Shown here one piece after another: positions 1 to 64,000 of a DNA stretch of 64,000 nucleotides (position 1 is the first letter of the stretch; each line of letters opens with the position of its first letter). The DNA comes from Halomonas sp. MCCC 1A13316 (GTDB lineage Bacteria; Pseudomonadota; Gammaproteobacteria; Pseudomonadales; Halomonadaceae). Under the pieces are notes generated by a model, which ran no database searches, was not told where the DNA came from, and saw only the letters and a list, made by a program, of their open reading frames with translations. The stretch lies in the NCBI RefSeq assembly GCF_014931605.1, contig NZ_CP053382.1, positions 4,092,001-4,156,000 on the forward strand, in the 5' to 3' direction. A program made the translations under genes and the position numbers.

Positions 1-443
1 GAAAGGTCGAAGGCTTCGATTTCCGGCTTGACGGCGTACTTCAACATTTCGTCGGCAAGCCACTCCACCAACTGCGGCGGGTTCTCGTAGACGCGGTTGG
101 GAAAGTTGTTGGAGCCCACCGAAAGACTGGCCATATCAGGCTTGAGCGGCAGCATGCCGCCCCGCTCCTGGCCGGCACCGGAGCGCCCGCCGGTAGAAAG
201 CTGAATGATCATTCCCGGGCAGTGCTTTCTGAGCCCTTCCATCAACCGGGCGAACTTTTCGGGGTCCGATGTCGGGCTCTGGTCGTCGTTGCGCACATGA
301 CAGTGAGCGATGGTGGCGCCGGCTTCAAATGCCGCCTGGGTGCTCTCGATCTGCTCGTCGAGGGTAATCGGAACGGCAGGGTTGTTCTCCTTGCGCGGCA
401 AGCTGCCGGTGATGGCAACACAGATAATGCAGGGATTGGACAT
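1..443 (-). CDS. BKACE-family beta-keto acid cleavage enzyme (DUF849), 3' end cut by window
   Basis: The first 147 codons are present; the gene runs off the left edge. The N-terminus begins MSNPCIICVAITGSLPRK and contains HCHVRND and a GGRSG turn, as in 3-keto-5-aminohexanoate cleavage enzymes. The family condenses a beta-keto acid with acetyl-CoA and releases acetoacetate and a new acyl-CoA, using a divalent metal bound by His residues such as those in HCH. Members differ in substrate (3-keto-5-aminohexanoate, dehydrocarnitine and other beta-keto acids). Here the gene lies next to pcaB and shares its operator, so a beta-ketoadipate-linked role is plausible; this is inference. The ATG at 441-443 is the only start that gives the full conserved N-terminus. 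Confidence 0.85.
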   Translation of the reverse strand, partial: MSNPCIICVAITGSLPRKENNPAVPITLDEQIESTQAAFEAGATIAHCHVRNDDQSPTSDPEKFARLMEGLRKHCPGMIIQLSTGGRSGAGQERGGMLPLKPDMASLSVGSNNFPNRVYENPPQLVEWLADEMLKYAVKPEIEAFDL

Positions 444-510
444 GACGGCCTCTTGGGGTACCGGAGCGCAGCCAGGCAGTGGTTCAAGAGACCTGGAAGG
501 CATCCATTAA

Positions 511-544
511 GTTCGTATAACGAACATAGATTTGCATTACGAAC
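511..544. promoter_or_regulatory. PcaR/PcaU-type operator upstream of the BKACE gene
   Basis: A perfect palindrome GTTCG-TATAA-CGAAC lies at 511-525, and a further CGAAC half-site at 540-544 sits 19 bp from the palindrome's right arm in the same orientation. PcaU-type IclR operators are known to combine a palindrome with one extra direct repeat. The site is 68-100 bp upstream of the BKACE start. The same palindrome class recurs at 2063-2077. Confidence 0.65.
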
Positions 545-587
545 AACTTAGCCCCATGAGCCTCCACCGTCAAATCAGCAAGCGCGC

Positions 588-623
588 ATAAAAGCAAAGG
601 GGAGGCCAGGCCTCCCCCTTTGC
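588..623 (-). terminator. Rho-independent terminator after pcaB
   Basis: Arms at 594-607 and 609-623 form a long, nearly perfect G+C-rich hairpin. Read on the minus strand it is followed by a short T run (588-593). It lies just past the pcaB stop and separates pcaB from the BKACE promoter, so the two genes are separate transcription units. Confidence 0.75.
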
Positions 624-655
624 AGGAATACGAAAAGATGTGCTACCTCAAAGCG

Positions 656-1993
656 TTATTCACCCAGCCAGGCAATGGCGCGCCGCACCTGCGCCTGGCT
701 GCTACCAAGGTATAAGGCGGGGTCCGTCGCCTGGCGCAGTGCCTCGGCTTGAAGCTTGCCTCCTGCTTCGGCTTTCACCACGTCATGCGCCTCGAGTGCC
801 TCGTTATAAGACATGCCCTTCAGGCGCGCCGTCTCGGCAGCCTCGGCGCTGATGCGCTTGGCGGCGTCCTGGCCCAGCACCGGCGCCAGCAGGCGCGACA
901 CCGGCTCCGCCATGATGCCGCCGCCGGTGGCCGCCAGGTTGCGGCGCATCGTCTCGGGATTCACTTCGAGCCCCTCGAGCAGCGTGGCGGCCTGCTCCAG
1001 TGCTCCCTCCAGCAGCAGGGCGCTGTCGACCAGCGGCGACCACTCGGCGTGCCACTCGCCCAACCCGCGCTCCAACGGCTGGGCGGCGGCGTTGAGAAGC
1101 ACCGTGGTGTAGCCATGTACCTGCCGCGCCGCGCCGCGAATCATGGCGCAGCGTACCGGGTTGCGCTTGTGCGGCATGGAGGAGGATTCGCCCATGCCCG
1201 GGGCGGAGGGTTCGGCCAGCTCGCCCACTTCGGTCTGGGTCAGCAGGGAAATATCAAGCGCCATTTTTTCGGCTGCCCCCGCCGCTGCGTCCAGCGCCGT
1301 GCCCAGGGCATGGATCGGCTGGCGGTCGGTGTGCCAGGGCAGCACCGGGGCAGCGAGACCGAGACGCTCGGCCAAGGCATCCATGAAGTCGAGGCCCAGC
1401 GTGTCCCAACCAGAGTGCACGCCCACGGCACCGCCGAACTGCACCGGCAGCTCGACCTGCGCCAGGCGTCGGCGCGCCTGCTCCAGGCCGATGGCCCAGT
1501 GCGCCACCTTGACGCCGAACGTCATCGGCAGGGCCTGCTGCATCAGCGTGCGCCCCACCATGACCGTTCCTTCATGGCGCTTCATCAGCTCGACCGCGGC
1601 GGCGCGACAGCGCACCAGCAGCGCATCCAGCGCGGCCAGGCGCGGCTTGAGCAGCAGCATCAGCGCCGAGTCGATGACGTCCTGGCTGGTCGCGCCCATG
1701 TGGAAGTAGCGCTTGAGTTCGTCCGGAAGCGCCGCGCGCGCCTGCTTGACGAAGGGGATAGCCGCATTGCCGCCGCTGGCGATTCCCGCTGCGATGGCGG
1801 CCTCATCGAAGACGTGCTGCGCAAGCGCCTGGCGCATCTTCTCGCTCACCCCGTCGGGCACGGCGTCATGCGCCTCCTGCACCTCCGTCAGCGCCAGCTC
1901 GAACGCGAGCATGGCCTGGACCATGGCCTCGTCATGACACTCCGCCAATGCCGTTTGGCTCAAGAAGGGATGCCGAAGCAGGGCGTCAGGCAT
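656..1993 (-). CDS. pcaB: 3-carboxy-cis,cis-muconate cycloisomerase
   Basis: A 445-residue member of the fumarase/aspartase superfamily. The signature loop GESSSMPHKRNP is at about residue 270, and the MGATSQDVIDSA segment (about 97-110) supplies the second conserved block. Length and sequence fit PcaB, which lactonizes 3-carboxy-cis,cis-muconate to 4-carboxymuconolactone in protocatechuate breakdown, rather than adenylosuccinate or argininosuccinate lyase. It is divergent from the IclR regulator and ends at its own terminator. A GAGGAG ribosome site lies 9 nt before the ATG. pcaC, pcaD and pcaGH are not in this window. Confidence 0.88.
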   Translation of the reverse strand: MPDALLRHPFLSQTALAECHDEAMVQAMLAFELALTEVQEAHDAVPDGVSEKMRQALAQHVFDEAAIAAGIASGGNAAIPFVKQARAALPDELKRYFHMGATSQDVIDSALMLLLKPRLAALDALLVRCRAAAVELMKRHEGTVMVGRTLMQQALPMTFGVKVAHWAIGLEQARRRLAQVELPVQFGGAVGVHSGWDTLGLDFMDALAERLGLAAPVLPWHTDRQPIHALGTALDAAAGAAEKMALDISLLTQTEVGELAEPSAPGMGESSSMPHKRNPVRCAMIRGAARQVHGYTTVLLNAAAQPLERGLGEWHAEWSPLVDSALLLEGALEQAATLLEGLEVNPETMRRNLAATGGGIMAEPVSRLLAPVLGQDAAKRISAEAAETARLKGMSYNEALEAHDVVKAEAGGKLQAEALRQATDPALYLGSSQAQVRRAIAWLGE

Positions 1994-2022
1994 ATCATGC
2001 TCTCCTCAGAAGGGCTGGCTTG

Positions 2023-2052
2023 CTATCGGCTTAGCGCTAGCTTAGCCGATAG
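2023..2052. repeat. 30-bp interrupted inverted repeat in the pcaB leader
   Basis: Perfect 9-bp arms CTATCGGCT and AGCCGATAG flank a 12-bp centre that contains its own palindrome, TAGCGCTA. It lies 30 bp upstream of the pcaB start and 10 bp from the GTTCG-N5-CGAAC operator. It could be a second protein-binding site or an mRNA hairpin in the pcaB leader; the sequence does not decide. Confidence 0.6.
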
Positions 2053-2062
2053 TCGTACATGT

Positions 2063-2077
2063 GTTCGCAAAACGAAC
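2063..2077. promoter_or_regulatory. PcaR/PcaU-type operator in the pcaB-pcaR divergent region
   Basis: A perfect GTTCG-CAAAA-CGAAC palindrome lies between the divergent pcaB and IclR-family genes. It has the same arms and spacing as the site upstream of the BKACE gene, so one regulator probably controls all three genes, including its own. Confidence 0.7.
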
Positions 2078-2136
2078 ACTATGCTAGATTGAAGGGCTCC
2101 GATGGAGCAACTCACCAAGACGACAACGGAACAATA

Positions 2137-2922
2137 ATGGCATCAGAGGAAGAGGTTCTCAGCCCCGACGACCGGGACTTCGTCACTGCACTGGCCAGCG
2201 GCCTGGAGGTCATCCTGGCCTTCGACGAGACGCACTCGCGCATGACGCTTAGCGAGGTCGCCAGCCGTACCGGCATGAACCGTGCCCGCGCCCGGCGCTT
2301 CCTGCTGACGCTGCATGCGCTCGGCTACGTGCGCAAGCAGGGCCGAAACTTCGAGCTGGCCCCGCGGGTGCTGCAGCTCGGCTACTCGTTTCTCTCCGCC
2401 AACAACTATCGTAGCGTGATCCAGCAGGTGCTGGAGGACATCACCGCCGAGAGCGGGGAATCCTCCTCCCTGGGCGTGCTCGACGGCGACGAGGTCACCT
2501 ACGTGGCGCGCTCCTCGGCCCGCCACCGGCTGATGGCGATCACCCTCTCCGTCGGCACCCGGCTGCCTGCCGCCCACACCTCGATGGGGCGTGCGCTGCT
2601 GGCGCAGCTTCCCGATGCCGAGCTGGATGCCTTCCTGGAGCGGGTCACGCTTACGCGCTACACCGACAAGACCGTGACCGACAAGGCCGCACTCAAGAAG
2701 TGCATCCTCAAGGTACGCCAGCAGGGCTACGCCATCGCCGATCAGGAGCTGGACTCGGGGCTACGCTCGCTCGCCGTGCCTGCCTTCGACGCCAACGGCA
2801 AGCTGCTCGGCGCCATCAACATCAGCACCAATGCCGCCCGGGTGGATCTGGATACCCTGATGAAGGAGTACCTGCCGCTACTCCAGCAGAAGGCTCGCGA
2901 TATACGCGCCACTGTCAGTTGA
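2137..2922 (+). CDS. pcaR: IclR-family regulator of the PcaR/PcaU/PobR subgroup
   Basis: From the ATG at 2137 the protein has 261 residues. An N-terminal winged helix (about 15-80, with MTLSEVASRTGMNRARARRF as the recognition part) is followed by an IclR effector-binding domain (about 85-260). The phrase GLEVILAFDETHSRMTLSEVA is close to PcaR/PcaU, which bind beta-ketoadipate or protocatechuate. An ATG-less extension back to 2059 is open but would overlap the operator at 2063, so the downstream start is preferred. It is divergent from pcaB and probably regulates pcaB, the BKACE gene and itself. The effector is inferred from subgroup only. Confidence 0.85.
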   Translation: MASEEEVLSPDDRDFVTALASGLEVILAFDETHSRMTLSEVASRTGMNRARARRFLLTLHALGYVRKQGRNFELAPRVLQLGYSFLSANNYRSVIQQVLEDITAESGESSSLGVLDGDEVTYVARSSARHRLMAITLSVGTRLPAAHTSMGRALLAQLPDAELDAFLERVTLTRYTDKTVTDKAALKKCILKVRQQGYAIADQELDSGLRSLAVPAFDANGKLLGAINISTNAARVDLDTLMKEYLPLLQQKARDIRATVS

Positions 2923-3023
2923 AGGGCAAATCAACTCCGCACGCTCTTGACGCTTTTCCTTTCAGAGAACACCGGCCGGGGCCGCCCTTGGCTCGGTCGT
3001 GGTTGCCTTGGCACGGAGGCCGC

Positions 3024-3980
3024 ATGCTAGAGATTCTCGCCATCACCACGCCGATCTTCCTGCTGATCGGTACCGGCTATCTGGCCATGGCGACTCGGCT
3101 GGTCAACCGGGAGCAAATACAGGGCGTGGCCACTTTCGTGCTCTACTTCGCCCTACCTGCGCTGGTGATTCGAGCCCTGACCCAAAATCCTCTGGAGGAA
3201 GTAATCCAGACGCAGTACCTGCTGGCCTACGGCCTTGGCTCGGTTGCCATATTCAGCCTTGGCCTGCTGTTGACCCTGGCGATACAGCGCAAGCCGCTCA
3301 GCGAAGGCGCCATGCATGCCCTGGGCATGTCCGCTTCCAACAGCGGCTTCATCGGCTATCCCGTCGCCGCCATAGTGATCGGTAGCTCACCGGCAGCCGT
3401 TTTCATGGCCCTGAACATGATGATCGAGAACCTGCTGGTCATACCGGCAGCACTGATTCTGGCCGAGGCAGGTCGACAGAGCGGCGCCGGCATCGCCACG
3501 GTCGCCCGCAAGACATTCCTGCGCCTGGTTCGCAATCCAGTGCTGGTCGGTATCACGCTAGGCCTGCTACTGGCCGTGACGGAGACGCCCCTGCCGCGCC
3601 CCCTGGCCCAAGTCGTCGATATGCTGGCCAGCGCCGCCGGCCCGGCGGCGCTGTTCGTGATTGGAGGTACCCTGTTCGGCCTGCGCGTCCGCGGCATGTT
3701 CAAAGACGTGGGCCAGATCGTCATCGGCAAGCTGATCTTCCATCCGCTGGCCGTGCTCAGCCTGTTCCTGCTTATGCCGCAGGCAGACCCAGGCATGGTG
3801 GCTGGCGCCCTGCTGTTCGCCTGCGCTCCGATGGTCAGCATTTACCCGCTGCTCGGTCATCGATACGGCATGGCCGGCATCAGCGCCGCCGCACTGATGG
3901 TCGCTACCCTGGCCGCTTTCGCCACGCTGAGCCTGGGGCTCTGGCTGATGGATCACTCCGGACTGCTGCCGACCGGCTAG
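3024..3980 (+). CDS. AEC-family (auxin efflux carrier type) transporter
   Basis: A 318-residue integral membrane protein with about ten hydrophobic segments, starting MLEILAITTPIFLLIGTGYL. The family moves small carboxylates such as malate or malonate across the inner membrane. A GGAGG site lies just upstream of the ATG at 3024. It follows the pca regulator on the same strand about 100 bp downstream, so an organic-acid role tied to aromatic breakdown is possible. The gene ends 3 bp from the convergent napC, with no hairpin between them. Confidence 0.85.
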   Translation: MLEILAITTPIFLLIGTGYLAMATRLVNREQIQGVATFVLYFALPALVIRALTQNPLEEVIQTQYLLAYGLGSVAIFSLGLLLTLAIQRKPLSEGAMHALGMSASNSGFIGYPVAAIVIGSSPAAVFMALNMMIENLLVIPAALILAEAGRQSGAGIATVARKTFLRLVRNPVLVGITLGLLLAVTETPLPRPLAQVVDMLASAAGPAALFVIGGTLFGLRVRGMFKDVGQIVIGKLIFHPLAVLSLFLLMPQADPGMVAGALLFACAPMVSIYPLLGHRYGMAGISAAALMVATLAAFATLSLGLWLMDHSGLLPTG

Positions 3981-3983
3981 GCG

Positions 3984-4586
3984 TCATTCCCATCCTTCCA
4001 CGCCCGCCATGTCGGGCAGCTCATGAGCGATACCCTTGTGACAGGTGATGCAGGTGTCGTCGCCGTTGACCAATCCTCGCCGATGGGCGGCGGCCGCTCG
4101 GGAGCTCTGGCGGGTGAAGTCCATGGCCTCCTCGTCGTGGCAGTTGCGGCACTCCAGCGAGTCGTTGGCTTCGAAGCGTCGCCACTCGCGGGAGGCCATC
4201 TCCAGGCGGTGGTCTAGGAACTTTTCGCGGGTATCGATTACGCCGAAGATCTTGCCCCAGACCTCCTTCGAGGCCTGCATCTTGCGCGCGATCTTGTCGG
4301 TCCAGTCGTGCGGCACGTGGCAATCCGAGCAGACCGCCCTCACCCCCGAACGGTTGGTGAAGTGAATGGTCGGCTGGATCTCCTCGTAGACGTTGGCCCG
4401 CATCTCGTGGCAGCTGATGCAGAACCGCTCGGTATTGGTCGCCTCCATGGCGGTGTTGAAGCCACCCCAGAACAACACCCCGCCGATGAAGCCCCCCACG
4501 GTGAGAAACCCCAGGCTGAAGTAGCCGCTGGGCGAATTGAAGGTGCGCCAGAAGACGGAGAGCAGGCTCTTGATACGTTTCATCAT
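3984..4586 (-). CDS. napC: Tetraheme cytochrome c quinol dehydrogenase NapC
   Basis: A 200-residue NapC/NirT protein: one N-terminal membrane anchor (about 20-45), then four CxxCH heme sites, CISCH, CSDCH, CRNCH and CITCH, in the periplasmic part. It takes electrons from the quinol pool and passes them to NapAB. It is the last gene of napEFDABC, starting 10 bp after napB. Two adjacent ATGs are possible starts (4586 and 4583). Confidence 0.96.
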
Positions 4587-4596
4587 TCAGCGGCCC

Positions 4597-5055
4597 TCAC
4601 TCTTGCGTTTCGCGTCGCTGACGAAGCATCTCGACAACGTCCACGAAAGTGTTCTCGACCGCCAGCGGCGCGTCCGTCTGCGGCACGTGGCACTGGCTGC
4701 AGAAGTAGCGCCGCGGTGACAACTCGGCGAGAAAGTTGCCGTCGCGATCCATGTAGTGGGTCACGCTGATCATTGGCGCCTGGGTTTCACCGACCCGCTG
4801 ACGGCTATGGCAGCTCATGCAGCGGTTGGCATTGAGGTCGACCTGGTAGTTGTCGATCTTGTGCGGAATGGTCGGCGGCTGCATCGGGTAGGCACGGCTG
4901 CGCCGCAGGTCGTCGTTCTCGACATCGTAAAGCGGCTCGGGCGTACGCTCCTCTAGCAGCGGCACGTTGCCGCGCAGGGCATCGAGCTTGCCCTCCTGGG
5001 CCAGCGCTCCCAGGCTGACCCCCAGAATGGCGACGGCGGTGACGATCATTCGCAT
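4597..5055 (-). CDS. napB: Diheme cytochrome c NapB, small subunit of periplasmic nitrate reductase
   Basis: The product has 152 residues with an N-terminal signal peptide ending near LGALAQ. Two heme sites are visible, CMSCH and CSQCH, together with the family's conserved segments between them (RYFCSQCHVPQ). NapB passes electrons from NapC to NapA in the periplasm. It sits between napA and napC, 12 bp after napA, with a G-rich ribosome site. Confidence 0.96.
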   Translation of the reverse strand: MRMIVTAVAILGVSLGALAQEGKLDALRGNVPLLEERTPEPLYDVENDDLRRSRAYPMQPPTIPHKIDNYQVDLNANRCMSCHSRQRVGETQAPMISVTHYMDRDGNFLAELSPRRYFCSQCHVPQTDAPLAVENTFVDVVEMLRQRRETQE

Positions 5056-5067
5056 TGTGCTTCCCCC

Positions 5068-7563
5068 CTAGACCGGTTCGATCCGGCAGGCGCACTTCTT
5101 GAAGTCCGTCTGCTTGGAAATGGGATCGGTGGCGTCCAGCGTGACCTTGTTGATCAGCTGGCTGGCGTCGAACCAAGGCACGAACACCAGCCCCCGCGGC
5201 ATGCGGTTGCGGCCACGCGTCTCGACACGGGAGTTCATCTCGCCGCGGGCGCTGACGATGCGTACCTCGCTGCCGCGGCGCACCCCCAGCTCGCGAGCAT
5301 CCTGGGGATGGAGGTAGACCACCGCCTGGGGGAAGGCCCGATGCAGCTCGGGCACGCGACGGGTCATCGAGCCTGAGTGCCAATGCTCGAGTACCCGGCC
5401 GGTGACCAGCCACATGGGATACTCCTCGCTGGGCGACTCGGCAGGCGGCTCGTAGGGTACGGCAAAGATCACCGCCTTGCCGTCGGGGTGGCCGTAGAAC
5501 TGGATGTCCTGCCCCTTCTCGACATAGGGGTCATACTCGCCGTTGTAGCGCCAGCGGGTCTCCTCGCCGTCGACCACCGGCCAGCGCAGCCCCCGCTCCT
5601 GGTGATAGCGCTCGAACGGCGCCAGGTCGTGGGCCTTGCCGCGGCCGAACTTGGCGTACTCCTCGAAGAGTCCTTTCTGCACGTAGAAGCCGAAGTGTTC
5701 CGCCTCCTGGTTGGCATACTCCTCGTCGAGTTCATCCAGGGAGTAAGCGTCGACCTGACCGTTGCGCCACAACACGTCGAACAGGCTACGCCCCTTGTAT
5801 TCGGGGTTGGCGTCGAGCATCTCCCGGGGCCAGACCTCGTCGGTGGTGAAGCGCTTGGAGAATTCCATCAGTTGCCACAGGTCGGAACGCGCCTCGCCTG
5901 GCGCCTCGACCAGTTGGTGCCAGAACTGCGTGCGCCGCTCGGCGTTGCCGTAGGCGCCCTCCTTCTCGACCCACATGGCGGTAGGCAGAATCAGGTCGGC
6001 CAGTTCGGCGGTCACGGTGGGGTAGGCATCGGAGACGACGATGAAGTTGTCCGGGTTGCGATAGCCGGGGTAGGTCTCCTCGACCATATTGGCCGCCGCC
6101 TGGACATTGTTGTTGCACTGCACCCAATAGGCGTTGATCGCGCCGTCGTTGAGCAGGCGGTGCTGAAGTACCGCATGGGCGCCGGGCTGCGCCTGGATGG
6201 TGCCCTCGGGTACCTTCCAGGCCTTTTCGGCAAATTCCCGGTGGCCAGGGTTCATCACCACCATGTCTGCCGGAAGACGGTGAGCGAAGGTGCCGACTTC
6301 GCGGGCAGTGCCGCAGGCAGAAGGCTGACCGGTCAGCGAGAAGGGGCTATTGCCCGGGGTGGAGATCTTGCCGGTGAGCAGGTGAATGTTGTAGATCATG
6401 TTGTTGGCCCAGACCCCACGGGTGTGCTGGTTGAAGCCCATGGTCCAGAACGACATCACTCGTGTATTGGGGTCGGCATAGAGCTCGGCCAGCTCGTCCA
6501 GCTGCCGCTTGGGCACGCCGGAGAGTTCGGAAACCGAGTCGGCGTCATACTGCTGCAGGAATTCGCGATAGCGCTCGAAGTCGATGTCGGTGGCCCCCCC
6601 GGGGTCGTCGGCGTTATCCGCCATCAGCTCCAACCGGTGCTCAGGCCGCAGGCCATAGCCGATCAGGGTCTTGCCCTCCTTGAAGCGCACGTGCTGGTTG
6701 ACGAAATCCCAGTCGACACGGTCATTCTCGATGATGTAGCGCTGGATATAGTTGAGCACCGCCAAGTCGGCCTGGGGCGTAAAGACGATCGGCATGTCGG
6801 CCAGTTCGAACGAGCGATGCTCGAAGGTGGAGAGCACCGCCACCTTGACGTGCGGGGCCGATAGCCGACGATCGGTCACCCGAGTCCACAGGATGGGGTG
6901 CATCTCCGCCATGTTGGAGCCCCACAGCACGAAGGCGTCAGCCGCTTCGATGTCGTCGTAGCAGCCCATCGGCTCGTCCATGCCGAAGGTGCGAATGAAG
7001 CCGGCAACGGCCGAGGCCATGCAGTGGCGGGCGTTGGGATCGATATGGTTGGAGCGGAAGCCGGCCTTCATCAGCTTGTTGGCGGCGTAACCCTCCCATA
7101 CCGTCCACTGGCCGGAACCGAACATGCCGATGCCCTGCGGCCCCTTCTCGCGCAGCACCGCCTTGTACTTGTCGGCCATCACGTCGAAGGCCTCGTCCCA
7201 GCTCACCGGGGTGAACTCCCCCTCCTTGTCGTAGACACCGTCTCGCTTGCGCAGCAGCGGCTGGGTGAGGCGGTCCTCGCCGTACATGATCTTGGACAGG
7301 AAGTAACCCTTGATGCAGTTGACGCCACGATTGACCGGCGAATTGATGTCGGCGTGGGTGGCGACCACCTGGTTGTCGCGCGTCGCCACGTTGACGCCAC
7401 AGCCCACGCCGCAGAAGCGGCACGGCGCCTTCGACCACTTCAACTGGGTCTGGGCAGCATCGGTGACGATATTCTGCGCCTGGGTCGCGGCACTAATCCC
7501 CGCCGCTGCGGTGGCCGTCGTCGCCGCCGAGGCCTTGATGAAGTCACGTCGCGTCAGCCTCAT
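5068..7563 (-). CDS. napA: Periplasmic nitrate reductase catalytic subunit NapA
   Basis: An 831-residue molybdopterin oxidoreductase. It opens with a Tat signal (TRRDFIK) and binds one [4Fe-4S] cluster through Cys48, Cys51, Cys55 and Cys83 (CRFCGVGC, then NCIKG). The [12 protein letters not shown] stretch supplies the cysteine ligand to molybdenum, typical of NapA. It reduces nitrate to nitrite in the periplasm. The start overlaps napD by 20 bp, consistent with translational coupling. The length matches the family. Confidence 0.97.
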
Positions 7564-7831
7564 AGCTCATCTCCCTGTTCAATTCTTCGGCGCTCTCCGC
7601 ATGGTGATAGACCAAGCCCACCGACAGCACGCCGGGCGCTTGCTGCAGCCCTTCGATGAATTCCACTATCTCCCGATGACCTCCTGTCTCGAGGATCAGC
7701 ACCATCTTGCCTTGCGGGTCCGTGGCGTGAACCTCGACGCCCGGGCGTGCCTGGCAATACTGACGGACGTCGTCGATGCGCTCCGGCTGGAGTTGTACGA
7801 CCAGGCTCGAGATATGCACTTTTGCACTCAT
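7544..7831 (-). CDS. napD: NapD, chaperone for the NapA signal peptide
   Basis: A 95-residue cytoplasmic protein starting [13 protein letters not shown], with the ferredoxin-like NapD fold pattern and the GKMVLILE strand. NapD binds the NapA Tat signal and holds export back until the cofactor is inserted. The ATG at 7831 has an AGGAA site; a longer frame upstream is an out-of-family extension. It overlaps napF by 4 bp and napA by 20 bp. Confidence 0.92.
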
Positions 7832-8364
7832 GACGGTTCCTGAAGTCTGGTTGACTGAAGGCGAGCAGAATGACTCGGGCCCAGCGGGCCAACCACTACC
7901 GCCCGGGCCGGGCAAACCGACACGCAGGCTCCACATCCGTTGCACGCTTCGGTATCGACACTCGGTTCCGGCACGCGCTGGGCGTTGAAAGAGAAACGGA
8001 TCGCGCCGGCTTCGCAGCTCTCTCCACAGCTTCGGCAGTACACGCCCTGCGGCCCCAGGCACGCCGGCCCGATGTCCGCGACGTGTCGCCACGGCGGCTC
8101 GCGCTCAGGGTCGCGAAAGATGTTTTCCTCGCAAGCATCGACGCATGCTCGACAGAAGGTGCACTCGCCCCGCTGAAAATCAACCTGTGGAAAACCGGCC
8201 ACATCGCGCACAATGATGCTGGTCTCGCAGGCCTGGAGACAATCGCCGCATTGGCTGCAATTTGCCAGAAATTCGGGCTCATCACGGGTCCAGGGTGGAC
8301 GCAGCGCAGAGGAATATTCGAGGCGCCCCTTTAACAGCGCGCGCCGCGAGGGATCGACTCCCAT
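7828..8364 (-). CDS. napF: Ferredoxin-type protein NapF
   Basis: A 178-residue cytoplasmic iron-sulfur protein. Cysteine groups CSQCGDCLQAC, CTFCRACVDAC, CRSCGESC and CNGCGACVSVC bind [4Fe-4S] clusters. NapF is thought to help assemble the NapA iron-sulfur centre. A short basic N-terminus (SRRALLKGR) is typical. It lies between napE and napD; a GGAG site precedes the ATG by 8 nt. Confidence 0.93.
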   Translation of the reverse strand: MGVDPSRRALLKGRLEYSSALRPPWTRDEPEFLANCSQCGDCLQACETSIIVRDVAGFPQVDFQRGECTFCRACVDACEENIFRDPEREPPWRHVADIGPACLGPQGVYCRSCGESCEAGAIRFSFNAQRVPEPSVDTEACNGCGACVSVCPARAVVVGPLGPSHSARLQSTRLQEPS

Positions 8365-8448
8365 TTTGTTACTCCACGGTCTTTTTTATTTCATTCTTGT
8401 GTCGCTATTATTCTTTCTTTCGTTCTGCCTAACCTACGGCTCGGCCCG

Positions 8449-8652
8449 CTAGCCGGGCGGCCCGGGAGGCCCCGCAAAGATCTGAAAGATCCACACGGCG
8501 AAGCCGTACCCGGAAACGACGAGTACGGCGAGGATCGGAAACAGGATGCCGGCGAGGAACAGGAAAACCAGCAGCTCACGCTTCTTTTGCTGCCGCTCTT
8601 CGGGCGTCTGCGGCTTGCGTTTACGGTTAGGATTGTCGATCGTACCTTGCAT
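8449..8652 (-). CDS. napE: Small membrane protein NapE
   Basis: This is a 67-residue protein with a charged N-terminus (EERQQKKREL at about 18-27) and one or two membrane segments (about 28-60), ending in a Gly/Pro-rich tail. Size, topology and position as first gene of napEFDABC identify NapE, whose precise role is unknown. A longer reading frame extends upstream but would include the napE promoter. No FNR box is apparent upstream. Confidence 0.85.
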   Translation of the reverse strand: MQGTIDNPNRKRKPQTPEERQQKKRELLVFLFLAGILFPILAVLVVSGYGFAVWIFQIFAGPPGPPG

Positions 8653-8760
8653 AAATCGGCACCAGAACGAGACGTCTTGTACTACCGTAGGAAGCAATGA
8701 GGTAATGCGCAAACCGGGATTTGGATCGCCTGTCTTCAGAAATTCAGCGGGAGCAAGGGA

Positions 8761-9267
8761 ATGAAAATCTTTCTTTCGAAGGGCTCGATCATTCTGGCGG
8801 TTGCGCTGGCCTGCCTGCTGGCCGGACCGACTCTGGCGCAGGAGAACGAAGATCGTGAAGCGATCCAGGCCAGCCTGCGGGCTCTGCATCAGCATCAGGC
8901 CGACCTGGCGGAGCTGGCCGAGGAGCGTGCCGAGAGTGACAAGGTCGTCCAATTGGCGAACACCTTGGCGCGAGACCACGCCATTCTGGACGAGTGGCTG
9001 GCCGAGGCCAGCGGGAACAGCGACACCCAGCACGACGAGCACGCTCTCCACGACCGGGAGTCCTTCGAAGCGTTACGCGAGCTGGAGGGCGGAGCGTTCG
9101 ACGAAACCTTTCTGTCCTACCAGAAGGAGCTGCACATCGCCGCGATCGAGTACCTGGAGCAGAACCGCCCCCAGGTCGACGAACAGCTCGGCGAGTTCAG
9201 CAACCACCTGCTCGTCAACCACGAGACGCTACTCGTCAATAGCGAGCTGATCGACTCGTTACTCTAA
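8761..9267 (+). CDS. Exported DUF4142 (ferritin-like helical) protein
   Basis: The product has 168 residues. A signal peptide ends near GPTLAQ; the mature part is helical and shows the DUF4142 pattern: a VQLANTLARDH helix, a mid-protein GGAFDETFLSYQKELH stretch and an FSNHLLVNHETLL stretch near the end. The family is periplasmic or outer-membrane associated and of unknown function. It is divergent from napE, 108 bp away, and has an AGGGA site at the ATG. Confidence 0.8.
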   Translation: MKIFLSKGSIILAVALACLLAGPTLAQENEDREAIQASLRALHQHQADLAELAEERAESDKVVQLANTLARDHAILDEWLAEASGNSDTQHDEHALHDRESFEALRELEGGAFDETFLSYQKELHIAAIEYLEQNRPQVDEQLGEFSNHLLVNHETLLVNSELIDSLL

Positions 9268-9284
9268 GGGGGTCGTCGTGAAAG

Positions 9285-9311
9285 CCCGCTGCCGTGGCGT
9301 ACGACAGCGGG
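9285..9311. terminator. Hairpin between convergent DUF4142 and aroQ genes
   Basis: Arms CCCGCTG (9285-9291) and CAGCGGG (9305-9311) with further pairing inside. It sits between two convergent genes and has no long T run on either side, so it may act as a weak bidirectional terminator. Confidence 0.4.
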
Positions 9312-9319
9312 TCCAAGAC

Positions 9320-9769
9320 TCAGGTACGCTCGGCGGCGCGAATCACGGCATCCAGCGCGGCCAGGTAGCCCTGGCTGCCGAGGCCTGCGATCACGCCATC
9401 GGCACGCAGCGAGACGTAGGAGTGGTGACGGAAACTCTCGCGCTTGTGCACGTTGGAGAGATGCACCTCGATCACCTTGCCCTCGAAGGCGTTGAGCGCA
9501 TCGAGAATGGCCACTGAGGTGTGGGTGTAGGCGGCTGGATTGATGACGATCGCCGCGGTGTCATCGTCGCGCGCGGCGTGTATGGCGTCGATCAGCACAC
9601 CCTCGTGGTTGCTCTGCAACGCCTTGATGTTCCAACCATTGACGGCAGCCTTCTCGTACAGCGCATTGTTGATGTCGTTCAGGGTCTCGCTGCCGTAGAT
9701 CTCCGGCTGGCGGGTGCCCAGCAGGTTGAGGTTGGGGCCATGCAGGATCAGAACCTTGCGCTGACTCAT
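9320..9769 (-). CDS. aroQ: Type II 3-dehydroquinate dehydratase
   Basis: A 149-residue protein of the dodecameric type II class. It carries [10 protein letters not shown] with the catalytic Tyr (PEIYG), the [12 protein letters not shown] loop and EVHLSN. It converts 3-dehydroquinate to 3-dehydroshikimate. It could serve aromatic amino acid synthesis or quinate breakdown to protocatechuate. It is not beside accBC here, where the biosynthetic copy often sits, and it lies between protocatechuate and hydroxyquinol genes. The sequence alone does not settle its role. Confidence 0.93.
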
Positions 9770-10130
9770 TCGTCAGTCTCCATATCTTGTATTCCGAATA
9801 TTCTTCATAACTATCTTAAAGCCTCTCTAAAGCAGAGATTGTGTGCCCCTGCCCCCAGGGTTGCAAGAGTGGTCATGGGCCCCCGCTCCGACGCTTGTCT
9901 CTGAAAAATCCAATCTGGCCAAATCGCCATCCCCTTCAGCTGTGAATCCTTCACTGACCTGCTGACAATGCAGGACAGCAAGGCGTAGCGAAGCTTAGTG
10001 ACGCCCGGCTTTTCTCCCGGAAGAAACACTGTACTTTCGGACAACAAGACAGGGCTTCGAAAGCAAAGGCCTGAACATGGTCATGGAATTTTGCCATGGC
10101 TTCACCTTGAAGAAATCCAAGAGGTGCCAG
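9770..10130. other. 361-bp intergenic region, no gene seen
   Basis: This divergent region between aroQ and the dehydrogenase is visibly less G+C-rich than its flanks. I see no convincing coding frame, tRNA or riboswitch. A GAGGTG ribosome site at 10121-10126 fixes the next gene's start. Promoters for both flanking genes must lie here, but none stands out. Confidence 0.5.
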
Positions 10131-10934
10131 ATGGACAAGACACGGTTGTCAGGAAAAAACTGCCTTATCACCGGTGCCGCACGCGGGATGGGTGCAGCTG
10201 TAGCAGAGCATTATGCCGAGCAGGGTGCCAATGTGTGCGTGGCGGACCTTAACCTTGAAGGTTGCGAGGAAGTCGTCAAACGAATTCTCGAGAGAGGAGG
10301 AAAGGCCATTGCGGTAAAGCTCAATGTAACGGACCGCGATCAGATGAAAGCGGCGGTCCAGGCTACCGTCGAAGCTTTCGGTAGCCTTAATGTCATGGTG
10401 AACAATGCCGGCATCAACAAGCCGCTGATGTTTCTGGATATTACAGAAGAAAATTGGCACCAGATCATGGACGTCAATGCACTGGGATGCTTGATTGGCA
10501 TGCAGGAAGCCGCCAAGCAAATGATAGAACAGGGCAAGGAGGACGGCCCCTACAAGATCATTAACGTCGGCTCCATCCTTTCCCGACAAGCCTTCGATGA
10601 TGTGGTTCCCTACTCTTGTAGCAAGCACGCCGTACTGGCCATGATCAATGGAGGTGCCAAGGCGCTGGTCGATCACAATATAACCGTCAATGGCTATGGC
10701 CCTGGCGTCGTACGTACCGAGCTGTGGGAGCAACTCGACAAGGACCTCGTCAGCATCGGCAAGTTCGACAAGCAGGGCCAGTCCATGGACGAACTTGCCG
10801 AGAAGATGATTCTGATGAAGCGCTATTCCTATCCGGAGGATGTGGTCGGCACGGCCTCCTTCCTGGCCAGCCCAGAATCGGATTACATGACGGGGCAGCT
10901 TCTGATGATTGACGGCGGCATGATTCTCCAGTGA
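10131..10934 (+). CDS. Short-chain dehydrogenase/reductase (acetoin/butanediol dehydrogenase-like)
   Basis: A 267-residue classical SDR. It shows TGAARGMG for NAD(P) binding (about 13-20), NNAG, the catalytic Ser in NVGSILS and YSCSK. It resembles meso-2,3-butanediol dehydrogenase/acetoin reductase and related polyol dehydrogenases; the true substrate is unknown. The ATG at 10131 is chosen for its GAGGTG site. Base composition is lower in G+C than most of the window. It is convergent with the fusion regulator that follows, with 21 bp between the stops. Confidence 0.82.
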   Translation: MDKTRLSGKNCLITGAARGMGAAVAEHYAEQGANVCVADLNLEGCEEVVKRILERGGKAIAVKLNVTDRDQMKAAVQATVEAFGSLNVMVNNAGINKPLMFLDITEENWHQIMDVNALGCLIGMQEAAKQMIEQGKEDGPYKIINVGSILSRQAFDDVVPYSCSKHAVLAMINGGAKALVDHNITVNGYGPGVVRTELWEQLDKDLVSIGKFDKQGQSMDELAEKMILMKRYSYPEDVVGTASFLASPESDYMTGQLLMIDGGMILQ

Positions 10935-10955
10935 TGCCGCGACAATGCGGGCGGC

Positions 10956-12728
10956 TCAGTAGAGCCCTCTGTCTCGCATTACCCTATCGGCCCTGTCCTG
11001 CGCCATGGCCAGGGCCTTCTTGATGGAACGCCTGCCATCCAGCACCTCGAAAATCTCGTGCCCGGCGATGCTGATCACATCCGTAACGCCCGGCACCGGC
11101 GGGCGCGGCCATGCCTGCAGGATGTCCTTTCTTGCCATGTCATCCACGATCTCTATTAGCGGCGAAAGTCTCGTAACTTCCGGATCGCGGCTTACACTAT
11201 AACGTGGAGTCACCAAACTCCCATTGAGAATGTAAAGCTTGGACATGTTGGCCGATGTAAGGTGGCGTAGAGCTGTCCATACATCTTCGATACGCTCCTC
11301 TGCGAGATTGGCCGGTATGGCGAGTGCATAGCCTCCAATCGGCGTGATCACGCGGCCATGATTTCCAATTGGATGAGGAAGATATCCTGTCTTACCCCAA
11401 GCCGGGGACTTTCTGTCAAATTCGATGAGCGGCGCAAGAAGCGTATAGCAATATGCCATGCAGGCCTCACCCGTTGCATAAGACTGCGCTCGCTCGTACC
11501 AAGCCATACTGAGAATATTGGGCGGTGAATATTTCAAGATGTCCAACATATACTCGCAGGCCCGGTAGGCAGCATCCGACTGAAACATCGGCCGCAACTC
11601 TTCCCCGGACGCATGCTGGAAGTCATAGCCTCTTTCATTGCGACTTAGGTTGAGGATCGGCTGGCCGAACTTGGCCATCAGAAAGCTGAACGTATGGCCC
11701 AGTGGCGTGCCGCGTGCGGCATTCCAGGCAATGCCATACCGCCCTCTTGCGGGATCGTGCAGCCGCCTGGCCGCCTTGATCAGCTCCTCCGTCGTCGTAG
11801 GCGGCTCGAGCTGCGCCTCCTCGAGGATGTCTTTCCGGTAGCAGAGCAGCTCCGGCGTGGTCTGTAGGGGAATGCCGTATTGCCGCCCCGCGTATTGTGT
11901 ACTCTGCACCGCAACGGGGTGAAAGTCCGAGAGGTCGTAGGCATCGCGGCGAATGAAGCGGTCGAGGGGCAGTAGCAACCCTTTTGATGCCAGTTCACCG
12001 AACCAGGGCAGGTCGCAGGCAACGAGGTCGTAGCGAGATTTTGCCCGAGCGCCATTGTTTAGAACTGCCTCGAGAAGATCATCTATCGATCGTGCAGAGT
12101 TGTGGATTGCCAGGCCAAAGATCGACTCCAGCTGCTGCTTCAGATTATGCATGGCCATGAAAGTGGGATCGGCGTGGATGAGCCCACGCAATCCGCCTTT
12201 CAATTCGAGTCTTGCCGAAAGTACTGCCGGCGGAGATATGACTTGGCTCGTAGCGGCAGGGTCGTGAAAAATTTTTCGGCCAGAATCCGAGGCGGGATCT
12301 ACCCCGAACAGGGGGCCCAGCAGAGCCTTGATCCGGTGCGCATACGTCTCCCACTCTTCGATCATCAGGGAGGACGGGTGCAGCGAGACCGTTTTACCCG
12401 ATTTTGTCCTCGGTCGTGAAAGAATAAGGCCACGCGCCATGATGCTCTCTATCCCACGCTTGGCGGTGCCGTAAGAGAGCCCAGAGGCATCAGCAAGTGA
12501 GGTAGGCGTGGTCAGGCGGCCCGCCAGGTGGTTGCGCATGAGATGAAGCATCATGCGCATCTCACGGTAACCTTGCTTCATGGAAAGCGAACTTTCAGTC
12601 TCCTCCTCGAATTGCTCGATGAAGTCGATAAAGCGCGATAGCTCGGTGTTGGAGAGCTTCGGCATCGGTGTCTCGGACAGACTGTCGTAAGGGCCCTCCG
12701 GATGGCTCTCGTCGGTGAGGTCGCTCAT
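10956..12728 (-). CDS. Fusion regulator: winged helix plus MalE-type solute-binding domain
   Basis: A 590-residue protein without signal peptide or membrane segment. Residues 55-118 look like a winged helix (SLADASGLSYGTAKRGIESIM, then a basic wing RPRTKSGKT). Residues 170-575 match an extracellular solute-binding protein of the family-1/MalE type, including YDLVACDLPWFGELASKG and a YGIPLQTTPELLCYRKDIL hinge-region pattern. Such binding domains normally work in the periplasm, so this looks like a cytoplasmic one-component sensor that binds a sugar-like ligand. It lies beyond the hydroxyquinol operon on the same strand and may control it. Function is inferred from domains only. Confidence 0.8.
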   Translation of the reverse strand: MSDLTDESHPEGPYDSLSETPMPKLSNTELSRFIDFIEQFEEETESSLSMKQGYREMRMMLHLMRNHLAGRLTTPTSLADASGLSYGTAKRGIESIMARGLILSRPRTKSGKTVSLHPSSLMIEEWETYAHRIKALLGPLFGVDPASDSGRKIFHDPAATSQVISPPAVLSARLELKGGLRGLIHADPTFMAMHNLKQQLESIFGLAIHNSARSIDDLLEAVLNNGARAKSRYDLVACDLPWFGELASKGLLLPLDRFIRRDAYDLSDFHPVAVQSTQYAGRQYGIPLQTTPELLCYRKDILEEAQLEPPTTTEELIKAARRLHDPARGRYGIAWNAARGTPLGHTFSFLMAKFGQPILNLSRNERGYDFQHASGEELRPMFQSDAAYRACEYMLDILKYSPPNILSMAWYERAQSYATGEACMAYCYTLLAPLIEFDRKSPAWGKTGYLPHPIGNHGRVITPIGGYALAIPANLAEERIEDVWTALRHLTSANMSKLYILNGSLVTPRYSVSRDPEVTRLSPLIEIVDDMARKDILQAWPRPPVPGVTDVISIAGHEIFEVLDGRRSIKKALAMAQDRADRVMRDRGLY

Positions 12729-12811
12729 GTTCGCCTCGGCACGGGAGAAAACGAATACTCAACAATAGCGCCGCTTCGCTTATGCCAGCAAGCCAGCAAG
12801 AAATGTGGCGC

Positions 12812-13549
12812 TTAACTCCAGCCATCCAGGATCAGCCGGACGCCCAGCAGGATCAGCAGACCCAGGATGATCCGGAAAAACAGCTCACCGCTCAGCCGCT
12901 GTTGAATGATCAGCCCCAGACGCACTCCTAACCAGGCCACCGGAAACAGCATTAGCGCAACAGTAAGGTTCTCGACGTTCAACAGGCCGAGCATGCCATA
13001 GGGCACCAGCTTGACCAGGTTGATGGCGGCCAGGAAAACCACGGCGGTGGCAAGGAACTGCTCCCGGGTGAGTCTGCGTTGCAGTAGATAGAAATTGAGC
13101 GGCGGCCCACCAGCATGGGCGATGAAGCTGGTGAAGCCGGCGATACCACCACTCAGTCCGCCGACCCAGGTGGGCAGAATCCGGCCGCGGAAGGGCTTGA
13201 GCAACCCCCACAAGCCGAACAGGACCGAGAACACCCCAAGCAGTACCTTCAGCAGGTTCTCATCGAAGCGGCCATAGGTAAGGAAGCCGAGCGCCACCCC
13301 CAGCACCGCGGGGGGAAGCATCAGCCACAGCACACCTCCTATACGGTGGCGCCACCAGGCCTTGAGGCTGAATACATCCATTACGATCAGCAGCGGCAGC
13401 ATCACAGCCACGGCGAAGGCCGGACTGGCCTTCAGCGAGATAAGGGGTACCGCCACCACCCCCACACCGCCGGCGAAGCCCGATTTCGAGATGCCGGTAA
13501 TCAGCACGGCGATGATGATCAATGCAATGAACTGCCAGTCGTACACCAT
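12812..13549 (-). CDS. TauE/SafE-family permease
   Basis: The product has 245 residues and about eight hydrophobic segments, starting MVYDWQFIALIIIAVLITGISKSGF. The N-terminal GxSKSGFAGG and the mid-protein AGGIAGFTSFIAHAGGPP-like repeat are typical of TauE/SafE, a family linked to export or uptake of sulfite, sulfoacetate and other organic anions. It lies past the terminator of the hydroxyquinol operon, so it is probably its own unit. Substrate unknown. Confidence 0.85.
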   Translation of the reverse strand: MVYDWQFIALIIIAVLITGISKSGFAGGVGVVAVPLISLKASPAFAVAVMLPLLIVMDVFSLKAWWRHRIGGVLWLMLPPAVLGVALGFLTYGRFDENLLKVLLGVFSVLFGLWGLLKPFRGRILPTWVGGLSGGIAGFTSFIAHAGGPPLNFYLLQRRLTREQFLATAVVFLAAINLVKLVPYGMLGLLNVENLTVALMLFPVAWLGVRLGLIIQQRLSGELFFRIILGLLILLGVRLILDGWS

Positions 13550-13574
13550 GCCGCCCCCTGCTTTGGCACGTTAC

Positions 13575-13601
13575 AAAAAGGGGCCGTGACGATCACGGCC
13601 C
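13575..13601 (-). terminator. Rho-independent terminator of the hydroxyquinol operon
   Basis: Nine-bp arms GGGCCGTGA and TCACGGCCC (13581-13589 and 13593-13601) with a 3-nt loop. On the minus strand the stem is followed by a T run (13576-13580). It lies about 75 bp past the stop of the RutE-like gene. Confidence 0.85.
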
Positions 13602-13622
13602 AATCGGAGATTGCCATTGGCT

Positions 13623-13666
13623 CCCATGAGGAGAGCTCCTCATGGGCTTACGGGAGTCGCCTCCCG
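13623..13666. repeat. Two further perfect hairpins after the RutE-like gene
   Basis: The first has 11-bp arms CCCATGAGGAG and CTCCTCATGGG around AG (13623-13646); the second has arms CGGGAG and CTCCCG around TCGC (13651-13666). Neither has a T run. With the terminator they make three consecutive hairpins between the operon's last stop and its end. Confidence 0.7.
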
Positions 13667-13676
13667 AAAGTCGGCA

Positions 13677-14267
13677 TCACAGCACCTTGCAAACTTCTTC
13701 GAACGCGAAGCGCTCCTGACGCGGGAAGAGCGCCTCGGCATCCCCGTAGCCCAGGTTGCAGAGGAAGTTGCTCTTAACCGTGCCGTCCGGGAAGAAGGCT
13801 TCATCGACGGCGGCATTGTTGAAGCCGGACATCGGCCCTGCATCCAGGCCCAGCGCCCGAGCCGCCAGGATGAAGTAGCCGCCCTGGATCGAGCCGTTGC
13901 GGAAGGCCGTGGTGTGAATGAAGTCCGGTTTGCCCTCGAACAGCGACTTGGCCTCCTTGTTGTGGGAGAACATGCGCGGCAGGTGCTCGTGGAACTCGGT
14001 GTCGAAGCCCAGCACCGCGACCACCGGCGCCTTCATGGTCTTCTCCTGGTTGCCCGGCAGCAACGCGGGCTTTAGACGCTCCTTGGCTTCCTGGCTCCTG
14101 AGGAAGAGGATGCGGGTCGGCTGGCAGTTCATTGAGGTCGGGCCGAAGTGCATCAGGTGGTAGAGCTCGCGCAGGGTTTCGTCACTGACGTCACGGTCCT
14201 GCCAGACGTTATGGGTACGTGCCTCAGTGAACAGGGTCTCGACCGCCTTGTTGTCGATAACAGTCAT
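13677..14267 (-). CDS. RutE/HadB-like nitroreductase-family flavoprotein
   Basis: The product has 196 residues and the RutE pattern: a PTSMNCQPTRILFL stretch for FMN binding, AAFRNGSIQGGYFILAARALGLDAGPMSGF and a CNLGYGD C-terminal block. RutE reduces malonic semialdehyde; relatives reduce nitro groups or quinones. In this operon, next to hydroxyquinol dioxygenase, reduction of hydroxybenzoquinone back to hydroxyquinol is an attractive but unproven role. It is the last gene of the operon, 55 bp after the dioxygenase, with an AGAGGAAAG site. Confidence 0.8.
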   Translation of the reverse strand: MTVIDNKAVETLFTEARTHNVWQDRDVSDETLRELYHLMHFGPTSMNCQPTRILFLRSQEAKERLKPALLPGNQEKTMKAPVVAVLGFDTEFHEHLPRMFSHNKEAKSLFEGKPDFIHTTAFRNGSIQGGYFILAARALGLDAGPMSGFNNAAVDEAFFPDGTVKSNFLCNLGYGDAEALFPRQERFAFEEVCKVL

Positions 14268-14322
14268 TTCGCTTTCCTCTTGCTGGATGGTGTTGGCTGC
14301 AGAATGTCGTCTTGCAATGGGA

Positions 14323-15186
14323 CTAGCGGCTCGCTTCGAGGCCGAAGTCGTATGTCAAATGGCGGAAGGGGACTTCCATCGATCGTCCATCCGGTGCCTT
14401 TCCCGGCGGCAGCAGTTCGTACTCCCTGACCAGGGAATCCTTGACGCCGAAGACGGCATCGGAGTCGAGATAGGGATCGTTCTCGGCGAAGACCTGGGTC
14501 ACCAGAGTCTCGTAACCCTCCGCCATCAGCATGAAGTGCACGTGGGCAGGTCGATAAGGGTGGCGGCCGGTGATCTCCAGCATCTTGCCGACCGGTCCGT
14601 CGGTGGGAATCGGGTAGGGTGAGGGGGTTACCGTCCAGAAGGCATAGCGCCCTTGGTCATCGGTGGTGAACCTGGCCCGCAGCGAGGCACTCTCGAGCTC
14701 CTTCTGGACGTCGTAGAACCCTTCGCTGTCCGATTGCCAGACATCGACGACGACATTGGCCAGTGGCTCGCCGCGCTCGTTATGCACCCGGCCCTCTACG
14801 AAGAAGGGCTCCCCCTCGACGTTCCAGTCGATCGACTCGCCCTGGGCGGCCTGGGGCGGGTCGGCCACATAGAAGGGGCCCAGCACCGTGCTCTCGGAGA
14901 CCATCGGGTCAGAGGTATGATGATTGATGGCATCGACCAGCATGGTGACGCCCAGGGTGTCGGAGAGCAGGATGAACTCCTGACGCTTGTCGTCGCACAT
15001 CTGGCCAGTGCGGGTAAGGAAGTCGATGGCCTGGGTCCACTCCTGCTCGGTGGGCTCCACGTCACGAATGAAGGCGTGCAGGTGGGTGACCAGGCTGTTG
15101 AACACCTGCTTCAGGCGCTCGTCACGGCAGCCGGCGAACTGCTCGATCACCGCATCCGTGATGTTCTCGGCATTCAGGTTTCGCAT
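14323..15186 (-). CDS. Hydroxyquinol 1,2-dioxygenase (intradiol ring cleavage)
   Basis: A 287-residue intradiol dioxygenase with the N-terminal helical dimer domain of the catechol/hydroxyquinol class. Fe(III) ligands are Tyr158 (GFYD), Tyr191 (PSPYPIP), His215 and His217 (RPAHVHF), spaced as in catechol 1,2-dioxygenase. The ESTVLGPFYVADPP phrase and the adjacent maleylacetate reductase favour hydroxyquinol over catechol. It opens the ring to give maleylacetate. It starts 4 bp after the preceding stop, so translation is probably coupled. Confidence 0.88.
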   Translation of the reverse strand: MRNLNAENITDAVIEQFAGCRDERLKQVFNSLVTHLHAFIRDVEPTEQEWTQAIDFLTRTGQMCDDKRQEFILLSDTLGVTMLVDAINHHTSDPMVSESTVLGPFYVADPPQAAQGESIDWNVEGEPFFVEGRVHNERGEPLANVVVDVWQSDSEGFYDVQKELESASLRARFTTDDQGRYAFWTVTPSPYPIPTDGPVGKMLEITGRHPYRPAHVHFMLMAEGYETLVTQVFAENDPYLDSDAVFGVKDSLVREYELLPPGKAPDGRSMEVPFRHLTYDFGLEASR

Positions 15187-15190
15187 GGGG

Positions 15191-16093
15191 TCATTTCCTC
15201 TCGATGGCCGGCAGCCCGGAGAGGCGCTCGGTGTGGTGGATCGTGGCGATGTAGTCGTCCTCGCCGTGGCCCGTGCCGATCAGCGAGCTGTAGGCCTCGC
15301 GCATCTGGGCGGCCAGGGGTACGGCGATACCGTCCGCATGGGCACAGCCGAGGATCAGGTCCAAGTCCTTGGCCATCTGGGCGGCCGAGAAGGTGGAGGT
15401 GAAGTCGCGGTCCTTCAGCGGCTGGGTCTTGTACTTGACCATCGGCGAGCCCACGGCGCTGTCGGCCATCAGGTCCAGCATCGCCTCCCAGCCGATGTTG
15501 CCCTTGCGGGCCATCGCCAGAGCCTCGCCCATCATCCCGGCACTCACCGCGATCATCAGGTTGATCGCCAGCTTGGCGTAGCGCGCCTGCTCCTCGTCAC
15601 CGAGCCAGTACTGGGCCTTGGTGAAGGTGGCCATCACCGGCACGGCTTCCTCCAGGGCCTCGCGCGGCCCGGAGACCATGGCCGATAGGGTGCCGGATTC
15701 GGCGGCGACCGGGTTGCCCGACACCGGGCTGCGCAGATAGGCGATGCCTCGCGCCTCGGCGGCCTCGGCCACGCGAGCGGAGGCCTCGATGCTGACGGTG
15801 CTGGTCTCGATCAGTACGCTACCCGGCGCCATCGCCTCGATCAGCCCACCCGACCCCAGTGTCAGGCCCAGCAGCGCCCGATCATCGGGAATCGAGACGA
15901 AGACCAGGCGGCACGCCTCGACGGCGGAAGCCAGTTCATCGTGTGCCGTGATGCCGGCCTGCCCGGCCAGCGCCATCCGCTCGGTGCTGAGATCGAAGCC
16001 CTGGACGGTATAGCCGGCCGCGGCGATTCGTGTCGCCATGGGCAAGCCCAGCTTGCCCAGGCCAATCCAGGCTACCTTGGTGCTGATGGTCAT
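15191..16093 (-). CDS. NAD(P)-dependent beta-hydroxyacid dehydrogenase-like protein
   Basis: A 300-residue two-domain protein. The Rossmann motif GLGKLGLPMA (about 12-21) is followed by SPVSGNPVAAESGTL, the substrate-binding signature of 3-hydroxyisobutyrate and tartronate semialdehyde reductases, and by KLAINLMIA with the catalytic Lys. It overlaps the upstream amidohydrolase gene by 4 bp. Its substrate in this operon is unknown; the family oxidizes small beta-hydroxyacids or reduces the matching semialdehydes. Confidence 0.85.
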   Translation of the reverse strand: MTISTKVAWIGLGKLGLPMATRIAAAGYTVQGFDLSTERMALAGQAGITAHDELASAVEACRLVFVSIPDDRALLGLTLGSGGLIEAMAPGSVLIETSTVSIEASARVAEAAEARGIAYLRSPVSGNPVAAESGTLSAMVSGPREALEEAVPVMATFTKAQYWLGDEEQARYAKLAINLMIAVSAGMMGEALAMARKGNIGWEAMLDLMADSAVGSPMVKYKTQPLKDRDFTSTFSAAQMAKDLDLILGCAHADGIAVPLAAQMREAYSSLIGTGHGEDDYIATIHHTERLSGLPAIERK

Positions 16094-17454
16094 TGTGACG
16101 CCCCCTCTTGTTGGCGTGACTGAAGCTCGGCGTAGATGCGGTGTCCGGAGGCTGCCAGGTGGCCGATCCCCTCCTCGACGTCAGCCAGCAACTTGCCGTG
16201 TCGCTTGTGGAATTCTCCCGCCACCATGACGCTGTCGATGTTGGCCAGGCTCGCCTGCATGACCACGGTCGAGACCGGGTCGCTGACCGGCTGCATGTTC
16301 AGCCGACTGCTGTCCAGCAGCACGATGTCTGCCTGCTTGCCTGGGGTCAGGCTGCCGATGCGGTGCTCGAGCCCGAGGGCGCGGGCACCGTCGAGGGTGA
16401 TCCACTGAAGCGCTTCCCGTGTCCGGATCGTCGAGCTGTCGGGAATGCTGCCCTGCTCGCGCCGCGAAGCGGCGTTGTCCAGCGAGCGCTGCATGCCCAG
16501 CGCCATCCGGGCCACCGTGAACATGTCCCCGGAGATCACCGATTCGAGATCCACCCCCAGGGAGACGACGCCGCCGTGGCGGCGAACGTGGCCGGTTATC
16601 GGGAAGCCGTGCCCCTGGGTCATCTCGTTCTCGGGGGCGATGGAGAAGGTCACCCCCTTCTCGCAGAACCGCGCCAGTTGCTCGTCGCTGAGGCTCTGCC
16701 CGTGCACGATGTTGATGTCCGGCCCCAGGAGTCCCCTCTCCTCGATCACGTCCCAGCCACCGGGGGTGACCGCCTTGCCGCCGCCCTGGTGCATGGAGGC
16801 CACCAGGCCGAACTCCTTGGCCAATTCGAAATCGTGCAGAGTGACATCTAGGGTGGAGTAGTGCGGCCCGAGGATGGCCAGGCCCAGGGTCACGCGCCCC
16901 TCGCGTTCGCCCAGCGGGCCGGCGAGAAGCCGCTCGACCTCGCTGCGCGGATGCGGAATCTCGCTGAAGTGGGGTTGCCCCGGCTTGGGGTCCGGCTTGG
17001 GCGAGCCATGGAAGAACAGCGCCCGGATACCGGACTCCTCGAGCCCGCGAATCGCCGCATCGGTATGCTCGGGAGTGGGGTTGTTGTGACACCAGTCACC
17101 TAGGGTGGTGGTACCGCAGTTGAGCTGGTTGAGCGCCCCCATGCGGGTGGCGATATGGATGTCATCAGGGCTGAACAGGGTCGCCAGGCCGCGATGCACA
17201 TGGCCGAAATACTCGAGCAGCGTCCAGTTGGCGGCGACACCGCGCAGGGCCGTCTGCCAGGTATGCATATGGGCATTGACCAGCCCGGGGATCAGGATGC
17301 CACCCCGGCAGTCGACCAGCTCGGCACCCTCGGCGGGCAGGTCATGGCCAATCGCCAGGATACGGTCGTCTTCCACCAGCACCTGGCCATCGCGCAGGTC
17401 GCCGAGGTCGGGATCCATGGTGATCACGGTGGCATGGGTCAGCAGGGTCTTCAT
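16090..17454 (-). CDS. Atz/Trz-type metal-dependent amidohydrolase lacking the usual HxxE glutamate
   Basis: A 454-residue COG0402-type protein: small beta domain at both ends around a TIM barrel. Likely metal ligands are His62 and His64 (NAHMH), His222, His251 and Asp302. Deaminases of this group carry HxxE (or HxAE) at the third position, with Glu as the proton shuttle; here the sequence is MHQGGG, so the Glu is absent. It should hydrolyse a C-N or C-X bond of a ring or an amide, but a normal deaminase mechanism is doubtful. Both ends overlap neighbours by 4 bp, placing it firmly in the operon. Confidence 0.83.
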   Translation of the reverse strand: MKTLLTHATVITMDPDLGDLRDGQVLVEDDRILAIGHDLPAEGAELVDCRGGILIPGLVNAHMHTWQTALRGVAANWTLLEYFGHVHRGLATLFSPDDIHIATRMGALNQLNCGTTTLGDWCHNNPTPEHTDAAIRGLEESGIRALFFHGSPKPDPKPGQPHFSEIPHPRSEVERLLAGPLGEREGRVTLGLAILGPHYSTLDVTLHDFELAKEFGLVASMHQGGGKAVTPGGWDVIEERGLLGPDINIVHGQSLSDEQLARFCEKGVTFSIAPENEMTQGHGFPITGHVRRHGGVVSLGVDLESVISGDMFTVARMALGMQRSLDNAASRREQGSIPDSSTIRTREALQWITLDGARALGLEHRIGSLTPGKQADIVLLDSSRLNMQPVSDPVSTVVMQASLANIDSVMVAGEFHKRHGKLLADVEEGIGHLAASGHRIYAELQSRQQEGASQ

Positions 17455-18530
17455 GCGTCAGTCACCTCCCTTGATGCCGGTCGACGGCCGGCATGGGCAT
17501 CGCTCAGGAGGCGATGGATGCCGTCGGCCTCGATCTCGCGTGGGTTCCAATAGGGGTTGCTCGTGGCGATCTGGGTCGCCCGCTCGATATCGCTCTCCTG
17601 CAGGCCGATGTCAGCCAGGGCCAGGGGCGCCCCCACTGCGCGCGCCAGGTCATGGAGCCCGGCGGCTGGGTCTTCGCAGCCGAGAGCCCGGGCGATGCGC
17701 GACATCGCCTCCGGGGCGGCCCCGGCGTTGTAGGCCACGGCGTGGGGCAGCACGATGGTATGGGTCTCGGCATGGGGCAGGTCGAAGGAGCCGCCCAGGG
17801 TGTGGCAGAGCTTGTGATGCAGTGACATCCCGACAGAGCCGAGGCAGGCACCGCACAGCCAGGCGCCATAGAGCGCATCCGAACGCGCGGACTGGTTGGC
17901 CGGCTCCTCGGCGATCACCGGCAGGCTGCGCGCCAGTGCCGCAATGCCCTCCTCCGCCATCAGCGAGACCACCGGGTTGCGATCCTTGGCGTAGAGCGCC
18001 TCCACCGCATGGGCGATGGCATTGATGCCGCTGGTACCGGACATGCCGACTGGCAGACCGAGCGTCAGGTCGACGTCGTATAGCACCACCTCGGGCAGTA
18101 CCTCGAGGGTGCGCTGGGTCGTCTTGAGGCCGTCCCTGGTTTCCCCGAGGATCGGTGTCATCTCGGAGCCGGCGTAGGTCGTGGGGATCGCCACCTGGGG
18201 CAGGCCGGTCCGCAGGGCGATGGCCTTGCCGAGCCCGATGGTGGAGCCGCCGCCGATGGCCACGGTGCAATCCGCCTCGAGCTCCTCCGCGAGGCGCAGC
18301 GCCGCGTCGGTGACTTCGACCGGGGTATGCATCCTGGCCTCGGCGAAGAGCCCGGCCCCGAGCTCGCCCAACTGGGCGAGCACCTCACGGGCCTGACCTG
18401 CCTGCTCGGGCGTTGCCAGGACGAGTGCCCGGTGGCAGCCCAGCTCACGAACCTCGTCGGTGAGTCGGGACAGGGTTCCCTGGCCGAAAATGACACGTGA
18501 CGGCAGGCCATTGTAGATGAAGGGCATCAT
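17451..18530 (-). CDS. Maleylacetate reductase
   Basis: A 359-residue iron-alcohol-dehydrogenase-family protein. It has GGGSTIGLGKAIAL for NAD(P)H and the maleylacetate reductase hallmark LHHKLCHTLGGSFDLPHAE. It reduces maleylacetate to beta-ketoadipate with NAD(P)H, the step after hydroxyquinol cleavage. The start at the paired ATGs (18530) follows a GAGGA site; an open extension upstream has no family match. It lies 53 bp after the ABC ATPase and overlaps the amidohydrolase by 4 bp. Confidence 0.9.
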   Translation of the reverse strand: MMPFIYNGLPSRVIFGQGTLSRLTDEVRELGCHRALVLATPEQAGQAREVLAQLGELGAGLFAEARMHTPVEVTDAALRLAEELEADCTVAIGGGSTIGLGKAIALRTGLPQVAIPTTYAGSEMTPILGETRDGLKTTQRTLEVLPEVVLYDVDLTLGLPVGMSGTSGINAIAHAVEALYAKDRNPVVSLMAEEGIAALARSLPVIAEEPANQSARSDALYGAWLCGACLGSVGMSLHHKLCHTLGGSFDLPHAETHTIVLPHAVAYNAGAAPEAMSRIARALGCEDPAAGLHDLARAVGAPLALADIGLQESDIERATQIATSNPYWNPREIEADGIHRLLSDAHAGRRPASREVTDA

Positions 18531-18583
18531 GATGGTGTCCTCGTGCTTGCGTGGGAAGGTCCGGCGCGGGTCGCGTGGGCACA

Positions 18584-20158
18584 TCAGGCCGAGGCCACGG
18601 GGTCAGGCCCGCGGGCGTCCGTGACGTACTGTCCGGTGATGGCCTGGACCAGCTTGTCCTCGGATACCGCATCGCCGTCGAACTCTGCCGTTACCCGGCC
18701 GTCGTACATCGCGATGATGCGGTTGCTGACACCCAGCACCTCGGGCATTTCCGACGAGATCACCAGCACCGCATAGCCCGACCGCGCCAGCTCCTTGATC
18801 AGGGCATGGATCTCGGCCTTGGAGCCCACGTCGATGCCGCGGGTCGGCTCGTCCAGGATCAGCAGCTTGGGATGGGTATGCAGCCACTTGCCGATGACGA
18901 TCTTCTGCTGGTTGCCGCCACTGAGGTTGCCGACCTTCTGGCGCCAGCTGGGCGTCTTGATCTTCATGGCCTGCTGATACTTGTCGTATACGATCTTCTC
19001 TTCTCCGGTCTTCATGAAGCCCATGGAGGAGACGCTGCCAAGCGCCGAGAGGGTCATGTTGTCGCGACAGTTCATGCCGAGGATGAGGCCCTGATCCTTG
19101 CGGTCCTCCGGGACCAGGGCGATGCCCTTGACCACCGCATCGTGGCTGGAGCGGATCGTCTCGGCCTTGCCTTCGAGCAGAATTTCACCGGCCGATGGCT
19201 GACGCAGACCGAAGATCGTCTCGGCGACCTCGGAGCGGCCCGCCCCGACCAGACCGTACATGCCGACGATCTCACCCTTGCGAACGGTTAAGCTGACGTC
19301 CTCGAACACCTTGTCGACAGTGAGGTGACGCAGCTCCAACATCTTCTCGCCGAACTCGCTGGGCTTACTGGCATGATCGAGTTTGAGGGCTCTGCCGATC
19401 ATCAGCTTGGTGACCTCATCCTCGCTGGTGTCGGCCGTATTCAAGGTTCCGTTGTACTCGCCGTCACGCAGGACCGAGATGCGCTGGGAGAGGTGGAAGA
19501 TCTCGTCCATGCGGTGCGAGATGTAGACAATACCGACGCCCTGCTCCTGGAGATTGCGGATGATGTCGTAGAGCACCGGCTTCTCGTGATCGGTCAGTGA
19601 TGCCGTCGGCTCGTCGAAGACCACGATCCGGGGCGTGAAGACCAGGGCCCGAGCGATCTCCACCATCTGCTTCTTGGCGATGGAGAGGTTGCTGACCATG
19701 TCGCGGGAGCTGAAGGTACACTTGAGACGCTTGAGAATCTCGGTGCTGTCTGTGTGCAGCTTCTTCCAGTCGACGCGGTTGCCCCATTTCAGCGGCAGGC
19801 TGCCCAGGAAGATGTTCTCTGCCACCGACATTTCGGGGACCAACGACTGCTCCTGGTGAATCAGCACGATGCCGCTCTTCTTGGCCTGCTTGGGGTTCTC
19901 GAAGGACTTCTCCTTCCCCGCCAGGATGATCTTCCCTCCGTTGGGCTGATGCTTTCCGGCCAGCACCTTCATCAGAGTGGACTTGCCGGCGCCGTTCTCG
20001 CCCAGCAGGGCATGGACCTCGCCCGCCCGGACATCGAAGCTGACCTTGTTCAGGGCCACCACACCCGGAAACTTCTTGGTGATATCAATCAGCGAGAGTA
20101 CGGGGTTCGGGGAACTCGAACCGTGACCGGCGTTCCGGTTCATGGCTGCAGCGCTCAT
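18584..20158 (-). CDS. Ribose-family sugar ABC importer, double ATPase subunit
   Basis: The product has 524 residues and two ABC domains (about 20-255 and 265-505), as in RbsA/XylG/YtfR. The first has GENGAGKSTLMK (Walker A), the second LSGGNQQKIVIGKWL and DEPTRGIDVG. It powers import by the two permeases upstream. The ATG at 20158 overlaps the permease stop in an ATGA arrangement; an open frame beyond is the permease in another frame. Substrate unknown; the family imports pentoses, hexoses, inositol and sugar-like compounds. Confidence 0.93.
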   Translation of the reverse strand: MSAAAMNRNAGHGSSSPNPVLSLIDITKKFPGVVALNKVSFDVRAGEVHALLGENGAGKSTLMKVLAGKHQPNGGKIILAGKEKSFENPKQAKKSGIVLIHQEQSLVPEMSVAENIFLGSLPLKWGNRVDWKKLHTDSTEILKRLKCTFSSRDMVSNLSIAKKQMVEIARALVFTPRIVVFDEPTASLTDHEKPVLYDIIRNLQEQGVGIVYISHRMDEIFHLSQRISVLRDGEYNGTLNTADTSEDEVTKLMIGRALKLDHASKPSEFGEKMLELRHLTVDKVFEDVSLTVRKGEIVGMYGLVGAGRSEVAETIFGLRQPSAGEILLEGKAETIRSSHDAVVKGIALVPEDRKDQGLILGMNCRDNMTLSALGSVSSMGFMKTGEEKIVYDKYQQAMKIKTPSWRQKVGNLSGGNQQKIVIGKWLHTHPKLLILDEPTRGIDVGSKAEIHALIKELARSGYAVLVISSEMPEVLGVSNRIIAMYDGRVTAEFDGDAVSEDKLVQAITGQYVTDARGPDPVASA

Positions 20159-21114
20159 ATGCTGACTCCTTTGCTGGCATGGACATTGAGCCGCTGGTCG
20201 ATGATCAGCACCGAGATGAGGATGACGCCGAGAATGACCAGCACGTAGAAGGCCGGTACCTGCATCAGGTTCATGCCGTTGCGCAGGATGCCGATGGCCA
20301 GCACGCCGCCCAGGGTGCCGGTGATGCTGCCGAATCCGCCCGTCAGCTTGGTGCCGCCAAGCACCACTGCCGTGATAGTCCACAATTCATAGTCACGGCC
20401 CAAGTTCGGCGTGGCGGCCCCCATCTGGGTCGCCAGGAGCACCCCGGCGAGGGCAGCGAAGCCCCCCACGATGATGAAGTTGATCATCATGTGACGGCCG
20501 ATGCGGATGCCCGCATCCAGGGCGGCTTCGGGGTTGCCACCCACGGCAAAGGTATTACGTCCATGGCCGGTCTTCTTCAGCACCAGATGCATCACCAAGG
20601 TGCAGAGGAGGAAGATGATGGCGAGTACGGGAAACGGCCCGATCGAGGCGGTCCCGAAGTCGGAGAAGGCGAAATTGGTGGCGTAGAAGGACTGCTCTTC
20701 GGTGTAGACGAAGATGAGGCCACGAACACCGATCATGGCCCCTAGGGTCACGATGAAGGCATTGACGCCGGTCTTCCAGACGATCAGGCCATTGATAGCA
20801 CCCAGCACAAGCCCCGATGCCAGAGCGGCCATGACCGCGATGGTAATACCGTAGTCCTGAAGGCCGACCGACAGCGATGCCGCCAGTCCCAGGACGGCAC
20901 CCACTGAGAGATCGATGTTGCCGTTGATCATCACGTAGGTCATGCCCAGTGCGATCAGCCCGATGGTCGAAGTCTGGACAAGGATATTGCTCAGGTTTCC
21001 GACGGAGAGAAAGTACTCCGACATGACGCTGAAGAAGACGGTAATGGCTATGACAAATACCCAGATGGGCTGGATAAAGCCACTGCCTTTAAGAAAATTC
21101 TTCATGTTAATCAT
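20155..21114 (-). CDS. Ribose-family ABC importer permease
   Basis: A 319-residue RbsC-type permease with about eight to ten membrane segments. It contains GNIDLSVGAVLGLAA and the family's GGxxAxxxSGI-like cytoplasmic loop (VGGNPEAALDAGI). It begins 13 bp after the first permease gene. Starts at 21114 or 21105 are both possible; upstream codons have no hydrophobic or family match. It pairs with the other permease to form the transmembrane channel. Confidence 0.92.
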   Translation of the reverse strand: MINMKNFLKGSGFIQPIWVFVIAITVFFSVMSEYFLSVGNLSNILVQTSTIGLIALGMTYVMINGNIDLSVGAVLGLAASLSVGLQDYGITIAVMAALASGLVLGAINGLIVWKTGVNAFIVTLGAMIGVRGLIFVYTEEQSFYATNFAFSDFGTASIGPFPVLAIIFLLCTLVMHLVLKKTGHGRNTFAVGGNPEAALDAGIRIGRHMMINFIIVGGFAALAGVLLATQMGAATPNLGRDYELWTITAVVLGGTKLTGGFGSITGTLGGVLAIGILRNGMNLMQVPAFYVLVILGVILISVLIIDQRLNVHASKGVSI

Positions 21115-21127
21115 GTTGATCACCGGT

Positions 21128-22138
21128 TCAGGAGTGAGTCGTGAACAGACGCTTGCGCTTGTTGGCAAGGTCCAGCCACACCGCCAGGATGATGATCACC
21201 CAGGTGACGAGCCATTGGGTGTAATAGGGGTAGCCCAGCAGCAGCAAGCCATTCTGGATGAAGCCCAGGATCAGTACCCCGATGATCGTCTTCCAGACAC
21301 TCCCTGCTCCGCCCAGCAGACTAGTGCCCCCGAGAATGATCCCGGCCAGCACCAGCAATTCGTAGCCCTGCCCGACGTTGTTCTGTGAGCCCATGACTCG
21401 CGATCCCAGCACCAGCGCTGCACAGGCCACGCAGAAGGCCGAGATCAGATAGGTACTGAATACACACCAGTTCTTGCGGATACCGGAATAGACGGCGGCG
21501 GCCGGGTTACCGCCGACTGCGAAGATTCGGCGACCATAGCTGGTATAGGACATGACGACCTGCACGACGATCGCCAGCAAGGCAAAGAGGATTACCGGGA
21601 CCGCGATACCCAGCACGTAGCCTCGTCCGAAGAAGGCGAACCAGGTGTCGCTCTGGTTGGCAATGTCAACGTTCTTACCGCCACTGTAGATCAGCACCAG
21701 TCCTTGGATCGCCGACAGCATCGCCAGTGTAACGATCAGCGAATTCAGCCGCATGAAACCGACCAGGAAGCCGTTGACGGCGCCGATCAGCAACGTAAGG
21801 GCGAACATCAGAATGATAGCGCCGGCCGGTCCGATCTTGTCATGCAGATCGACGACCAGCACCGTCGAGAAGGAGAGCATCGACCCGACAGAGAGGTCCA
21901 GATTACCGCCGATGATGACCACCGTAACACCCACGGCAATAATGCCGATAATCGAGGCTTGGCGCACCACTGTCATGATATTTGACTGGGAAATAAACTG
22001 TTCGGAGAACAGCGAAAAAGCAAACATGCAGATAAGGAAGAAGACCAGGATACCCTGAGCGGAAAGGAAACTCAGGAGACCCGCCTTATACTTCTTGTTC
22101 AGCATGATGGCTTGTTTACTTTGTTCTACAGAAGCCAT
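21128..22138 (-). CDS. Ribose-family ABC importer permease
   Basis: A 336-residue membrane protein related to the next permease, with GGNLDLSVGSMLSFS and VGGNPAAAVYSGI. The ATG at 22138 has an AGGTGA site 5 nt upstream. The charged N-terminus (KQAIMLNKKYK) precedes the first membrane segment. A 236-bp gap with two hairpins separates it from the binding protein gene. Confidence 0.92.
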   Translation of the reverse strand: MASVEQSKQAIMLNKKYKAGLLSFLSAQGILVFFLICMFAFSLFSEQFISQSNIMTVVRQASIIGIIAVGVTVVIIGGNLDLSVGSMLSFSTVLVVDLHDKIGPAGAIILMFALTLLIGAVNGFLVGFMRLNSLIVTLAMLSAIQGLVLIYSGGKNVDIANQSDTWFAFFGRGYVLGIAVPVILFALLAIVVQVVMSYTSYGRRIFAVGGNPAAAVYSGIRKNWCVFSTYLISAFCVACAALVLGSRVMGSQNNVGQGYELLVLAGIILGGTSLLGGAGSVWKTIIGVLILGFIQNGLLLLGYPYYTQWLVTWVIIILAVWLDLANKRKRLFTTHS

Positions 22139-22201
22139 GGTACTCACCTATTTTGGCGCTACTGACTGAAGGCCGGAATATTTACGTTGCAGTCGCCGCC
22201 C

Positions 22202-22312
22202 CGTTGGCATGCCTGAGGCACGCCAACGAATCGAGGGACTTTCAGACCATTCGTCATGACCAACGGAGTGTCGCTTTCTGCTGTCCGCAACGATCATCCT
22301 CGGTCGTTGCGG
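22202..22312. repeat. Two strong hairpins between binding-protein and permease genes
   Basis: Hairpin 1 (22202-22228): arms CGTTGGC and GCCAACG with four more inner pairs (TGCC/GGCA). Hairpin 2 (22285-22312): arms CCGCAACGA and TCGTTGCGG around 10 nt. They lie in the 236-bp gap between the binding-protein stop and the first permease. Such hairpins often protect binding-protein mRNA or lower expression of the genes after it. Confidence 0.7.
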
Positions 22313-22374
22313 CGCCATTGGCCTGGATACGCAGGATGGCACGAGTTCCTTTCATGCCCCGAGACTTGCGAGAT

Positions 22375-23313
22375 TTAGAACACGGGCTTGTCGAACTCGG
22401 CCAGATTATCGGCAGTAATCTTGGGGGTCTCGAAGAAGTTCATCTTCGGCACCTCTTCACCTGCCAGGACATCGAGTGCCGTCTGGAGCGCCGCTTCCGC
22501 GTCATCGACCGGTGACTGATAGATGGAACCGTAGTACTCGCCACGCTCGATGGCCTCGTAGCCCACGGCGAAATTGGTGGCACCGATGAACACGATCTCC
22601 TCGGCACGGCCGGCGCTCTTGGCGGCATTCAGGGCACCGACCCCCATGTTGTCATCGCCGGCATAGACTCCGTCGATGTCATCGTACTTGGTGAGGAAGT
22701 TTTCCATGACCCGCTGAGCCTTCTCACGGTTCCAGTCGGCGGGCTGGGTCTCCACGAGCTCGACTCCGGGGCATGCCTCGGCCAGTTTTTCCTCGAAGCC
22801 TTGGGCACGCTCCATGGCGGTGGTATAACCCGGCTGGCCGGCGATCTGTACGATTCGCCCCTCGCCCTCGAGGGCATCGCACATCATCTCGGCGGAGGAG
22901 GCCCCCTGCTGGACATTGTCGGGGCCCGAGAAGGCCGCAATATAGTCAAGGCCCGCTTCGGCGATCTTGGAATTGGTCACCACAACGGGGATGCCAGCCT
23001 GGTGGGCCTGGCGGATGGCTGGGATCACCGCCTGACCATTGGTCGGCCAGATGATGATGGCATCGACACGCTGCTGGATGAGGTTGCGCACCTGGCCGAT
23101 CTGGCGGGCAACATCGCCGCCGGCATCGAGCACGACGACGTCGACATTGCCATGCTTGTCGGCTGCTTCCTCGAAGGCGCTTTCATAGGTCGTCTGGTAG
23201 CTGTCGACGCCGACATTATTCTGGGTAATACCGATTCGATAGGTGGATTCTGCGTGGGCAAGCCCCACAGAAAGCATCATGACACTAGTGGCTAGCGCTG
23301 TTTTGTACATCAT
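22375..23313 (-). CDS. Periplasmic sugar-type binding protein of the ABC importer
   Basis: A 312-residue type-I periplasmic binding protein. The signal peptide ends near VGLAHAES; the mature protein shows the RbsB-like fold with DAIIIWPTNGQAVIPAI and YAGDDNMGVGAL. First gene of the nine-gene minus-strand operon. It should capture the unknown substrate that the operon uses. The ligand cannot be read from sequence; the family includes ribose, xylose, inositol and autoinducer-2 binders. Confidence 0.92.
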   Translation of the reverse strand: MMYKTALATSVMMLSVGLAHAESTYRIGITQNNVGVDSYQTTYESAFEEAADKHGNVDVVVLDAGGDVARQIGQVRNLIQQRVDAIIIWPTNGQAVIPAIRQAHQAGIPVVVTNSKIAEAGLDYIAAFSGPDNVQQGASSAEMMCDALEGEGRIVQIAGQPGYTTAMERAQGFEEKLAEACPGVELVETQPADWNREKAQRVMENFLTKYDDIDGVYAGDDNMGVGALNAAKSAGRAEEIVFIGATNFAVGYEAIERGEYYGSIYQSPVDDAEAALQTALDVLAGEEVPKMNFFETPKITADNLAEFDKPVF

Positions 23314-23543
23314 CTTCTCACCTGCTTTGTTGTAGTACTTGCTGTTTGGGTTTTACTCAAGGGAGTTATTCAACGTTCGTGAAGCTTATGGCTGGCACTT
23401 GTTCTCCAGCAACGCGGCCAAGTGGTAGAAATGGCCAATTTGGTTATTTTTATCTCCGGATGCAGGCGAAGGGGTTGTTTCAACATTCTGCCAAGGAAAG
23501 CCCCGCAAGCTAAAAAACTGTGCTCGGATAAAGGATTGGCAAC
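23314..23543. other. Promoter-side region of the ABC/hydroxyquinol operon, no gene seen
   Basis: A stretch of about 230 bp, visibly richer in A+T than its flanks, between the operon's first gene and the glnE terminator. The operon promoter must lie here. A GTTCG half-site occurs near 23375 but no full PcaR-type palindrome is present. No convincing coding frame. Confidence 0.45.
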
Positions 23544-23583
23544 GAAAAAAGAAAACGCCCCGCTCAAGGAAATTGGCAGGGCG
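23544..23583 (-). terminator. Rho-independent terminator of glnE
   Basis: Seven-bp stem (23556-23562 with 23577-23583, one G-U pair) followed on the minus strand by a T-rich run (23544-23555). It lies about 45 bp past the glnE stop. Confidence 0.7.
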
Positions 23584-23625
23584 CAGCAAAAAGTGAAATG
23601 TAGCTTTGCGATGGATAAAAGCGGA

Positions 23626-26610
23626 TCACTCTGACCCAGGCTCCAGCAGCCGCTGCCAGGCATCGATCACTGCCCGGCGGTGGGCGTGGAAATCGGCGTC
23701 GCGACCGCGGGCGGGCTGACGGGTGAGCGAGGCGCGATGGGCGGAGCTGCGCAGGGCCAGGTAGGCGTCGCGCAGGCGCTGGCACTCCTCGGCGGGTAGG
23801 CGACCGGTGCTCTCCAGCGTCTCGAGGATGCGCATGTTGTCGCTCCACTGCAGCAGTTCAGGGGTGTCGTGGCCCATGGTGAGCACCGCGAACTGGCACA
23901 GGAACTCGATGTCGATCATGCCGCCGGGATCGTGCTTGAGGTCGAACTCGCCCTCACCGGCCTTGCCACCCAGGTGGTCGCGCATCTTCTGGCGCATCTG
24001 CACCACCTCCTCGCGCAGCGCCCGACAGTCGCGCTCGCGCCCGAGGGTCTCGCGACGCACCGCGTCGAACCCCTCCGCCAGCCGAGGGTGGCCGGCCACT
24101 ACGCGGGCACGCACCAGCGCCTGATGTTCCCAGGTCCAGGCTTCACGGCGCTGATACTCACCGAAGGCCCCGAGCGTGGTGGCCAACAGCCCGGCGTTGC
24201 CCGAGGGGCGCAGGCGCATGTCCACCTCGTAAAGGGTACCGGCCGGGGTCACCGCGGTGAGCAGATGGATAATGCGCTGGCCCAGGCGGGTGAAGAACAC
24301 CGGCGTGTCGATGGGGCGTGCGCCGTCGGTCTCGCCCTGGGAGTCGGCATCGTGGATGAAGACCAGGTCGAGATCCGAGCCGTAGCCCAGCTCGATGCCG
24401 CCCAGCTTGCCGTAGCCGACGATCAGAAATTCGGGCTCGCTCCCGGCCCGGGTGCCATCGCGCCGTAGCGGATAGCCGTGCTTGCGCACCAGGTGGCGCC
24501 AGGCCATGGCCAGCACCTTCTCCAGCAGAACTTCGGCAATGTAGGTGAGGTAGTCGCTGACCTTCATCAAGTGGCGGGTACCGGCGATGTCCGAGGCGGC
24601 GACGCGCAGCACGTGGGCATGCTTGAACACACGCAGTGCCTCGAGCTGGGCTTCCTCGTCATCCTCGGGGATGCGCCCCAGGGCCTGGCGCAGCTCATCG
24701 GCCAGGCGCGCCTTGTCGGCGGGGGTGTAGAGCGTATCCGGGGTTAGTAGCTCGTCGAGCAGAATCGGGTAGCGGGCCAGCTGCTCGGCAATCCACGGAC
24801 TACCGCCGCACAGTCCCATCAGGTGGCTCAGCGCCTCGGGATTCTCGCGCAGCAGTGCCAGGTAGGCGGTGCGCCGCAGCACCGACTCGATCAGCGGCAA
24901 TACCCGTTCGAGCGCCGTGTCGGGGGCGTCGCTGGTGGCCGCGGCATCCAGCAGCAGCGGCATCAGCGCTTCGAGGCGCTCGTAGCCGATGCGTTGCATC
25001 GACTGGACCTGGCGCGACTGGCGCAGGGTCGTGAGGCGTCGCAACGCCAGCTCGGCCTGGTCAAAGCCCGCCTCGGCGAGCAATGCTTGTGCCTCCTCGG
25101 GCTCGAGCTCGCCGCACCACAGCGCGCGCCACTCCTCGAGCGACCGGGCCCCTTCCCCCGGAGCTTCGCTTGACTCCTCGACCTCCTCTTCCGGGTCGGC
25201 GATCACCGCGTCGAAATGGTGGCGCACCCGGCCGCGCACCTCATCGAGTCGCGCCACGACCGCCGGCCAGTCCTCCATGCCCAGTGCCAGGGCGACACGC
25301 TCGCGGTCGAGGTCGTCGTCGGGCAGGCTCTGGGTCTGGCGGTCCTCCAGCGCCTGCAGTACGTGCTCGAGGTCGCGCAGGAAGACGTAGTCGGGCTCGA
25401 GTTCGTCGACGACAGACTGAGGCAACAGGCCAAGCGCGGGCAGTCGTTCGAGCGCGGTGCGCAGCGAGGTGACCTGCAGCTCGGTATCGCGCCCACCGCG
25501 GATGAGCTGGAACGCCTGCACCACGAATTCCACTTCGCGAATACCACCGGGGCCGAGCTTGATGTTGGCCTGCATGCCGCGGCGCTTGACCTCACGATTG
25601 ATCAGCGCCTTCATTTCGCGCAGCGATTCGATGGCGCCGAAGTCGAGGTACTTGCGGTAGACGAAGGGCCGCAGGTTGCCGAGCAGCTCCCTTCCGGCCC
25701 CCAGGTCGCCAGCTACCGGCCGCGCCTTGAGCAAGGCGTAACGCTCCCACTCACGGCCCTGGTCCTGGTAGTAGGCCGCCAGCGAGCTGAAATTGCCGAC
25801 CAGCGGACCGCCTTCGCCCAATGGGCGCAGCCGCATGTCGACGCGAAAGGCGAAGCCGTCGGCGGTCACCGCATCCAGCGCAGCGATCAACCGCTGCCCC
25901 AGCTTGGTGAAGTACTCCTGATGCTCGAGCGACTTGCGACCGCCTTCGGTCTCGCCCATCTCGGGATAGGCGAAGATCAGGTCGATATCCGAGGAGAGGT
26001 TGAGCTCGCCGGCACCGAGCTTGCCCATGCCCAGCACCACCAGGCGCTGCTCGCTGCCGTCGGCACGCGGCGCCGGGCGCCCCCAGCGCGGCTCGAGATG
26101 CGTCTCGAGCCAGCCCAGCGCCCCTTCGAGACACACCTCGGCAAGCCGCGACACCGAGGCGGACGTCGCCCACATGTCGATACCCGCCGGCCGCGTCAGG
26201 TCGCGCCAGACGATGCCCAGCATGCGCGCCCGGCGGAAGCGGCGCAGCGCTGCGTGCAGGGCCGCCTCGTCGTCGGCGCCCTCCAGCCGCTCGGCCAGCC
26301 AGGCTGCGAGCGTCTCGACACCAGGCGCTTCATCCAGCTCGCCACTGGCATCAAGGTGCTGCAGCCAGTCGGGGTAGCGAACCAGGATATCGGCCGCGAA
26401 GTCGGAGATGGCGATGACGCGTGCCAGCTGGCGTCGGCGCTCGGGGTCGAGGCCCAGCCAGTTCTCCGAGGGAAGTTCCTGGCCGGTCATCTCGGCAACA
26501 CTGTCACCCTGCGCCAGGCTTTCGCCGAGACGCTGCCAGGCCTTCTTCAGTGCAGGCACGAGTGCAGAGGGAAGAGTGTTGGCAGGCAGGAAGTCGTCGG
26601 GTATGGGCAT
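23626..26610 (-). CDS. glnE: Bifunctional glutamine synthetase adenylyltransferase/deadenylyltransferase
   Basis: A 994-residue protein with two nucleotidyltransferase halves: the N-terminal half has LSSDIDLIFAYPEMG and the C-terminal half GSDLDLVFIHDAD, each joined to helical PII-uridylyl-transferase-type domains. It adds and removes AMP on glutamine synthetase according to nitrogen status. Size matches pseudomonad GlnE. The ATG at 26610 gives the usual MPIPDDF-type start; the open frame continues 21 codons upstream without family match. It appears monocistronic. Confidence 0.96.
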   Translation of the reverse strand: MPIPDDFLPANTLPSALVPALKKAWQRLGESLAQGDSVAEMTGQELPSENWLGLDPERRRQLARVIAISDFAADILVRYPDWLQHLDASGELDEAPGVETLAAWLAERLEGADDEAALHAALRRFRRARMLGIVWRDLTRPAGIDMWATSASVSRLAEVCLEGALGWLETHLEPRWGRPAPRADGSEQRLVVLGMGKLGAGELNLSSDIDLIFAYPEMGETEGGRKSLEHQEYFTKLGQRLIAALDAVTADGFAFRVDMRLRPLGEGGPLVGNFSSLAAYYQDQGREWERYALLKARPVAGDLGAGRELLGNLRPFVYRKYLDFGAIESLREMKALINREVKRRGMQANIKLGPGGIREVEFVVQAFQLIRGGRDTELQVTSLRTALERLPALGLLPQSVVDELEPDYVFLRDLEHVLQALEDRQTQSLPDDDLDRERVALALGMEDWPAVVARLDEVRGRVRHHFDAVIADPEEEVEESSEAPGEGARSLEEWRALWCGELEPEEAQALLAEAGFDQAELALRRLTTLRQSRQVQSMQRIGYERLEALMPLLLDAAATSDAPDTALERVLPLIESVLRRTAYLALLRENPEALSHLMGLCGGSPWIAEQLARYPILLDELLTPDTLYTPADKARLADELRQALGRIPEDDEEAQLEALRVFKHAHVLRVAASDIAGTRHLMKVSDYLTYIAEVLLEKVLAMAWRHLVRKHGYPLRRDGTRAGSEPEFLIVGYGKLGGIELGYGSDLDLVFIHDADSQGETDGARPIDTPVFFTRLGQRIIHLLTAVTPAGTLYEVDMRLRPSGNAGLLATTLGAFGEYQRREAWTWEHQALVRARVVAGHPRLAEGFDAVRRETLGRERDCRALREEVVQMRQKMRDHLGGKAGEGEFDLKHDPGGMIDIEFLCQFAVLTMGHDTPELLQWSDNMRILETLESTGRLPAEECQRLRDAYLALRSSAHRASLTRQPARGRDADFHAHRRAVIDAWQRLLEPGSE

Positions 26611-26697
26611 GGCAACAGGCCTTGTCGCAGCTGGGTTACCCTCAGCATATCGAAGGCGTTGACGCTGCGGCACCCCTGAAGCATCGCGTGACAGAAT

Positions 26698-27069
26698 TCA
26701 GCCGAAGAATTTCTGCCAGACGAGCAGTCCCCAGGTGAGGCCGGCGGCCAGCAGCGCGATCATTACCGCCGCCGATCCGATGTCCTTGGCGCGCCCCGAT
26801 AGCTCGTGATGTTCGGTGCCGATACGATCCACCACGCTCTCGATGGCGCTGTTGATCAGCTCCACGGTGAGTACCAGCAGGCAGCTGCCCACCAGCAGGA
26901 TCCACTCCACCGGACCCGAGCCGATCCACCAGGCCAGCGGCAGCATGATCACGCACATGGCCAGCTCCTGCCGGAACGCCGTCTCGTGGCGAAAGGCGAA
27001 CTTGAGCCCCTTGAGCGAATAGCCCGTGGCATCGAAGAGGTGCCGCCATCCGGTACGCGCTGGTTTCAT
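26698..27069 (-). CDS. dgkA: Diacylglycerol kinase
   Basis: A 123-residue trimeric inner-membrane enzyme with three membrane segments. It contains the active-site stretch ELINSAIESVVDR and AKDIGSAAV, as in E. coli DgkA. It phosphorylates diacylglycerol from membrane-derived oligosaccharide and lipid turnover to phosphatidic acid. It lies between glnE and dacB on the same strand, 30 bp after dacB. Confidence 0.95.
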   Translation of the reverse strand: MKPARTGWRHLFDATGYSLKGLKFAFRHETAFRQELAMCVIMLPLAWWIGSGPVEWILLVGSCLLVLTVELINSAIESVVDRIGTEHHELSGRAKDIGSAAVMIALLAAGLTWGLLVWQKFFG

Positions 27070-27099
27070 CGTCTCGCTATCCTTAACTGCGGGTAGACC

Positions 27100-28578
27100 T
27101 CAATGCGCCTCGATCATGCGCTCCAGGTCCCGGGACAGGGGGTCCAGCACCTGGGCCCAGTTGAGCCAAGGCGTGGATGCGGTGCCGTTGACCAATGCCG
27201 TGAACACGCCCCAACGCCCCGAACGGGTGCGAAAGTAGCCGCTGGCGGCACGCACCGCATGGGGCTGGTTGAGGGTGCCGGTCTTGAGCATGATGTGGTT
27301 CTGAACCAGCGGCGAGCCACGGCGAATGAAGCGCGACACGCCATTGACCGGCGACTGAAAGCTGGCCACGAAACTGGGGAACAGCGACGTGCGATGGAAC
27401 ATGCTTTCCAGCAGCGCGTTGGCACCCTGTGCCGAGGTGCGATTCTCGGTGGTCAGACCGCTGCCGCTGAGCATGATCACCGGGCCATGGTCCGGCAATC
27501 CAGCCACGTAGTCCTGGATCGCCTCCCCCGCCTGGAGCAGGGTCGCCCGGGGCCTATCGACCAGATTGAGCGCCAGCACGTCGGCCATGAAGTTGTTGGA
27601 GTAGTTCATGACGTGCAGCAACAGTTCCTGCAGCGTTCTGCCCACCACTTCTGCCAGGGTGTGGGCGGAAGCGGGAGGTGGCTCGACGCTGGTGACGAAA
27701 CCATTGCCGATGACGATTCCCGCCTGCTCGAGCATGGCCGAAAGGGTACGCGCCGTTTGGCGCGCGGGGTCGCCACTGGCGCGGTAGACATTGCGCGGAG
27801 CGGCATCGAGCGCGATATGGCCTCGCAGCAGCATGACATCCCCGTCTTCACGGGTGACGCGCTCGGCGCTGAACTCGGTGACGCTGTCGGGCGGGCCGGT
27901 CTCGAGCTGATTGTCGATACCCACTATCAGGGTCTGGCTGTCGCAGCTGAAGACCCGCGCGGGCTCGCCCGCCGCGGTGCCCGGCGCCACGTTGACACAC
28001 CAGTTGCCATGGTTGACCCCCGCCGAGGAGAGCAGTGCACTGTAGCTGTTGGCGGCGCGCGACTGTGCCTGACAACGATCAGTGGTGATGCACTCCACCG
28101 GGCCGAAGCGCCATTGGCTGACCACCAGGCGGCCCTCGATCTCGCGCACACCGGTTTGATAAAGCCGCTGGGTCAATCGCCACAGGTCCTCGCTGGCAAG
28201 CGCAGGGTCGCCGCCGCCATCGAGGATCAGGTCACCGCGCAATACGCCTTCGGCATCGAGCTCGGCGGCACTGACCAATTGCGTGGTGAAGCGATGCTGC
28301 GGGCCCCAGCGGTCGAGCGCCGCCGCCGCCAGGTAGGCCTTGGACACCGAGGCCGGTGACAGCTGACGTTCCTGTTCGATAGCACCCAACACCTCGCCGG
28401 AACGTCCACCGTCACCCAGCAGCCTGGCCTCGGCGCTGATCAGAAATCCCTTGTCGAGCATTTTCCCCAGCTCCACGAAACCTGCCCCGGAAGCGGTCAG
28501 TGGAAGCAATAGCCCACACAGCAGGGCCAGACAACGCAGCCTTACAGCGGCACGAAACATCATGACAATACGATCCAT
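27100..28578 (-). CDS. dacB: D-alanyl-D-alanine carboxypeptidase/endopeptidase (PBP4 type)
   Basis: A 492-residue class C penicillin-binding protein. A signal peptide ends near TASGAG. Catalytic motifs are SVSK (Ser77, Lys80), YSNN for SxN and KTGTL near the C-terminus; the large insert between the first two motifs is typical of PBP4. It trims and cleaves peptidoglycan peptides in the periplasm. A second possible start is at 28563. Confidence 0.9.
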   Translation of the reverse strand: MDRIVMMFRAAVRLRCLALLCGLLLPLTASGAGFVELGKMLDKGFLISAEARLLGDGGRSGEVLGAIEQERQLSPASVSKAYLAAAALDRWGPQHRFTTQLVSAAELDAEGVLRGDLILDGGGDPALASEDLWRLTQRLYQTGVREIEGRLVVSQWRFGPVECITTDRCQAQSRAANSYSALLSSAGVNHGNWCVNVAPGTAAGEPARVFSCDSQTLIVGIDNQLETGPPDSVTEFSAERVTREDGDVMLLRGHIALDAAPRNVYRASGDPARQTARTLSAMLEQAGIVIGNGFVTSVEPPPASAHTLAEVVGRTLQELLLHVMNYSNNFMADVLALNLVDRPRATLLQAGEAIQDYVAGLPDHGPVIMLSGSGLTTENRTSAQGANALLESMFHRTSLFPSFVASFQSPVNGVSRFIRRGSPLVQNHIMLKTGTLNQPHAVRAASGYFRTRSGRWGVFTALVNGTASTPWLNWAQVLDPLSRDLERMIEAH

Positions 28579-28599
28579 CCAGAACTCAACAAAGCCGAA

Positions 28600-28932
28600 T
28601 CAATGGGCAGCAATACGTGAAAAGAGCTGGATCACCACCACGCCGGCGATGATCAGGCCGATACCCAGCACCGCTGGCAGGTCGGGCCGTTGGCCGTACA
28701 CCACGACCCCGACCAGGGCCACCAGCACGATACCCAGGCCGGCCCAGATTGCATAGGCGATGCCGACCGGGATGGTACGCAGCACAAGCGACAGCATGAA
28801 GAAGGCGATCGTATAGCCGACCACTACCACCAGACTGGGGGCCAGGCGAGTGAAGCCATCGGTGGCCTTGAGCGCACTCGTGGCGACGACTTCCGCCACG
28901 ATCGCCAGCGCCAGGTAAACGAACGCCATCAA
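28600..28932 (-). CDS. Small multidrug resistance (EmrE-like) transporter
   Basis: A 110-residue protein with four membrane helices. Glu14 (AEVVATSALK) is the proton/substrate-binding residue of the family, and the WAGLG and GIxLIxxGVV patterns are present. It exports quaternary ammonium and other cations in exchange for protons; some relatives carry guanidinium or betaine-like solutes. It overlaps the end of the methyltransferase gene by 4 bp, so the two are probably cotranscribed. Confidence 0.9.
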   Translation of the reverse strand: MMAFVYLALAIVAEVVATSALKATDGFTRLAPSLVVVVGYTIAFFMLSLVLRTIPVGIAYAIWAGLGIVLVALVGVVVYGQRPDLPAVLGIGLIIAGVVVIQLFSRIAAH

Positions 28933-29636
28933 ACGACCTCCTCTGGCCCATCGGGGACAAGCTGCGGTGCGTGGGGCAAGTCTGCCACCAGGCGCCAGAG
29001 AGACTGGCCGCTCAAATGGTACTTGCGTTCAAAGGGCGTCAGGTAGCGCTCGCCGGGAACGAAGGGCTCCACGGCAGCGGCCACGGTGGTGACCTGCTTC
29101 AGCGCCTGGGCGAACTCCTCCACGTAGAGTTGCCAGTTGGAGCGCAGCTCCAGCCGACCGCCAAGCGCTAGAATCACCGGCAGCACCGGGTGACCGTGCC
29201 AGCGCTGCTTGAGATGCGCCGATTTGGGGTAGGGGTTGGGATAGAGCAGGTAGTGCCGCGCCGGCTGCCAACCGGCGGCCAGCGCCAGGCGCCAGAAGTC
29301 CACCAGGTCGGCACGCACCAGCAGGGCGTTGCCCCCCACCTCGCCATGCTCTCGCGAGAGCCGGTCGGCACTGCGATCCACGCCGATGACCAGATGATCG
29401 TCGAAGCATTCGGCCAGTTGCCGCGTCGACAGCCCTACGCCGCAGCCGGCATCGAGGATCAGCGGGCGTCGCCCGCCGTCGCGCTCGTACCAGGCGCGGG
29501 CGCGCTCGAACGCCTCACAGGTGTGCTCGGCCACGGGCTTTCGCAGGGGGTGGACCAGGGCGCGCTCGACTCTACGCGCAACGTCCTTGTGCGGGCCGAG
29601 CTGGTTGGTCGCGATGGCACGGGAGGTGGCATGCAT
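28929..29636 (-). CDS. TrmB-like SAM-dependent methyltransferase
   Basis: A 235-residue class I methyltransferase: SAM-binding ILDAGCGVGLSTRQLAE (about 59-75) and the TrmB-type block YPNPYPKSAHLKQRWHGHP. The Asn in place of Asp in the usual FPDPWPK motif and the RWHGHP tail mark it as a divergent relative of tRNA(m7G46) methyltransferase rather than the standard TrmB. Its substrate is probably a tRNA or similar RNA, but this is not certain. It overlaps the SMR gene by 4 bp. A terminator-like hairpin lies in its leader region. Confidence 0.75.
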   Translation of the reverse strand: MHATSRAIATNQLGPHKDVARRVERALVHPLRKPVAEHTCEAFERARAWYERDGGRRPLILDAGCGVGLSTRQLAECFDDHLVIGVDRSADRLSREHGEVGGNALLVRADLVDFWRLALAAGWQPARHYLLYPNPYPKSAHLKQRWHGHPVLPVILALGGRLELRSNWQLYVEEFAQALKQVTTVAAAVEPFVPGERYLTPFERKYHLSGQSLWRLVADLPHAPQLVPDGPEEVV

Positions 29637-29702
29637 GGCGGAAGCGGTTCGGTAGCTGACGAACTGGCCATTCTAGCAGCCATGGCGCAGCAGGCGAGGG
29701 GC

Positions 29703-29734
29703 AAAAAAAAGGCGCACCCAAGATCGGGAGCGCC
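29703..29734 (-). terminator. Terminator upstream of the TrmB-like gene (attenuator or short-RNA end)
   Basis: Arms GGCGC...GCGCC with an inner CCC/GGG pairing (29711-29734), followed on the minus strand by eight T residues (29703-29710). It precedes the TrmB-like start by about 65 bp, with no annotated gene upstream of it on this strand, so it would end a very short transcript. Confidence 0.65.
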
Positions 29735-29769
29735 CACATACCCACTCGTATGACTCAAACAGCATTGCC

Positions 29770-29798
29770 AGCATAGCGCTTCTCGCATCTCAGTTCAA
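29770..29798 (-). promoter_or_regulatory. Sigma70-type promoter reading toward the TrmB-like gene
   Basis: On the minus strand TTGAAC (29793-29798), a 17-bp spacer and TATGCT (29770-29775). Transcription would start near 29763 and meet the hairpin at 29734 after about 30 nt. Confidence 0.55.
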
Positions 29799-29809
29799 AC
29801 GTTTGTTTC
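29796..29809. promoter_or_regulatory. PsrA-like operator upstream of fabY
   Basis: CAAAC-GTTT-GTTTC, matching the published form C/GAAAC-N2-4-GTTTG/C for PsrA, a TetR-family fatty-acid sensor. It overlaps the -35 of the minus-strand promoter and lies about 35 bp upstream of the predicted fabY -35. Similarity is by eye only. Confidence 0.4.
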
Positions 29810-29842
29810 ATGTTTACCGACCAGAACTTGCGCTGCACGCCC

Positions 29843-29872
29843 ATGACGGCGTCCCGAGGCGGGTGCTATGAT
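29843..29872 (+). promoter_or_regulatory. Predicted fabY promoter
   Basis: ATGACG (29843-29848), an 18-bp spacer and TATGAT (29867-29872) with an extended -10 TGC. It leaves a leader of about 50 nt before the TTG start. Confidence 0.5.
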
Positions 29873-29929
29873 CGTCTCCCTTATATTTACCTTACCGACT
29901 CGCACGAACAGCATAACGAGGAAAGCGGC

Positions 29930-31834
29930 TTGTCACACTTACCTGTGATCGTCGGCATGGGCGGCGTCAACGCTGCCGGTCGTACCTCAGGCCATCAAGC
30001 ATTTCGTCGCACCGTGATCGACGCCCTTCCCGAAGCCGAGCAACAAGCCTTGCTGCTCGGCCTGGCCGCTCTGATGGGACTGGGCAGTTGCCGGGAAGGC
30101 GCCTGGTACGACGCCGCCGGAAATCCCATCGCCGCCAGCCGGCTGGCCGAGAACTGCCGCGCGCAGGTGCTCGACCACACCTTGATCCGGCGCATAGAGG
30201 ATCCCCGCTTCAATGACGACGGGCTCCCCGCCAATCGGCGCGCCGGCCTAGGCCTGGGGTCGGAACTGACCTTCAGCATTCGCCGCCGCCAACTGCCCGA
30301 GCGGCTGCCGCCGACCTGGCAGGTGCGTGAGCTGGACCGCCACACCCTGGAGGTCACGGTACCCCAGGGTGAGCTCGAGGTGCTGCTGCCGGAGACCCGC
30401 CCGGCCCAGGTGCGAGCCGCGGGTCAATTGCCCAGCGGTTTCGATCCCAGCCGCTACTACCGCAGCGTGCATCACCCACGCGGCCTGTCGATGTCGATTT
30501 TCGCGGCCAGCGACTGCCTGGCCAGCTGCGGCCTGGAGTGGGAGACACTTCGCGACCGCCTCGACCCCGACGACATTGCGGTGTATGCCGGCAACTCCAT
30601 CGGCCAACTCGATGACGAGGGCTGGGGCGGGCTGCTCAAGAGCTTTGTCTCGGGCAACCGCGCCACTTCCAAACAGATGCCGCTGGGCTACGGGCAGATG
30701 CCCGCCGACTTCCTCAATGCCTACGTACTCGGCAGCGTCGGCGGTACCGGCGCCGTGCTCGGCGCCTGCGCCAGCTTTCTCTACAATCTGCGGCTGGGCG
30801 TCGAGGACATCCGCAGCGGCCAGCGCCGTGCGGTGATGGTTGGCACTTCCGATGCCCCGGTCACCCCCGAGATCATCGAGGGCTTCCGCGCCATGGGCGC
30901 GCTGGCCGACGACGACAGCCTCAAGGCGCTGGACGCCCTGGAGCTGCTCACCGATGCCGACTACCAGCGCGCCTGCCGCCCCTTCGCACGCAACTGCGGC
31001 TTCACCATCGCCGAGGCCAGCCAGTTCGTGCTGCTGCTCGACGACGAGCTGGCGCTGGAGCTCGGCGCCGAGATCCTCGGCAGCGTGCCGGGCGTGTTCG
31101 TCAACGCCGACGGCTGGAAGCGCTCCATCTCCGCGCCCGGTATCGGCAACTACATCACCCTGGGCAAGGCGGCCTCGTTGGTACGCGACATGCTGGGCGA
31201 AGAGGCGCTGCGCGAGCGTACCTTCCTGCATGCCCACGGCACCAGCACGCCAAAGAACCGCGTAACGGAATCCCACGTCTTCGACCTGGTCGCCAGGGCC
31301 AACGACATCGAGCACTGGCCGGTCGTGGCGGTGAAAGCCTTCGTCGGCCACTCCCAGGGCAGCGCCGCCGGTGACCAGCTGACCAGTGCCCTGGGCAGCT
31401 TTGCCCATGGCATTCTGCCGGGCATCCCCACTCTCGACGCAGTGGCCGCCGATGTTCATGCCGAGCGACTGCGCTTCTCATGCACGCCGGTGCCCTTCGC
31501 AGCCGATGCCGCCTTCATCAATGCCAAGGGCTTCGGCGGCAACAATGCCACGGGCGTGGTGCTCTCGCCCGCCGTGACCGAGCGCCTGCTGGTGAAACGC
31601 CATGGCGAAGCCGCCGTCGCGGCCTGGCGTGAGCGACGCGAGGTAACCCGCCAAGTCAGCCAGGCCTACCTGGCCCAGGCCGATGGCGGCCACTATCAGG
31701 CGCGCTACCGCTTCGGCGAAGGCGTGCTGGAAGGGCCGGAACTCGACGTCAGTGCCACCAGCATCACCATTCCCGGCTATTCACGCCCGGTATCGCTGGC
31801 GGTGAACAATCCCTATGGCAAGCTGGACGACTGA
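29930..31834 (+). CDS. fabY: Beta-ketoacyl-ACP synthase FabY (initiating)
   Basis: A 634-residue ketoacyl synthase, the length of the Pseudomonas FabY class and longer than FabB/FabF. Catalytic Cys is in GACASFLYNL; the two His residues are in HAHGTSTPKN and FVGHSQGSAAGD. FabY condenses acetyl-CoA with malonyl-ACP to start fatty acid synthesis, replacing FabH. The TTG at 29930 is chosen because an AGGAAAG site lies just upstream and it gives the expected length; an in-frame ATG at 29810 would start before the predicted promoter. Confidence 0.85.
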   Translation: MSHLPVIVGMGGVNAAGRTSGHQAFRRTVIDALPEAEQQALLLGLAALMGLGSCREGAWYDAAGNPIAASRLAENCRAQVLDHTLIRRIEDPRFNDDGLPANRRAGLGLGSELTFSIRRRQLPERLPPTWQVRELDRHTLEVTVPQGELEVLLPETRPAQVRAAGQLPSGFDPSRYYRSVHHPRGLSMSIFAASDCLASCGLEWETLRDRLDPDDIAVYAGNSIGQLDDEGWGGLLKSFVSGNRATSKQMPLGYGQMPADFLNAYVLGSVGGTGAVLGACASFLYNLRLGVEDIRSGQRRAVMVGTSDAPVTPEIIEGFRAMGALADDDSLKALDALELLTDADYQRACRPFARNCGFTIAEASQFVLLLDDELALELGAEILGSVPGVFVNADGWKRSISAPGIGNYITLGKAASLVRDMLGEEALRERTFLHAHGTSTPKNRVTESHVFDLVARANDIEHWPVVAVKAFVGHSQGSAAGDQLTSALGSFAHGILPGIPTLDAVAADVHAERLRFSCTPVPFAADAAFINAKGFGGNNATGVVLSPAVTERLLVKRHGEAAVAAWRERREVTRQVSQAYLAQADGGHYQARYRFGEGVLEGPELDVSATSITIPGYSRPVSLAVNNPYGKLDD

Positions 31835-31880
31835 CCCGACCGGGCGGCATTGTCGGCTCGGTCGCGGACGATTACCCTAG

Positions 31881-32393
<513 letters not shown>

Positions 32394-32466
32394 CCGTATT
32401 ACTCGGTAATTGCCGAGCCGCCTTATCCAGGGTACGGCCGGACGCGGCCTCCCGATCGCGAGGTAA

Positions 32467-32718
<252 letters not shown>

Positions 32719-32733
32719 GCGACCGAGCGTAAT

Positions 32734-32762
32734 GGCCGGGTCTGATAGGCTGCCACCCGGCC
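32734..32762. terminator. Hairpin between convergent ferredoxin and cydC genes
   Basis: Arms GGCCGGGT (32734-32741) and ACCCGGCC (32755-32762) with a 13-nt loop; a pyrimidine-rich stretch follows on the plus strand. Probably a terminator for one or both genes. Confidence 0.45.
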
Positions 32763-32774
32763 TGCCTGCTCTCT

Positions 32775-34475
32775 CTATTTTTCCGCTGCACTCCCGTCGG
32801 ATGTTAGCCATAGCTCTTTCACCCCAGCCCCGGGCATCGTCAGCGGCACGTGTGAAGCGATGATCATGATGCCACTGCCCTGTCGACGACGCAGGCCCAC
32901 CAGTACCTGGCGACGACTCTGCTCGTCCAGTCCGGCCAGCGGTTCGTCCAGCAACAGTAGCGGACGCCCCGCGAGCAGCAGCCGGGCCAGGGCGATGCGA
33001 CGTGCCTGCCCGCCAGAAACCTGAGCGCCATATTCTCCCAGCCTGGTGTCGAGCCCCTCGGGCTGGGCACGTACCCATTCGCCCAGCGCCAGATCCTCCA
33101 GCACATCCCGCAACTCGGCATCGCTAGCCTGCTCATCTCCCAGCCTCAGGTTCTGGGCAAGGGTCATGTCGAAGATGTCCCACTGCTGGGGCAGGTAGCC
33201 AATGGCGTCATCCAGGCGCCACTGTCGATAATCGCGACCATTGAGCTTGAGCTGGCCACTCTGGTGCTCGAATTCTCCAGCGATCACCTCGAGCAAGGTG
33301 GACTTGCCGCAGCCCGAAGGACCACGCAGGCACAAGATCTCACCACCGTGCAGTTCCAGCGATATCTCCTTCGGCCCGGCCAGGGCATTGGGCCAGCGAG
33401 CCGTGACCCGGTTAAGTTCGAGATGCCAAGGCGAAGCTGGCTGTTCTGCCGACGTCGACAGAGGCCCATACGATTCTGTTGTAAGCTGATTGAGTCGGTC
33501 GCGAGCAGCCAGGCTGGCACCCAGCGAGGTAAAACTATTGGCCAGAGGGCTGAGTATCTCACCCAGCGCCAGCATACCCAGCACGGCGGCCAGTAACAGC
33601 GGGACGGAAATCTCGCCCGCCTCGAGCAGGGAGAAGCCCTGCCACACCACTGCCAGGATGCTCAGACCCAGTACCGCCTGCTGCAGCGCTCCGACCCATC
33701 CCGCCAGCCTCAACTGACGCTCATGATGCGTCAGGCAGCGGTGATCGTTTTCGGCAAAGCGCTGGCGGCACGTCTCCCAGCGCCCCCAAAGAAGAAGCGA
33801 GGTGAGGGCGGCCAAGGGCTCCAATAGCGCCTGGCGGCGTTGCTCGGCCAGTTCGGCATCCTGCCGTGCCAGGCGACTACCCTGCCACCAAGTCAGCACT
33901 GGCAGCCCCAGCCACGCGAGCAGCAAGCCGGGTAGCGCGATCCGCAGGAGTGAGACATCGAGCCACGCCAATAACCCTGCCACTGTTAGCACCATCAGCC
34001 CTGCCCAGCCCCATGGCATCCACATGCGCAGCATGAAACGGTCGAGATGATCAATATCGGCTACCAGGCGATGCATGGTAATGACAGCATCGGCATGCCG
34101 CGATTCGGCGCGCAGCGTACGCCTGGTTAAAGCCTCGAAGATTCGACAGCGCAGGTCGCTGAGCAGCCCCAGCGCGGCGCTGTGGGAAGCCATACGCTCA
34201 CCATAACGGCCGGCGGTACGCACGATGGCGCAGAGACGAATCAACGCCGCCGGGCGGAAGTAGTCGAAGCCGAGGGTCGCGGTGGTTGCGACTCCGGCCA
34301 GGGCGGCCGCGGTAATGAACCAACCGGAGATCGCCAACAGCGCCACCACGGCCAGCAGCGTGGCCGTACCGATCAGAAAGGCCAGCGACCAGCCGCCGCG
34401 CCGCAGCCGCCACAGGTCGAGCAGCCGAATCGCAGTGTCCGCCTGGGCTGCCTTGGCACCGGCTACTCGAGACAT
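32775..34475 (-). CDS. cydC: Heterodimeric ABC transporter CydDC, CydC subunit
   Basis: A 566-residue fused membrane/ATPase protein. Six membrane segments (about 25-310) precede an ABC domain with GPSGCGKSTLLE, VSGGQARRIALARLLL and LLLDEPLAGLD. CydDC moves glutathione/cysteine or heme across the inner membrane and is needed to assemble cytochrome bd. The ATG at 34475 overlaps cydD by 13 bp. Confidence 0.94.
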   Translation of the reverse strand: MSRVAGAKAAQADTAIRLLDLWRLRRGGWSLAFLIGTATLLAVVALLAISGWFITAAALAGVATTATLGFDYFRPAALIRLCAIVRTAGRYGERMASHSAALGLLSDLRCRIFEALTRRTLRAESRHADAVITMHRLVADIDHLDRFMLRMWMPWGWAGLMVLTVAGLLAWLDVSLLRIALPGLLLAWLGLPVLTWWQGSRLARQDAELAEQRRQALLEPLAALTSLLLWGRWETCRQRFAENDHRCLTHHERQLRLAGWVGALQQAVLGLSILAVVWQGFSLLEAGEISVPLLLAAVLGMLALGEILSPLANSFTSLGASLAARDRLNQLTTESYGPLSTSAEQPASPWHLELNRVTARWPNALAGPKEISLELHGGEILCLRGPSGCGKSTLLEVIAGEFEHQSGQLKLNGRDYRQWRLDDAIGYLPQQWDIFDMTLAQNLRLGDEQASDAELRDVLEDLALGEWVRAQPEGLDTRLGEYGAQVSGGQARRIALARLLLAGRPLLLLDEPLAGLDEQSRRQVLVGLRRRQGSGIMIIASHVPLTMPGAGVKELWLTSDGSAAEK

Positions 34476-36217
34476 GGCAGCAGCCCCTGCGCATCGGATG
34501 GGCAGAGCCGGCTCCGCCCATCCGGTTTGTCGTCCAGCCGCAGGCAACCGTCCACCCACTCGAGCCCCTCCGCCTCATGGCTCACGATGATGACCGTGCG
34601 GCCGCGGCTGAGCCGCTCGAGCAAGCCGTGAAGCTCCCGCGCCGAGTCCGGATCGAGGTGAGCCGTAGGCTCGTCGAACAGCCACAGCGGCGCCTCGCGC
34701 AATAGCAGTTGGGCCAGTGCCAAGCGCTGCAGTTGGCCACCGGAGAGCCCTTTGCCGCGCTCGCCGAGGATGGTATCCAGCCCTTCACGTGCCGCCAGCA
34801 GCGACCAGAGCCCGACTTGCTCGAGTACGGCGATCAATGCCACTTTCCCGGCTTCGGGGCTGGCCAGACGCAAGTTGTCCCCCACGCTGCCACGCATCAC
34901 GGGCGGCTGCTGACCGAGATAACCCAGGTGACGTTGCCAAGATTCGCGTGAAAGAGAGCTCAGCTCCCGACCATCGACACATAGCGAGCCCTCGTAGGGC
35001 ACGAAACCGAGCATGGCTTCGAGCAGGCTCGATTTGCCGCAACCGCTCTCGCCCTGCACCAGCCATCGCTCGCCGCCTGCCGACTCGAAATCGAGTGGGG
35101 CCAGGCGCCTACGTCCGCCCTCACCCGCCACCGTCACGCCACGACAGAGGATAGACGGAGGGCCGTCCAGGGTGACGGCCTGGCCATCCGAGGGCTGCCA
35201 TGTCTCGGCATCGAGCAGCGGTATCAGCTCCTGCATGGCACCCTCGGCTTCGGCACGGGCATGGTAGTCGGCGCCCAGTTGGCGTAGCGGGGCATAGAAC
35301 TCCGGCGCCAGCAGCAGGATGAGCAGCGCTCCCTGATAGGGTACCGGCACTTCACCCTGGGCCCAGGGAAGCAGCCCCAGCAGGCCAAGCCCCAGATAGA
35401 GCGCCACCAAGGCGATGGCCAGAGCCGCAAAGAATTCCAGTACCGCACCGGACAAGAAAGCTAGCCGCAGTACGCCGAGGGTGCGGCTGCGATAGGCTTC
35501 GCTGGCATCAGCGATCCGCCGTGCAGCCTGGGATGTGGCATTCAACCGCTTCAGGGTGGCCATGCCGCGGGCGAGATCGAGAAAGCTGCCGCCCAGGCGC
35601 GCCAGCGCCGTCAGTTGGCGTTGGCTGGCCTCGGCAGCCGCCCGACCCACCAGAACCATGAAAAGCGGCACCAAGGGTGCGGTCAGCAGCATCAATCCCG
35701 CGGCCAACGGGCTGAGCAGTGAAACCACCAGAACCAGCATCAGCGGCACGGCAATGACGAGTTGGCGCTGGACGTGGTAGCGGCTGACATAACCGTCCAG
35801 GGCATCGATGTGCTCCAGGACCTGAGTACCCAGGGCGCCATCGCTGCCCAAGTTGCGTCGCGCCGGCCCCAGCCGCCCCAGACTTTCCAGCAGCTGGCCA
35901 CGCAGGCCAGCCCGGACCCCGCGGCTGGCCACCCGCGTCAACACTTCGCGACCGTACTGTAGCAACGGGCGCAGCACAAGGCAGGCGGCCAGGCCTGCCA
36001 GCCACGCTACAGGCGGCGCAAACCGCGCCACCTCTCCCTGCCAGGCGAGAATGGCATGCGCAAAGATGCTGGCCAGAAGCCAGCTCTGTACGATTAATAA
36101 AATGCAGCCGCCCAGCGCCAGCAGAAACGCACCGCGTAGCCGCCAGCGCTGCGGCGTCAGGCAGCGGCGCAGCCGCTGCCCCGGGTCGAGTGGCTCGTCA
36201 GTCGCGCCTTTCGGCAT
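34463..36217 (-). CDS. cydD: Heterodimeric ABC transporter CydDC, CydD subunit
   Basis: A 584-residue partner of CydC, with six membrane segments and an ABC domain: GESGCGKSSLLEAML, LSGGQLQRLALAQLLL and LFDEPTAHLD. Start at 36217 is used because an AAGGCGA site precedes it; the start overlaps the cydX end by 20 bp. Together with cydC it forms the last part of the cydABXDC unit. Confidence 0.94.
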   Translation of the reverse strand: MPKGATDEPLDPGQRLRRCLTPQRWRLRGAFLLALGGCILLIVQSWLLASIFAHAILAWQGEVARFAPPVAWLAGLAACLVLRPLLQYGREVLTRVASRGVRAGLRGQLLESLGRLGPARRNLGSDGALGTQVLEHIDALDGYVSRYHVQRQLVIAVPLMLVLVVSLLSPLAAGLMLLTAPLVPLFMVLVGRAAAEASQRQLTALARLGGSFLDLARGMATLKRLNATSQAARRIADASEAYRSRTLGVLRLAFLSGAVLEFFAALAIALVALYLGLGLLGLLPWAQGEVPVPYQGALLILLLAPEFYAPLRQLGADYHARAEAEGAMQELIPLLDAETWQPSDGQAVTLDGPPSILCRGVTVAGEGGRRRLAPLDFESAGGERWLVQGESGCGKSSLLEAMLGFVPYEGSLCVDGRELSSLSRESWQRHLGYLGQQPPVMRGSVGDNLRLASPEAGKVALIAVLEQVGLWSLLAAREGLDTILGERGKGLSGGQLQRLALAQLLLREAPLWLFDEPTAHLDPDSARELHGLLERLSRGRTVIIVSHEAEGLEWVDGCLRLDDKPDGRSRLCPSDAQGLLPCLE

Positions 36218-36317
36218 CGGATTCGCCTTCAAAGCCGTTGAGCTCCAGCCACATGGCGTTGAGGATGCCAAGGGAAGCAGCCAGCGTGACACCAAGTATC
36301 CAGGTGAAATACCACAT
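36198..36317 (-). CDS. cydX: Cytochrome bd small subunit CydX
   Basis: A 39-residue protein beginning MWYFTWILGVTLAASLGILN, the single-helix pattern of CydX/YbgT, with Trp and Glu (MWLEL) following the helix. It stabilizes the heme-containing CydAB core. It starts 11 bp after cydB, has a GAGGAG site, and overlaps cydD by 20 bp. Confidence 0.93.
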   Translation of the reverse strand: MWYFTWILGVTLAASLGILNAMWLELNGFEGESDAERRD

Positions 36318-36328
36318 AGGACTACTCC

Positions 36329-37465
36329 TCAGTAGAGCGACTTGTCGTTGTCACGGATGTACTGCTCGTCGAGCCGGCCCCGCATGACGTAATAGCTCCA
36401 TGCGGTATAGGCCAGTACCAGCGGCACGAAGAGGCAGACCACCCAGAACATGATGGTCAGGGTCAATTCGCTTGCCGTTGCATCCCACATGGTCAGGCTA
36501 TGGTTGGGCACCAGCGAGGAGGGCATCACGAACGGAAACATGGTGATGCCGGTGGTGACGATGACCATGGTCATGGCCAGCGAAGAACTGGTGAATGCCA
36601 GTACCCGACGTCCTACCTGCAGCGCCCAGGAGCACACGACGAAGCCCGCCACGCCTAGCAGGGGCAGGAGCCACAGCAGGGGAAAGCGGCCGTAATTGGC
36701 GAGCCAACCACCGGCGCTAACCTCCACCAGTTTGTCGACGGTTCGGTTGGAGCCGTTGGTATCGATCACGCTCGTGACCAGATAGCCATCGATTCCCACG
36801 ATCAGCCAGATGCCGCCCAGCACGAACAGTACGGCACAGGCCAGGGCGGTAAGGCGGCCGATCGCCGCGCTGCGCTGCATCAGCTCGCCCTCGGTCTTGA
36901 GCTGCAGCCACGCTGCCCCATGGGTGACGAACATCAGCAGACTGAGCAGGCCGGCCAAAAGGGCAAACGGATTGAGCAACCCCAGCAGACCGCCTTGGTA
37001 ATCCAGGCGAAGGATGTCGTCGAACTGGAAAGGGACCCCCTGAAGCAGGTTGCCGAAGGCGACACCGAAGATCAGCGCCGGCACGGCCGAGCCAACGGTC
37101 AGGGCCCAATCCCAACGGCTTCGCCAAGAGGGATTGTCGAGCTTGGAGCGGTAGTCGAAGGCCAACGGCCGCAGGAATAACGCAAACAGCGTGAGCATCA
37201 AGGCCAGGTAGAAGCCGTTGAAGGCGGCGGCATAGACCGGCGGCCAGGCGGCGAACAAGGCGCCACCTGCCGTCACCAGCCACACCTGGTTGCCATCCCA
37301 ATGAGGCGCTACCGAATTGATCATAACGCGCCGCTCCTCGTCGTTCTGCCCGACGATCTTGAGCAGGCTGGCGACGCCCATGTCGAATCCATCGGTGATG
37401 GCAAAACCGATCAGCAGGACACCGATCAATACCCACCAGATGAAACGGAGCATTTCGTAGTCCAT
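36329..37465 (-). CDS. cydB: Cytochrome bd oxidase subunit II
   Basis: A 378-residue membrane protein with about nine helices, starting MDYEMLRFIWWVLIG. Conserved GFDMGV and HWDGNQVWL segments match CydB. The second of two close ATGs (37465) is chosen because the AGGAGG site has proper spacing to it; the first ATG is 1 nt from that site. The start overlaps the cydA end. It pairs with CydA in the quinol oxidase. Confidence 0.95.
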   Translation of the reverse strand: MDYEMLRFIWWVLIGVLLIGFAITDGFDMGVASLLKIVGQNDEERRVMINSVAPHWDGNQVWLVTAGGALFAAWPPVYAAAFNGFYLALMLTLFALFLRPLAFDYRSKLDNPSWRSRWDWALTVGSAVPALIFGVAFGNLLQGVPFQFDDILRLDYQGGLLGLLNPFALLAGLLSLLMFVTHGAAWLQLKTEGELMQRSAAIGRLTALACAVLFVLGGIWLIVGIDGYLVTSVIDTNGSNRTVDKLVEVSAGGWLANYGRFPLLWLLPLLGVAGFVVCSWALQVGRRVLAFTSSSLAMTMVIVTTGITMFPFVMPSSLVPNHSLTMWDATASELTLTIMFWVVCLFVPLVLAYTAWSYYVMRGRLDEQYIRDNDKSLY

Positions 37466-37467
37466 GG

Positions 37468-39033
37468 TCATGCCTCCTGAATGCCGAGCCCATCGATGGA
37501 AGTCGTGTCCTTGGGCTTGCCGCCCGTGCCCGAGGGCCCCTTGCGTGCGAAGTGCTGCATCAGCCAGATCTCGATGGCGACGAAGATCGTATAGAGCACG
37601 CCGATGGTCACGAGGGTGAAGAGCACTTGGTTGACGGTGAGATGGGAGACCGCGATGTGAACCGGCAAAATTTCGCCGATCGCCCAAGGCTGGCGTCCAT
37701 ATTCGGCAACGAACCAGCCTGCCTCGGAGGCGATCCAGGGCAAGGGCAGACTGAATAGGGCGAAGCGCAGCAGCCACGGTGATGCTTCGGGCCGCCGGCG
37801 CACGCTGTGCCAGAACGCCAGCGCAAACAGCAACAGCATGGCGAAGCCGGCCGCCACCATCAGGCGGAACGACCAGAATAGCGGCCACACCTTGGGAATC
37901 GAGGCTTCGACCGCCTGGTCGATTTCGAAAGGTTGAACGTTGGTCATGTCCTCTGCAGAGGCACTGAGCAACAAGCCATAGCCGAGGTCGTCTCGCACCT
38001 CCTCGAAGCGGGCGGCATCCGCTTCGCCGGCTGCCCCACTGCGCAGCAGGCGCATCAGCGTATAGGCTTCCTGACCGCTGATCATGCGCTCGCGATGCTG
38101 CTCCTTCAGTTCCCGAATGCCGGTTACCTCTTCCGTCCAGGAGCGGGTCGCGATCAACCCCATCACCGCGGGGATACGAACGGCATAATCGGTTCGCTGC
38201 TCTGCTTCGTTGGGCAGTCCGATGAGCGTGAAGGCGGCCGGCGCCGGATGCGTTTCCCACTCCGCCTCGATGGCGGCGAGCTTGACCTTCTGGACGTCCC
38301 CCAGCTCGTAGCCGGACTCATCGCCGAGTACGATCACCGACAAGGCGCTGGCCAGGCCAAACGCAGAAGCAATGGCGAAACTGCGACGGGCGAAAGCGAC
38401 TTCACGGTTCTTCAATAGGTACCAGCTGGAGATCGCCAGCACGAAGATCGATCCCGTTACGTATCCCGCCGAGACGGTATGCACGAACTTAACCTGGGCA
38501 ACGGGGTTGAAGAGCACCTCACTGAAGCTCACCAATTCCATGCGCATAGTGTCGAGATTGAATTCAGAGCCGATGGGATGCTGCATCCAGCCATTCGCTA
38601 TCAGAATCCATAGCGCCGAAAGATTGGTGGCCAGCGCCATCAGCCAGGTCACGGCCAGATGCTTGCGCTTCGACAGGCGATCCCAGCCGAAGAAGAACAA
38701 TCCGACCAGGGTCGACTCGAGGAAGAAGGCCATCAGCGCTTCAATGGCGAGAGGCGCGCCGAAAATATCGCCGACATAGTGGGAGTAGTAGGACCAGTTG
38801 GTACCGAACTGGAACTCCATGGCAATTCCGGTCGTGACACCCAGGGCAAAGTTGATTCCGAAGAGTTTTCCCCAGAACTTCGTCATGTCGCGATAAATGG
38901 TTTTACCGGTCATGACATAGACCGATTCCATGATCGCCAGAAGGATCGAAAGCCCAAGAGTTAAAGGGACGAAAAGGAAGTGCACCATCGCCGTAAAGGC
39001 GAACTGCAGTCTGGATAGTTCTACGATGTCCAT
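37468..39033 (-). CDS. cydA: Cytochrome bd oxidase subunit I
   Basis: A 521-residue heme-bearing subunit, close to E. coli CydA in length, with a long Q-loop region. His18 (FTAMVHFLF) corresponds to the high-spin heme ligand; VHTVSAGY carries the b558 ligand region and GRQPW is present. It oxidizes quinol and reduces O2 to water. First gene of cydABXDC. The ATG at 39033 has a GGAG site; 39045 would be a TTG. A perfect FNR box lies about 100 bp upstream. Confidence 0.96.
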   Translation of the reverse strand: MDIVELSRLQFAFTAMVHFLFVPLTLGLSILLAIMESVYVMTGKTIYRDMTKFWGKLFGINFALGVTTGIAMEFQFGTNWSYYSHYVGDIFGAPLAIEALMAFFLESTLVGLFFFGWDRLSKRKHLAVTWLMALATNLSALWILIANGWMQHPIGSEFNLDTMRMELVSFSEVLFNPVAQVKFVHTVSAGYVTGSIFVLAISSWYLLKNREVAFARRSFAIASAFGLASALSVIVLGDESGYELGDVQKVKLAAIEAEWETHPAPAAFTLIGLPNEAEQRTDYAVRIPAVMGLIATRSWTEEVTGIRELKEQHRERMISGQEAYTLMRLLRSGAAGEADAARFEEVRDDLGYGLLLSASAEDMTNVQPFEIDQAVEASIPKVWPLFWSFRLMVAAGFAMLLLFALAFWHSVRRRPEASPWLLRFALFSLPLPWIASEAGWFVAEYGRQPWAIGEILPVHIAVSHLTVNQVLFTLVTIGVLYTIFVAIEIWLMQHFARKGPSGTGGKPKDTTSIDGLGIQEA

Positions 39034-39126
39034 CAGTGACTCCAAGACAGAAGGAGGCTAAGGAGCGCGCACCCAAAGCACGCTGCATCACTGGGAATAA
39101 CTATAGAACCAGCGCCACAGCGAATA

Positions 39127-39140
39127 TTGATCTTGATCAA
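39127..39140. promoter_or_regulatory. FNR/ANR box in the 367-bp cydA-MATE divergent region
   Basis: TTGAT-CTTG-ATCAA, a perfect match to the FNR/ANR consensus, about 100 bp upstream of the cydA start. Oxygen-limitation control of cydABXDC is the likely effect. The divergent MATE gene starts about 260 bp away on the other side. A short palindrome AAATAG-AATA-CTATTT lies at 39166-39181. The rest of 39034-39400 is A+T-rich with no gene seen. Confidence 0.85.
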
Positions 39141-39400
39141 GTAAATCGAGATGGCATTTTGAAGTAAATAGAATACTATTTAAGAACGAGTCATTAATCG
39201 GCCAAGCGAGACAACTTGTCGCAGACCCAAGTCAAACTTTCCCGTGGTTATTATCTCATCATGTGCTAGAGATCCTTATTTATCGTTACCAAGCTCATCT
39301 ATTCGGGTAAATGCAGGCGTTCATCCTCTCGACGGGCTTCGGTTGCGTTGTCCCGTTTCTGACGCCATCCTGCTCGATTGGCCCAACACTGGAACAAGAC

Positions 39401-40789
39401 GTGGCGACCCAGAAAGCCGAGACACCTGCCGCCGCGCGACGGCGTATCTGGACCCTGGCCTGGCCGATCATCCTCTCCAACATCACCGTGCCGCTGCTCG
39501 GCCTGGTGGATACTGCGGTGGTCGGCCACCTGCCCGATTCGCGCTACCTGGCCAGCGTAACGCTGGGCGCCACCCTGTTCAGCTTCCTCTACTGGGGTTT
39601 CGGCTTCCTGCGCATGGGCACCACCGGACTGACCTCCCAAGCGGTGGGCCGCGAGAGCGACAGCGAGGTGCGCAACCTGCTGGGCCAAGCGCTGTTGATG
39701 GCCATGGGCATCGGGGCGCTGCTGATCCTGTTTTCCAGCCCGTTGATAACTCTTGGCCTGTGGCTGCTCGACGGCAGCGAGGTCGCCACCCGGCTGGCAG
39801 CCGAATATGCCCAGATCCGCATCCTTTCGGCACCGGCGGTGCTGGCCAACTACGCCATCCTCGGCTGGTTCCTGGGCCAGCAGAACTCGCGCGTGACGCT
39901 GGCCATCCTGGTGCTGACCAACAGCGTCAACATCGCCCTCGACCTGCTGTTCGTCGTCGGGCTCGGCATGACCAGCGACGGCGTGGCCTGGGCCACGGTG
40001 ATCGCCGACTATACCGCGCTGGCCTTCGGCACTTGGCTGGTCGCCCGCCAGTTGAAGCTGCTGCAGGGTCGCTTCCTGCGCGAGCGGTTGTTCCGCTTGA
40101 GCGCTTACGGCGAGCTGTTTCAGGTCAATGCCAATCTGTTCCTGCGCACCCTGGGGCTGCTGTTCGCCATGGCGTTCTTCACCTCGCGGGGAGCGGCACA
40201 GGGCGATACCATACTGGCCGCCAATGCCGTACTGATGCAGTTCATCATGCTGACCAGCTACGCCCTGGATGGCTTCGCCCATGCCGCCGAGGCTACCACC
40301 GGACGCGCCGTGGGCCGGCAGCGCTGGGAAGAGTTCGGTTCTGCCGTGCGCGCTGCCGCCTGGTTCTCGCTGACCACGGCCACTTTCGCGGCGCTCGCCT
40401 TCGCCCTGGTTGGCCATGCTCTCATCGCCCTGCTGACCGGCCTGCCGGAAGTACGGGAAACGGCCGGCGATTACTTGCCCTGGATGGTGGCCATGCCGTT
40501 GATTGCGGTGTGGAGCTACCTGCTCGACGGCGTGTTCATCGGCGCCACCGCGATCCGCGAGATGCGCAACAGTATCTTTGTCGCCCTGGCCGCCTATCTG
40601 CCCATTTGGTGGTTGACACGGGCGCTTGCCGCCCCCGGCTACGAGAACCATGCCCTGTGGCTGGCGTTTCTCTCCTTCACCGTGGTGCGGTCGCTGGTAC
40701 TGATTAGCTACTATTGGCACCATCGACGCAGCCACTGGCGACATAGAGATTACGACGTAGCGTCACAACCATTTCGCACCAGCCGTTGA
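39401..40789 (+). CDS. MATE-family (DinF-like) efflux transporter
   Basis: From the GTG at 39401 the product has 462 residues and twelve membrane segments, the usual MATE/DinF size. The N-terminal LAWPIILSNITVPLLGLVDTAVVGHL is a DinF-type opening. The family uses H+ or Na+ gradients to export cations or other drugs. An open frame extends to an ATG at 39311 but that would add 30 residues without match; the GTG has only a weak site, so the start is uncertain. Confidence 0.86.
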   Translation: MATQKAETPAAARRRIWTLAWPIILSNITVPLLGLVDTAVVGHLPDSRYLASVTLGATLFSFLYWGFGFLRMGTTGLTSQAVGRESDSEVRNLLGQALLMAMGIGALLILFSSPLITLGLWLLDGSEVATRLAAEYAQIRILSAPAVLANYAILGWFLGQQNSRVTLAILVLTNSVNIALDLLFVVGLGMTSDGVAWATVIADYTALAFGTWLVARQLKLLQGRFLRERLFRLSAYGELFQVNANLFLRTLGLLFAMAFFTSRGAAQGDTILAANAVLMQFIMLTSYALDGFAHAAEATTGRAVGRQRWEEFGSAVRAAAWFSLTTATFAALAFALVGHALIALLTGLPEVRETAGDYLPWMVAMPLIAVWSYLLDGVFIGATAIREMRNSIFVALAAYLPIWWLTRALAAPGYENHALWLAFLSFTVVRSLVLISYYWHHRRSHWRHRDYDVASQPFRTSR

Positions 40790-40879
40790 AACCGCTCCAC
40801 ATCGGATAGTTAGGGCAAGGCGTTACGTTTGCGCTACTTTTCCTTAACGCACCCAGGATAAACAGAAGAAGCGACTGCC

Positions 40880-42190
40880 ATGCTCAGATTCCTTTCAAGA
40901 CCTGCCGTCCGGCTGGTCGATCGTTACCTGCCGGATCCGTTCATCTTCGTACTGCTGTTGACGATCATCGCCGCTGCCGCCGCGATCGGCGTGGAGCGCC
41001 AGACACCTCTGGCCGTGATGCGATTCTGGGGCGATGGCTTCTGGAATCTGCTGACGTTTTCCATGCAGATGCTGCTGATTCTGGTGACCGGCTTCATGCT
41101 TGCCAGCTCACCACCGGTCAAGCGACTGCTGCAGAGGCTCGCCGGCCTGGCCCGAAATGCCGGTCATGCCATCCTGTTGGTGACGCTGGTGTCGCTAGTG
41201 GCCAGCTGGATCAACTGGGGCTTCGGCCTGGTGGTGGGTGCGCTGTTCGCCAAGGAGCTGGCGCGCCTGGTGCGGGTCGATTATCGCCTGCTGGTGGCCA
41301 GTGCCTACTCCGGCTTCGTGGTCTGGCACGGGGGCCTGGCCGGCTCCATCCCGCTGACCATCGCCACCGAGGGCCACTTCACCGCCGACCAGATCGGCGT
41401 GATCGGCACCGGCTCGACCATCTTCGCTTTCTTCAACCTGGCATTGGTGGCCTGCCTGTTCGTCGCCATTCCGCTGGTCAACCGAGCCATGCTTCCCGAG
41501 GACAAGGACAGCGTCTATGTCGACCCCAAGCTGCTCGACGACGGTTCCGCTACGCGGCCGCGAATCACTCGCCCGGCCGAGCGCCTGGAGAACAGCACTA
41601 CCCTCGCCTGGCTGGTCGGCATACCTGGGGTAATCTTCCTGCTCGATCACTTCGTGCTGCGCAACGGCGGCCTGAACCTCAACATCGTCAACTTCATGTT
41701 CCTGTTTCTGGCCATCGTGCTGCATCGCACCCCACGCAGCCTGCTGGAAAGCCTCAACGAGGCAATCAAGGGCGGTGCCGGCATCGTCATCCAGTTCCCC
41801 TTCTATGCCGGCATCATGGCCATCATGGTGCAGTCGGGGCTGGCGGAGACCATGTCCGAGGGGCTGATTTCCTTAGCCACCGAGACGTCGCTGCCATTCT
41901 GGTCGTTCATCAGCGCCGGTATCGTCAATCTGTTCGTACCCTCCGGCGGTGGGCAGTGGGCGGTACAGGCACCGGTCATGCTGCCGGCGGCCGAGGCGCT
42001 CGGCGTGGACGTCTCGCGCGTGGCCATGTCCGTCGCCTGGGGCGACGCCTGGACCAACCTGCTGCAGCCGTTCTGGGCGCTGCCGGTGCTCGCCATAGCC
42101 GGCCTGAAGGCCAAGGACATCATGGGCTACTGCCTGATCCAGTTGATCATCACCGGGGTGATCATCTCGGTGGGCCTGACCTGGTTCTAG
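40880..42190 (+). CDS. Short-chain fatty acid transporter (AtoE-like)
   Basis: A 436-residue protein with about ten to twelve membrane segments, matching AtoE/TIGR00366: SWINWGFGLVVGALFAKELAR, SGFVVWHGGLAGSIPL and VPSGGGQWAVQAP. AtoE takes up short-chain fatty acids such as butyrate or acetoacetate. It is a single gene 90 bp after the MATE gene; no ato degradation genes lie beside it. Substrate is inferred from family. Confidence 0.87.
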   Translation: MLRFLSRPAVRLVDRYLPDPFIFVLLLTIIAAAAAIGVERQTPLAVMRFWGDGFWNLLTFSMQMLLILVTGFMLASSPPVKRLLQRLAGLARNAGHAILLVTLVSLVASWINWGFGLVVGALFAKELARLVRVDYRLLVASAYSGFVVWHGGLAGSIPLTIATEGHFTADQIGVIGTGSTIFAFFNLALVACLFVAIPLVNRAMLPEDKDSVYVDPKLLDDGSATRPRITRPAERLENSTTLAWLVGIPGVIFLLDHFVLRNGGLNLNIVNFMFLFLAIVLHRTPRSLLESLNEAIKGGAGIVIQFPFYAGIMAIMVQSGLAETMSEGLISLATETSLPFWSFISAGIVNLFVPSGGGQWAVQAPVMLPAAEALGVDVSRVAMSVAWGDAWTNLLQPFWALPVLAIAGLKAKDIMGYCLIQLIITGVIISVGLTWF

Positions 42191-42356
42191 GTTTTTCCCA
42201 AGCCCGATAGCGGCCCCGGCGGTGTGGGGCCGCCTCCTCAGGGACAAGCGCCGGGACGAGCCGGCACCAGCAGTTGGTGACCGCTGCTCCGATCGCTGGT
42301 CCCATCCTGCAGCGAAGACGGTATGCTGAGGCAAACCCGACAATGGAAACGCCTCG

Positions 42357-42866
42357 ATGGACGAACATGCCCTGCCCGGCCAGCACGAATTGATCATGAC
42401 CGTGCTGATGACCCCCGACATGGCCAACTTCAGCGGCAAGGTGCACGGCGGCGCCATCCTCAAGAAGCTCGACGAGGTGGCCTATGCCTGCGCCAGCCGC
42501 TACTCAGGCCACTACGTCGTGACCCTTTCCGTCGACCAGGTGTTGTTCAAGCAGCCGATTCACGTCGGCGAGCTGGTCACCTTCCTGGCCTGCGTCAATC
42601 ACGTGGGACGTTCCTCGATGGAGATCGGCATTAAGGTGGTGGCCGAAGACATCCAGCGCAAGTTGATCCGCCATACCAACAGCTGCTACCTGACCATGGT
42701 GGCGGTGGATGCGGACGGCAAGCCCGCTCGGGTACCGCCGCTGGCGCTGAAGACATCACTGCAAAAACTGCGTTTCGACAAGGCGGCACTGCGCAAGAAG
42801 TTGCGCAAACAGGCCGAAGAGGCCGAGCGTCGTACCCAGGCAGAGCATGGGCAGAGTGCGAAATAG
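42357..42866 (+). CDS. Acyl-CoA thioesterase (YciA/hotdog family)
   Basis: A 169-residue hotdog-fold protein: MANFSGKVHGGAILKKLDEVAYACASRYSG is the acyl-CoA hydrolase signature with the catalytic-site Asp/Glu. The C-terminal tail is Lys/Arg/Glu-rich and probably disordered or helical. It hydrolyses acyl-CoA thioesters; chain-length preference unknown. It is preceded by a G+C hairpin that may end the AtoE-like gene. Confidence 0.86.
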   Translation: MDEHALPGQHELIMTVLMTPDMANFSGKVHGGAILKKLDEVAYACASRYSGHYVVTLSVDQVLFKQPIHVGELVTFLACVNHVGRSSMEIGIKVVAEDIQRKLIRHTNSCYLTMVAVDADGKPARVPPLALKTSLQKLRFDKAALRKKLRKQAEEAERRTQAEHGQSAK

Positions 42867-42878
42867 AGAAACAGAAAT

Positions 42879-43217
42879 TCAACCGCAACCGATGTCGGTG
42901 ACGGTATCGCTGTCGTCGATATGGACGTTGATCCTGTCACCCCGGTATTCCATGGTGTAGGAATGCCCCGGACGTATGACCCGCAGCGTGGCGGCACCGC
43001 TCTCTCGACGGATCGATTCGCCCAGCGCCTCGTCGTAGCGTCGACCAACGCGATCCTGAACATGCAGCGCACCGCAGACGTCCTCTCCTCCCTCGCTGAC
43101 CCGAGGAGGCTTGGGGGCGGGATCAGGCGAGACGTTGCGGGCATTCGACATGGAATTACAACCTGTCAGTAACAACACGCCGACAGCTATCAGACCCAAC
43201 CGCTGGAGGCTTACCAT
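42879..43217 (-). CDS. I78-family peptidase inhibitor lipoprotein
   Basis: A 112-residue protein with a lipobox (LLTGC, Cys20), then a linker and an I78-type domain: VCGALHVQDRVGRRYDEAL, RVIRPGHSYTMEY, DRINVHIDD and a final IGCG, with the paired Cys of the family. I78 proteins inhibit serine proteases; as a lipoprotein it would sit in the periplasm or outer membrane. It is convergent with the thioesterase gene. Confidence 0.8.
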   Translation of the reverse strand: MVSLQRLGLIAVGVLLLTGCNSMSNARNVSPDPAPKPPRVSEGGEDVCGALHVQDRVGRRYDEALGESIRRESGAATLRVIRPGHSYTMEYRGDRINVHIDDSDTVTDIGCG

Positions 43218-43265
43218 GCAGAAGTCTCGCTCAAGGAAAAGGGGGAAGGTAAGAAGGTGGATTCA

Positions 43266-43306
43266 GGCAGCACACGGGGAGACTGCCAGGTCACCCGTGC
43301 GCTGCC
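43266..43306 (-). terminator. Long hairpin after the first entericidin gene
   Basis: Thirteen-bp arms (43266-43278 and 43294-43306) with a single G-U pair and a 15-nt loop. It follows the entericidin stop on the minus strand. It lacks a T run, so it may stabilize or process the transcript rather than end it. Confidence 0.5.
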
Positions 43307-43322
43307 AGGCCGGACCGGCGTG

Positions 43323-43454
43323 TTACTCGGCCGCTTCCTCTATTTCCTGGCCACCACGCTCGATGTCCTCACCGGCGCCTTCCATGGTGTTGCAACCCGC
43401 CAGGGCACCGGCGGCCATCAGCAGGGCGAAACTCAGGGCAATTGCTCTCTTCAT
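43323..43454 (-). CDS. Entericidin-family lipoprotein (copy 1)
   Basis: A 43-residue lipoprotein precursor starting MKRAIALSFALLMAAGALAG with Cys21 as lipid attachment, then CNTMEGAGEDIERGGQEIEE, the entericidin pattern. Entericidins are small lipoproteins linked to lysis and its control in stationary phase. The second of two nearby ATGs is chosen for AGGAG spacing. It is paired with a second copy about 107 bp upstream. Confidence 0.85.
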   Translation of the reverse strand: MKRAIALSFALLMAAGALAGCNTMEGAGEDIERGGQEIEEAAE

Positions 43455-43561
43455 GGTCATATCTCCTTGAAATGATATCGGGAAATCCATTCCTTGCCTG
43501 AAGCAATGGCCACTTAAGCGTAACAGCCCTTTGCCACTTTGCATAACCGCTAATATAAAGA

Positions 43562-43696
43562 TTACGACGACGACTCCCGCTGGATCGCCTCGCCGCCCTG
43601 TTCGATGTCCTCACCCATGCCGCGCATGGTATTGCAACCACTCAGCAGCGCCAGCGCCATAAGCGCCGCCAACAACGTCGCTACGGTTCGCTTCAT
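43562..43696 (-). CDS. Entericidin-family lipoprotein (copy 2)
   Basis: A 44-residue lipoprotein precursor, MKRTVATLLAALMALALLSG then CNTM, with a GEDIEQGG stretch like copy 1 and a Ser-rich C-terminus. The lipobox is LLSGC. A GAGGAG site lies upstream; the second ATG is preferred. The two copies differ in acidity after the GG, as in EcnA/EcnB-type pairs, but which is which cannot be assigned. Confidence 0.85.
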   Translation of the reverse strand: MKRTVATLLAALMALALLSGCNTMRGMGEDIEQGGEAIQRESSS

Positions 43697-43834
43697 GTTC
43701 ATCTCCTCGTTTGCATACAGGTTTACACTCTCACTTTAGCTGGAGTCGATTCACTTCGCTTGTTTCTCGTGCCAGGCGCTTCCCGCCAGCCTGTGTCATG
43801 ATGGATTGCATCGTCGCCGTCAGGGAGAGGGAAC

Positions 43835-44260
43835 ATGTCGTCAGTAGAGTTGGATGAACGCCTGGTCAGGGACAGCTACCCAGTCGCGGAGCTGCCGCTG
43901 TGCCAGCTGCGCCTGATGGACGATACCCGCTTTCCCTGGCTGATCCTGATTCCTCGGCGCGCCGGGGTCAGCGAAGTGTTCGACCTGGGCGAGGCGGACC
44001 GACAGCAGTTGTGGCGCGAGGCCAGCGAGGTGGGGCACATGCTCCAGGCCCTGACCCAGGCTGACAAGATCAACGTCGCCAACCTGGGCAATGTGGTGGC
44101 CCAGCTGCATGTTCACATCGTCGCCCGCCTGCGTGGCGATGACGCCTGGCCGGGGCCCGTATGGGGACAGGGTCAGCCGCAGCCCTACGACCTGGATGGT
44201 CTGGCCAGCATGCGCGACCACCTTCTGGCGCGACTGGATGGACTCAAGCAGCGGCTGTGA
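43835..44260 (+). CDS. HIT-family nucleotide hydrolase
   Basis: A 141-residue HIT protein. The His triad is in QLHVHIVAR, preceded by NVANLGNVV. The family hydrolyses or transfers nucleotides, for example dinucleoside polyphosphates. It is a single gene with AGAGGGAA before the ATG, convergent with the nickel/cobalt transporter. Substrate unknown. Confidence 0.88.
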   Translation: MSSVELDERLVRDSYPVAELPLCQLRLMDDTRFPWLILIPRRAGVSEVFDLGEADRQQLWREASEVGHMLQALTQADKINVANLGNVVAQLHVHIVARLRGDDAWPGPVWGQGQPQPYDLDGLASMRDHLLARLDGLKQRL

Positions 44261-44269
44261 GCCTCTTGC

Positions 44270-45319
44270 TCACCCCCCCAATGGATGGCCGCTGGACGGT
44301 GCTGCCGGCTCTACCGGGCCAGTGCGGGCCGGCGGCTCCCCCAGCAGGGGGCCGGATGTGGGCTGGGTCGCACCGGTGATGGAGAGCGAGATACCCAGCG
44401 TCATGATGGCAAGCCCGCCACCCAGGCCAGCCCAGGTCAGCAGGCGCCCCAGCCGCTGCATGCCATTCTGCTTTTCCAACTGTCGTTCGGCCCAGCCACG
44501 CGCCATGACGCTGGCCAGTGCCAGGCCGGAGACGGTCAGTGCCGTACCCAACGCCATCACCATGACCGCTGCCACCCCGGCGGAAAACTGGCCCAGCAGG
44601 GTGGCCGCGCCCAGCAGCAACACGCCGCCGCTGCAGGGGCGAATACCGATAGCGACTACCGTGGCCAGTGCGGTACGCCAGTCGGCAGCCTGATGCGGGT
44701 CGACGTGGTGTTGGCCACCACAGCAGGCATGATCGTGCCCATGGTCATGGGCATGGTGGTGGTGAGTACCCTGCGCGGTCGCCCCGGCCGGGCGTCGCAG
44801 TTGACGAATCGCCCTCAGACATAGCCAGCCGCCCAGCAGCGTCACCATCAGGAAGCTGGCCTGCTCGACCCAGGCGACGCTCCCCATCGCCTGGCGTGTG
44901 ACCCAGCCCAGGCCATGCACCAGCACCACAACCAGACCGATGGCCACCAGCCCCTGCAGCAGCGAGGCGGCGAAAGAGAGCCCCAAGGCCCGACGCACCG
45001 CACCGCCTTGCGAAATCAGATACGTCGTCAGCACCGCCTTGCCATGCCCGGGGCCGGCGGCATGAAACACGCCATAACCGAAGCTGATGCCCAACAGGGT
45101 TGCCCAGGCGCCCGGCGAGGGCGTTCCGGAAAATTCGGTGATAGCCATGGTCAGGGCACGATGAAAGTCGCGCTGCCAGGCCACCAGTTGCAGGCTCAAG
45201 CCCTGCAGCCCGCCCAGGCCGAAGAAGAGCAGCGCCAGCGCGGCGAGGGCCAGCAGCCCCAGCCCGACCCACCAAGCCCTGACAGGGGTTCCTGCGATCA
45301 TCCTGGCCATCACTCGCAT
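44270..45319 (-). CDS. NicO/RcnA-type nickel/cobalt transporter
   Basis: A 349-residue protein with about six membrane segments. It carries GYGVFHAAGPGHGKAVLTTYL and IRPCSGGVLLL, the metal-binding signatures of the NicO family, and a His-rich loop (THHHHAHDHGHDHACCGGQHH, residues about 195-215). It moves nickel, cobalt or a related metal across the membrane. It overlaps the DUF1007 gene by 10 bp. Direction of transport cannot be settled; RcnA-type members export. Confidence 0.82.
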   Translation of the reverse strand: MRVMARMIAGTPVRAWWVGLGLLALAALALLFFGLGGLQGLSLQLVAWQRDFHRALTMAITEFSGTPSPGAWATLLGISFGYGVFHAAGPGHGKAVLTTYLISQGGAVRRALGLSFAASLLQGLVAIGLVVVLVHGLGWVTRQAMGSVAWVEQASFLMVTLLGGWLCLRAIRQLRRPAGATAQGTHHHHAHDHGHDHACCGGQHHVDPHQAADWRTALATVVAIGIRPCSGGVLLLGAATLLGQFSAGVAAVMVMALGTALTVSGLALASVMARGWAERQLEKQNGMQRLGRLLTWAGLGGGLAIMTLGISLSITGATQPTSGPLLGEPPARTGPVEPAAPSSGHPLGG

Positions 45320-45984
45320 GCCACGACTCCGGTCTCGGCAAAATGCCGCCCCATGCCGGGCTCGGCTTTTTCATCGATATCGAGCATGGCGGCTTCCGCC
45401 ACCAGTTCGGGATCGGGGTCGGCTGGCAGGATTCGGGTGGTGCAATTCAGCTCACCGCCGACGGTCAGCGCATCTTCGTCTGGCGTGTCGTCCTCCGCCT
45501 CGTGAACGACCTCCAGGTAATAGGTCGGATCGAAGACCTGGTACTGCAGCGTCTGTTCGCTTAGCGGCTGAGGCTCGTCGAGCGGCAGGAGAAAGACGAA
45601 CTCCACCCGCCCGTCGCGCTCCATCACGGTGTATTCGGTCACCTCGCCAAGGCTCAGCTCGTCATCCCCCACGCGCACCTCGGTGAAGAAATCGAACGGC
45701 GCCAGGTTGCCGCTGATCTCGCCTCCCAGTCGATCGAGACCCGTTTCCAGCCCGCCTTCGGTTCGGCTCAGCTCCTCGATGAGCACCAGGCTGTAGAAGG
45801 GATCCATGCGCCAGGCCTGATGCAGCGCTTCGACTCGCCCCTCCTCGTCGACGACCAGGCGCACGCGAATATCGATCCAGCCATGCGGATGGGCCAAAGC
45901 AAGGGCGGGCAACAGCAGGGCAAGTAGTCCCACCAGCCAGGCTCGTCTCGTTCCTGCGTGGCAGAGTTGACGCAAAGATTTCAT
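45310..45984 (-). CDS. DUF1007 exported partner of NicO-type transporter
   Basis: A 224-residue protein with a signal peptide ending near ALALAHPHG. DUF1007 proteins begin the mature chain with HPHGWID, as here, and are commonly encoded just before NicO-type transporters. A periplasmic metal-binding or delivery role is likely but unproven. The gene starts about 30 bp after the lipoprotein pair's end. No Zur- or NikR-like site was apparent upstream. Confidence 0.82.
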   Translation of the reverse strand: MKSLRQLCHAGTRRAWLVGLLALLLPALALAHPHGWIDIRVRLVVDEEGRVEALHQAWRMDPFYSLVLIEELSRTEGGLETGLDRLGGEISGNLAPFDFFTEVRVGDDELSLGEVTEYTVMERDGRVEFVFLLPLDEPQPLSEQTLQYQVFDPTYYLEVVHEAEDDTPDEDALTVGGELNCTTRILPADPDPELVAEAAMLDIDEKAEPGMGRHFAETGVVACE

Positions 45985-46017
45985 GTGGCAATTGGGCTCA
46001 TGTAAACGGGTTGAGAA

Positions 46018-46377
46018 TCAACGCGGTGCCAGCCCCAGCCGGCGCTGCAGTTCGGCCAACAGCGGGTCGAGCAGGTGTGGAGGCAGCGGTATGCCACCCC
46101 GGGTCGCCGTCAGCGATGCCCGGGCGCCTTGGCCTATTGGCGTCACTTCGGCGCGAACCCGGTAGCCCGGCCAGCGAGCAAGCACCGCCTCGACGCGCCC
46201 CAGCTCGGCATCGGCATGGCGAATCACATAGCCCTCCTCCATCAGCAGGCCGACGATTTCCTGCAGGGTCGCTTCGGGTGCCGCCGCCAGCGTCAGTTCG
46301 CGTGGTTCCGGTGGCTGCATGGTGGTGGCACAGCCCGACAGAGCGACGAGCAACAGCACAATGACAAGACCACGCAT
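46018..46377 (-). CDS. Small lipoprotein, unknown function
   Basis: A 119-residue protein: lipobox LSGC (Cys16), then a region with ELTLAAAPEATLQEIVGLLMEEGYVIRHADAELGRVEAVL. I do not recognise the family. It overlaps the preceding lipoprotein gene by 1 bp (TGATG), has a GGAGGAG site and shares a similar mid-segment with that neighbour, suggesting a duplicated pair. Confidence 0.75.
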   Translation of the reverse strand: MRGLVIVLLLVALSGCATTMQPPEPRELTLAAAPEATLQEIVGLLMEEGYVIRHADAELGRVEAVLARWPGYRVRAEVTPIGQGARASLTATRGGIPLPPHLLDPLLAELQRRLGLAPR

Positions 46378-46928
46378 CAGAGCTCCTCCCTCGCCGGGGC
46401 GGCTTGCATGGCCTGGCGTAGCGAACTGCAGAAAGCGGTATCGCTGCCACTTCGCGTCTCGCGCAGCTCGCCCCGCCAGTCGATCACCTGAATGTCGCGA
46501 CTGACCCGCACCCAACCCTCGTCGGCGACGACCGAGACACGTTCGAGCTGAGTGGCATCCTGGGTGATGCTGCCGCCTGCACCGCCGAAGCCGATCATCA
46601 CGCCGGTAGATACGCCACGGCCGCCGCCCAGGCCGAAGCCGCCGAAGAAACCGGTTCGCTCCCAGCTGTCGTAGCGGTCGCCGTAGCCCGGAATGGTCCG
46701 TGTGCGCTCGGCACTGACCACCCCCAGCGCCAGCTCGGTATCGCGCACGACGAAATCTTTCGCCTCCAGCGCGTCGAGGGCACGGCGCACCCACTCGCGA
46801 GATTCGATACTACCGGCTTCCCAGCGGCACTCGGCTGCGGGCCGCGGCTCTGCCGAAGGCAGTGCCGACGGCGTCGTCTGGCAGCCCGCCAGCAAGGCCA
46901 GGCCGGGCATCATCCACCACAGACGCAT
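46377..46928 (-). CDS. Lipoprotein with Gly-rich segment, unknown function
   Basis: A 183-residue protein: lipobox LLAGC (Cys16), then a helix (VRRALDALEAKDFVVRDTELALGVVSAERT) and a Gly/Phe-rich stretch (TGFFGGFGLGGGRGVSTG). It resembles its neighbour over the ELxLGxVxAE part. I do not recognise the family. The pair is probably cotranscribed and lies in the outer or inner membrane leaflet. Confidence 0.75.
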   Translation of the reverse strand: MRLWWMMPGLALLAGCQTTPSALPSAEPRPAAECRWEAGSIESREWVRRALDALEAKDFVVRDTELALGVVSAERTRTIPGYGDRYDSWERTGFFGGFGLGGGRGVSTGVMIGFGGAGGSITQDATQLERVSVVADEGWVRVSRDIQVIDWRGELRETRSGSDTAFCSSLRQAMQAAPAREEL

Positions 46929-47195
46929 GGAAGTTCTCCTGTGTCATTGGCTGCAATTACTCAGCCCGGCCCACCTTGCAAGGTCGCTCTGTTGCGTTGA
47001 GAGCCCCAGGGAGCCCAAGGGTTCCCGAGCGTCGAATCGCAGGCGCGACACGAGCGCGTAGCGCCTTGACAGCGACCATGGCCGAACCATCATGCACCTA
47101 GTCTATCGCAACCATGGTCAGATATTGCTTAAGTGACCTCCATCGAGGCCTTAGACTTGGCTACAACACATTCGCACACGACAAGGAGAACGCAC

Positions 47196-47669
47196 ATGAG
47201 CGACACCAACGCCATCGGCCTGCATCAAGGCAGCGCCAACCAGCTCGCCGAGAAGCTCAACATCCTGCTGGCGAACTATCAGGTCTTCTACATGAACGTG
47301 CGCGGCTATCACTGGAACGTGAAGGGTCCGCAGTTCTTCGAGCTGCACGCCAAGTTCGAGGAGTTCTATACCGACCTGTTGACCAAGGTCGACGAAGTGG
47401 CCGAGCGCATCCTGACCCTGGGACACAAGCCGGTGCACGCCTACAGCGACTATGTCTCGATGGCCCAGATCCGCGAGGACAAGGATGTGTATGACGGCAA
47501 GGCCTGTGTACGCGGCGTACTCAAGGGCTACCAGACCCTGATCGAGCTGCAGCGCGACCTGCTTTCGACCGCCTCGGACGCTGACGACGAGGGAACCGCC
47601 GCCCAGGCCGGCGACTATATCCGCGAGCAGGAGAAGACCGTCTGGATGCTCAACGCCTACCTGGGCTGA
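47196..47669 (+). CDS. dps: Dps-family ferritin-like protein
   Basis: A 157-residue Dps: FYMNVRGYHWNVKGPQFFELHAKFEEFYTDLLTKVDEVAER holds the ferroxidase residues (His, Asp, Glu) at the dimer interface. Dps stores iron using peroxide and protects DNA. It has an AAGGAG site. The ATG at 47196 gives the usual length; the frame stays open upstream without match. No OxyR site is obvious. Confidence 0.92.
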   Translation: MSDTNAIGLHQGSANQLAEKLNILLANYQVFYMNVRGYHWNVKGPQFFELHAKFEEFYTDLLTKVDEVAERILTLGHKPVHAYSDYVSMAQIREDKDVYDGKACVRGVLKGYQTLIELQRDLLSTASDADDEGTAAQAGDYIREQEKTVWMLNAYLG

Positions 47670-47866
47670 GCGTCACTCTGGCGGAGCCGGGCATCGCTCG
47701 GCTCCCTGTGCCCTCATGATCATACGCCGACAGTCAGCTTGACGATTCGCAACATTCTCCCCCTTGTCCTCGACGCCATCCGCTACAACCCTATCAAGGG
47801 TACACAGACGCGACTCGCCAATCACGCTGGCGGAGCCAGCAAACACTGCTTGCAAGGAGGTAGCTC

Positions 47867-48430
47867 ATGAGCGAGAAGCTGAAAGGCAAGACCGTGGCCA
47901 TTCTGGCCACCGACGGTTTCGAGGAGTCGGAGCTCAGCGAGCCCAAGGCGGCACTCGAGCGCGAGGGCGCTACGGTGCACGTGATCGCGCCGGACAAGGA
48001 CAGCATCCGCGCCTGGGCGAAGACCGACTGGGGTCCCTCCTACGACGTCGACCGCCACCTGGATCAGGTCAATGCCGAAGACTACGACGCGCTGGAGCTT
48101 CCCGGCGGGCTGTTCAACCCCGATGCCCTGCGCCAGAACCAGCAGGCGCTATCATTCACTCGGCGTTTCTTCGAAGCTCACAAGCCGGTCGGCGCGATTT
48201 GCCATGCCCCCTGGGTGTTGATCAATGCCGGTGTCGCCAAGGGCCGCCGCATGACATCCTACCCCTCGGTGGAACAGGACCTGCGCAACGCCGGAGCCGA
48301 ATGGGTCGACCAGGAAGTCGTGGTCGATAGCGGCCTGGTCACCAGCCGCAAGCCCGACGATCTCGAGGCATTCTGCAGCAAGCTCGTCGAGGAGATCGCC
48401 GAAGGCAAGCACAGCCACCAGCACGCCTGA
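47867..48430 (+). CDS. PfpI/DJ-1-family protein (deglycase/protease-like)
   Basis: The product has 187 residues. The nucleophile elbow GAICHAPW carries the conserved Cys with the following His, and DGFEESEL supplies the Glu. Members such as YhbO act on glycated proteins and nucleotides or as chaperones under stress. It lies 197 bp after dps on the same strand and ends at a strong terminator. The stretch SKLVEEIAEGKHSHQHA forms a charged C-terminus. Confidence 0.85.
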   Translation: MSEKLKGKTVAILATDGFEESELSEPKAALEREGATVHVIAPDKDSIRAWAKTDWGPSYDVDRHLDQVNAEDYDALELPGGLFNPDALRQNQQALSFTRRFFEAHKPVGAICHAPWVLINAGVAKGRRMTSYPSVEQDLRNAGAEWVDQEVVVDSGLVTSRKPDDLEAFCSKLVEEIAEGKHSHQHA

Positions 48431-48450
48431 GGCAGCGACGCCTCATCTGC

Positions 48451-48479
48451 CGCCGCCCGCCCTTGGCGGGCGGCGTTTA
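48451..48479 (+). terminator. Rho-independent terminator after the PfpI-family gene
   Basis: Eleven-bp G+C arms (48451-48461 and 48465-48475) with a 3-nt loop, then TTTAT on the plus strand. It lies 21 bp past the stop, between convergent genes. Confidence 0.8.
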
Positions 48480-48499
48480 TACGAGGTTCCGGCGCCTTG

Positions 48500-49966
48500 C
48501 TACGCTGAGTCGCTGGCCAGATCTTCAACCAAAGCCCGCAACAACTCCCAGAACTCCTCCACCGAACTCAGCTCCACCCGCTCGTCGGGCGAATGCGCCC
48601 CGCGGATCGATGGGCCGAACGAGATCATCTCGAGCCCAGGGTACTTGCCGGCCAAGATGCCGCACTCAAGCCCCGCGTGAATCACCTTGACCGCCGGCTC
48701 GCTACCCACGTGCTGACGATGCAGACGACAAAAGCGCGCCAGCAAGGCGCTGTCGGGCGCCGGCGTCCAGCCGGGATAGGCATTCTCGACCCGGGTACGC
48801 GCACCGATGAGATCGAACAGGCCGCGGAAGCGGTCGGCCATGGCCTCCACCGCGGTGTCCCGCAGCGAGCGCACCAGGGCACAGAGATGAAAACGGCCCG
48901 CGTCGAGGCTCACCACGCCAAGGTTGTTGGAGGTTTCCACCACGCCGGGCACCGTGCTGCTCATGCGCTCCACGCCGTAGGGCGCCACGTTGAGCGCCGC
49001 CAGCAGCATGTGGCTGGCATGGCCATTGAGCGCTTGGGCGGGCTCAGCCTCGAGCGGCGTCATGCTCAGCGACAGGTTCTCGTCGACCCCTGCCAGCTCG
49101 CCGCGCAGCACCTGCTCCAGCGCCGCCACGCGGCTCTGGGCAGCACTGACCTCATCGGCGGGCAGTACCAAGGTGGCGAAAGCCTCGCGCGGGATGGCGT
49201 TGCGCAGAGTGCCGCCACGATAGCTGACCAGGCGGATGTCATAAGCCTCCAGCACCCGCAGCACTCGGACCAGCAGGCGGTTGGCATTGCCGCGACCGCG
49301 ATGTATGTCGATGCCCGAGTGACCTCCGACCAGCCCAGTCAGGGAGAGCTGCACAGCGACTTCGTCGGCTCCCGGTTTCGCCGTGGGCAGTTGGGCCTCG
49401 ACCACGATGTCTGCACCGCCGGCGCAGCCGATGAACACTTCGCCGCGGTCTTCCGAGTCCAGATTGAGCAGCACGCCACCCTCGAGCCAATTCTCGGCCA
49501 ACTGCAATGCGCCGCCCATCGATGATTCCTCCTCGAGGGTGAACAGTGCTTCCAGCGGACCGTGAACCAGCGTTGCGTCCTCAAGGAGCGCCAACGCCGC
49601 CGCCACGCCGAGGCCATTGTCGGCACCCAGCGTGGTGTGCCGGGCCTTCAGCCAGCCCTCATCGATGTAGGTCTCGATCGGGTCGCGGGCAAAGTCGTGG
49701 GGATGGTCGGCGTTGGCCTGGGCCACCATGTCGAGATGTCCCTGCAGAATGATGCCCGGGGCGGCCTCGTGTCCGGGTGTGGCCGGCTTGCGAATACGCA
49801 GGTTGCCGAAGTCGTCGCGGTCGTGGGCAAGCCCGTGCCGCTCGGCCCACTGCTCGAGAATGGCCACCAGCTCGGCCTCGTGTTCCGAAGGCCGCGGCGT
49901 ATTGCACAGGGTGCGGAAGTGGCGCCACAGCGGCTGCGGCGTGAGTTGCTCGAGATGTTCGTTCAT
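48500..49966 (-). CDS. pepD: Aminoacyl-histidine dipeptidase (PepD)
   Basis: A 488-residue M20-family peptidase. Metal and catalytic residues are in GHLDMVAQ (His, Asp), LGADNGLG, TLEEESSMGGA (Glu-Glu) and LNLDSEDRG; HAGLECGIL is near the C-terminus. It cleaves Xaa-His and other dipeptides in the cytoplasm. It stands alone on the minus strand, upstream of the PfpI-family gene's terminator. Confidence 0.93.
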   Translation of the reverse strand: MNEHLEQLTPQPLWRHFRTLCNTPRPSEHEAELVAILEQWAERHGLAHDRDDFGNLRIRKPATPGHEAAPGIILQGHLDMVAQANADHPHDFARDPIETYIDEGWLKARHTTLGADNGLGVAAALALLEDATLVHGPLEALFTLEEESSMGGALQLAENWLEGGVLLNLDSEDRGEVFIGCAGGADIVVEAQLPTAKPGADEVAVQLSLTGLVGGHSGIDIHRGRGNANRLLVRVLRVLEAYDIRLVSYRGGTLRNAIPREAFATLVLPADEVSAAQSRVAALEQVLRGELAGVDENLSLSMTPLEAEPAQALNGHASHMLLAALNVAPYGVERMSSTVPGVVETSNNLGVVSLDAGRFHLCALVRSLRDTAVEAMADRFRGLFDLIGARTRVENAYPGWTPAPDSALLARFCRLHRQHVGSEPAVKVIHAGLECGILAGKYPGLEMISFGPSIRGAHSPDERVELSSVEEFWELLRALVEDLASDSA

Positions 49967-50029
49967 GATCCGTCTGCGTAAGGATAACCGGGCTACCTTA
50001 CCCGGCCGCTGGCGCCGGGAAAAGCCCGC

Positions 50030-52132
50030 TCAGAACATGGCCGGGTCGCCATCGAGAAAGCGGGCCACGACACTACGCAGACGATCCATGACCTGACGCC
50101 TCCCCTTGGCACCGGAGCGGGCCGCCAACCAGGCCATGTCGCGACCCTGGAAGGCCCAGGCGGCCAACCAGGCAAGCTCGTCATCGCGACACCCCGCCGT
50201 TGCCGCACGTTGCACCAGCCCCTGCAGGGCAGGGCGCACCAGGGCGGGTTCGCGATGACCATGGGCGACATCGAAGATATCGCTGCGCTCACCATCGCTC
50301 AAGGGCTCAGGCATCCCTTCGGCCAGCAGCGCCAGCGCCACCTGGGGATCGAGCTCGGCCAGCTCGAAGGCCAGCAGGGCGGGCAACAGCCGCTGAAAGC
50401 GTTCCGTCAACGTCTCGGCCAGCGTCTCTCCCCCGGGAGAGAGCGGAGCGACGACCATGACGGCGTATTCACCGGTGGAGGTCTCCCGCGACAAGCCCAA
50501 CCGCACGGCGCGAAAACCCAATGACTGCCAGAACGACAGCAGTCCCGGTTCGGCACCGAAGCTGGCTCCCAGCAGGTCGATGCCCGCCTCGCGCGCAATC
50601 TTGCGTTCATGTTCCAGCAACCGCCGCCCCAGCCCCTGACAACGATGCTGTGGATTCACCGCAATGCGTTGCACGCGACGCAGGCGTGCCGTCAGCGCCT
50701 CGCGGGAACCGGCATGGGCAGCCAGCGATTGCGCCAGCAGATGGCCGGGCAGGCGGCGCTCGCCCCGTGCCACCCGCTCGGCCAACTCGGGCTCGAAGCC
50801 CCCCTCCTCGGCACACACCGCAACGGCCTGGGTATGGGCGCCATCGGTCAGGGTCGTGACGTTGAGCCCCGGCTCGTCGAGCAGCCGCTGCAGATCGGCC
50901 GGCGTGGTGCGATAGTGCGCCTGCACCAGCAGACCGAATATCTCGCCCAGGGCCGCCTCATCGGCGGCAAGTGCCGGGCGCTGCCAGCGCACTGTCTCCA
51001 GTGTCGCTGCGGCCATGGGCGGGGGCGGTTCGGCATCGAGCAGCAGCAGGTCGCTGACCAGCCGCTCAAGCGGATCGCCCTCGGTCCAGCGCACCGGCGC
51101 CGCCAGGTGAAATTCACGCCAGTCGGGGGCCTGCCGCTCGAGCCGTTGGCGAAAGCGCAAGGCGAAACCGCGCCCGGAGCCCTCGTAGCCGTACACGGTA
51201 GTGGCGAAAGCGATGCGCGGAAAGGCCGCGAGCCACTGCCCCAGCATGGCCGCGGGAATGGCGGCGGCCTCATCCACCAGCAACCAGCTGCCCTGGCCGC
51301 CGGCCTCGCCGCGCTCGACCCTGGCGCTCAGCTCATCGGGTGCGATGAACTCCACGCACCCGCCCCGGGGGTCGACGAAGCGATTGCCTTCGCGCCGGCC
51401 CAGCCGGCACAGCGCCTCCAGGCGATCGAATAGTGCCACGACCGCCTCGGGGCGCGGTGCCGTCACCCAGATTCTCTCCTGGCGCGCCTCCATCAGGCGC
51501 GCGCAGGCAATGCCGAGCGCCGCGCTCTTGCCTCGGCCGCGGTCGGCGGTGAGGACCAGCGGACGACGACGACGCAGGCCGACCAGGCGCCTCACGGCCT
51601 CGGCCTGGTCGGACGTCAGGCAGTCCGGATCATTACTGACACGACCCGAGCGGGGTTGTGACGCGCCAAGCTCGGGCAGTAGAGGAGGACCGCCCGCCGG
51701 CCAGCGCACCACGCCGGCGGCCTGCGACAGCCGCCGACACAGGCGGGCCATGTAGCGGCTGGTAGCCGCAGCATGTGGCGGCGTCAGCAGTACCAGCAGG
51801 CCACCGGCACGCAGAGTGCCGCTCAGGGCACCGAAGGCATCCGCATCGAAGCCGGCCTCCGGCGAGGCGGCATCGAACACGATCAAGTCGTGCTCGCCAC
51901 CCAGCCGCATCCTGGCTTTGGCGGGAGGCAGCCAAGCCTCGTCGAATGGTGCCTCGGGCGATATCGGCGATACCCAGCAAGGCATCAACCAGTCATGCGC
52001 CTGCCACAGGGCGGAAGCCTGGCGGCGGGACGTCTCGGGAGCCCCGACCAGCCAGACCAGGCCACGCCAGCCGCAAGCTTGCAGCCGCTTGCGCCAGTCG
52101 TTGAGGCTCTGTGCAGCTGCCGTCTCGGTCAT
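50030..52132 (-). CDS. tmcA: tRNA(Met) cytidine acetyltransferase TmcA
   Basis: A 700-residue protein: an N-terminal domain, an RNA-helicase-like ATPase with TADRGRGKSAALG (Walker A), and a GNAT acetyltransferase domain with RIAVNPQHRCQGLGRRLL. It makes N4-acetylcytidine at the wobble position of elongator tRNA(Met). The ATG at 52132 is used because a GGGAG site lies 8 nt upstream; an in-frame ATG at 52186 would add 18 residues. Single-gene unit. Confidence 0.93.
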   Translation of the reverse strand: MTETAAAQSLNDWRKRLQACGWRGLVWLVGAPETSRRQASALWQAHDWLMPCWVSPISPEAPFDEAWLPPAKARMRLGGEHDLIVFDAASPEAGFDADAFGALSGTLRAGGLLVLLTPPHAAATSRYMARLCRRLSQAAGVVRWPAGGPPLLPELGASQPRSGRVSNDPDCLTSDQAEAVRRLVGLRRRRPLVLTADRGRGKSAALGIACARLMEARQERIWVTAPRPEAVVALFDRLEALCRLGRREGNRFVDPRGGCVEFIAPDELSARVERGEAGGQGSWLLVDEAAAIPAAMLGQWLAAFPRIAFATTVYGYEGSGRGFALRFRQRLERQAPDWREFHLAAPVRWTEGDPLERLVSDLLLLDAEPPPPMAAATLETVRWQRPALAADEAALGEIFGLLVQAHYRTTPADLQRLLDEPGLNVTTLTDGAHTQAVAVCAEEGGFEPELAERVARGERRLPGHLLAQSLAAHAGSREALTARLRRVQRIAVNPQHRCQGLGRRLLEHERKIAREAGIDLLGASFGAEPGLLSFWQSLGFRAVRLGLSRETSTGEYAVMVVAPLSPGGETLAETLTERFQRLLPALLAFELAELDPQVALALLAEGMPEPLSDGERSDIFDVAHGHREPALVRPALQGLVQRAATAGCRDDELAWLAAWAFQGRDMAWLAARSGAKGRRQVMDRLRSVVARFLDGDPAMF

Positions 52133-52524
52133 CTTTCGTGCTCCCGTTTCGATATCCGCAAATGGCCCTCCTGACCTCTCGGTCATGACAAATCGCTGCT
52201 ATAGCACCCAGCTGCATATAACTTTAGTCTATTCTGTTATCTAGATCGCCATTTGCCTAACGTCGTAATTAACAGAAAACTTGCGAATAAAGGCGCATCG
52301 TGTCGTGGATTTACCCCATCTCGCAGTGGTTGATGGAAAAGCATCCCGACTGAAGTCGATGCCTCACCTCGGCGCCCTATCGATTCCCTCAATGCAGCAT
52401 GCTAGCTTGTCGATGTTTGCCGAGCGGCCATAGCAGTGATCGCAGTGGCCCGGGCGCCTCCCGTGCACGTCGGCACGGCGCTTCTTACGCGGCAATACAA
52501 CAAGACACAATAAGGGAGCACAAC
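52133..52524. other. 392-bp divergent region between tmcA and the TRAP operon
   Basis: The region must hold promoters for tmcA (leftward) and dctP (rightward). An A+T-rich segment around 52200-52300 is the likely promoter area. I see no convincing gene, RNA or strong operator. An AAGGGAG site at 52513-52519 serves dctP. Confidence 0.45.
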
Positions 52525-53637
52525 ATGAAAAAAACGAAGACGCAGTTCGCCCTCACCGGTCTGGCTGCCGGCATCGCCCTGGCAGCCTTCGCCTCCTCCG
52601 CCCAGGCACAGGAACAGTGGACCATGACCACCACCTGGCCGGACAACCTGGATCTGATCGAGATCGACCGCCACTGGGTGGAGCTGGTCAACCAATTGGC
52701 CGGCGACGAGCTGCAGATCGAGTTTCGCGCCGGCGGCACGCTGATGCCCGGCACCGAAGTGTTCGACGCCACCGAGACCGGCAGCATCGAGGCCGCAGGC
52801 GACTGGCCCGGCTACTGGGCCGGCCTCTCCCCGGCCTTCTCGCCACTGGCCACCACCACCAGCCTGTTCAATGGCGTTGACTACCTCAACTGGATCATGC
52901 AGTGGGGTGGCTGGGAGCTCTATCAAGAGGTTTATGGCCAGTACAACATGGTCTACCTGCCCTACGGCATCACCAATAACGAATCCGGCTTCCGCGGCGG
53001 CACGCCGATCGAGAGCATCGCCGACCTGGAGGGCAAGCGCCTGCGCCTCTCCGGCCGCGATCAGGGTCGCGTACTCGAGCAGTTGGGCGGTTCCCAGGTC
53101 ACCCTGGCGGGCGGCGAAATCTACCAGGCCATCGAGCGTGGCGTCGTCGACGGTGCCGAGTTCTCCACGCCCGGAGTCGACTACAAGGCCGGCTTCAACG
53201 AGGTCGCCGACTACTGGTCCGTACCGGGCTGGCACCAGTCCGCCAGCGTATTCGGCGTAATGATCAACAAGGACGCCTGGGACGCTCTCTCCGAGGAGAC
53301 CCAGGAGAAGCTGAAGATCGCCGCCGAGGCCAACCTGGCCTGGTCATTGGCCTGGTCGGAGCGCGAATCCACCGAGGGTACGGTCAAGTTCATCGAGGAT
53401 GGCACCGAGATCAACCAGCTATCCGAGGAGGACCTGGCCCGTATTCAGGAGATCACCAACGAGGTCATCATCCAGGGCGCTTGCGAGGATCCGATGCACG
53501 CCAAGGTCTACCACTCCATGATCAGCTATATGGAGCACTACGCAAACTGGCGCGATGTTTCGGTGCCTTACAACATGAGCCGCGTAACCGAAAATCTTCC
53601 CCCGCTGGAGGAGATCGAGTCCTGCATGAATCAGTAA
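52525..53637 (+). CDS. TRAP transporter substrate-binding protein (DctP/TakP-like)
   Basis: A 370-residue protein. The signal peptide ends near SSAQAQ. The mature part has the TRAP binding-protein pattern IEFRAGGTLMPGTEVFDATETGSIEAA and the conserved LRLSGRDQGRVLEQLGGS stretch. It belongs to the subgroup that binds keto acids, mannitol-like or aromatic compounds rather than simple C4-dicarboxylates; the ligand cannot be named. First gene of a TRAP operon, followed by a hairpin and then the two permease genes. Confidence 0.9.
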   Translation: MKKTKTQFALTGLAAGIALAAFASSAQAQEQWTMTTTWPDNLDLIEIDRHWVELVNQLAGDELQIEFRAGGTLMPGTEVFDATETGSIEAAGDWPGYWAGLSPAFSPLATTTSLFNGVDYLNWIMQWGGWELYQEVYGQYNMVYLPYGITNNESGFRGGTPIESIADLEGKRLRLSGRDQGRVLEQLGGSQVTLAGGEIYQAIERGVVDGAEFSTPGVDYKAGFNEVADYWSVPGWHQSASVFGVMINKDAWDALSEETQEKLKIAAEANLAWSLAWSERESTEGTVKFIEDGTEINQLSEEDLARIQEITNEVIIQGACEDPMHAKVYHSMISYMEHYANWRDVSVPYNMSRVTENLPPLEEIESCMNQ

Positions 53638-53645
53638 GCGGATCA

Positions 53646-53671
53646 GGGTGGGCCGCCTGCGGCCCACCCTT
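53646..53671 (+). terminator. Hairpin after dctP (partial terminator)
   Basis: Eleven-bp arms (53646-53656 and 53659-53669) with a 2-nt loop, then TT. It sits 8 bp past the dctP stop and about 60 bp before dctQ. It probably lowers expression of the permeases relative to the binding protein. Confidence 0.65.
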
Positions 53672-53730
53672 CTCGCCTCACGACGATACGCCAATCCGCC
53701 TCTACCCTGACCGATTCCGAGATCCTCATC

Positions 53731-54234
53731 ATGAATGCCATTGCCAGGGCCATCGATGCCCTTAACGAGGGGTTCGGACGTTTGATCGCCCCGCTACTCG
53801 CCGTGATCACCCTGATCGTGATCTACGACATCGCCATGCGCTTCCTCATCGGGCGTCCCAGCGACTGGGCCTTCGATGTCACCAAGATGCTGTTCGGCGC
53901 ACACTTCATGCTGATGGCCGCCTACGGTCTGCGCCACCACGCGCATGTCGAGGTGGATGTACTCAAGCGCCTGCTGTCGCGGCGTAAACGAGCCCTCATC
54001 GATATTCTCGGTTACTTGATCTTCTTCATTCCGTTCATCTGGATGCTGCTCACCTACGGCTGGAACTTCTTCGAGCGCTCCTTCAGCCGCAGCGAAACCA
54101 CCTACGGCATGATCGCCATCCCCGTCTATCCGGTTAAGGGCGTGATCGTGGTAGCCGCCGCGCTGATCCTGCTGCAGGCCATCGCCATCGTCATCCGCGC
54201 CGTTCAGGAACTGAACCGGGAGGAGCCAGCATGA
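53731..54234 (+). CDS. TRAP transporter small permease (DctQ)
   Basis: A 167-residue membrane protein with four segments. The conserved DWAFDVTKMLFGAHFMLMAAYGLRHHAHVEVD stretch is typical of DctQ. It pairs with DctM. The ATG has only a weak site (GAG), and its end overlaps dctM by 4 bp. Confidence 0.92.
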   Translation: MNAIARAIDALNEGFGRLIAPLLAVITLIVIYDIAMRFLIGRPSDWAFDVTKMLFGAHFMLMAAYGLRHHAHVEVDVLKRLLSRRKRALIDILGYLIFFIPFIWMLLTYGWNFFERSFSRSETTYGMIAIPVYPVKGVIVVAAALILLQAIAIVIRAVQELNREEPA

Positions 54235-55559
54235 GCCCCGAAATGCTCACCTTCTTCATGTTCGGCGGCCTGCTCGTCGGGCTGTTCATGGGTCATCCGC
54301 TGGCCTTCGTGCTGGGCGGCGTAGCGGTGCTCGGAGCGCTGTTCGGCCCCGGCATCAAAGTGACCGGCACGCTGATCAACAACATCTATGGTAACGCCAT
54401 GGACAACTACGTCCTGGTCGCCATTCCCCTGTTCGTCTTGATGGCACGCTTCCTCAACGACTCCGGCGTCACCGAGAAGATGTTCGAGTCGATGCGCCTG
54501 CTGCTCGCCAACCTGCGTGGCGGCCTGGCGCTGACCGTGGTCATCGTCTCGGTGCTGCTGGCGGCCACCACCGGCATCGTCGGCGCCTCCATCGCGGTAA
54601 TGGGTATGATCGCACTGGTGCCGATGCTCAAGTACTCCTACAACAAGGAGCTCAGCACCGGCGTGATCATGGCCAGCGGCTGCCTCGGTATCCTGATCCC
54701 GCCCAGCATCATGCTGATCCTGATGGCCAGCTATTCGCCGGTCTCGGTGGGTGCTCTCTTCGCCGGCGCCCTGGTGCCCGGCGTGATGCTCGGCGTGATG
54801 TATGCCCTCTACGTGCTGGTAATCTGCCACTTCAAACCCAGCTACGGTCCGCCGGTGCCGGCCGAGGAGCGCGCCGACGTCTCCACCGGCGAGCTGATGG
54901 TCATGCTGCTCAAGTACGTGCTGCCGCCGATGGCTCTGATTCTGGGTGTCCTGGGGTCGCTGTTCGCCGGTATCGCCACCGCCACCGAGGCCTCGGCCAT
55001 CGGCGTGTTCATCGCCTTCGTGCTGTTCTTGATCTTCGGCGACCGCAAGGCATCGACCTGCTACCGCACCCTGATCGATGCCAGCAAGACCACGACCATG
55101 GTGATGCTTGTGCTAGTAGGCGCCACGGCCTTCACCGGCGTCTTTTCGCGCGGCGGCGGCATGCAGGTCATTCACGAGGTGGTCATGGCGATGCCCGGCG
55201 GCACCACCGGGGCGCTGATCCTGATGCTGTTCCTGGTCTTCATCCTCGGCATGTTTCTCGACTGGACCGGTATCGTGCTGCTCAGCTTCCCGATCATGCT
55301 GCCGATCGTCGACAGCATGGGCGTGGATATCCTGTGGTTCGTGGTCATGGTGGCCGTGGTGCTGCAGACCTCTTTCCTCACACCGCCGTTCGGCTACGCG
55401 CTGTTCTACCTGAAAGGCGTCGCCCCGCCAGGAGTCGAGACGCTGGATCTCTACCGGGCCGTCATCCCCTTCGTGGCGCTGATTGTGCTGGCCTGCGTGC
55501 TGATGGCATTCTTCCCGGTACTGGTGACGGGCCTGCCGGCGATGCTGCTGGGTAGCTGA
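54231..55559 (+). CDS. TRAP transporter large permease (DctM)
   Basis: A 442-residue protein with about twelve membrane segments. It shows GHPLAFVLGGVAVLGALFG, SGCLGILIPPSIMLILMA and LGMFLDWTGIVLLSFPIMLPI, which are DctM signatures. It forms the ion-coupled channel for the substrate delivered by the binding protein. It ends 24 bp before a strong terminator. Confidence 0.94.
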   Translation: MSPEMLTFFMFGGLLVGLFMGHPLAFVLGGVAVLGALFGPGIKVTGTLINNIYGNAMDNYVLVAIPLFVLMARFLNDSGVTEKMFESMRLLLANLRGGLALTVVIVSVLLAATTGIVGASIAVMGMIALVPMLKYSYNKELSTGVIMASGCLGILIPPSIMLILMASYSPVSVGALFAGALVPGVMLGVMYALYVLVICHFKPSYGPPVPAEERADVSTGELMVMLLKYVLPPMALILGVLGSLFAGIATATEASAIGVFIAFVLFLIFGDRKASTCYRTLIDASKTTTMVMLVLVGATAFTGVFSRGGGMQVIHEVVMAMPGGTTGALILMLFLVFILGMFLDWTGIVLLSFPIMLPIVDSMGVDILWFVVMVAVVLQTSFLTPPFGYALFYLKGVAPPGVETLDLYRAVIPFVALIVLACVLMAFFPVLVTGLPAMLLGS

Positions 55560-55582
55560 ATACCGTGCACGGATTTGGATTT

Positions 55583-55613
55583 AGCGCCCACATCACAAGC
55601 TGTGGGCGCTTTT
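55583..55613 (+). terminator. Rho-independent terminator of the TRAP operon
   Basis: Ten-bp arms AGCGCCCACA and TGTGGGCGCT (55583-55592 and 55601-55610) followed by TTT on the plus strand. Confidence 0.85.
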
Positions 55614-55729
55614 CCTTGATGCCGGTCAGTTAGGGCAAGCTGCAGCCGCACGCGGCAACTGGTATCATTTTCGGCCGCTACCGCCTCGCATTACTGCGCC
55701 GCCGCGCCGGCCAGTGAAGGAGTTCCCGC

Positions 55730-57409
55730 TTGTTCCGATCCGCGACCACCGGCCTTATTTCCCTGTCTCGCCGCCTGAGCCCTTGGACCCTGTTGATGCT
55801 GGGCGTGGCGCTCGTCGTCGCTCTGCCGGTCATCGTGGTCATGGCGCATGTCGTGATGCCGACACAGGGTGTCTGGCAGCACCTGGCCAGCACGGTGCTG
55901 GGTCGTTACCTGGGCAACACCTTCTATCTCGCCGTTACGGTGGGGCTCGGCAGCATGGTGATCGGCACCGGCACCGCCTGGCTGGTCGTCATGTGCCGCT
56001 TTCCGGGGCGACGAGTCTTCGAATGGGCTCTGCTGCTGCCACTGGCCGTGCCTACCTATGTGATCGCCTACGCTTATACCGACTTTCTGCAATACGCCGG
56101 CCCCTTGCAGAGCTGGCTGCGCGAACTCTTCGACTGGGGGCATGGCGACTACTTCTTCCCCGATATTCGCTCGCTGGGCGGTGCCGCCACGCTGATCACT
56201 CTGGTACTGTATCCCTACGTTTATCTGCTGGCCCGGGCAGCGTTCCTGGAGCAGTCGGTATGTGTGCTCGACGTCGGGCGTACGCTGGGGCGCGGTCCGT
56301 GGAACCTGTTCGTCAGCGTGGCCGTGCCACTGGCACGTCCGGCCATCGTCGGCGGCGTCTCGCTGGTACTGATGGAAACCCTCAACGAGTTCGGCGCAGT
56401 GCAGTTCTTCGGCGTCGATACCTTCACCACCGGTATCTACCGCACCTGGTTCGGCCTGGGAGAGCAGGTCGCTGCTGCCCAGCTCGCCGCCTGCCTGTTG
56501 CTGTTCGTTATCGCACTGGTACTGCTGGAACGCTGGTCGCGCGGCAAGCGCCGGTATTTCCATACCACCGGTCGCTACCAGCAGTTGCCCGAGTATCGAC
56601 TGCGCGGCTGGCGGGCCACAGCGGCCTTCACGGCCTGCGCCCTGCCGGTGCTCATCGGCTTTTTGATTCCCAGTGGACTGCTGCTGCAGATGGCCGTTGC
56701 CAAGGGCGATGCCCTGTTCGGCACTCGGTTTTTCGACTTCGCCTGGAACAGCCTGATGCTGGCCGTCATCGCCTCGCTGATTGCAGTGGGCCTGGCGGTC
56801 ATCCTGAGCTATGGGGTACGCCTACACGATAGCCCGCTGACGCGAATCGCCACGCGGATCGCCTCGATGGGCTATGCGATTCCCGGCTCGGTAATCGCGG
56901 TAGGTATCCTGATTCCCTTCGCCTGGCTCGACAATACCGTCAATACCTGGCTGCACGTCCACTACGGCAAGATCGTCGGGCTGATCTTCAGCGGCTCGGC
57001 GTTCATCCTGGTATATGCCTACGTGGTACGTTTCCTGGCAGTGTCGTTCAATACCGTGGAGGCCAGCCTGGGCAAGGTGACGCCGAGCATGGACGCCGCC
57101 TCGCGCACCCTCGGCCAGACGCCGGCCGGCACGCTCAAGCGCGTGCACACGCCGATCATGCGCGGCAGCCTGATTGCTGCAGGCATTCTGGTCTTCGTCG
57201 ATGTGATGAAGGAACTGCCGGCGACCATCATCCTGCGCCCCTTCAATTTCGATACCCTGGCGGTAAGAGCCTATAGCCTGGCCTCGGACGAACGCCTCGC
57301 CGAGGCCTCGACGGCATCATTGGCCATCGTCGCCGTCGGCATCGTTCCGGTGATCCTGCTGAGCATGGCCATGCGCCGTTCGCGCCCTGGTTCAGGCAAC
57401 CATCACTGA
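55730..57409 (+). CDS. fbpB: Ferric-iron ABC importer permease (FbpB/HitB type)
   Basis: A 559-residue fused permease with two halves of about six segments each, each carrying the EAA-type loop (LDVGRTLGRGPW, then MDAASRTLGQTPAG). It imports Fe(3+) or a similar metal together with the FbpA-like binding protein encoded downstream. The start is a TTG at 55730 preceded by AAGGAG. The end overlaps the convergent ATPase gene by 7 bp. Confidence 0.88.
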   Translation: MFRSATTGLISLSRRLSPWTLLMLGVALVVALPVIVVMAHVVMPTQGVWQHLASTVLGRYLGNTFYLAVTVGLGSMVIGTGTAWLVVMCRFPGRRVFEWALLLPLAVPTYVIAYAYTDFLQYAGPLQSWLRELFDWGHGDYFFPDIRSLGGAATLITLVLYPYVYLLARAAFLEQSVCVLDVGRTLGRGPWNLFVSVAVPLARPAIVGGVSLVLMETLNEFGAVQFFGVDTFTTGIYRTWFGLGEQVAAAQLAACLLLFVIALVLLERWSRGKRRYFHTTGRYQQLPEYRLRGWRATAAFTACALPVLIGFLIPSGLLLQMAVAKGDALFGTRFFDFAWNSLMLAVIASLIAVGLAVILSYGVRLHDSPLTRIATRIASMGYAIPGSVIAVGILIPFAWLDNTVNTWLHVHYGKIVGLIFSGSAFILVYAYVVRFLAVSFNTVEASLGKVTPSMDAASRTLGQTPAGTLKRVHTPIMRGSLIAAGILVFVDVMKELPATIILRPFNFDTLAVRAYSLASDERLAEASTASLAIVAVGIVPVILLSMAMRRSRPGSGNHH

Positions 57410-58512
57410 GCGAAGACGAAGACCTGGGAGAGGTCGAGGTGGATGTCCACGCGCTGTCCCTCGGCTGGCAGGAAAACGCCGGGCACCCTGGCATGCAGGT
57501 GGGCTTCGCTGCCATCCGCACCGTGAGCACAGATATGCAGCAAGCTGCTGCGCCCGAGCAGCTTGGCCATGACTACATGGCTGTAGCGATGCTCCGGCGT
57601 CGGCTCGAAGTGCTCGGTGATGCGCAGCGCCTCGGGACGGATCATCACCAGTGCCTGGCTCCCTTCGGGTAGCCAACCGGCCTCCACCGGCCCTACCGGT
57701 GTCTGCACACGGCCGCCCTGCACCGTACCGCTCAGCTCGTTAACCTCACCGAAGAACGCCACGACGAAGGGATCGCAGGGTGCACAGTAGAGTTCCCTGG
57801 GTGTGCCCATCTGCACGATACGCCCGTCGCGCATCAGAGCGATGCGGTCGGCCATGAACATGGCCTCTTCGGGGTCGTGGGTCACCAGCAGAGTGGCGGC
57901 GCCGACCTTCTTGAGCACGTGCAGGGTATCGTCGCGGATGCGGTCGCGCAGTCGCGCATCGAGGCTGGAAAAGGGCTCGTCGAGCAGCATCAGCTGCGGG
58001 GTCGGAGCCAGGGCGCGGGCCAGCGCAACGCGTTGCTGCTGCCCGCCGGAAAGCATGTGCGGGTAGGATTCGGCATAGGCAGCCATGCCCAGCTGTTCGA
58101 GCAGGGTCAGCGCCCGCTCACGGCGCTGCCGCGGCGGCTCGCCCTTCAGCCCGAAGGTGACGTTCTCGATGACCGTGAGATGCGGAAACAGCGCCGAATC
58201 CTGGAACGCCAGGCCGACGTTGCGCTTCTCCGGCGGTACATGGCGCCCGTTGGGCACGGCGATCTCGCCGCCGTTGAGGGACACTCGCCCCTGCTGCAGC
58301 ACCTCGAGCCCCGCCGCTATACGCAGCAGAGTTGTCTTGCCGCAGCCCGACGGCCCCAGCAGGCAGACGACCTCGCCGGGAGCCACGTCCAGGTCGACAC
58401 CACGCACGGCAGCCAGACTGCCGAAGGTGTGGTGTACCCCCTCCATGGTCAACGCGGTGGTCTGGCGGTAGGGAGCGTGTCCGACTTCCGTTGGCTTCGA
58501 TTGGCTAGTCAT
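57403..58512 (-). CDS. fbpC: Ferric-iron ABC importer ATPase (FbpC type)
   Basis: A 369-residue ABC ATPase. It has GPSGCGKTTLLRIAAGL, LSGGQQQRVALARAL and LLDEPFSSLDARLRDRI, plus a C-terminal TOBE-type domain. It resembles FbpC more than the maltose ATPases. It faces the opposite way to the permease and binding protein genes and overlaps the permease end by 7 bp. Confidence 0.87.
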   Translation of the reverse strand: MTSQSKPTEVGHAPYRQTTALTMEGVHHTFGSLAAVRGVDLDVAPGEVVCLLGPSGCGKTTLLRIAAGLEVLQQGRVSLNGGEIAVPNGRHVPPEKRNVGLAFQDSALFPHLTVIENVTFGLKGEPPRQRRERALTLLEQLGMAAYAESYPHMLSGGQQQRVALARALAPTPQLMLLDEPFSSLDARLRDRIRDDTLHVLKKVGAATLLVTHDPEEAMFMADRIALMRDGRIVQMGTPRELYCAPCDPFVVAFFGEVNELSGTVQGGRVQTPVGPVEAGWLPEGSQALVMIRPEALRITEHFEPTPEHRYSHVVMAKLLGRSSLLHICAHGADGSEAHLHARVPGVFLPAEGQRVDIHLDLSQVFVFAQ

Positions 58513-58718
58513 AGAACAGGCGACATGATCCGAGGGGAAATGGCTACTTTCATCCTACCCGAAATGTCCAGCAAATACGTTTGGAATTAACTCGCATTTG
58601 GCAATTTTTTCGCATTCTCTTGCTCCCGGTCAGCTTCACCGCAGCCCGCAAGCCAGGGCTACTTGCGTGAGGCTTGACGACTTCTTCACAAAAGGCTTCA
58701 ATAGCGCTCAACGTAATG

Positions 58719-58737
58719 CAACGTATTATCATTACCC
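58719..58737. promoter_or_regulatory. Fur-like box upstream of fbpA
   Basis: Read on the minus strand this 19-bp stretch matches 13 of 19 positions of the GATAATGATAATCATTATC consensus, with an almost perfect first 12 (TAATGATAAT core). It lies about 36 bp upstream of the FbpA-like start. Iron repression is likely. Confidence 0.55.
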
Positions 58738-58772
58738 CAAAAACTGTTACGTCAGGCTCTCGAGGTGCAACC

Positions 58773-59801
58773 ATGACCCACCGCCATCGTCTCGTCGCTC
58801 CGCTTGCCGCCGTGCTGGCAAGCTCCGCACTGGCATCCACCGCCGTCGCCGAGGAAATCAACCTCTACTCGGCCCGCCACTACGACTCCGACGAGAAGCT
58901 CTACCAGGCTTTCACCGAGGAGACCGGCATTGAGGTCAATCTTCTCGAGGGCGACTCCGACCAGCTGATCGAGCGCATCCAGCGCGAGGGCGTGGCCAGC
59001 CCCGCCGACGTGCTGATCACCGTGGATGCCGGCCGCCTGTGGCGTGCCGAGCAGGATGGCATCTTCCAGAGCGTCGAGTCCGAGGTGCTCGCCGAGCGTC
59101 TGCCGGATGCCATGCGCCACCCCGAGGGCAAGTGGTTCGGCTTCAGTCAGCGCGTGCGCGCCATCTTCTACAATCCCGAGAATGTCGATCCCAGCGAGAT
59201 TACCTCCTACGAGGAGCTGACCGATCCGCGCTGGGAAGGCGAGGTGTGTATCCGCTCCTCGAGCAACATCTACAACCAGTCGCTGCTGGCCTCACTGATC
59301 AAGCACCACGGCGTGGAAGGGGCCGAAGAGTGGGCCCAGGGCGTGGTCGACAACATGGCGCGCGATCCCGAAGGCGGCGACACCGACCAGATCAAGGCAG
59401 TGGCAGCCGGTGAGTGCGACCTGGCCGTGGCCAACCACTACTACTACGTGCGCCTGCTCCAATCCGAGGAAGCCGCCGACCGCGAAGTGGCCGAGAAAGT
59501 CGGCATCGTGTTCCCCAACCAGGACGACCGCGGCACTCATGTCAACGTCGGTGGCGCCGGCGTAGTCGAAGGCGCCCCCAACCGCGAGAACGCGATTCGC
59601 TTCCTTGAGTTCCTGGCTTCCGACGAGGCCCAGGAGATATTTTCCGCCGGCAACTACGAGTTCCCCGTGGTCGAGGGCGTGAAGATGAGCGAGACCCTGG
59701 AATCCTGGGGCGAGTTCAAGAAGGATGACCTCAACGTCAATGTGCTGGGCGAGAACAACCCGGAAGCGATCCGTATCTTCGATCGCGTCGGCTGGCGCTA
59801 A
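58773..59801 (+). CDS. fbpA: Ferric-iron ABC importer binding protein (FbpA/FutA type)
   Basis: A 342-residue periplasmic binding protein. The signal peptide ends near STAVAEE; the mature start EINLYSARHYDSDEKLYQAF is typical of Fe(3+)-binding proteins. Tyr residues (NHYYYVRL) supply iron ligands. The ATG at 58773 has a GAGGTG site; the frame remains open upstream, across the Fur-like box, which argues against an earlier start. A terminator follows. Confidence 0.93.
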   Translation: MTHRHRLVAPLAAVLASSALASTAVAEEINLYSARHYDSDEKLYQAFTEETGIEVNLLEGDSDQLIERIQREGVASPADVLITVDAGRLWRAEQDGIFQSVESEVLAERLPDAMRHPEGKWFGFSQRVRAIFYNPENVDPSEITSYEELTDPRWEGEVCIRSSSNIYNQSLLASLIKHHGVEGAEEWAQGVVDNMARDPEGGDTDQIKAVAAGECDLAVANHYYYVRLLQSEEAADREVAEKVGIVFPNQDDRGTHVNVGGAGVVEGAPNRENAIRFLEFLASDEAQEIFSAGNYEFPVVEGVKMSETLESWGEFKKDDLNVNVLGENNPEAIRIFDRVGWR

Positions 59802-59825
59802 GCCTGAGCTGACAAGCTCGAACCG

Positions 59826-59856
59826 AAAACGCCACCGCAGCCGCGGTGGCGTTTTT
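59826..59856 (+). terminator. Rho-independent terminator after fbpA
   Basis: Long arms (59826-59838 and 59843-59855), 4-nt loop, ending in T5 on the plus strand, with an A run at the other foot that lets it also serve polA on the minus strand. Confidence 0.85.
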
Positions 59857-59904
59857 CATTCAATCCCTGGGTGGTGAAGGAGAGAGCTGAGTCACGAGCG
59901 AGGA

Positions 59905-62688
59905 TCAGTGCGCCTCGTCCCAGTTGACGCCACTCTCGGCCTCGACGATCAGTGGCACGCTGAGCTCGGCGGCGGCCTGCATGCGCGACTTCACCTCGCC
60001 GATGAATTCGCCCACCTGGCCCTCGCCGACCTCGAACACCAGCTCGTCGTGGACCTGCATCACCATGCAGGCGTCGAAGCCGCTGCCCTGCAGCCAGCCG
60101 TCGACCTCGATCATGGCGCGCTTGATGATGTCCGCCGCGGTGCCCTGCATCGGCGCGTTGATCGCGGTGCGCTCGGCGGCCTGGCGCCGGGCGTGGTTCT
60201 GGGCGCGGATCTCGGGCAGGTAGAGCCGGCGGCCGAACACGGTCTCGACGAAACCGTCCTCGGCGGCCTGGGCGCGGATGCGGTCCATGTAGCGGGCGAC
60301 GCCCGGATAGCGGTCGAAGTAGCGATCGATGTAGGTCTGCGCCTGGCTGCGCTCGATGCGCAGCTGTTTGCCCAGACCCCAAGCGCTCATGCCGTAGATC
60401 AGCCCGAAGTTGATCGCCTTGGCACTGCGCCGCTGCTCGCCCGAGACCTTCTCCAGCGCCACGCCGAAGACTTCGGCCGCGGTGGCGGTGTGGATGTCGC
60501 GCCCCTCGGCGAAGGCCGAGAGCAGCCCCTGGTCGCCGGAGAGGTGGGCCATGATGCGCAGCTCGATCTGCGAGTAGTCGGCGGCGACGATGCGATAGCC
60601 GGGCCGGGCAATGAACGCCTGGCGTATCCTGCGCCCCTCCTCGGTACGGATGGGAATGTTCTGCAGGTTGGGGTCGGACGACGACAGGCGCCCGGTGGCG
60701 GCGACCGCCTGGTGATAGCTGGTGTGCAGTCGCCCGGTGCGCTTGTTGACCAGCCGCGGCAGCTTGTCGGTATAGGTCGACTTGAGCTTGGCCAGGCCGC
60801 GATGCTCCATGATCACCTTGGGTAGCGGGTAGTCCAGCGCCAGCTCCTCGAGCACCGCCTCGGCGGTGGAGGGTGCGCCCTTGGGCGTCTTCTTGATCAC
60901 CGGGATCTTCTGCTCGTCGAACAGGATTTCACCGAGCTGCTTGGGCGAACCGAGATTGAACTCGCGCCCGGCCAGCTCGAAGGCGCGCGTCTCGAGTTCC
61001 TGGATGCGCCCTTCGAGCTCCTGGCTCTGCGCATGCAGACGCGTGGCGTCGATCGCCACCCCAGTGCGTTCGATGCGCGACAGCACCGGGATCAGCGGGC
61101 GCTCGATGGTGTCGAGCACTTCGGCCAGGCGACCTTCCGCCTCGATGCGCGGACGCAGTTCGCAGTGCAGGCGCAGGGTGACGTCGACGTCCTCGCAGGC
61201 GTACGGCACGGCCTGCTCGAAGTCGATCTGGTTGAAGGTAAGCTGCTTGGCGCCCTTGCCGGCGATCTCCTCGAAGCTCACCGTCTTCTGGCCGAGGTAC
61301 TTCAGCGCCAGCGAGTCCATGTCGTGACGGGTGGCCGTGGAGTTGAGCACGTAGGACTCGAGCATGGTATCGGTCAGCGGCCCGCGCACCTGAATGTCGT
61401 AGTTGGCCAGCACCGAGATGTCGTATTTCAGGTTCTGGCCGATCTTGCCGCGGCAGGGATCTTCCAGCAGCGGCTTCAGCGATGCCAGCACGCTTGCCCG
61501 ATCGAGCTGGTCGGGCACGTCGATGTAATCATGGGCGAGCGGTACGTAGGCCGCCTCGCCGGGATTCAGCGCCAGCCCCACGCCGACGATCTCGGCGTCC
61601 ATGTAGTTGAGGCTGTTGGTCTCGAGGTCGAAGCAGAAGGCCTCGCAGGCATCGAGTCGGGCCAGCCACTCGTCGAGTTCCGCCTGGGTCAGGATCAGGT
61701 GGTTCTGGCACGCCGCTACGCTTGCCGGCGGTGTGTCGGAATCGACATTGCCCGCCGCCGCCGTTCCCGCCACCCCCGCCCCACGCTCGACGTCGTCGAC
61801 GCCCTCGTCCTTGCCGGCCAGCAGCTCGGAGAGCCAGGCCTTGAATTCGAGCTCGGTATAGAGGCGCTTGAGCGCCTCGCGGTCGGGGTGGGCGATGTCG
61901 AGGTCGTCGAGCCCCACCGGCAGCTCGCAGTCGGTCTTGATGGTGGCCAACTGGTACGAGAGGTAAGCCATCTCGCGATGTTCGTCGAGCTTCTTGGGCA
62001 AGGTCTTGGCACCGCGGAAGACGAGCGTCCTGACCTTGTCCAGGTCGGCATAGATGGCATCCAGCCCTCCACCCACGCCCTGCAGCAGGCCCAGCGCAGT
62101 CTTTTCGCCCACGCCCGGCACCCCGGGAATGTTGTCCACCTTGTCGCCCATCAGCGCCAGGAAGTCGATGATCAGCTCCGGCGGCAGGCCGAACTTGGCC
62201 TTGACCCCGTCCACGTCGAGGGTCTCGTCCTTCATCGTGTTGACCAGGGTAATATGGCCATTGACCAACTGCGCCATGTCCTTGTCACCCGTGGAGATCA
62301 CCGCGTCGCGCCCGGCCTCGGTGGCGAGCCGGGCCAGCGTGCCGATGACATCGTCGGCCTCGACGCCCTCGACGCACAGCAGCGGCAGCCCCAGCGCGCG
62401 GACGCAGTCGTAGAGCGGCTCCACCTGGCCACGCAGGTCGTCGGGCATCGGCGGACGCTGCGCCTTGTACTCCTCGAACAGCTCGTCGCGGAAGGTCTTG
62501 CCCTTGGCGTCGAACACCACCGCCATGGGGCTGTCGGGGTAGTCCTTGATCAGCCGCTTGAGCATGTTGATCACGCCCTTGATGGCACCGGTGGGCTGGC
62601 CCGTGGAGGTGGTCAGCGGCGGCAAGGCGTGAAAGGCGCGGTAGAGATAGGAGGAACCATCGACGAGAACGATAGGCGTGTCGGCCAT
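59905..62688 (-). CDS. polA: DNA polymerase I
   Basis: A 927-residue protein, same size as E. coli Pol I. Residues 1 to about 290 are the 5'-3' exonuclease ([28 protein letters not shown]); about 340-520 the 3'-5' exonuclease with FDLETNSL and a complete DEDD-type pattern; the rest the polymerase with [14 protein letters not shown] [23 protein letters not shown] and [10 protein letters not shown]. It fills gaps and removes RNA primers. The ATG at 62688 gives the family start ([10 protein letters not shown]); further upstream starts add unrelated residues. Confidence 0.97.
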
Positions 62689-62847
62689 GTATCGGTATCC
62701 GTTGGGTCTGTGCAGGAAAATGTAATTCTGATCAGCCATGATACGCATTGCACGCCGCTTTTGCCGCCATCGTTGGGATCACGCTGTCCAACGTCATACA
62801 CTGGAGTCAGTGGCAGCGATCTTCGCCTGCGCTCTTGGGAGCCCATC

Positions 62848-63138
62848 ATGAACGTCAATCACCGTTTCCTGGTTGTAGCACTGCTTTCCCTCGGCCTGGC
62901 GGCGGCCACGCCTGCCTTGGCCCAATCCTCCGCTGATGTCGAACCCGACATCACCATTCGCCAGGAGGAGGATCGAACCATTCGCGAGTACCGCGTCAAC
63001 GGCCAGCTCTACGCCATCGAGATCCGCCCGAGCCAAGGCGCCAGCTACTTCCTGGTCGACCACGACGGCGACGGCAATTTCGAGCGTGAGGAGGGCGACC
63101 GCGTCGCAGTGCCCCAATGGGTGCTGATTCGCTTCTAG
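62848..63138 (+). CDS. Exported DUF2782 protein
   Basis: A 96-residue protein with a signal peptide ending near TPALAQ. The mature part IRQEEDRTIREYRVNG, SYFLVDHDGDGNFER and VPQWVLIRF matches DUF2782, a small periplasmic family commonly between polA and thrB. Function unknown. The GGGAG site precedes the ATG at 62848; a large open frame overlapping polA on this strand is not the gene. Confidence 0.88.
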   Translation: MNVNHRFLVVALLSLGLAAATPALAQSSADVEPDITIRQEEDRTIREYRVNGQLYAIEIRPSQGASYFLVDHDGDGNFEREEGDRVAVPQWVLIRF

Positions 63139-63247
63139 CCATCACACCGGGGTTGATCGCTGGTGAACGCCGGAACGTGTCCAGCAGACGTGCATCGAAG
63201 TGCCAAGACGCTACAATAGGCGGCTTGGCAACCTGGGCGAGAGACAC

Positions 63248-64000
63248 ATGGCCGTATTCACCCCGTTGAGCGACGCACAGGTCGCGGAGTTTCTCAGGCG
63301 TTTCGACGTCGGCAACCTGGTTTCCCTGGAGGGAGTCGCCGGGGGTACCGAGAACACCACCTTCTTCGTCACTACCGACCGCCGCGAGCTGGTGCTGACG
63401 CTGTTCGAGCAGGGCGAACACGAGGAGCTGCCGTTCTTCGTCGATCTGCTCGACTATCTCGACGAGCATCGCCTGCCAGTGCCGGGACCGGTGCACGATC
63501 GCGAGGGCATCGCCCTGCACAGCCTGGCCGGCAAGCCCTCGCTGCTGTTTCCCCGGCTGCCAGGTCGCCACCCCATGGCGCCCAACCTGATGCAGTGCCA
63601 GGCCCTGGGTGACGCGCTGGGACGCATGCATGCGGTATCCCAACATTTTCCCGGCCACCGCCCCAACCCACGCGACCTCAACTGGCTCGTGGCCATGCAC
63701 CACAGGGTCTTGGGCTACCTCTCGCCCGAGGATCAGGCCCTGATGAAGGACGAAGTGGAAATCTACCAGGGCGTATTCGGCGCTGCCTCCGAGCTGCCCC
63801 ACGGGGCGCTGCACGGCGACCTGTTTCGCGACAACACCCTGTTCGAAGGCGACCGGCTGGGTGGCATCATCGATTTTTACAATGGCTGTACCGGTGATTT
63901 GCTGTTCGATCTGGCCATCGTGATCAACGATTGGGCGTCGGGCCCCGAGGGGCAACTGGACCGCGAACGCCACGATGCCATCCTGTGCGCCTACCAGGCC
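63248..64000 (+). CDS. thrB: Homoserine kinase, type II (ThrB/HSK2), 3' end cut by window
   Basis: The first 251 codons of a choline-kinase-fold homoserine kinase are present. It begins MAVFTPLSDAQVAEFLRRFD, shows GGTENTTFFV and the catalytic loop HGDLFRDNTLF with DFYNGCTGDLLFDLAI. It phosphorylates homoserine for threonine synthesis. The gene runs off the right edge. Confidence 0.93.
   Translation, partial: MAVFTPLSDAQVAEFLRRFDVGNLVSLEGVAGGTENTTFFVTTDRRELVLTLFEQGEHEELPFFVDLLDYLDEHRLPVPGPVHDREGIALHSLAGKPSLLFPRLPGRHPMAPNLMQCQALGDALGRMHAVSQHFPGHRPNPRDLNWLVAMHHRVLGYLSPEDQALMKDEVEIYQGVFGAASELPHGALHGDLFRDNTLFEGDRLGGIIDFYNGCTGDLLFDLAIVINDWASGPEGQLDRERHDAILCAYQA

What the first reader, a model, noticed from the sequence alone, without database searches (positions are those of the whole stretch)
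13677..23313. Nine-gene operon coupling a ribose-family importer to hydroxyquinol cleavage
Binding protein, two permeases and an ATPase are followed, with 4-bp overlaps or short gaps, by maleylacetate reductase, an amidohydrolase, a beta-hydroxyacid-type dehydrogenase, hydroxyquinol 1,2-dioxygenase and a RutE-like flavoenzyme, ending at a strong terminator. Hydroxyquinol modules are usually tied to resorcinol, nitrophenol or chlorophenol hydroxylases; none is here. A sugar-type importer suggests that the starting compound is a polyhydroxylated or sugar-like, perhaps nitrogen-bearing, molecule converted to hydroxyquinol by hydrolysis, dehydration or oxidation.
Basis: partly seen in the sequence, partly recalled or inferred. 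Interest (0 to 1): 0.8.

Follow-up and report, generated by a model that had tools for sequence, protein, structure and literature searches.

The report
Sugar-importer-fed hydroxyquinol ring-cleavage regulon
A bacterium related to salt-loving Halomonas carries a conserved gene set that seems to take up a sugar-like compound and break it down through an aromatic ring, with its own unusual switch protein; the starting compound is not yet known.

Summary
The nine genes are real and in the stated order. In halomonads they are one unit: of 201 sampled genomes of the family, 28 hold the dioxygenase ortholog and 29 the binding protein, 28 in common; the exception looks like a deletion remnant. The unit is larger than reported: a TauE-like exporter, a 590-aa protein (10956-12728) and a polyol-type SDR (10077-10934) follow. 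The 590-aa protein, annotated in relatives as a solute-binding protein, looks like a transcription factor: predicted winged helix plus sugar-type binding domain. A palindrome, AAAT-N2-CCA-N3-TGG-N2-ATTT, lies upstream of the binding-protein gene and, weaker, of the SDR gene; related sites occur in most but not all relatives that carry this protein. The trunk hydroxyquinol -> maleylacetate -> 3-oxoadipate is well supported; the steps before it are not. No hydroxylase is in the block. In Rhodobacterales the orthologous importer, SDR and regulator sit beside a different enzyme set, so one ligand may have two fates. The amidohydrolase lacks the deaminase glutamate and is paired with several lineages of intradiol dioxygenase. 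Best guess: a cyclic polyol is oxidised and aromatised to hydroxyquinol; unproven. New variant of a known kind.

The parts
23429..23449 (.). predicted operator 1 (palindrome AAATNNCCANNNTGGNNATTT, 0 mismatches), about 116 bp upstream of the binding-protein gene
   Evidence: only site with up to 2 mismatches, 0.02 expected; conserved in halomonads
22375..23313 (-). CUT2 periplasmic binding protein (SBP)
   Evidence: Peripla_BP_4 205.5 bits; nearest solved 2ioy, 4rsm
22190..22240 (-). intercistronic hairpin between SBP and permease genes
   Evidence: z -4.1; sequence
21128..22147 (-). CUT2 permease 1
   Evidence: BPD_transp_2
20155..21168 (-). CUT2 permease 2 (start mechanical, TTG)
   Evidence: BPD_transp_2
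18584..20110 (-). CUT2 double-domain ATPase (start by alignment)
   Evidence: only match at E<=1e-90 in own genome
17451..18584 (-). maleylacetate reductase (MAR); true start probably near 18530
   Evidence: 3jzd, 3w5s, 3hl0 at 428-437 bits (3w5s and 3hl0 named maleylacetate reductase)
16090..17454 (-). PRK08204-type amidohydrolase (AH), no HxxE glutamate
   Evidence: model pLDDT 91.6; fold match
15191..16093 (-). beta-hydroxyacid dehydrogenase family oxidoreductase (HIBD)
14323..15186 (-). hydroxyquinol 1,2-dioxygenase (HQD)
   Evidence: 3n9t PnpC and 1tmx; 14 of 15 checked positions identical
13677..14267 (-). RutE/TcpB-like FMN oxidoreductase, probable hydroxybenzoquinone reductase
   Evidence: TcpB-like position in Variovorax RA8; PMC4264193 passages
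13581..13601 (-). intrinsic terminator
12812..13549 (-). TauE/SafE-like membrane exporter, conserved next gene
   Evidence: protein 10; conserved
10956..12728 (-). predicted regulator: N-terminal winged helix plus SBP_bac_1 domain, no signal peptide seen
10077..10934 (+). SDR dehydrogenase of acetoin-reductase/L-iditol-2-dehydrogenase type (below cut-offs)
   Evidence: conserved partner
9904..9924 (.). possible operator 2 (3 mismatches), about 150 bp upstream of the SDR ORF
   Evidence: alone not significant; a site at the same place in 21 of 28 halomonad loci, 27 of which hold the SDR
1..437 (-). BKACE, 3-oxoadipate:acetyl-CoA acetyltransferase (gene runs off the window edge)
   Evidence: 498 bits against a cut-off of 350

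Best explanation
A regulon for uptake and breakdown of one polyhydroxylated compound, most likely a cyclic polyol. The compound binds the CUT2 binding protein and is imported by two permeases and the ATPase. Inside, the SDR oxidises a hydroxyl; the amidohydrolase and the beta-hydroxyacid-type dehydrogenase carry the product on to hydroxyquinol by hydrolysis or elimination plus redox. The RutE/TcpB-like flavoenzyme reduces hydroxybenzoquinone back to hydroxyquinol. The dioxygenase opens the ring, MAR reduces maleylacetate to 3-oxoadipate, and BKACE (or CoA transferase and thiolase) finishes. A winged-helix/solute-binding-domain protein senses the ligand and acts at a CCA-N3-TGG palindrome upstream of the SBP and SDR genes. 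Shown by sequence: gene families, linkage, conservation of the palindrome. Inferred: ring-cleavage chemistry from homology, reductase role from context, regulator-operator pairing from co-occurrence. Guess: identity of the substrate, order and chemistry of the AH and HIBD steps. Rough odds: trunk 0.85, regulator and operator 0.7, cyclic polyol 0.4.
For: HQD's nearest solved relatives are hydroxyquinol enzymes, above catechol enzymes (275 against 133 bits), with iron ligands and 10 of 11 recalled selectivity positions kept. MAR nearest to solved MARs. BKACE over its cut-off at the window edge and within the locus in several relatives. Unit conserved in halomonads, Marinobacterium and Skermanella. 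An SDR follows in 27 of 28 named halomonad loci and sits inside the operon in Marinobacterium and Skermanella. The extended palindrome, with at most 1 mismatch, lies upstream of SBP in 27 of 28 halomonad and 2 of 2 Marinobacterium loci, and no site with 2 or fewer mismatches occurs in the 50 other AH loci. The regulator co-occurs with SBP and SDR in Rhodobacterales that lack the hydroxyquinol genes, where a TPP/lipoyl complex and an aldehyde dehydrogenase would fit cleavage of a diketone made by SDRs. A Sinorhizobium MAR-HQD cluster with a regulator of this family has dehydrogenases whose best NCBIfam names are inositol 2-dehydrogenase and scyllo-inosose 3-dehydrogenase, far below cut-off, the latter tied with threonine dehydrogenase. 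In G013 ATPase end, enzymes and regulator start appear lost together.
Against: No enzyme in the window's block is of a known dehydratase family, yet making hydroxyquinol from a neutral deoxycyclitol needs two dehydrations. Other AH loci use TTT-type, LIV-type or a distant CUT2 importer (ATPase about 45%, SBP about 30% identity), which need not carry a polyol. SBP lacks the equivalents of both ribose-contacting Asp residues of 2ioy (Ser and Thr in the alignment; the contacts are recalled). 24 of 50 other AH loci have no HQD at 40% identity or more, some on short contigs. The regulator model has mean pLDDT 57.5 and the winged helix is below Pfam cut-offs. The bare core [CG]CA-N3-TGG turns up in 29% of random 333-bp stretches of the same loci, so its presence in 37 of 39 SBP upstreams is weaker than it looks; regulator homologs in L183, L130, L184 and L196 have no site by the forms tried, and the strict form also occurs at unrelated places in L070 and L096. 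Operator 2 in the window is not significant alone.
Confidence: 0.48

Rival explanations
1. The imported compound is already aromatic, for example an aminophenol-type compound, an acylated phenol or an aryl glycoside. The amidohydrolase removes nitrogen or a side group from the ring hydrolytically, as AtzA-type enzymes do on triazines, giving hydroxyquinol or its quinone, which the RutE-like enzyme reduces.
Against: All 81 AHs aligned have Gly where the deaminase HxxE Glu stands in 7ww2. It does not explain the polyol-type SDR, the sugar-type sensor domain or the Rhodobacterales enzyme set fed by an orthologous importer.
Confidence: 0.28
2. An ordinary hydroxyquinol pathway whose hydroxylase lies elsewhere in the genome; the importer brings the aromatic precursor and AH/HIBD handle a side chain.
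For: Eight long PF01494 matches (E 3.8e-11 or better) exist in the genome, and one could be a resorcinol-type hydroxylase. In Bosea vaviloviae two flavin/FAD-dependent oxidoreductase genes lie about 2-6 kb upstream of the cluster.
Against: None of the eight is within about 57 kb of the block and HpaB_N is absent. In one search no further recurrent gene lies between SBP and SDR in halomonad loci, antisense ORFs aside. Two hydroxylase-linked modules seen in annotated plasmids keep the hydroxylase beside MAR and HQD.
Confidence: 0.13
3. The dioxygenase and MAR act on a substituted hydroxyquinol or another triol, and AH hydrolyses the ring-cleavage product rather than making the dioxygenase substrate.
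For: Position 108 (1tmx numbering) is Leu where 1tmx has Phe. AH-superfamily enzymes that act on lactones and ring-cleavage products are known (recalled: sulfomuconolactone hydrolase, LigI, LigY).
Against: MAR is a close relative of ordinary MARs and a BKACE for 3-oxoadipate is nearby, so unsubstituted maleylacetate is expected; hydroxyquinol cleavage needs no lactone hydrolase (recalled).
Confidence: 0.1

Closest known systems
Hydroxyquinol modules of the chlorophenol type (tcpXABCD; compare the Variovorax RA8 cluster, L074)
   Same: MAR, HQD and a RutE-like enzyme at the quinone-reductase (TcpB) place (gene order of tcp recalled)
   Different: No TcpA/TcpX hydroxylase; has CUT2 importer, AH, HIBD, SDR and another regulator
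Resorcinol/gamma-resorcylate and nitrophenol hydroxyquinol pathways (recalled; MAR 3w5s, PnpC 3n9t)
   Same: HQD and MAR are of the same families
   Different: No resorcinol or nitrophenol hydroxylase in the block; AH is Amidohydro_1/PRK08204, not the Amidohydro_2 type recalled for resorcylate decarboxylase
CUT2 sugar/polyol importers (RbsABC and polyol-binding relatives)
   Same: Whole architecture and nearest solved SBPs
   Different: None of the NCBIfam sugar-specific cut-offs is reached; linked to ring-cleavage genes
SgrR-type regulators (recalled: winged helix plus SBP_bac_5)
   Same: Winged helix (here predicted) joined to a solute-binding-protein domain
   Different: Domain is SBP_bac_1 of the sugar type; linked to a catabolic unit and its own palindrome
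Quinate/shikimate to protocatechuate catabolism (recalled)
   Same: Would share the logic of oxidising and dehydrating an alicyclic polyol to an aromatic ring
   Different: Hydroxyquinol, not protocatechuate; different enzymes; here only a hypothesis

Membership tests
hydroxyquinol 1,2-dioxygenase | closest to solved hydroxyquinol enzymes rather than catechol enzymes | tested here: met
   275 and 274 bits for PnpC and 1tmx, 133 for the best catechol enzyme
hydroxyquinol 1,2-dioxygenase | iron ligands Y164, Y197, H221, H223 and selectivity residues of 1tmx | tested here: met
   14 of 15 identical, F108 is Leu; residue list recalled
hydroxyquinol 1,2-dioxygenase | activity on hydroxyquinol | not testable with these tools
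   needs enzyme assay
maleylacetate reductase | close sequence relation to solved maleylacetate reductases | tested here: met
hydroxylase-fed hydroxyquinol pathway | hydroxylase gene (PF01494 or HpaB type) in the cluster | tested here: not met
   other hydroxylase families were not searched genome-wide
CUT2 importer | Peripla_BP_4, BPD_transp_2 pair and double ABC ATPase | tested here: met
AtzA/ADA-type hydrolytic deaminase | metal ligands HxH, His, His, Asp | tested here: met
   H62, H64, H222, H251 in 81 of 81, D302 in 80 of 81
AtzA/ADA-type hydrolytic deaminase | HxxE glutamate after the strand-5 His | tested here: not met
   Gly at 225 in 81 of 81; HLAE in 7ww2
RutE, malonic semialdehyde reductase | NCBIfam cut-off | tested here: met
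   297 against 152 bits
RutE, malonic semialdehyde reductase | RutABCD pyrimidine genes alongside | tested here: not met
   none among the scanned neighbours
TcpB-type quinone reductase | quinone reductase activity | not testable with these tools
   only gene context supports it
SgrR-type regulator | N-terminal winged helix | tested here: inconclusive
   predicted H75-82, H86-98, E102-106, E114-118 at pLDDT about 78-85; MarR_2 only below cut-off in the Skermanella homolog
SgrR-type regulator | SBP_bac_5 domain | tested here: not met
   domain is SBP_bac_1
inositol (iol) catabolism | IolG/IolE/IolD enzymes in the block | tested here: not met
   family scans of the block and neighbours

The most novel reading that the evidence does not exclude
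Bacteria of several orders degrade an alicyclic polyol by turning it into an aromatic ring, hydroxyquinol, which is then cleaved; an importer, SDRs and a winged-helix/SBP_bac_1 regulator form a portable front end that is wired either to this aromatising route (halomonads, Marinobacterium, Skermanella) or to a TPP-dependent cleavage route (Rhodobacterales). The PRK08204 amidohydrolase would be the aromatising enzyme, with chemistry not yet known in its superfamily.
Probability: 0.3. Interest if true: 0.82.

Novelty: new variant of a known kind. Interest (0 to 1): 0.6.

Why it matters
Hydroxyquinol is usually seen as a node for pollutant and lignin-derived aromatics (recalled). Here it is wired to a sugar-type importer, a polyol-type dehydrogenase and a sugar-type sensor domain, which suggests that it may also serve catabolism of non-aromatic or sugar-like compounds. 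It gives an amidohydrolase family of unknown function (PRK08204) a pathway place that can be tested, names a candidate regulator family with a predicted operator, and offers a natural comparison: an orthologous importer and regulator with two different enzyme sets, which narrows the substrate.

Tried and rejected
Dehydroquinase II (9320-9769) as a pathway enzyme: it is the only PF01220 gene in the genome, so more likely housekeeping; kept as a side note because a Rm41 HQD cluster also holds one. Ribose as ligand: SBP lacks the aligned Asp residues (contacts recalled). Rfam: no match at gathering scores in the window. Promoter scan of 11500-24500: 4 sites found, 3.2 expected. Malonic semialdehyde as substrate of the RutE-like enzyme: no Rut genes among the neighbours scanned. 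Sulfonate degradation, suggested by TauE: no such gene among those scanned; not searched further. Mycosporines, benzoxazinoids, calystegines and aminocyclitols were considered from memory as substrates; none could be tested. Literature: searches (0 papers; 22, 20 listed; 3; 15; 0; 3; 7, 6 listed) listed nothing that reads as work on this operon or on cyclitol-to-hydroxyquinol catabolism; regulator searches (1 paper; 1,451 papers with 3 of 4 terms, 10 listed, none of these with the term SBP_bac_1) gave nothing on winged-helix/SBP_bac_1 fusions. They cover open-licence PMC papers only, and I saw listings. Passages alone were read in PMC11467972 (chemical, not enzymatic, dehydration of inosose to a tetrahydroxybenzene and of HMF to 1,2,4-benzenetriol) and PMC4264193. 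Caveats: in script 49 many genes are unnamed dots; counts come from scripts 30, 72, 98, 117, 128, 133 and 137. In one search permease 2 was hidden by an overlap filter; it is shown. L083 was dropped from the 333-bp upstream set because its upstream stretch was incomplete. The dioxygenases of the tree were picked by me, not sampled, and the tree warns of long branches.

Full report
Observation. The nine genes are present in the stated order on the - strand, 23313 to 13677, with the stated families. HQD is closest to solved hydroxyquinol dioxygenases (PnpC 3n9t, 275 bits; 1tmx, 274 bits) and further from catechol enzymes (best 133 bits); on the alignment, 14 of 15 checked positions in 1tmx numbering are identical, including the four iron ligands, with Phe108 replaced by Leu (the list of positions is recalled). 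MAR matches solved maleylacetate reductases at 428-437 bits. A hairpin lies between the SBP and permease genes and a terminator after the ninth gene.

One unit in halomonads. In 201 genomes sampled from the family, 40 have an HQD-like match at E <= 1e-60; 28 of them, the window's own included, carry an ortholog of 76-100% identity, and the next matches are at 55% or less. The 27 other orthologous loci were fetched: 27 of 27 carry SBP, permease, ATPase, MAR, AH, HIBD, HQD and the RutE-like gene, and 26 of 27 also TauE and the 590-aa gene, the exception ending at a contig edge. Ten of the 16 lower-identity matches listed were fetched as a control: none has AH, HIBD or this importer (one 29% ATPase-like match in L063 aside); five have MAR and four a RutE-like gene. 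The SBP ortholog occurs in 29 of the 201 genomes, the same 28 plus G013. In G013 the SBP and permease genes remain, but one 515-aa ORF matches the ATPase at its start and the 590-aa protein at its end, so that what lies between appears deleted; the SDR remains. These genomes are related, so the counts are not independent events.

A larger unit. A scan of named genomes with an AH alignment found 459 relatives, of which the best 80 were kept; several are the same assemblies as in the family sample. In 28 halomonad loci HQD, MAR, HIBD, CUT2 and the RutE-like gene are present in 28 of 28; TauE, the 590-aa gene and an SDR (50% identity or more) in 27 of 28; in Marinobacterium all are present in 2 of 2. 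In Marinobacterium and in Skermanella rosea an SDR stands inside the importer operon, and Skermanella adds a ThuA-domain gene and BKACE. The window's SDR resembles acetoin reductase and L-iditol 2-dehydrogenase, below their cut-offs; the Skermanella BKACE is over the cut-off for 3-oxoadipate:acetyl-CoA acetyltransferase, and such a gene lies over the left edge of the window.

The operator. In the window AAATNNCCANNNTGGNNATTT occurs at 23429-23449 without mismatch, where 0.02 sites with up to two mismatches are expected. With intact core and at most one mismatch it lies 127-167 bp before the SBP match in 27 of 28 halomonad loci (the 28th, L083, has an incomplete upstream) and in 2 of 2 Marinobacterium loci; in the 50 other AH loci there is no site with two or fewer mismatches and 6 scattered ones with three. 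A second site upstream of the SDR gene, at 9904-9924, has three mismatches and is not significant alone (0.73 expected); but a site with at most three mismatches lies at that place in 21 of 28 halomonad loci, 27 of which hold the SDR. The bare core [CG]CA-N3-TGG is present within 333 bp upstream of SBP in 37 of 39 loci, the window, 27 halomonads, 2 Marinobacterium, Skermanella and 8 loci of the second route below, of which 6 have it; yet it is present in 29% of random 333-bp stretches of the same loci, so this form says little by itself. The strict form [AT]TCCA-N3-TGGA[AT] occurs exactly once in each of five of the eight second-route stretches of 18-22 kb; by position these are the SBP upstream sites. 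It also occurs once in the Sinorhizobium B11 locus, whose regulator is of 33-34% identity, but not near its regulator gene's start, and at unrelated places in L070 and L096; no site of the forms tried was found in L184, L196, L183 and L130, although these carry regulator homologs.

Two enzyme sets, one front end. In 398 genomes sampled from the phylum the SBP ortholog occurs in 6, the own genome included. The other five (SBP 68-72% identity) carry the regulator (43-48%) and at least one SDR but no HQD, AH or MAR in 19-19.5 kb; instead an M24-family gene, E1-alpha and E1-beta genes in 5 of 5, an E2 gene in 4 of 5 and an aldehyde dehydrogenase gene in 3 of 5, the fetched stretch ending before that place in the others. 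Three Rhodobacterales plasmid loci read in annotated form have the same set. Among plasmids the SBP ortholog occurs in 19 records: Skermanella, and 18 of Rhodobacterales by name, of which I read three. I infer that one ligand may have two alternative fates, the second by thiamine-dependent cleavage; the M24 gene's only NCBIfam match at E <= 1e-30 is the lyase DddP, far below cut-off.

The enzymes elsewhere. In Bradyrhizobium, Tardiphaga, Bosea and Azorhizobium, MAR-AH-HIBD-HQD is mostly followed by a GlcD-like FAD oxidase, a CUT2 importer and YciI, beside a LysR or an RbsR-like LacI gene. That importer is distant from the window's (ATPase about 45%, SBP about 30%), while the enzymes are at 52-66%, so a CUT2 importer may have been joined to these enzymes twice. 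Of the 50 AH loci outside halomonads and Marinobacterium, 26 have HQD at 40% or more, 19 a CUT2 ATPase, 18 both, and 20 a TctC-type binding protein; some of these contigs are short. On a tree of 46 dioxygenases that I picked, the 28 AH-linked ones need 6 changes, at least 4 on well-supported branches (the tree warns of long branches): AH has been paired with intradiol dioxygenases repeatedly.

The RutE-like enzyme. It passes the 'malonic semialdehyde reductase' cut-off, but its 59% relative in Variovorax RA8 lies between a flavin reductase/HpaB-type monooxygenase pair and MAR-HQD, the place of TcpB, which PMC4264193 calls a quinone reductase (passages). I infer a hydroxybenzoquinone reductase.

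Substrate. A neutral deoxyinositol could give hydroxyquinol by one oxidation and two dehydrations (my own bookkeeping); chemical dehydration of inosose to a tetrahydroxybenzene is in print (PMC11467972, passages). Support is circumstantial: a polyol-type SDR, sugar-type importer and sensor domain, LacI genes in some relatives, and a Sinorhizobium MAR-HQD cluster with dehydrogenases nearest to inositol enzymes though far below cut-off. Against it, no known dehydratase is in the block. An aminocyclitol or a phenolic amine remains possible.

Verdict. Confirmed observation; interpretation partly supported. A new variant of hydroxyquinol catabolism with a candidate regulator family and operator, and an unknown substrate.

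Noticed in passing
L195-L199, L184-L186: Rhodobacterales and other genomes carry an orthologous importer, SDR and regulator module beside M24 and E1/E2 dehydrogenase-complex genes (aldehyde dehydrogenase in most) instead of hydroxyquinol genes.
   Followed up: yes
window 10956-12728 and L070:2584-4260: A family annotated 'extracellular solute-binding protein' that looks like winged-helix/SBP_bac_1 regulators; 799 plasmid records have a match, only 34 over 80% or more of the length, so many of the rest may be plain binding proteins.
   Followed up: partly
L187 and L188 (Sinorhizobium sp. B11): MAR-HQD cluster with SDR, zinc-dependent dehydrogenases, Gfo/Idh/MocA, two YciI genes, ABC importer genes and a regulator of the same family; no hydroxylase annotated in the stretch read.
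   Followed up: partly
L073 (S. meliloti Rm41 pRM41A 96975-119823): HQD-MAR cluster with type II dehydroquinase, enolase-like, NTF2-like, sugar isomerase-like and FAD oxidoreductase genes, next to pca genes; no hydroxylase annotated.
   Followed up: no
L064, L065, L066, L069: Second halomonad dioxygenase type (42-45% to HQD) with a RutE-like gene; in L065 also TRAP, TauE-like and old-yellow-enzyme-like ORFs, read by eye; no MAR match.
   Followed up: no
L228:6958-8505: Probable deletion remnant: ORF that begins as the CUT2 ATPase and ends as the regulator.
   Followed up: yes
L113, L123, L130, L133: Mesorhizobium and Kaistia: AH near a deeply divergent dioxygenase, FAA-hydrolase and YciI genes, close to malonate genes.
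   Followed up: no
L121, L129, L140, L150, L157: AH with TctC-type genes, HIBD-like matches (29-31%) and GMC oxidoreductase, without HQD; Rieske oxygenase and amidase in several, by cluster membership.
   Followed up: no
window 9320-9769: Only type II dehydroquinase gene of the genome lies just past the SDR; in two relatives (L037, L041) it lies between glnE and the SBP gene.
   Followed up: partly
L050:808-2576: The regulator gene matches in two pieces that overlap slightly, possibly a frameshift or assembly error.
   Followed up: no
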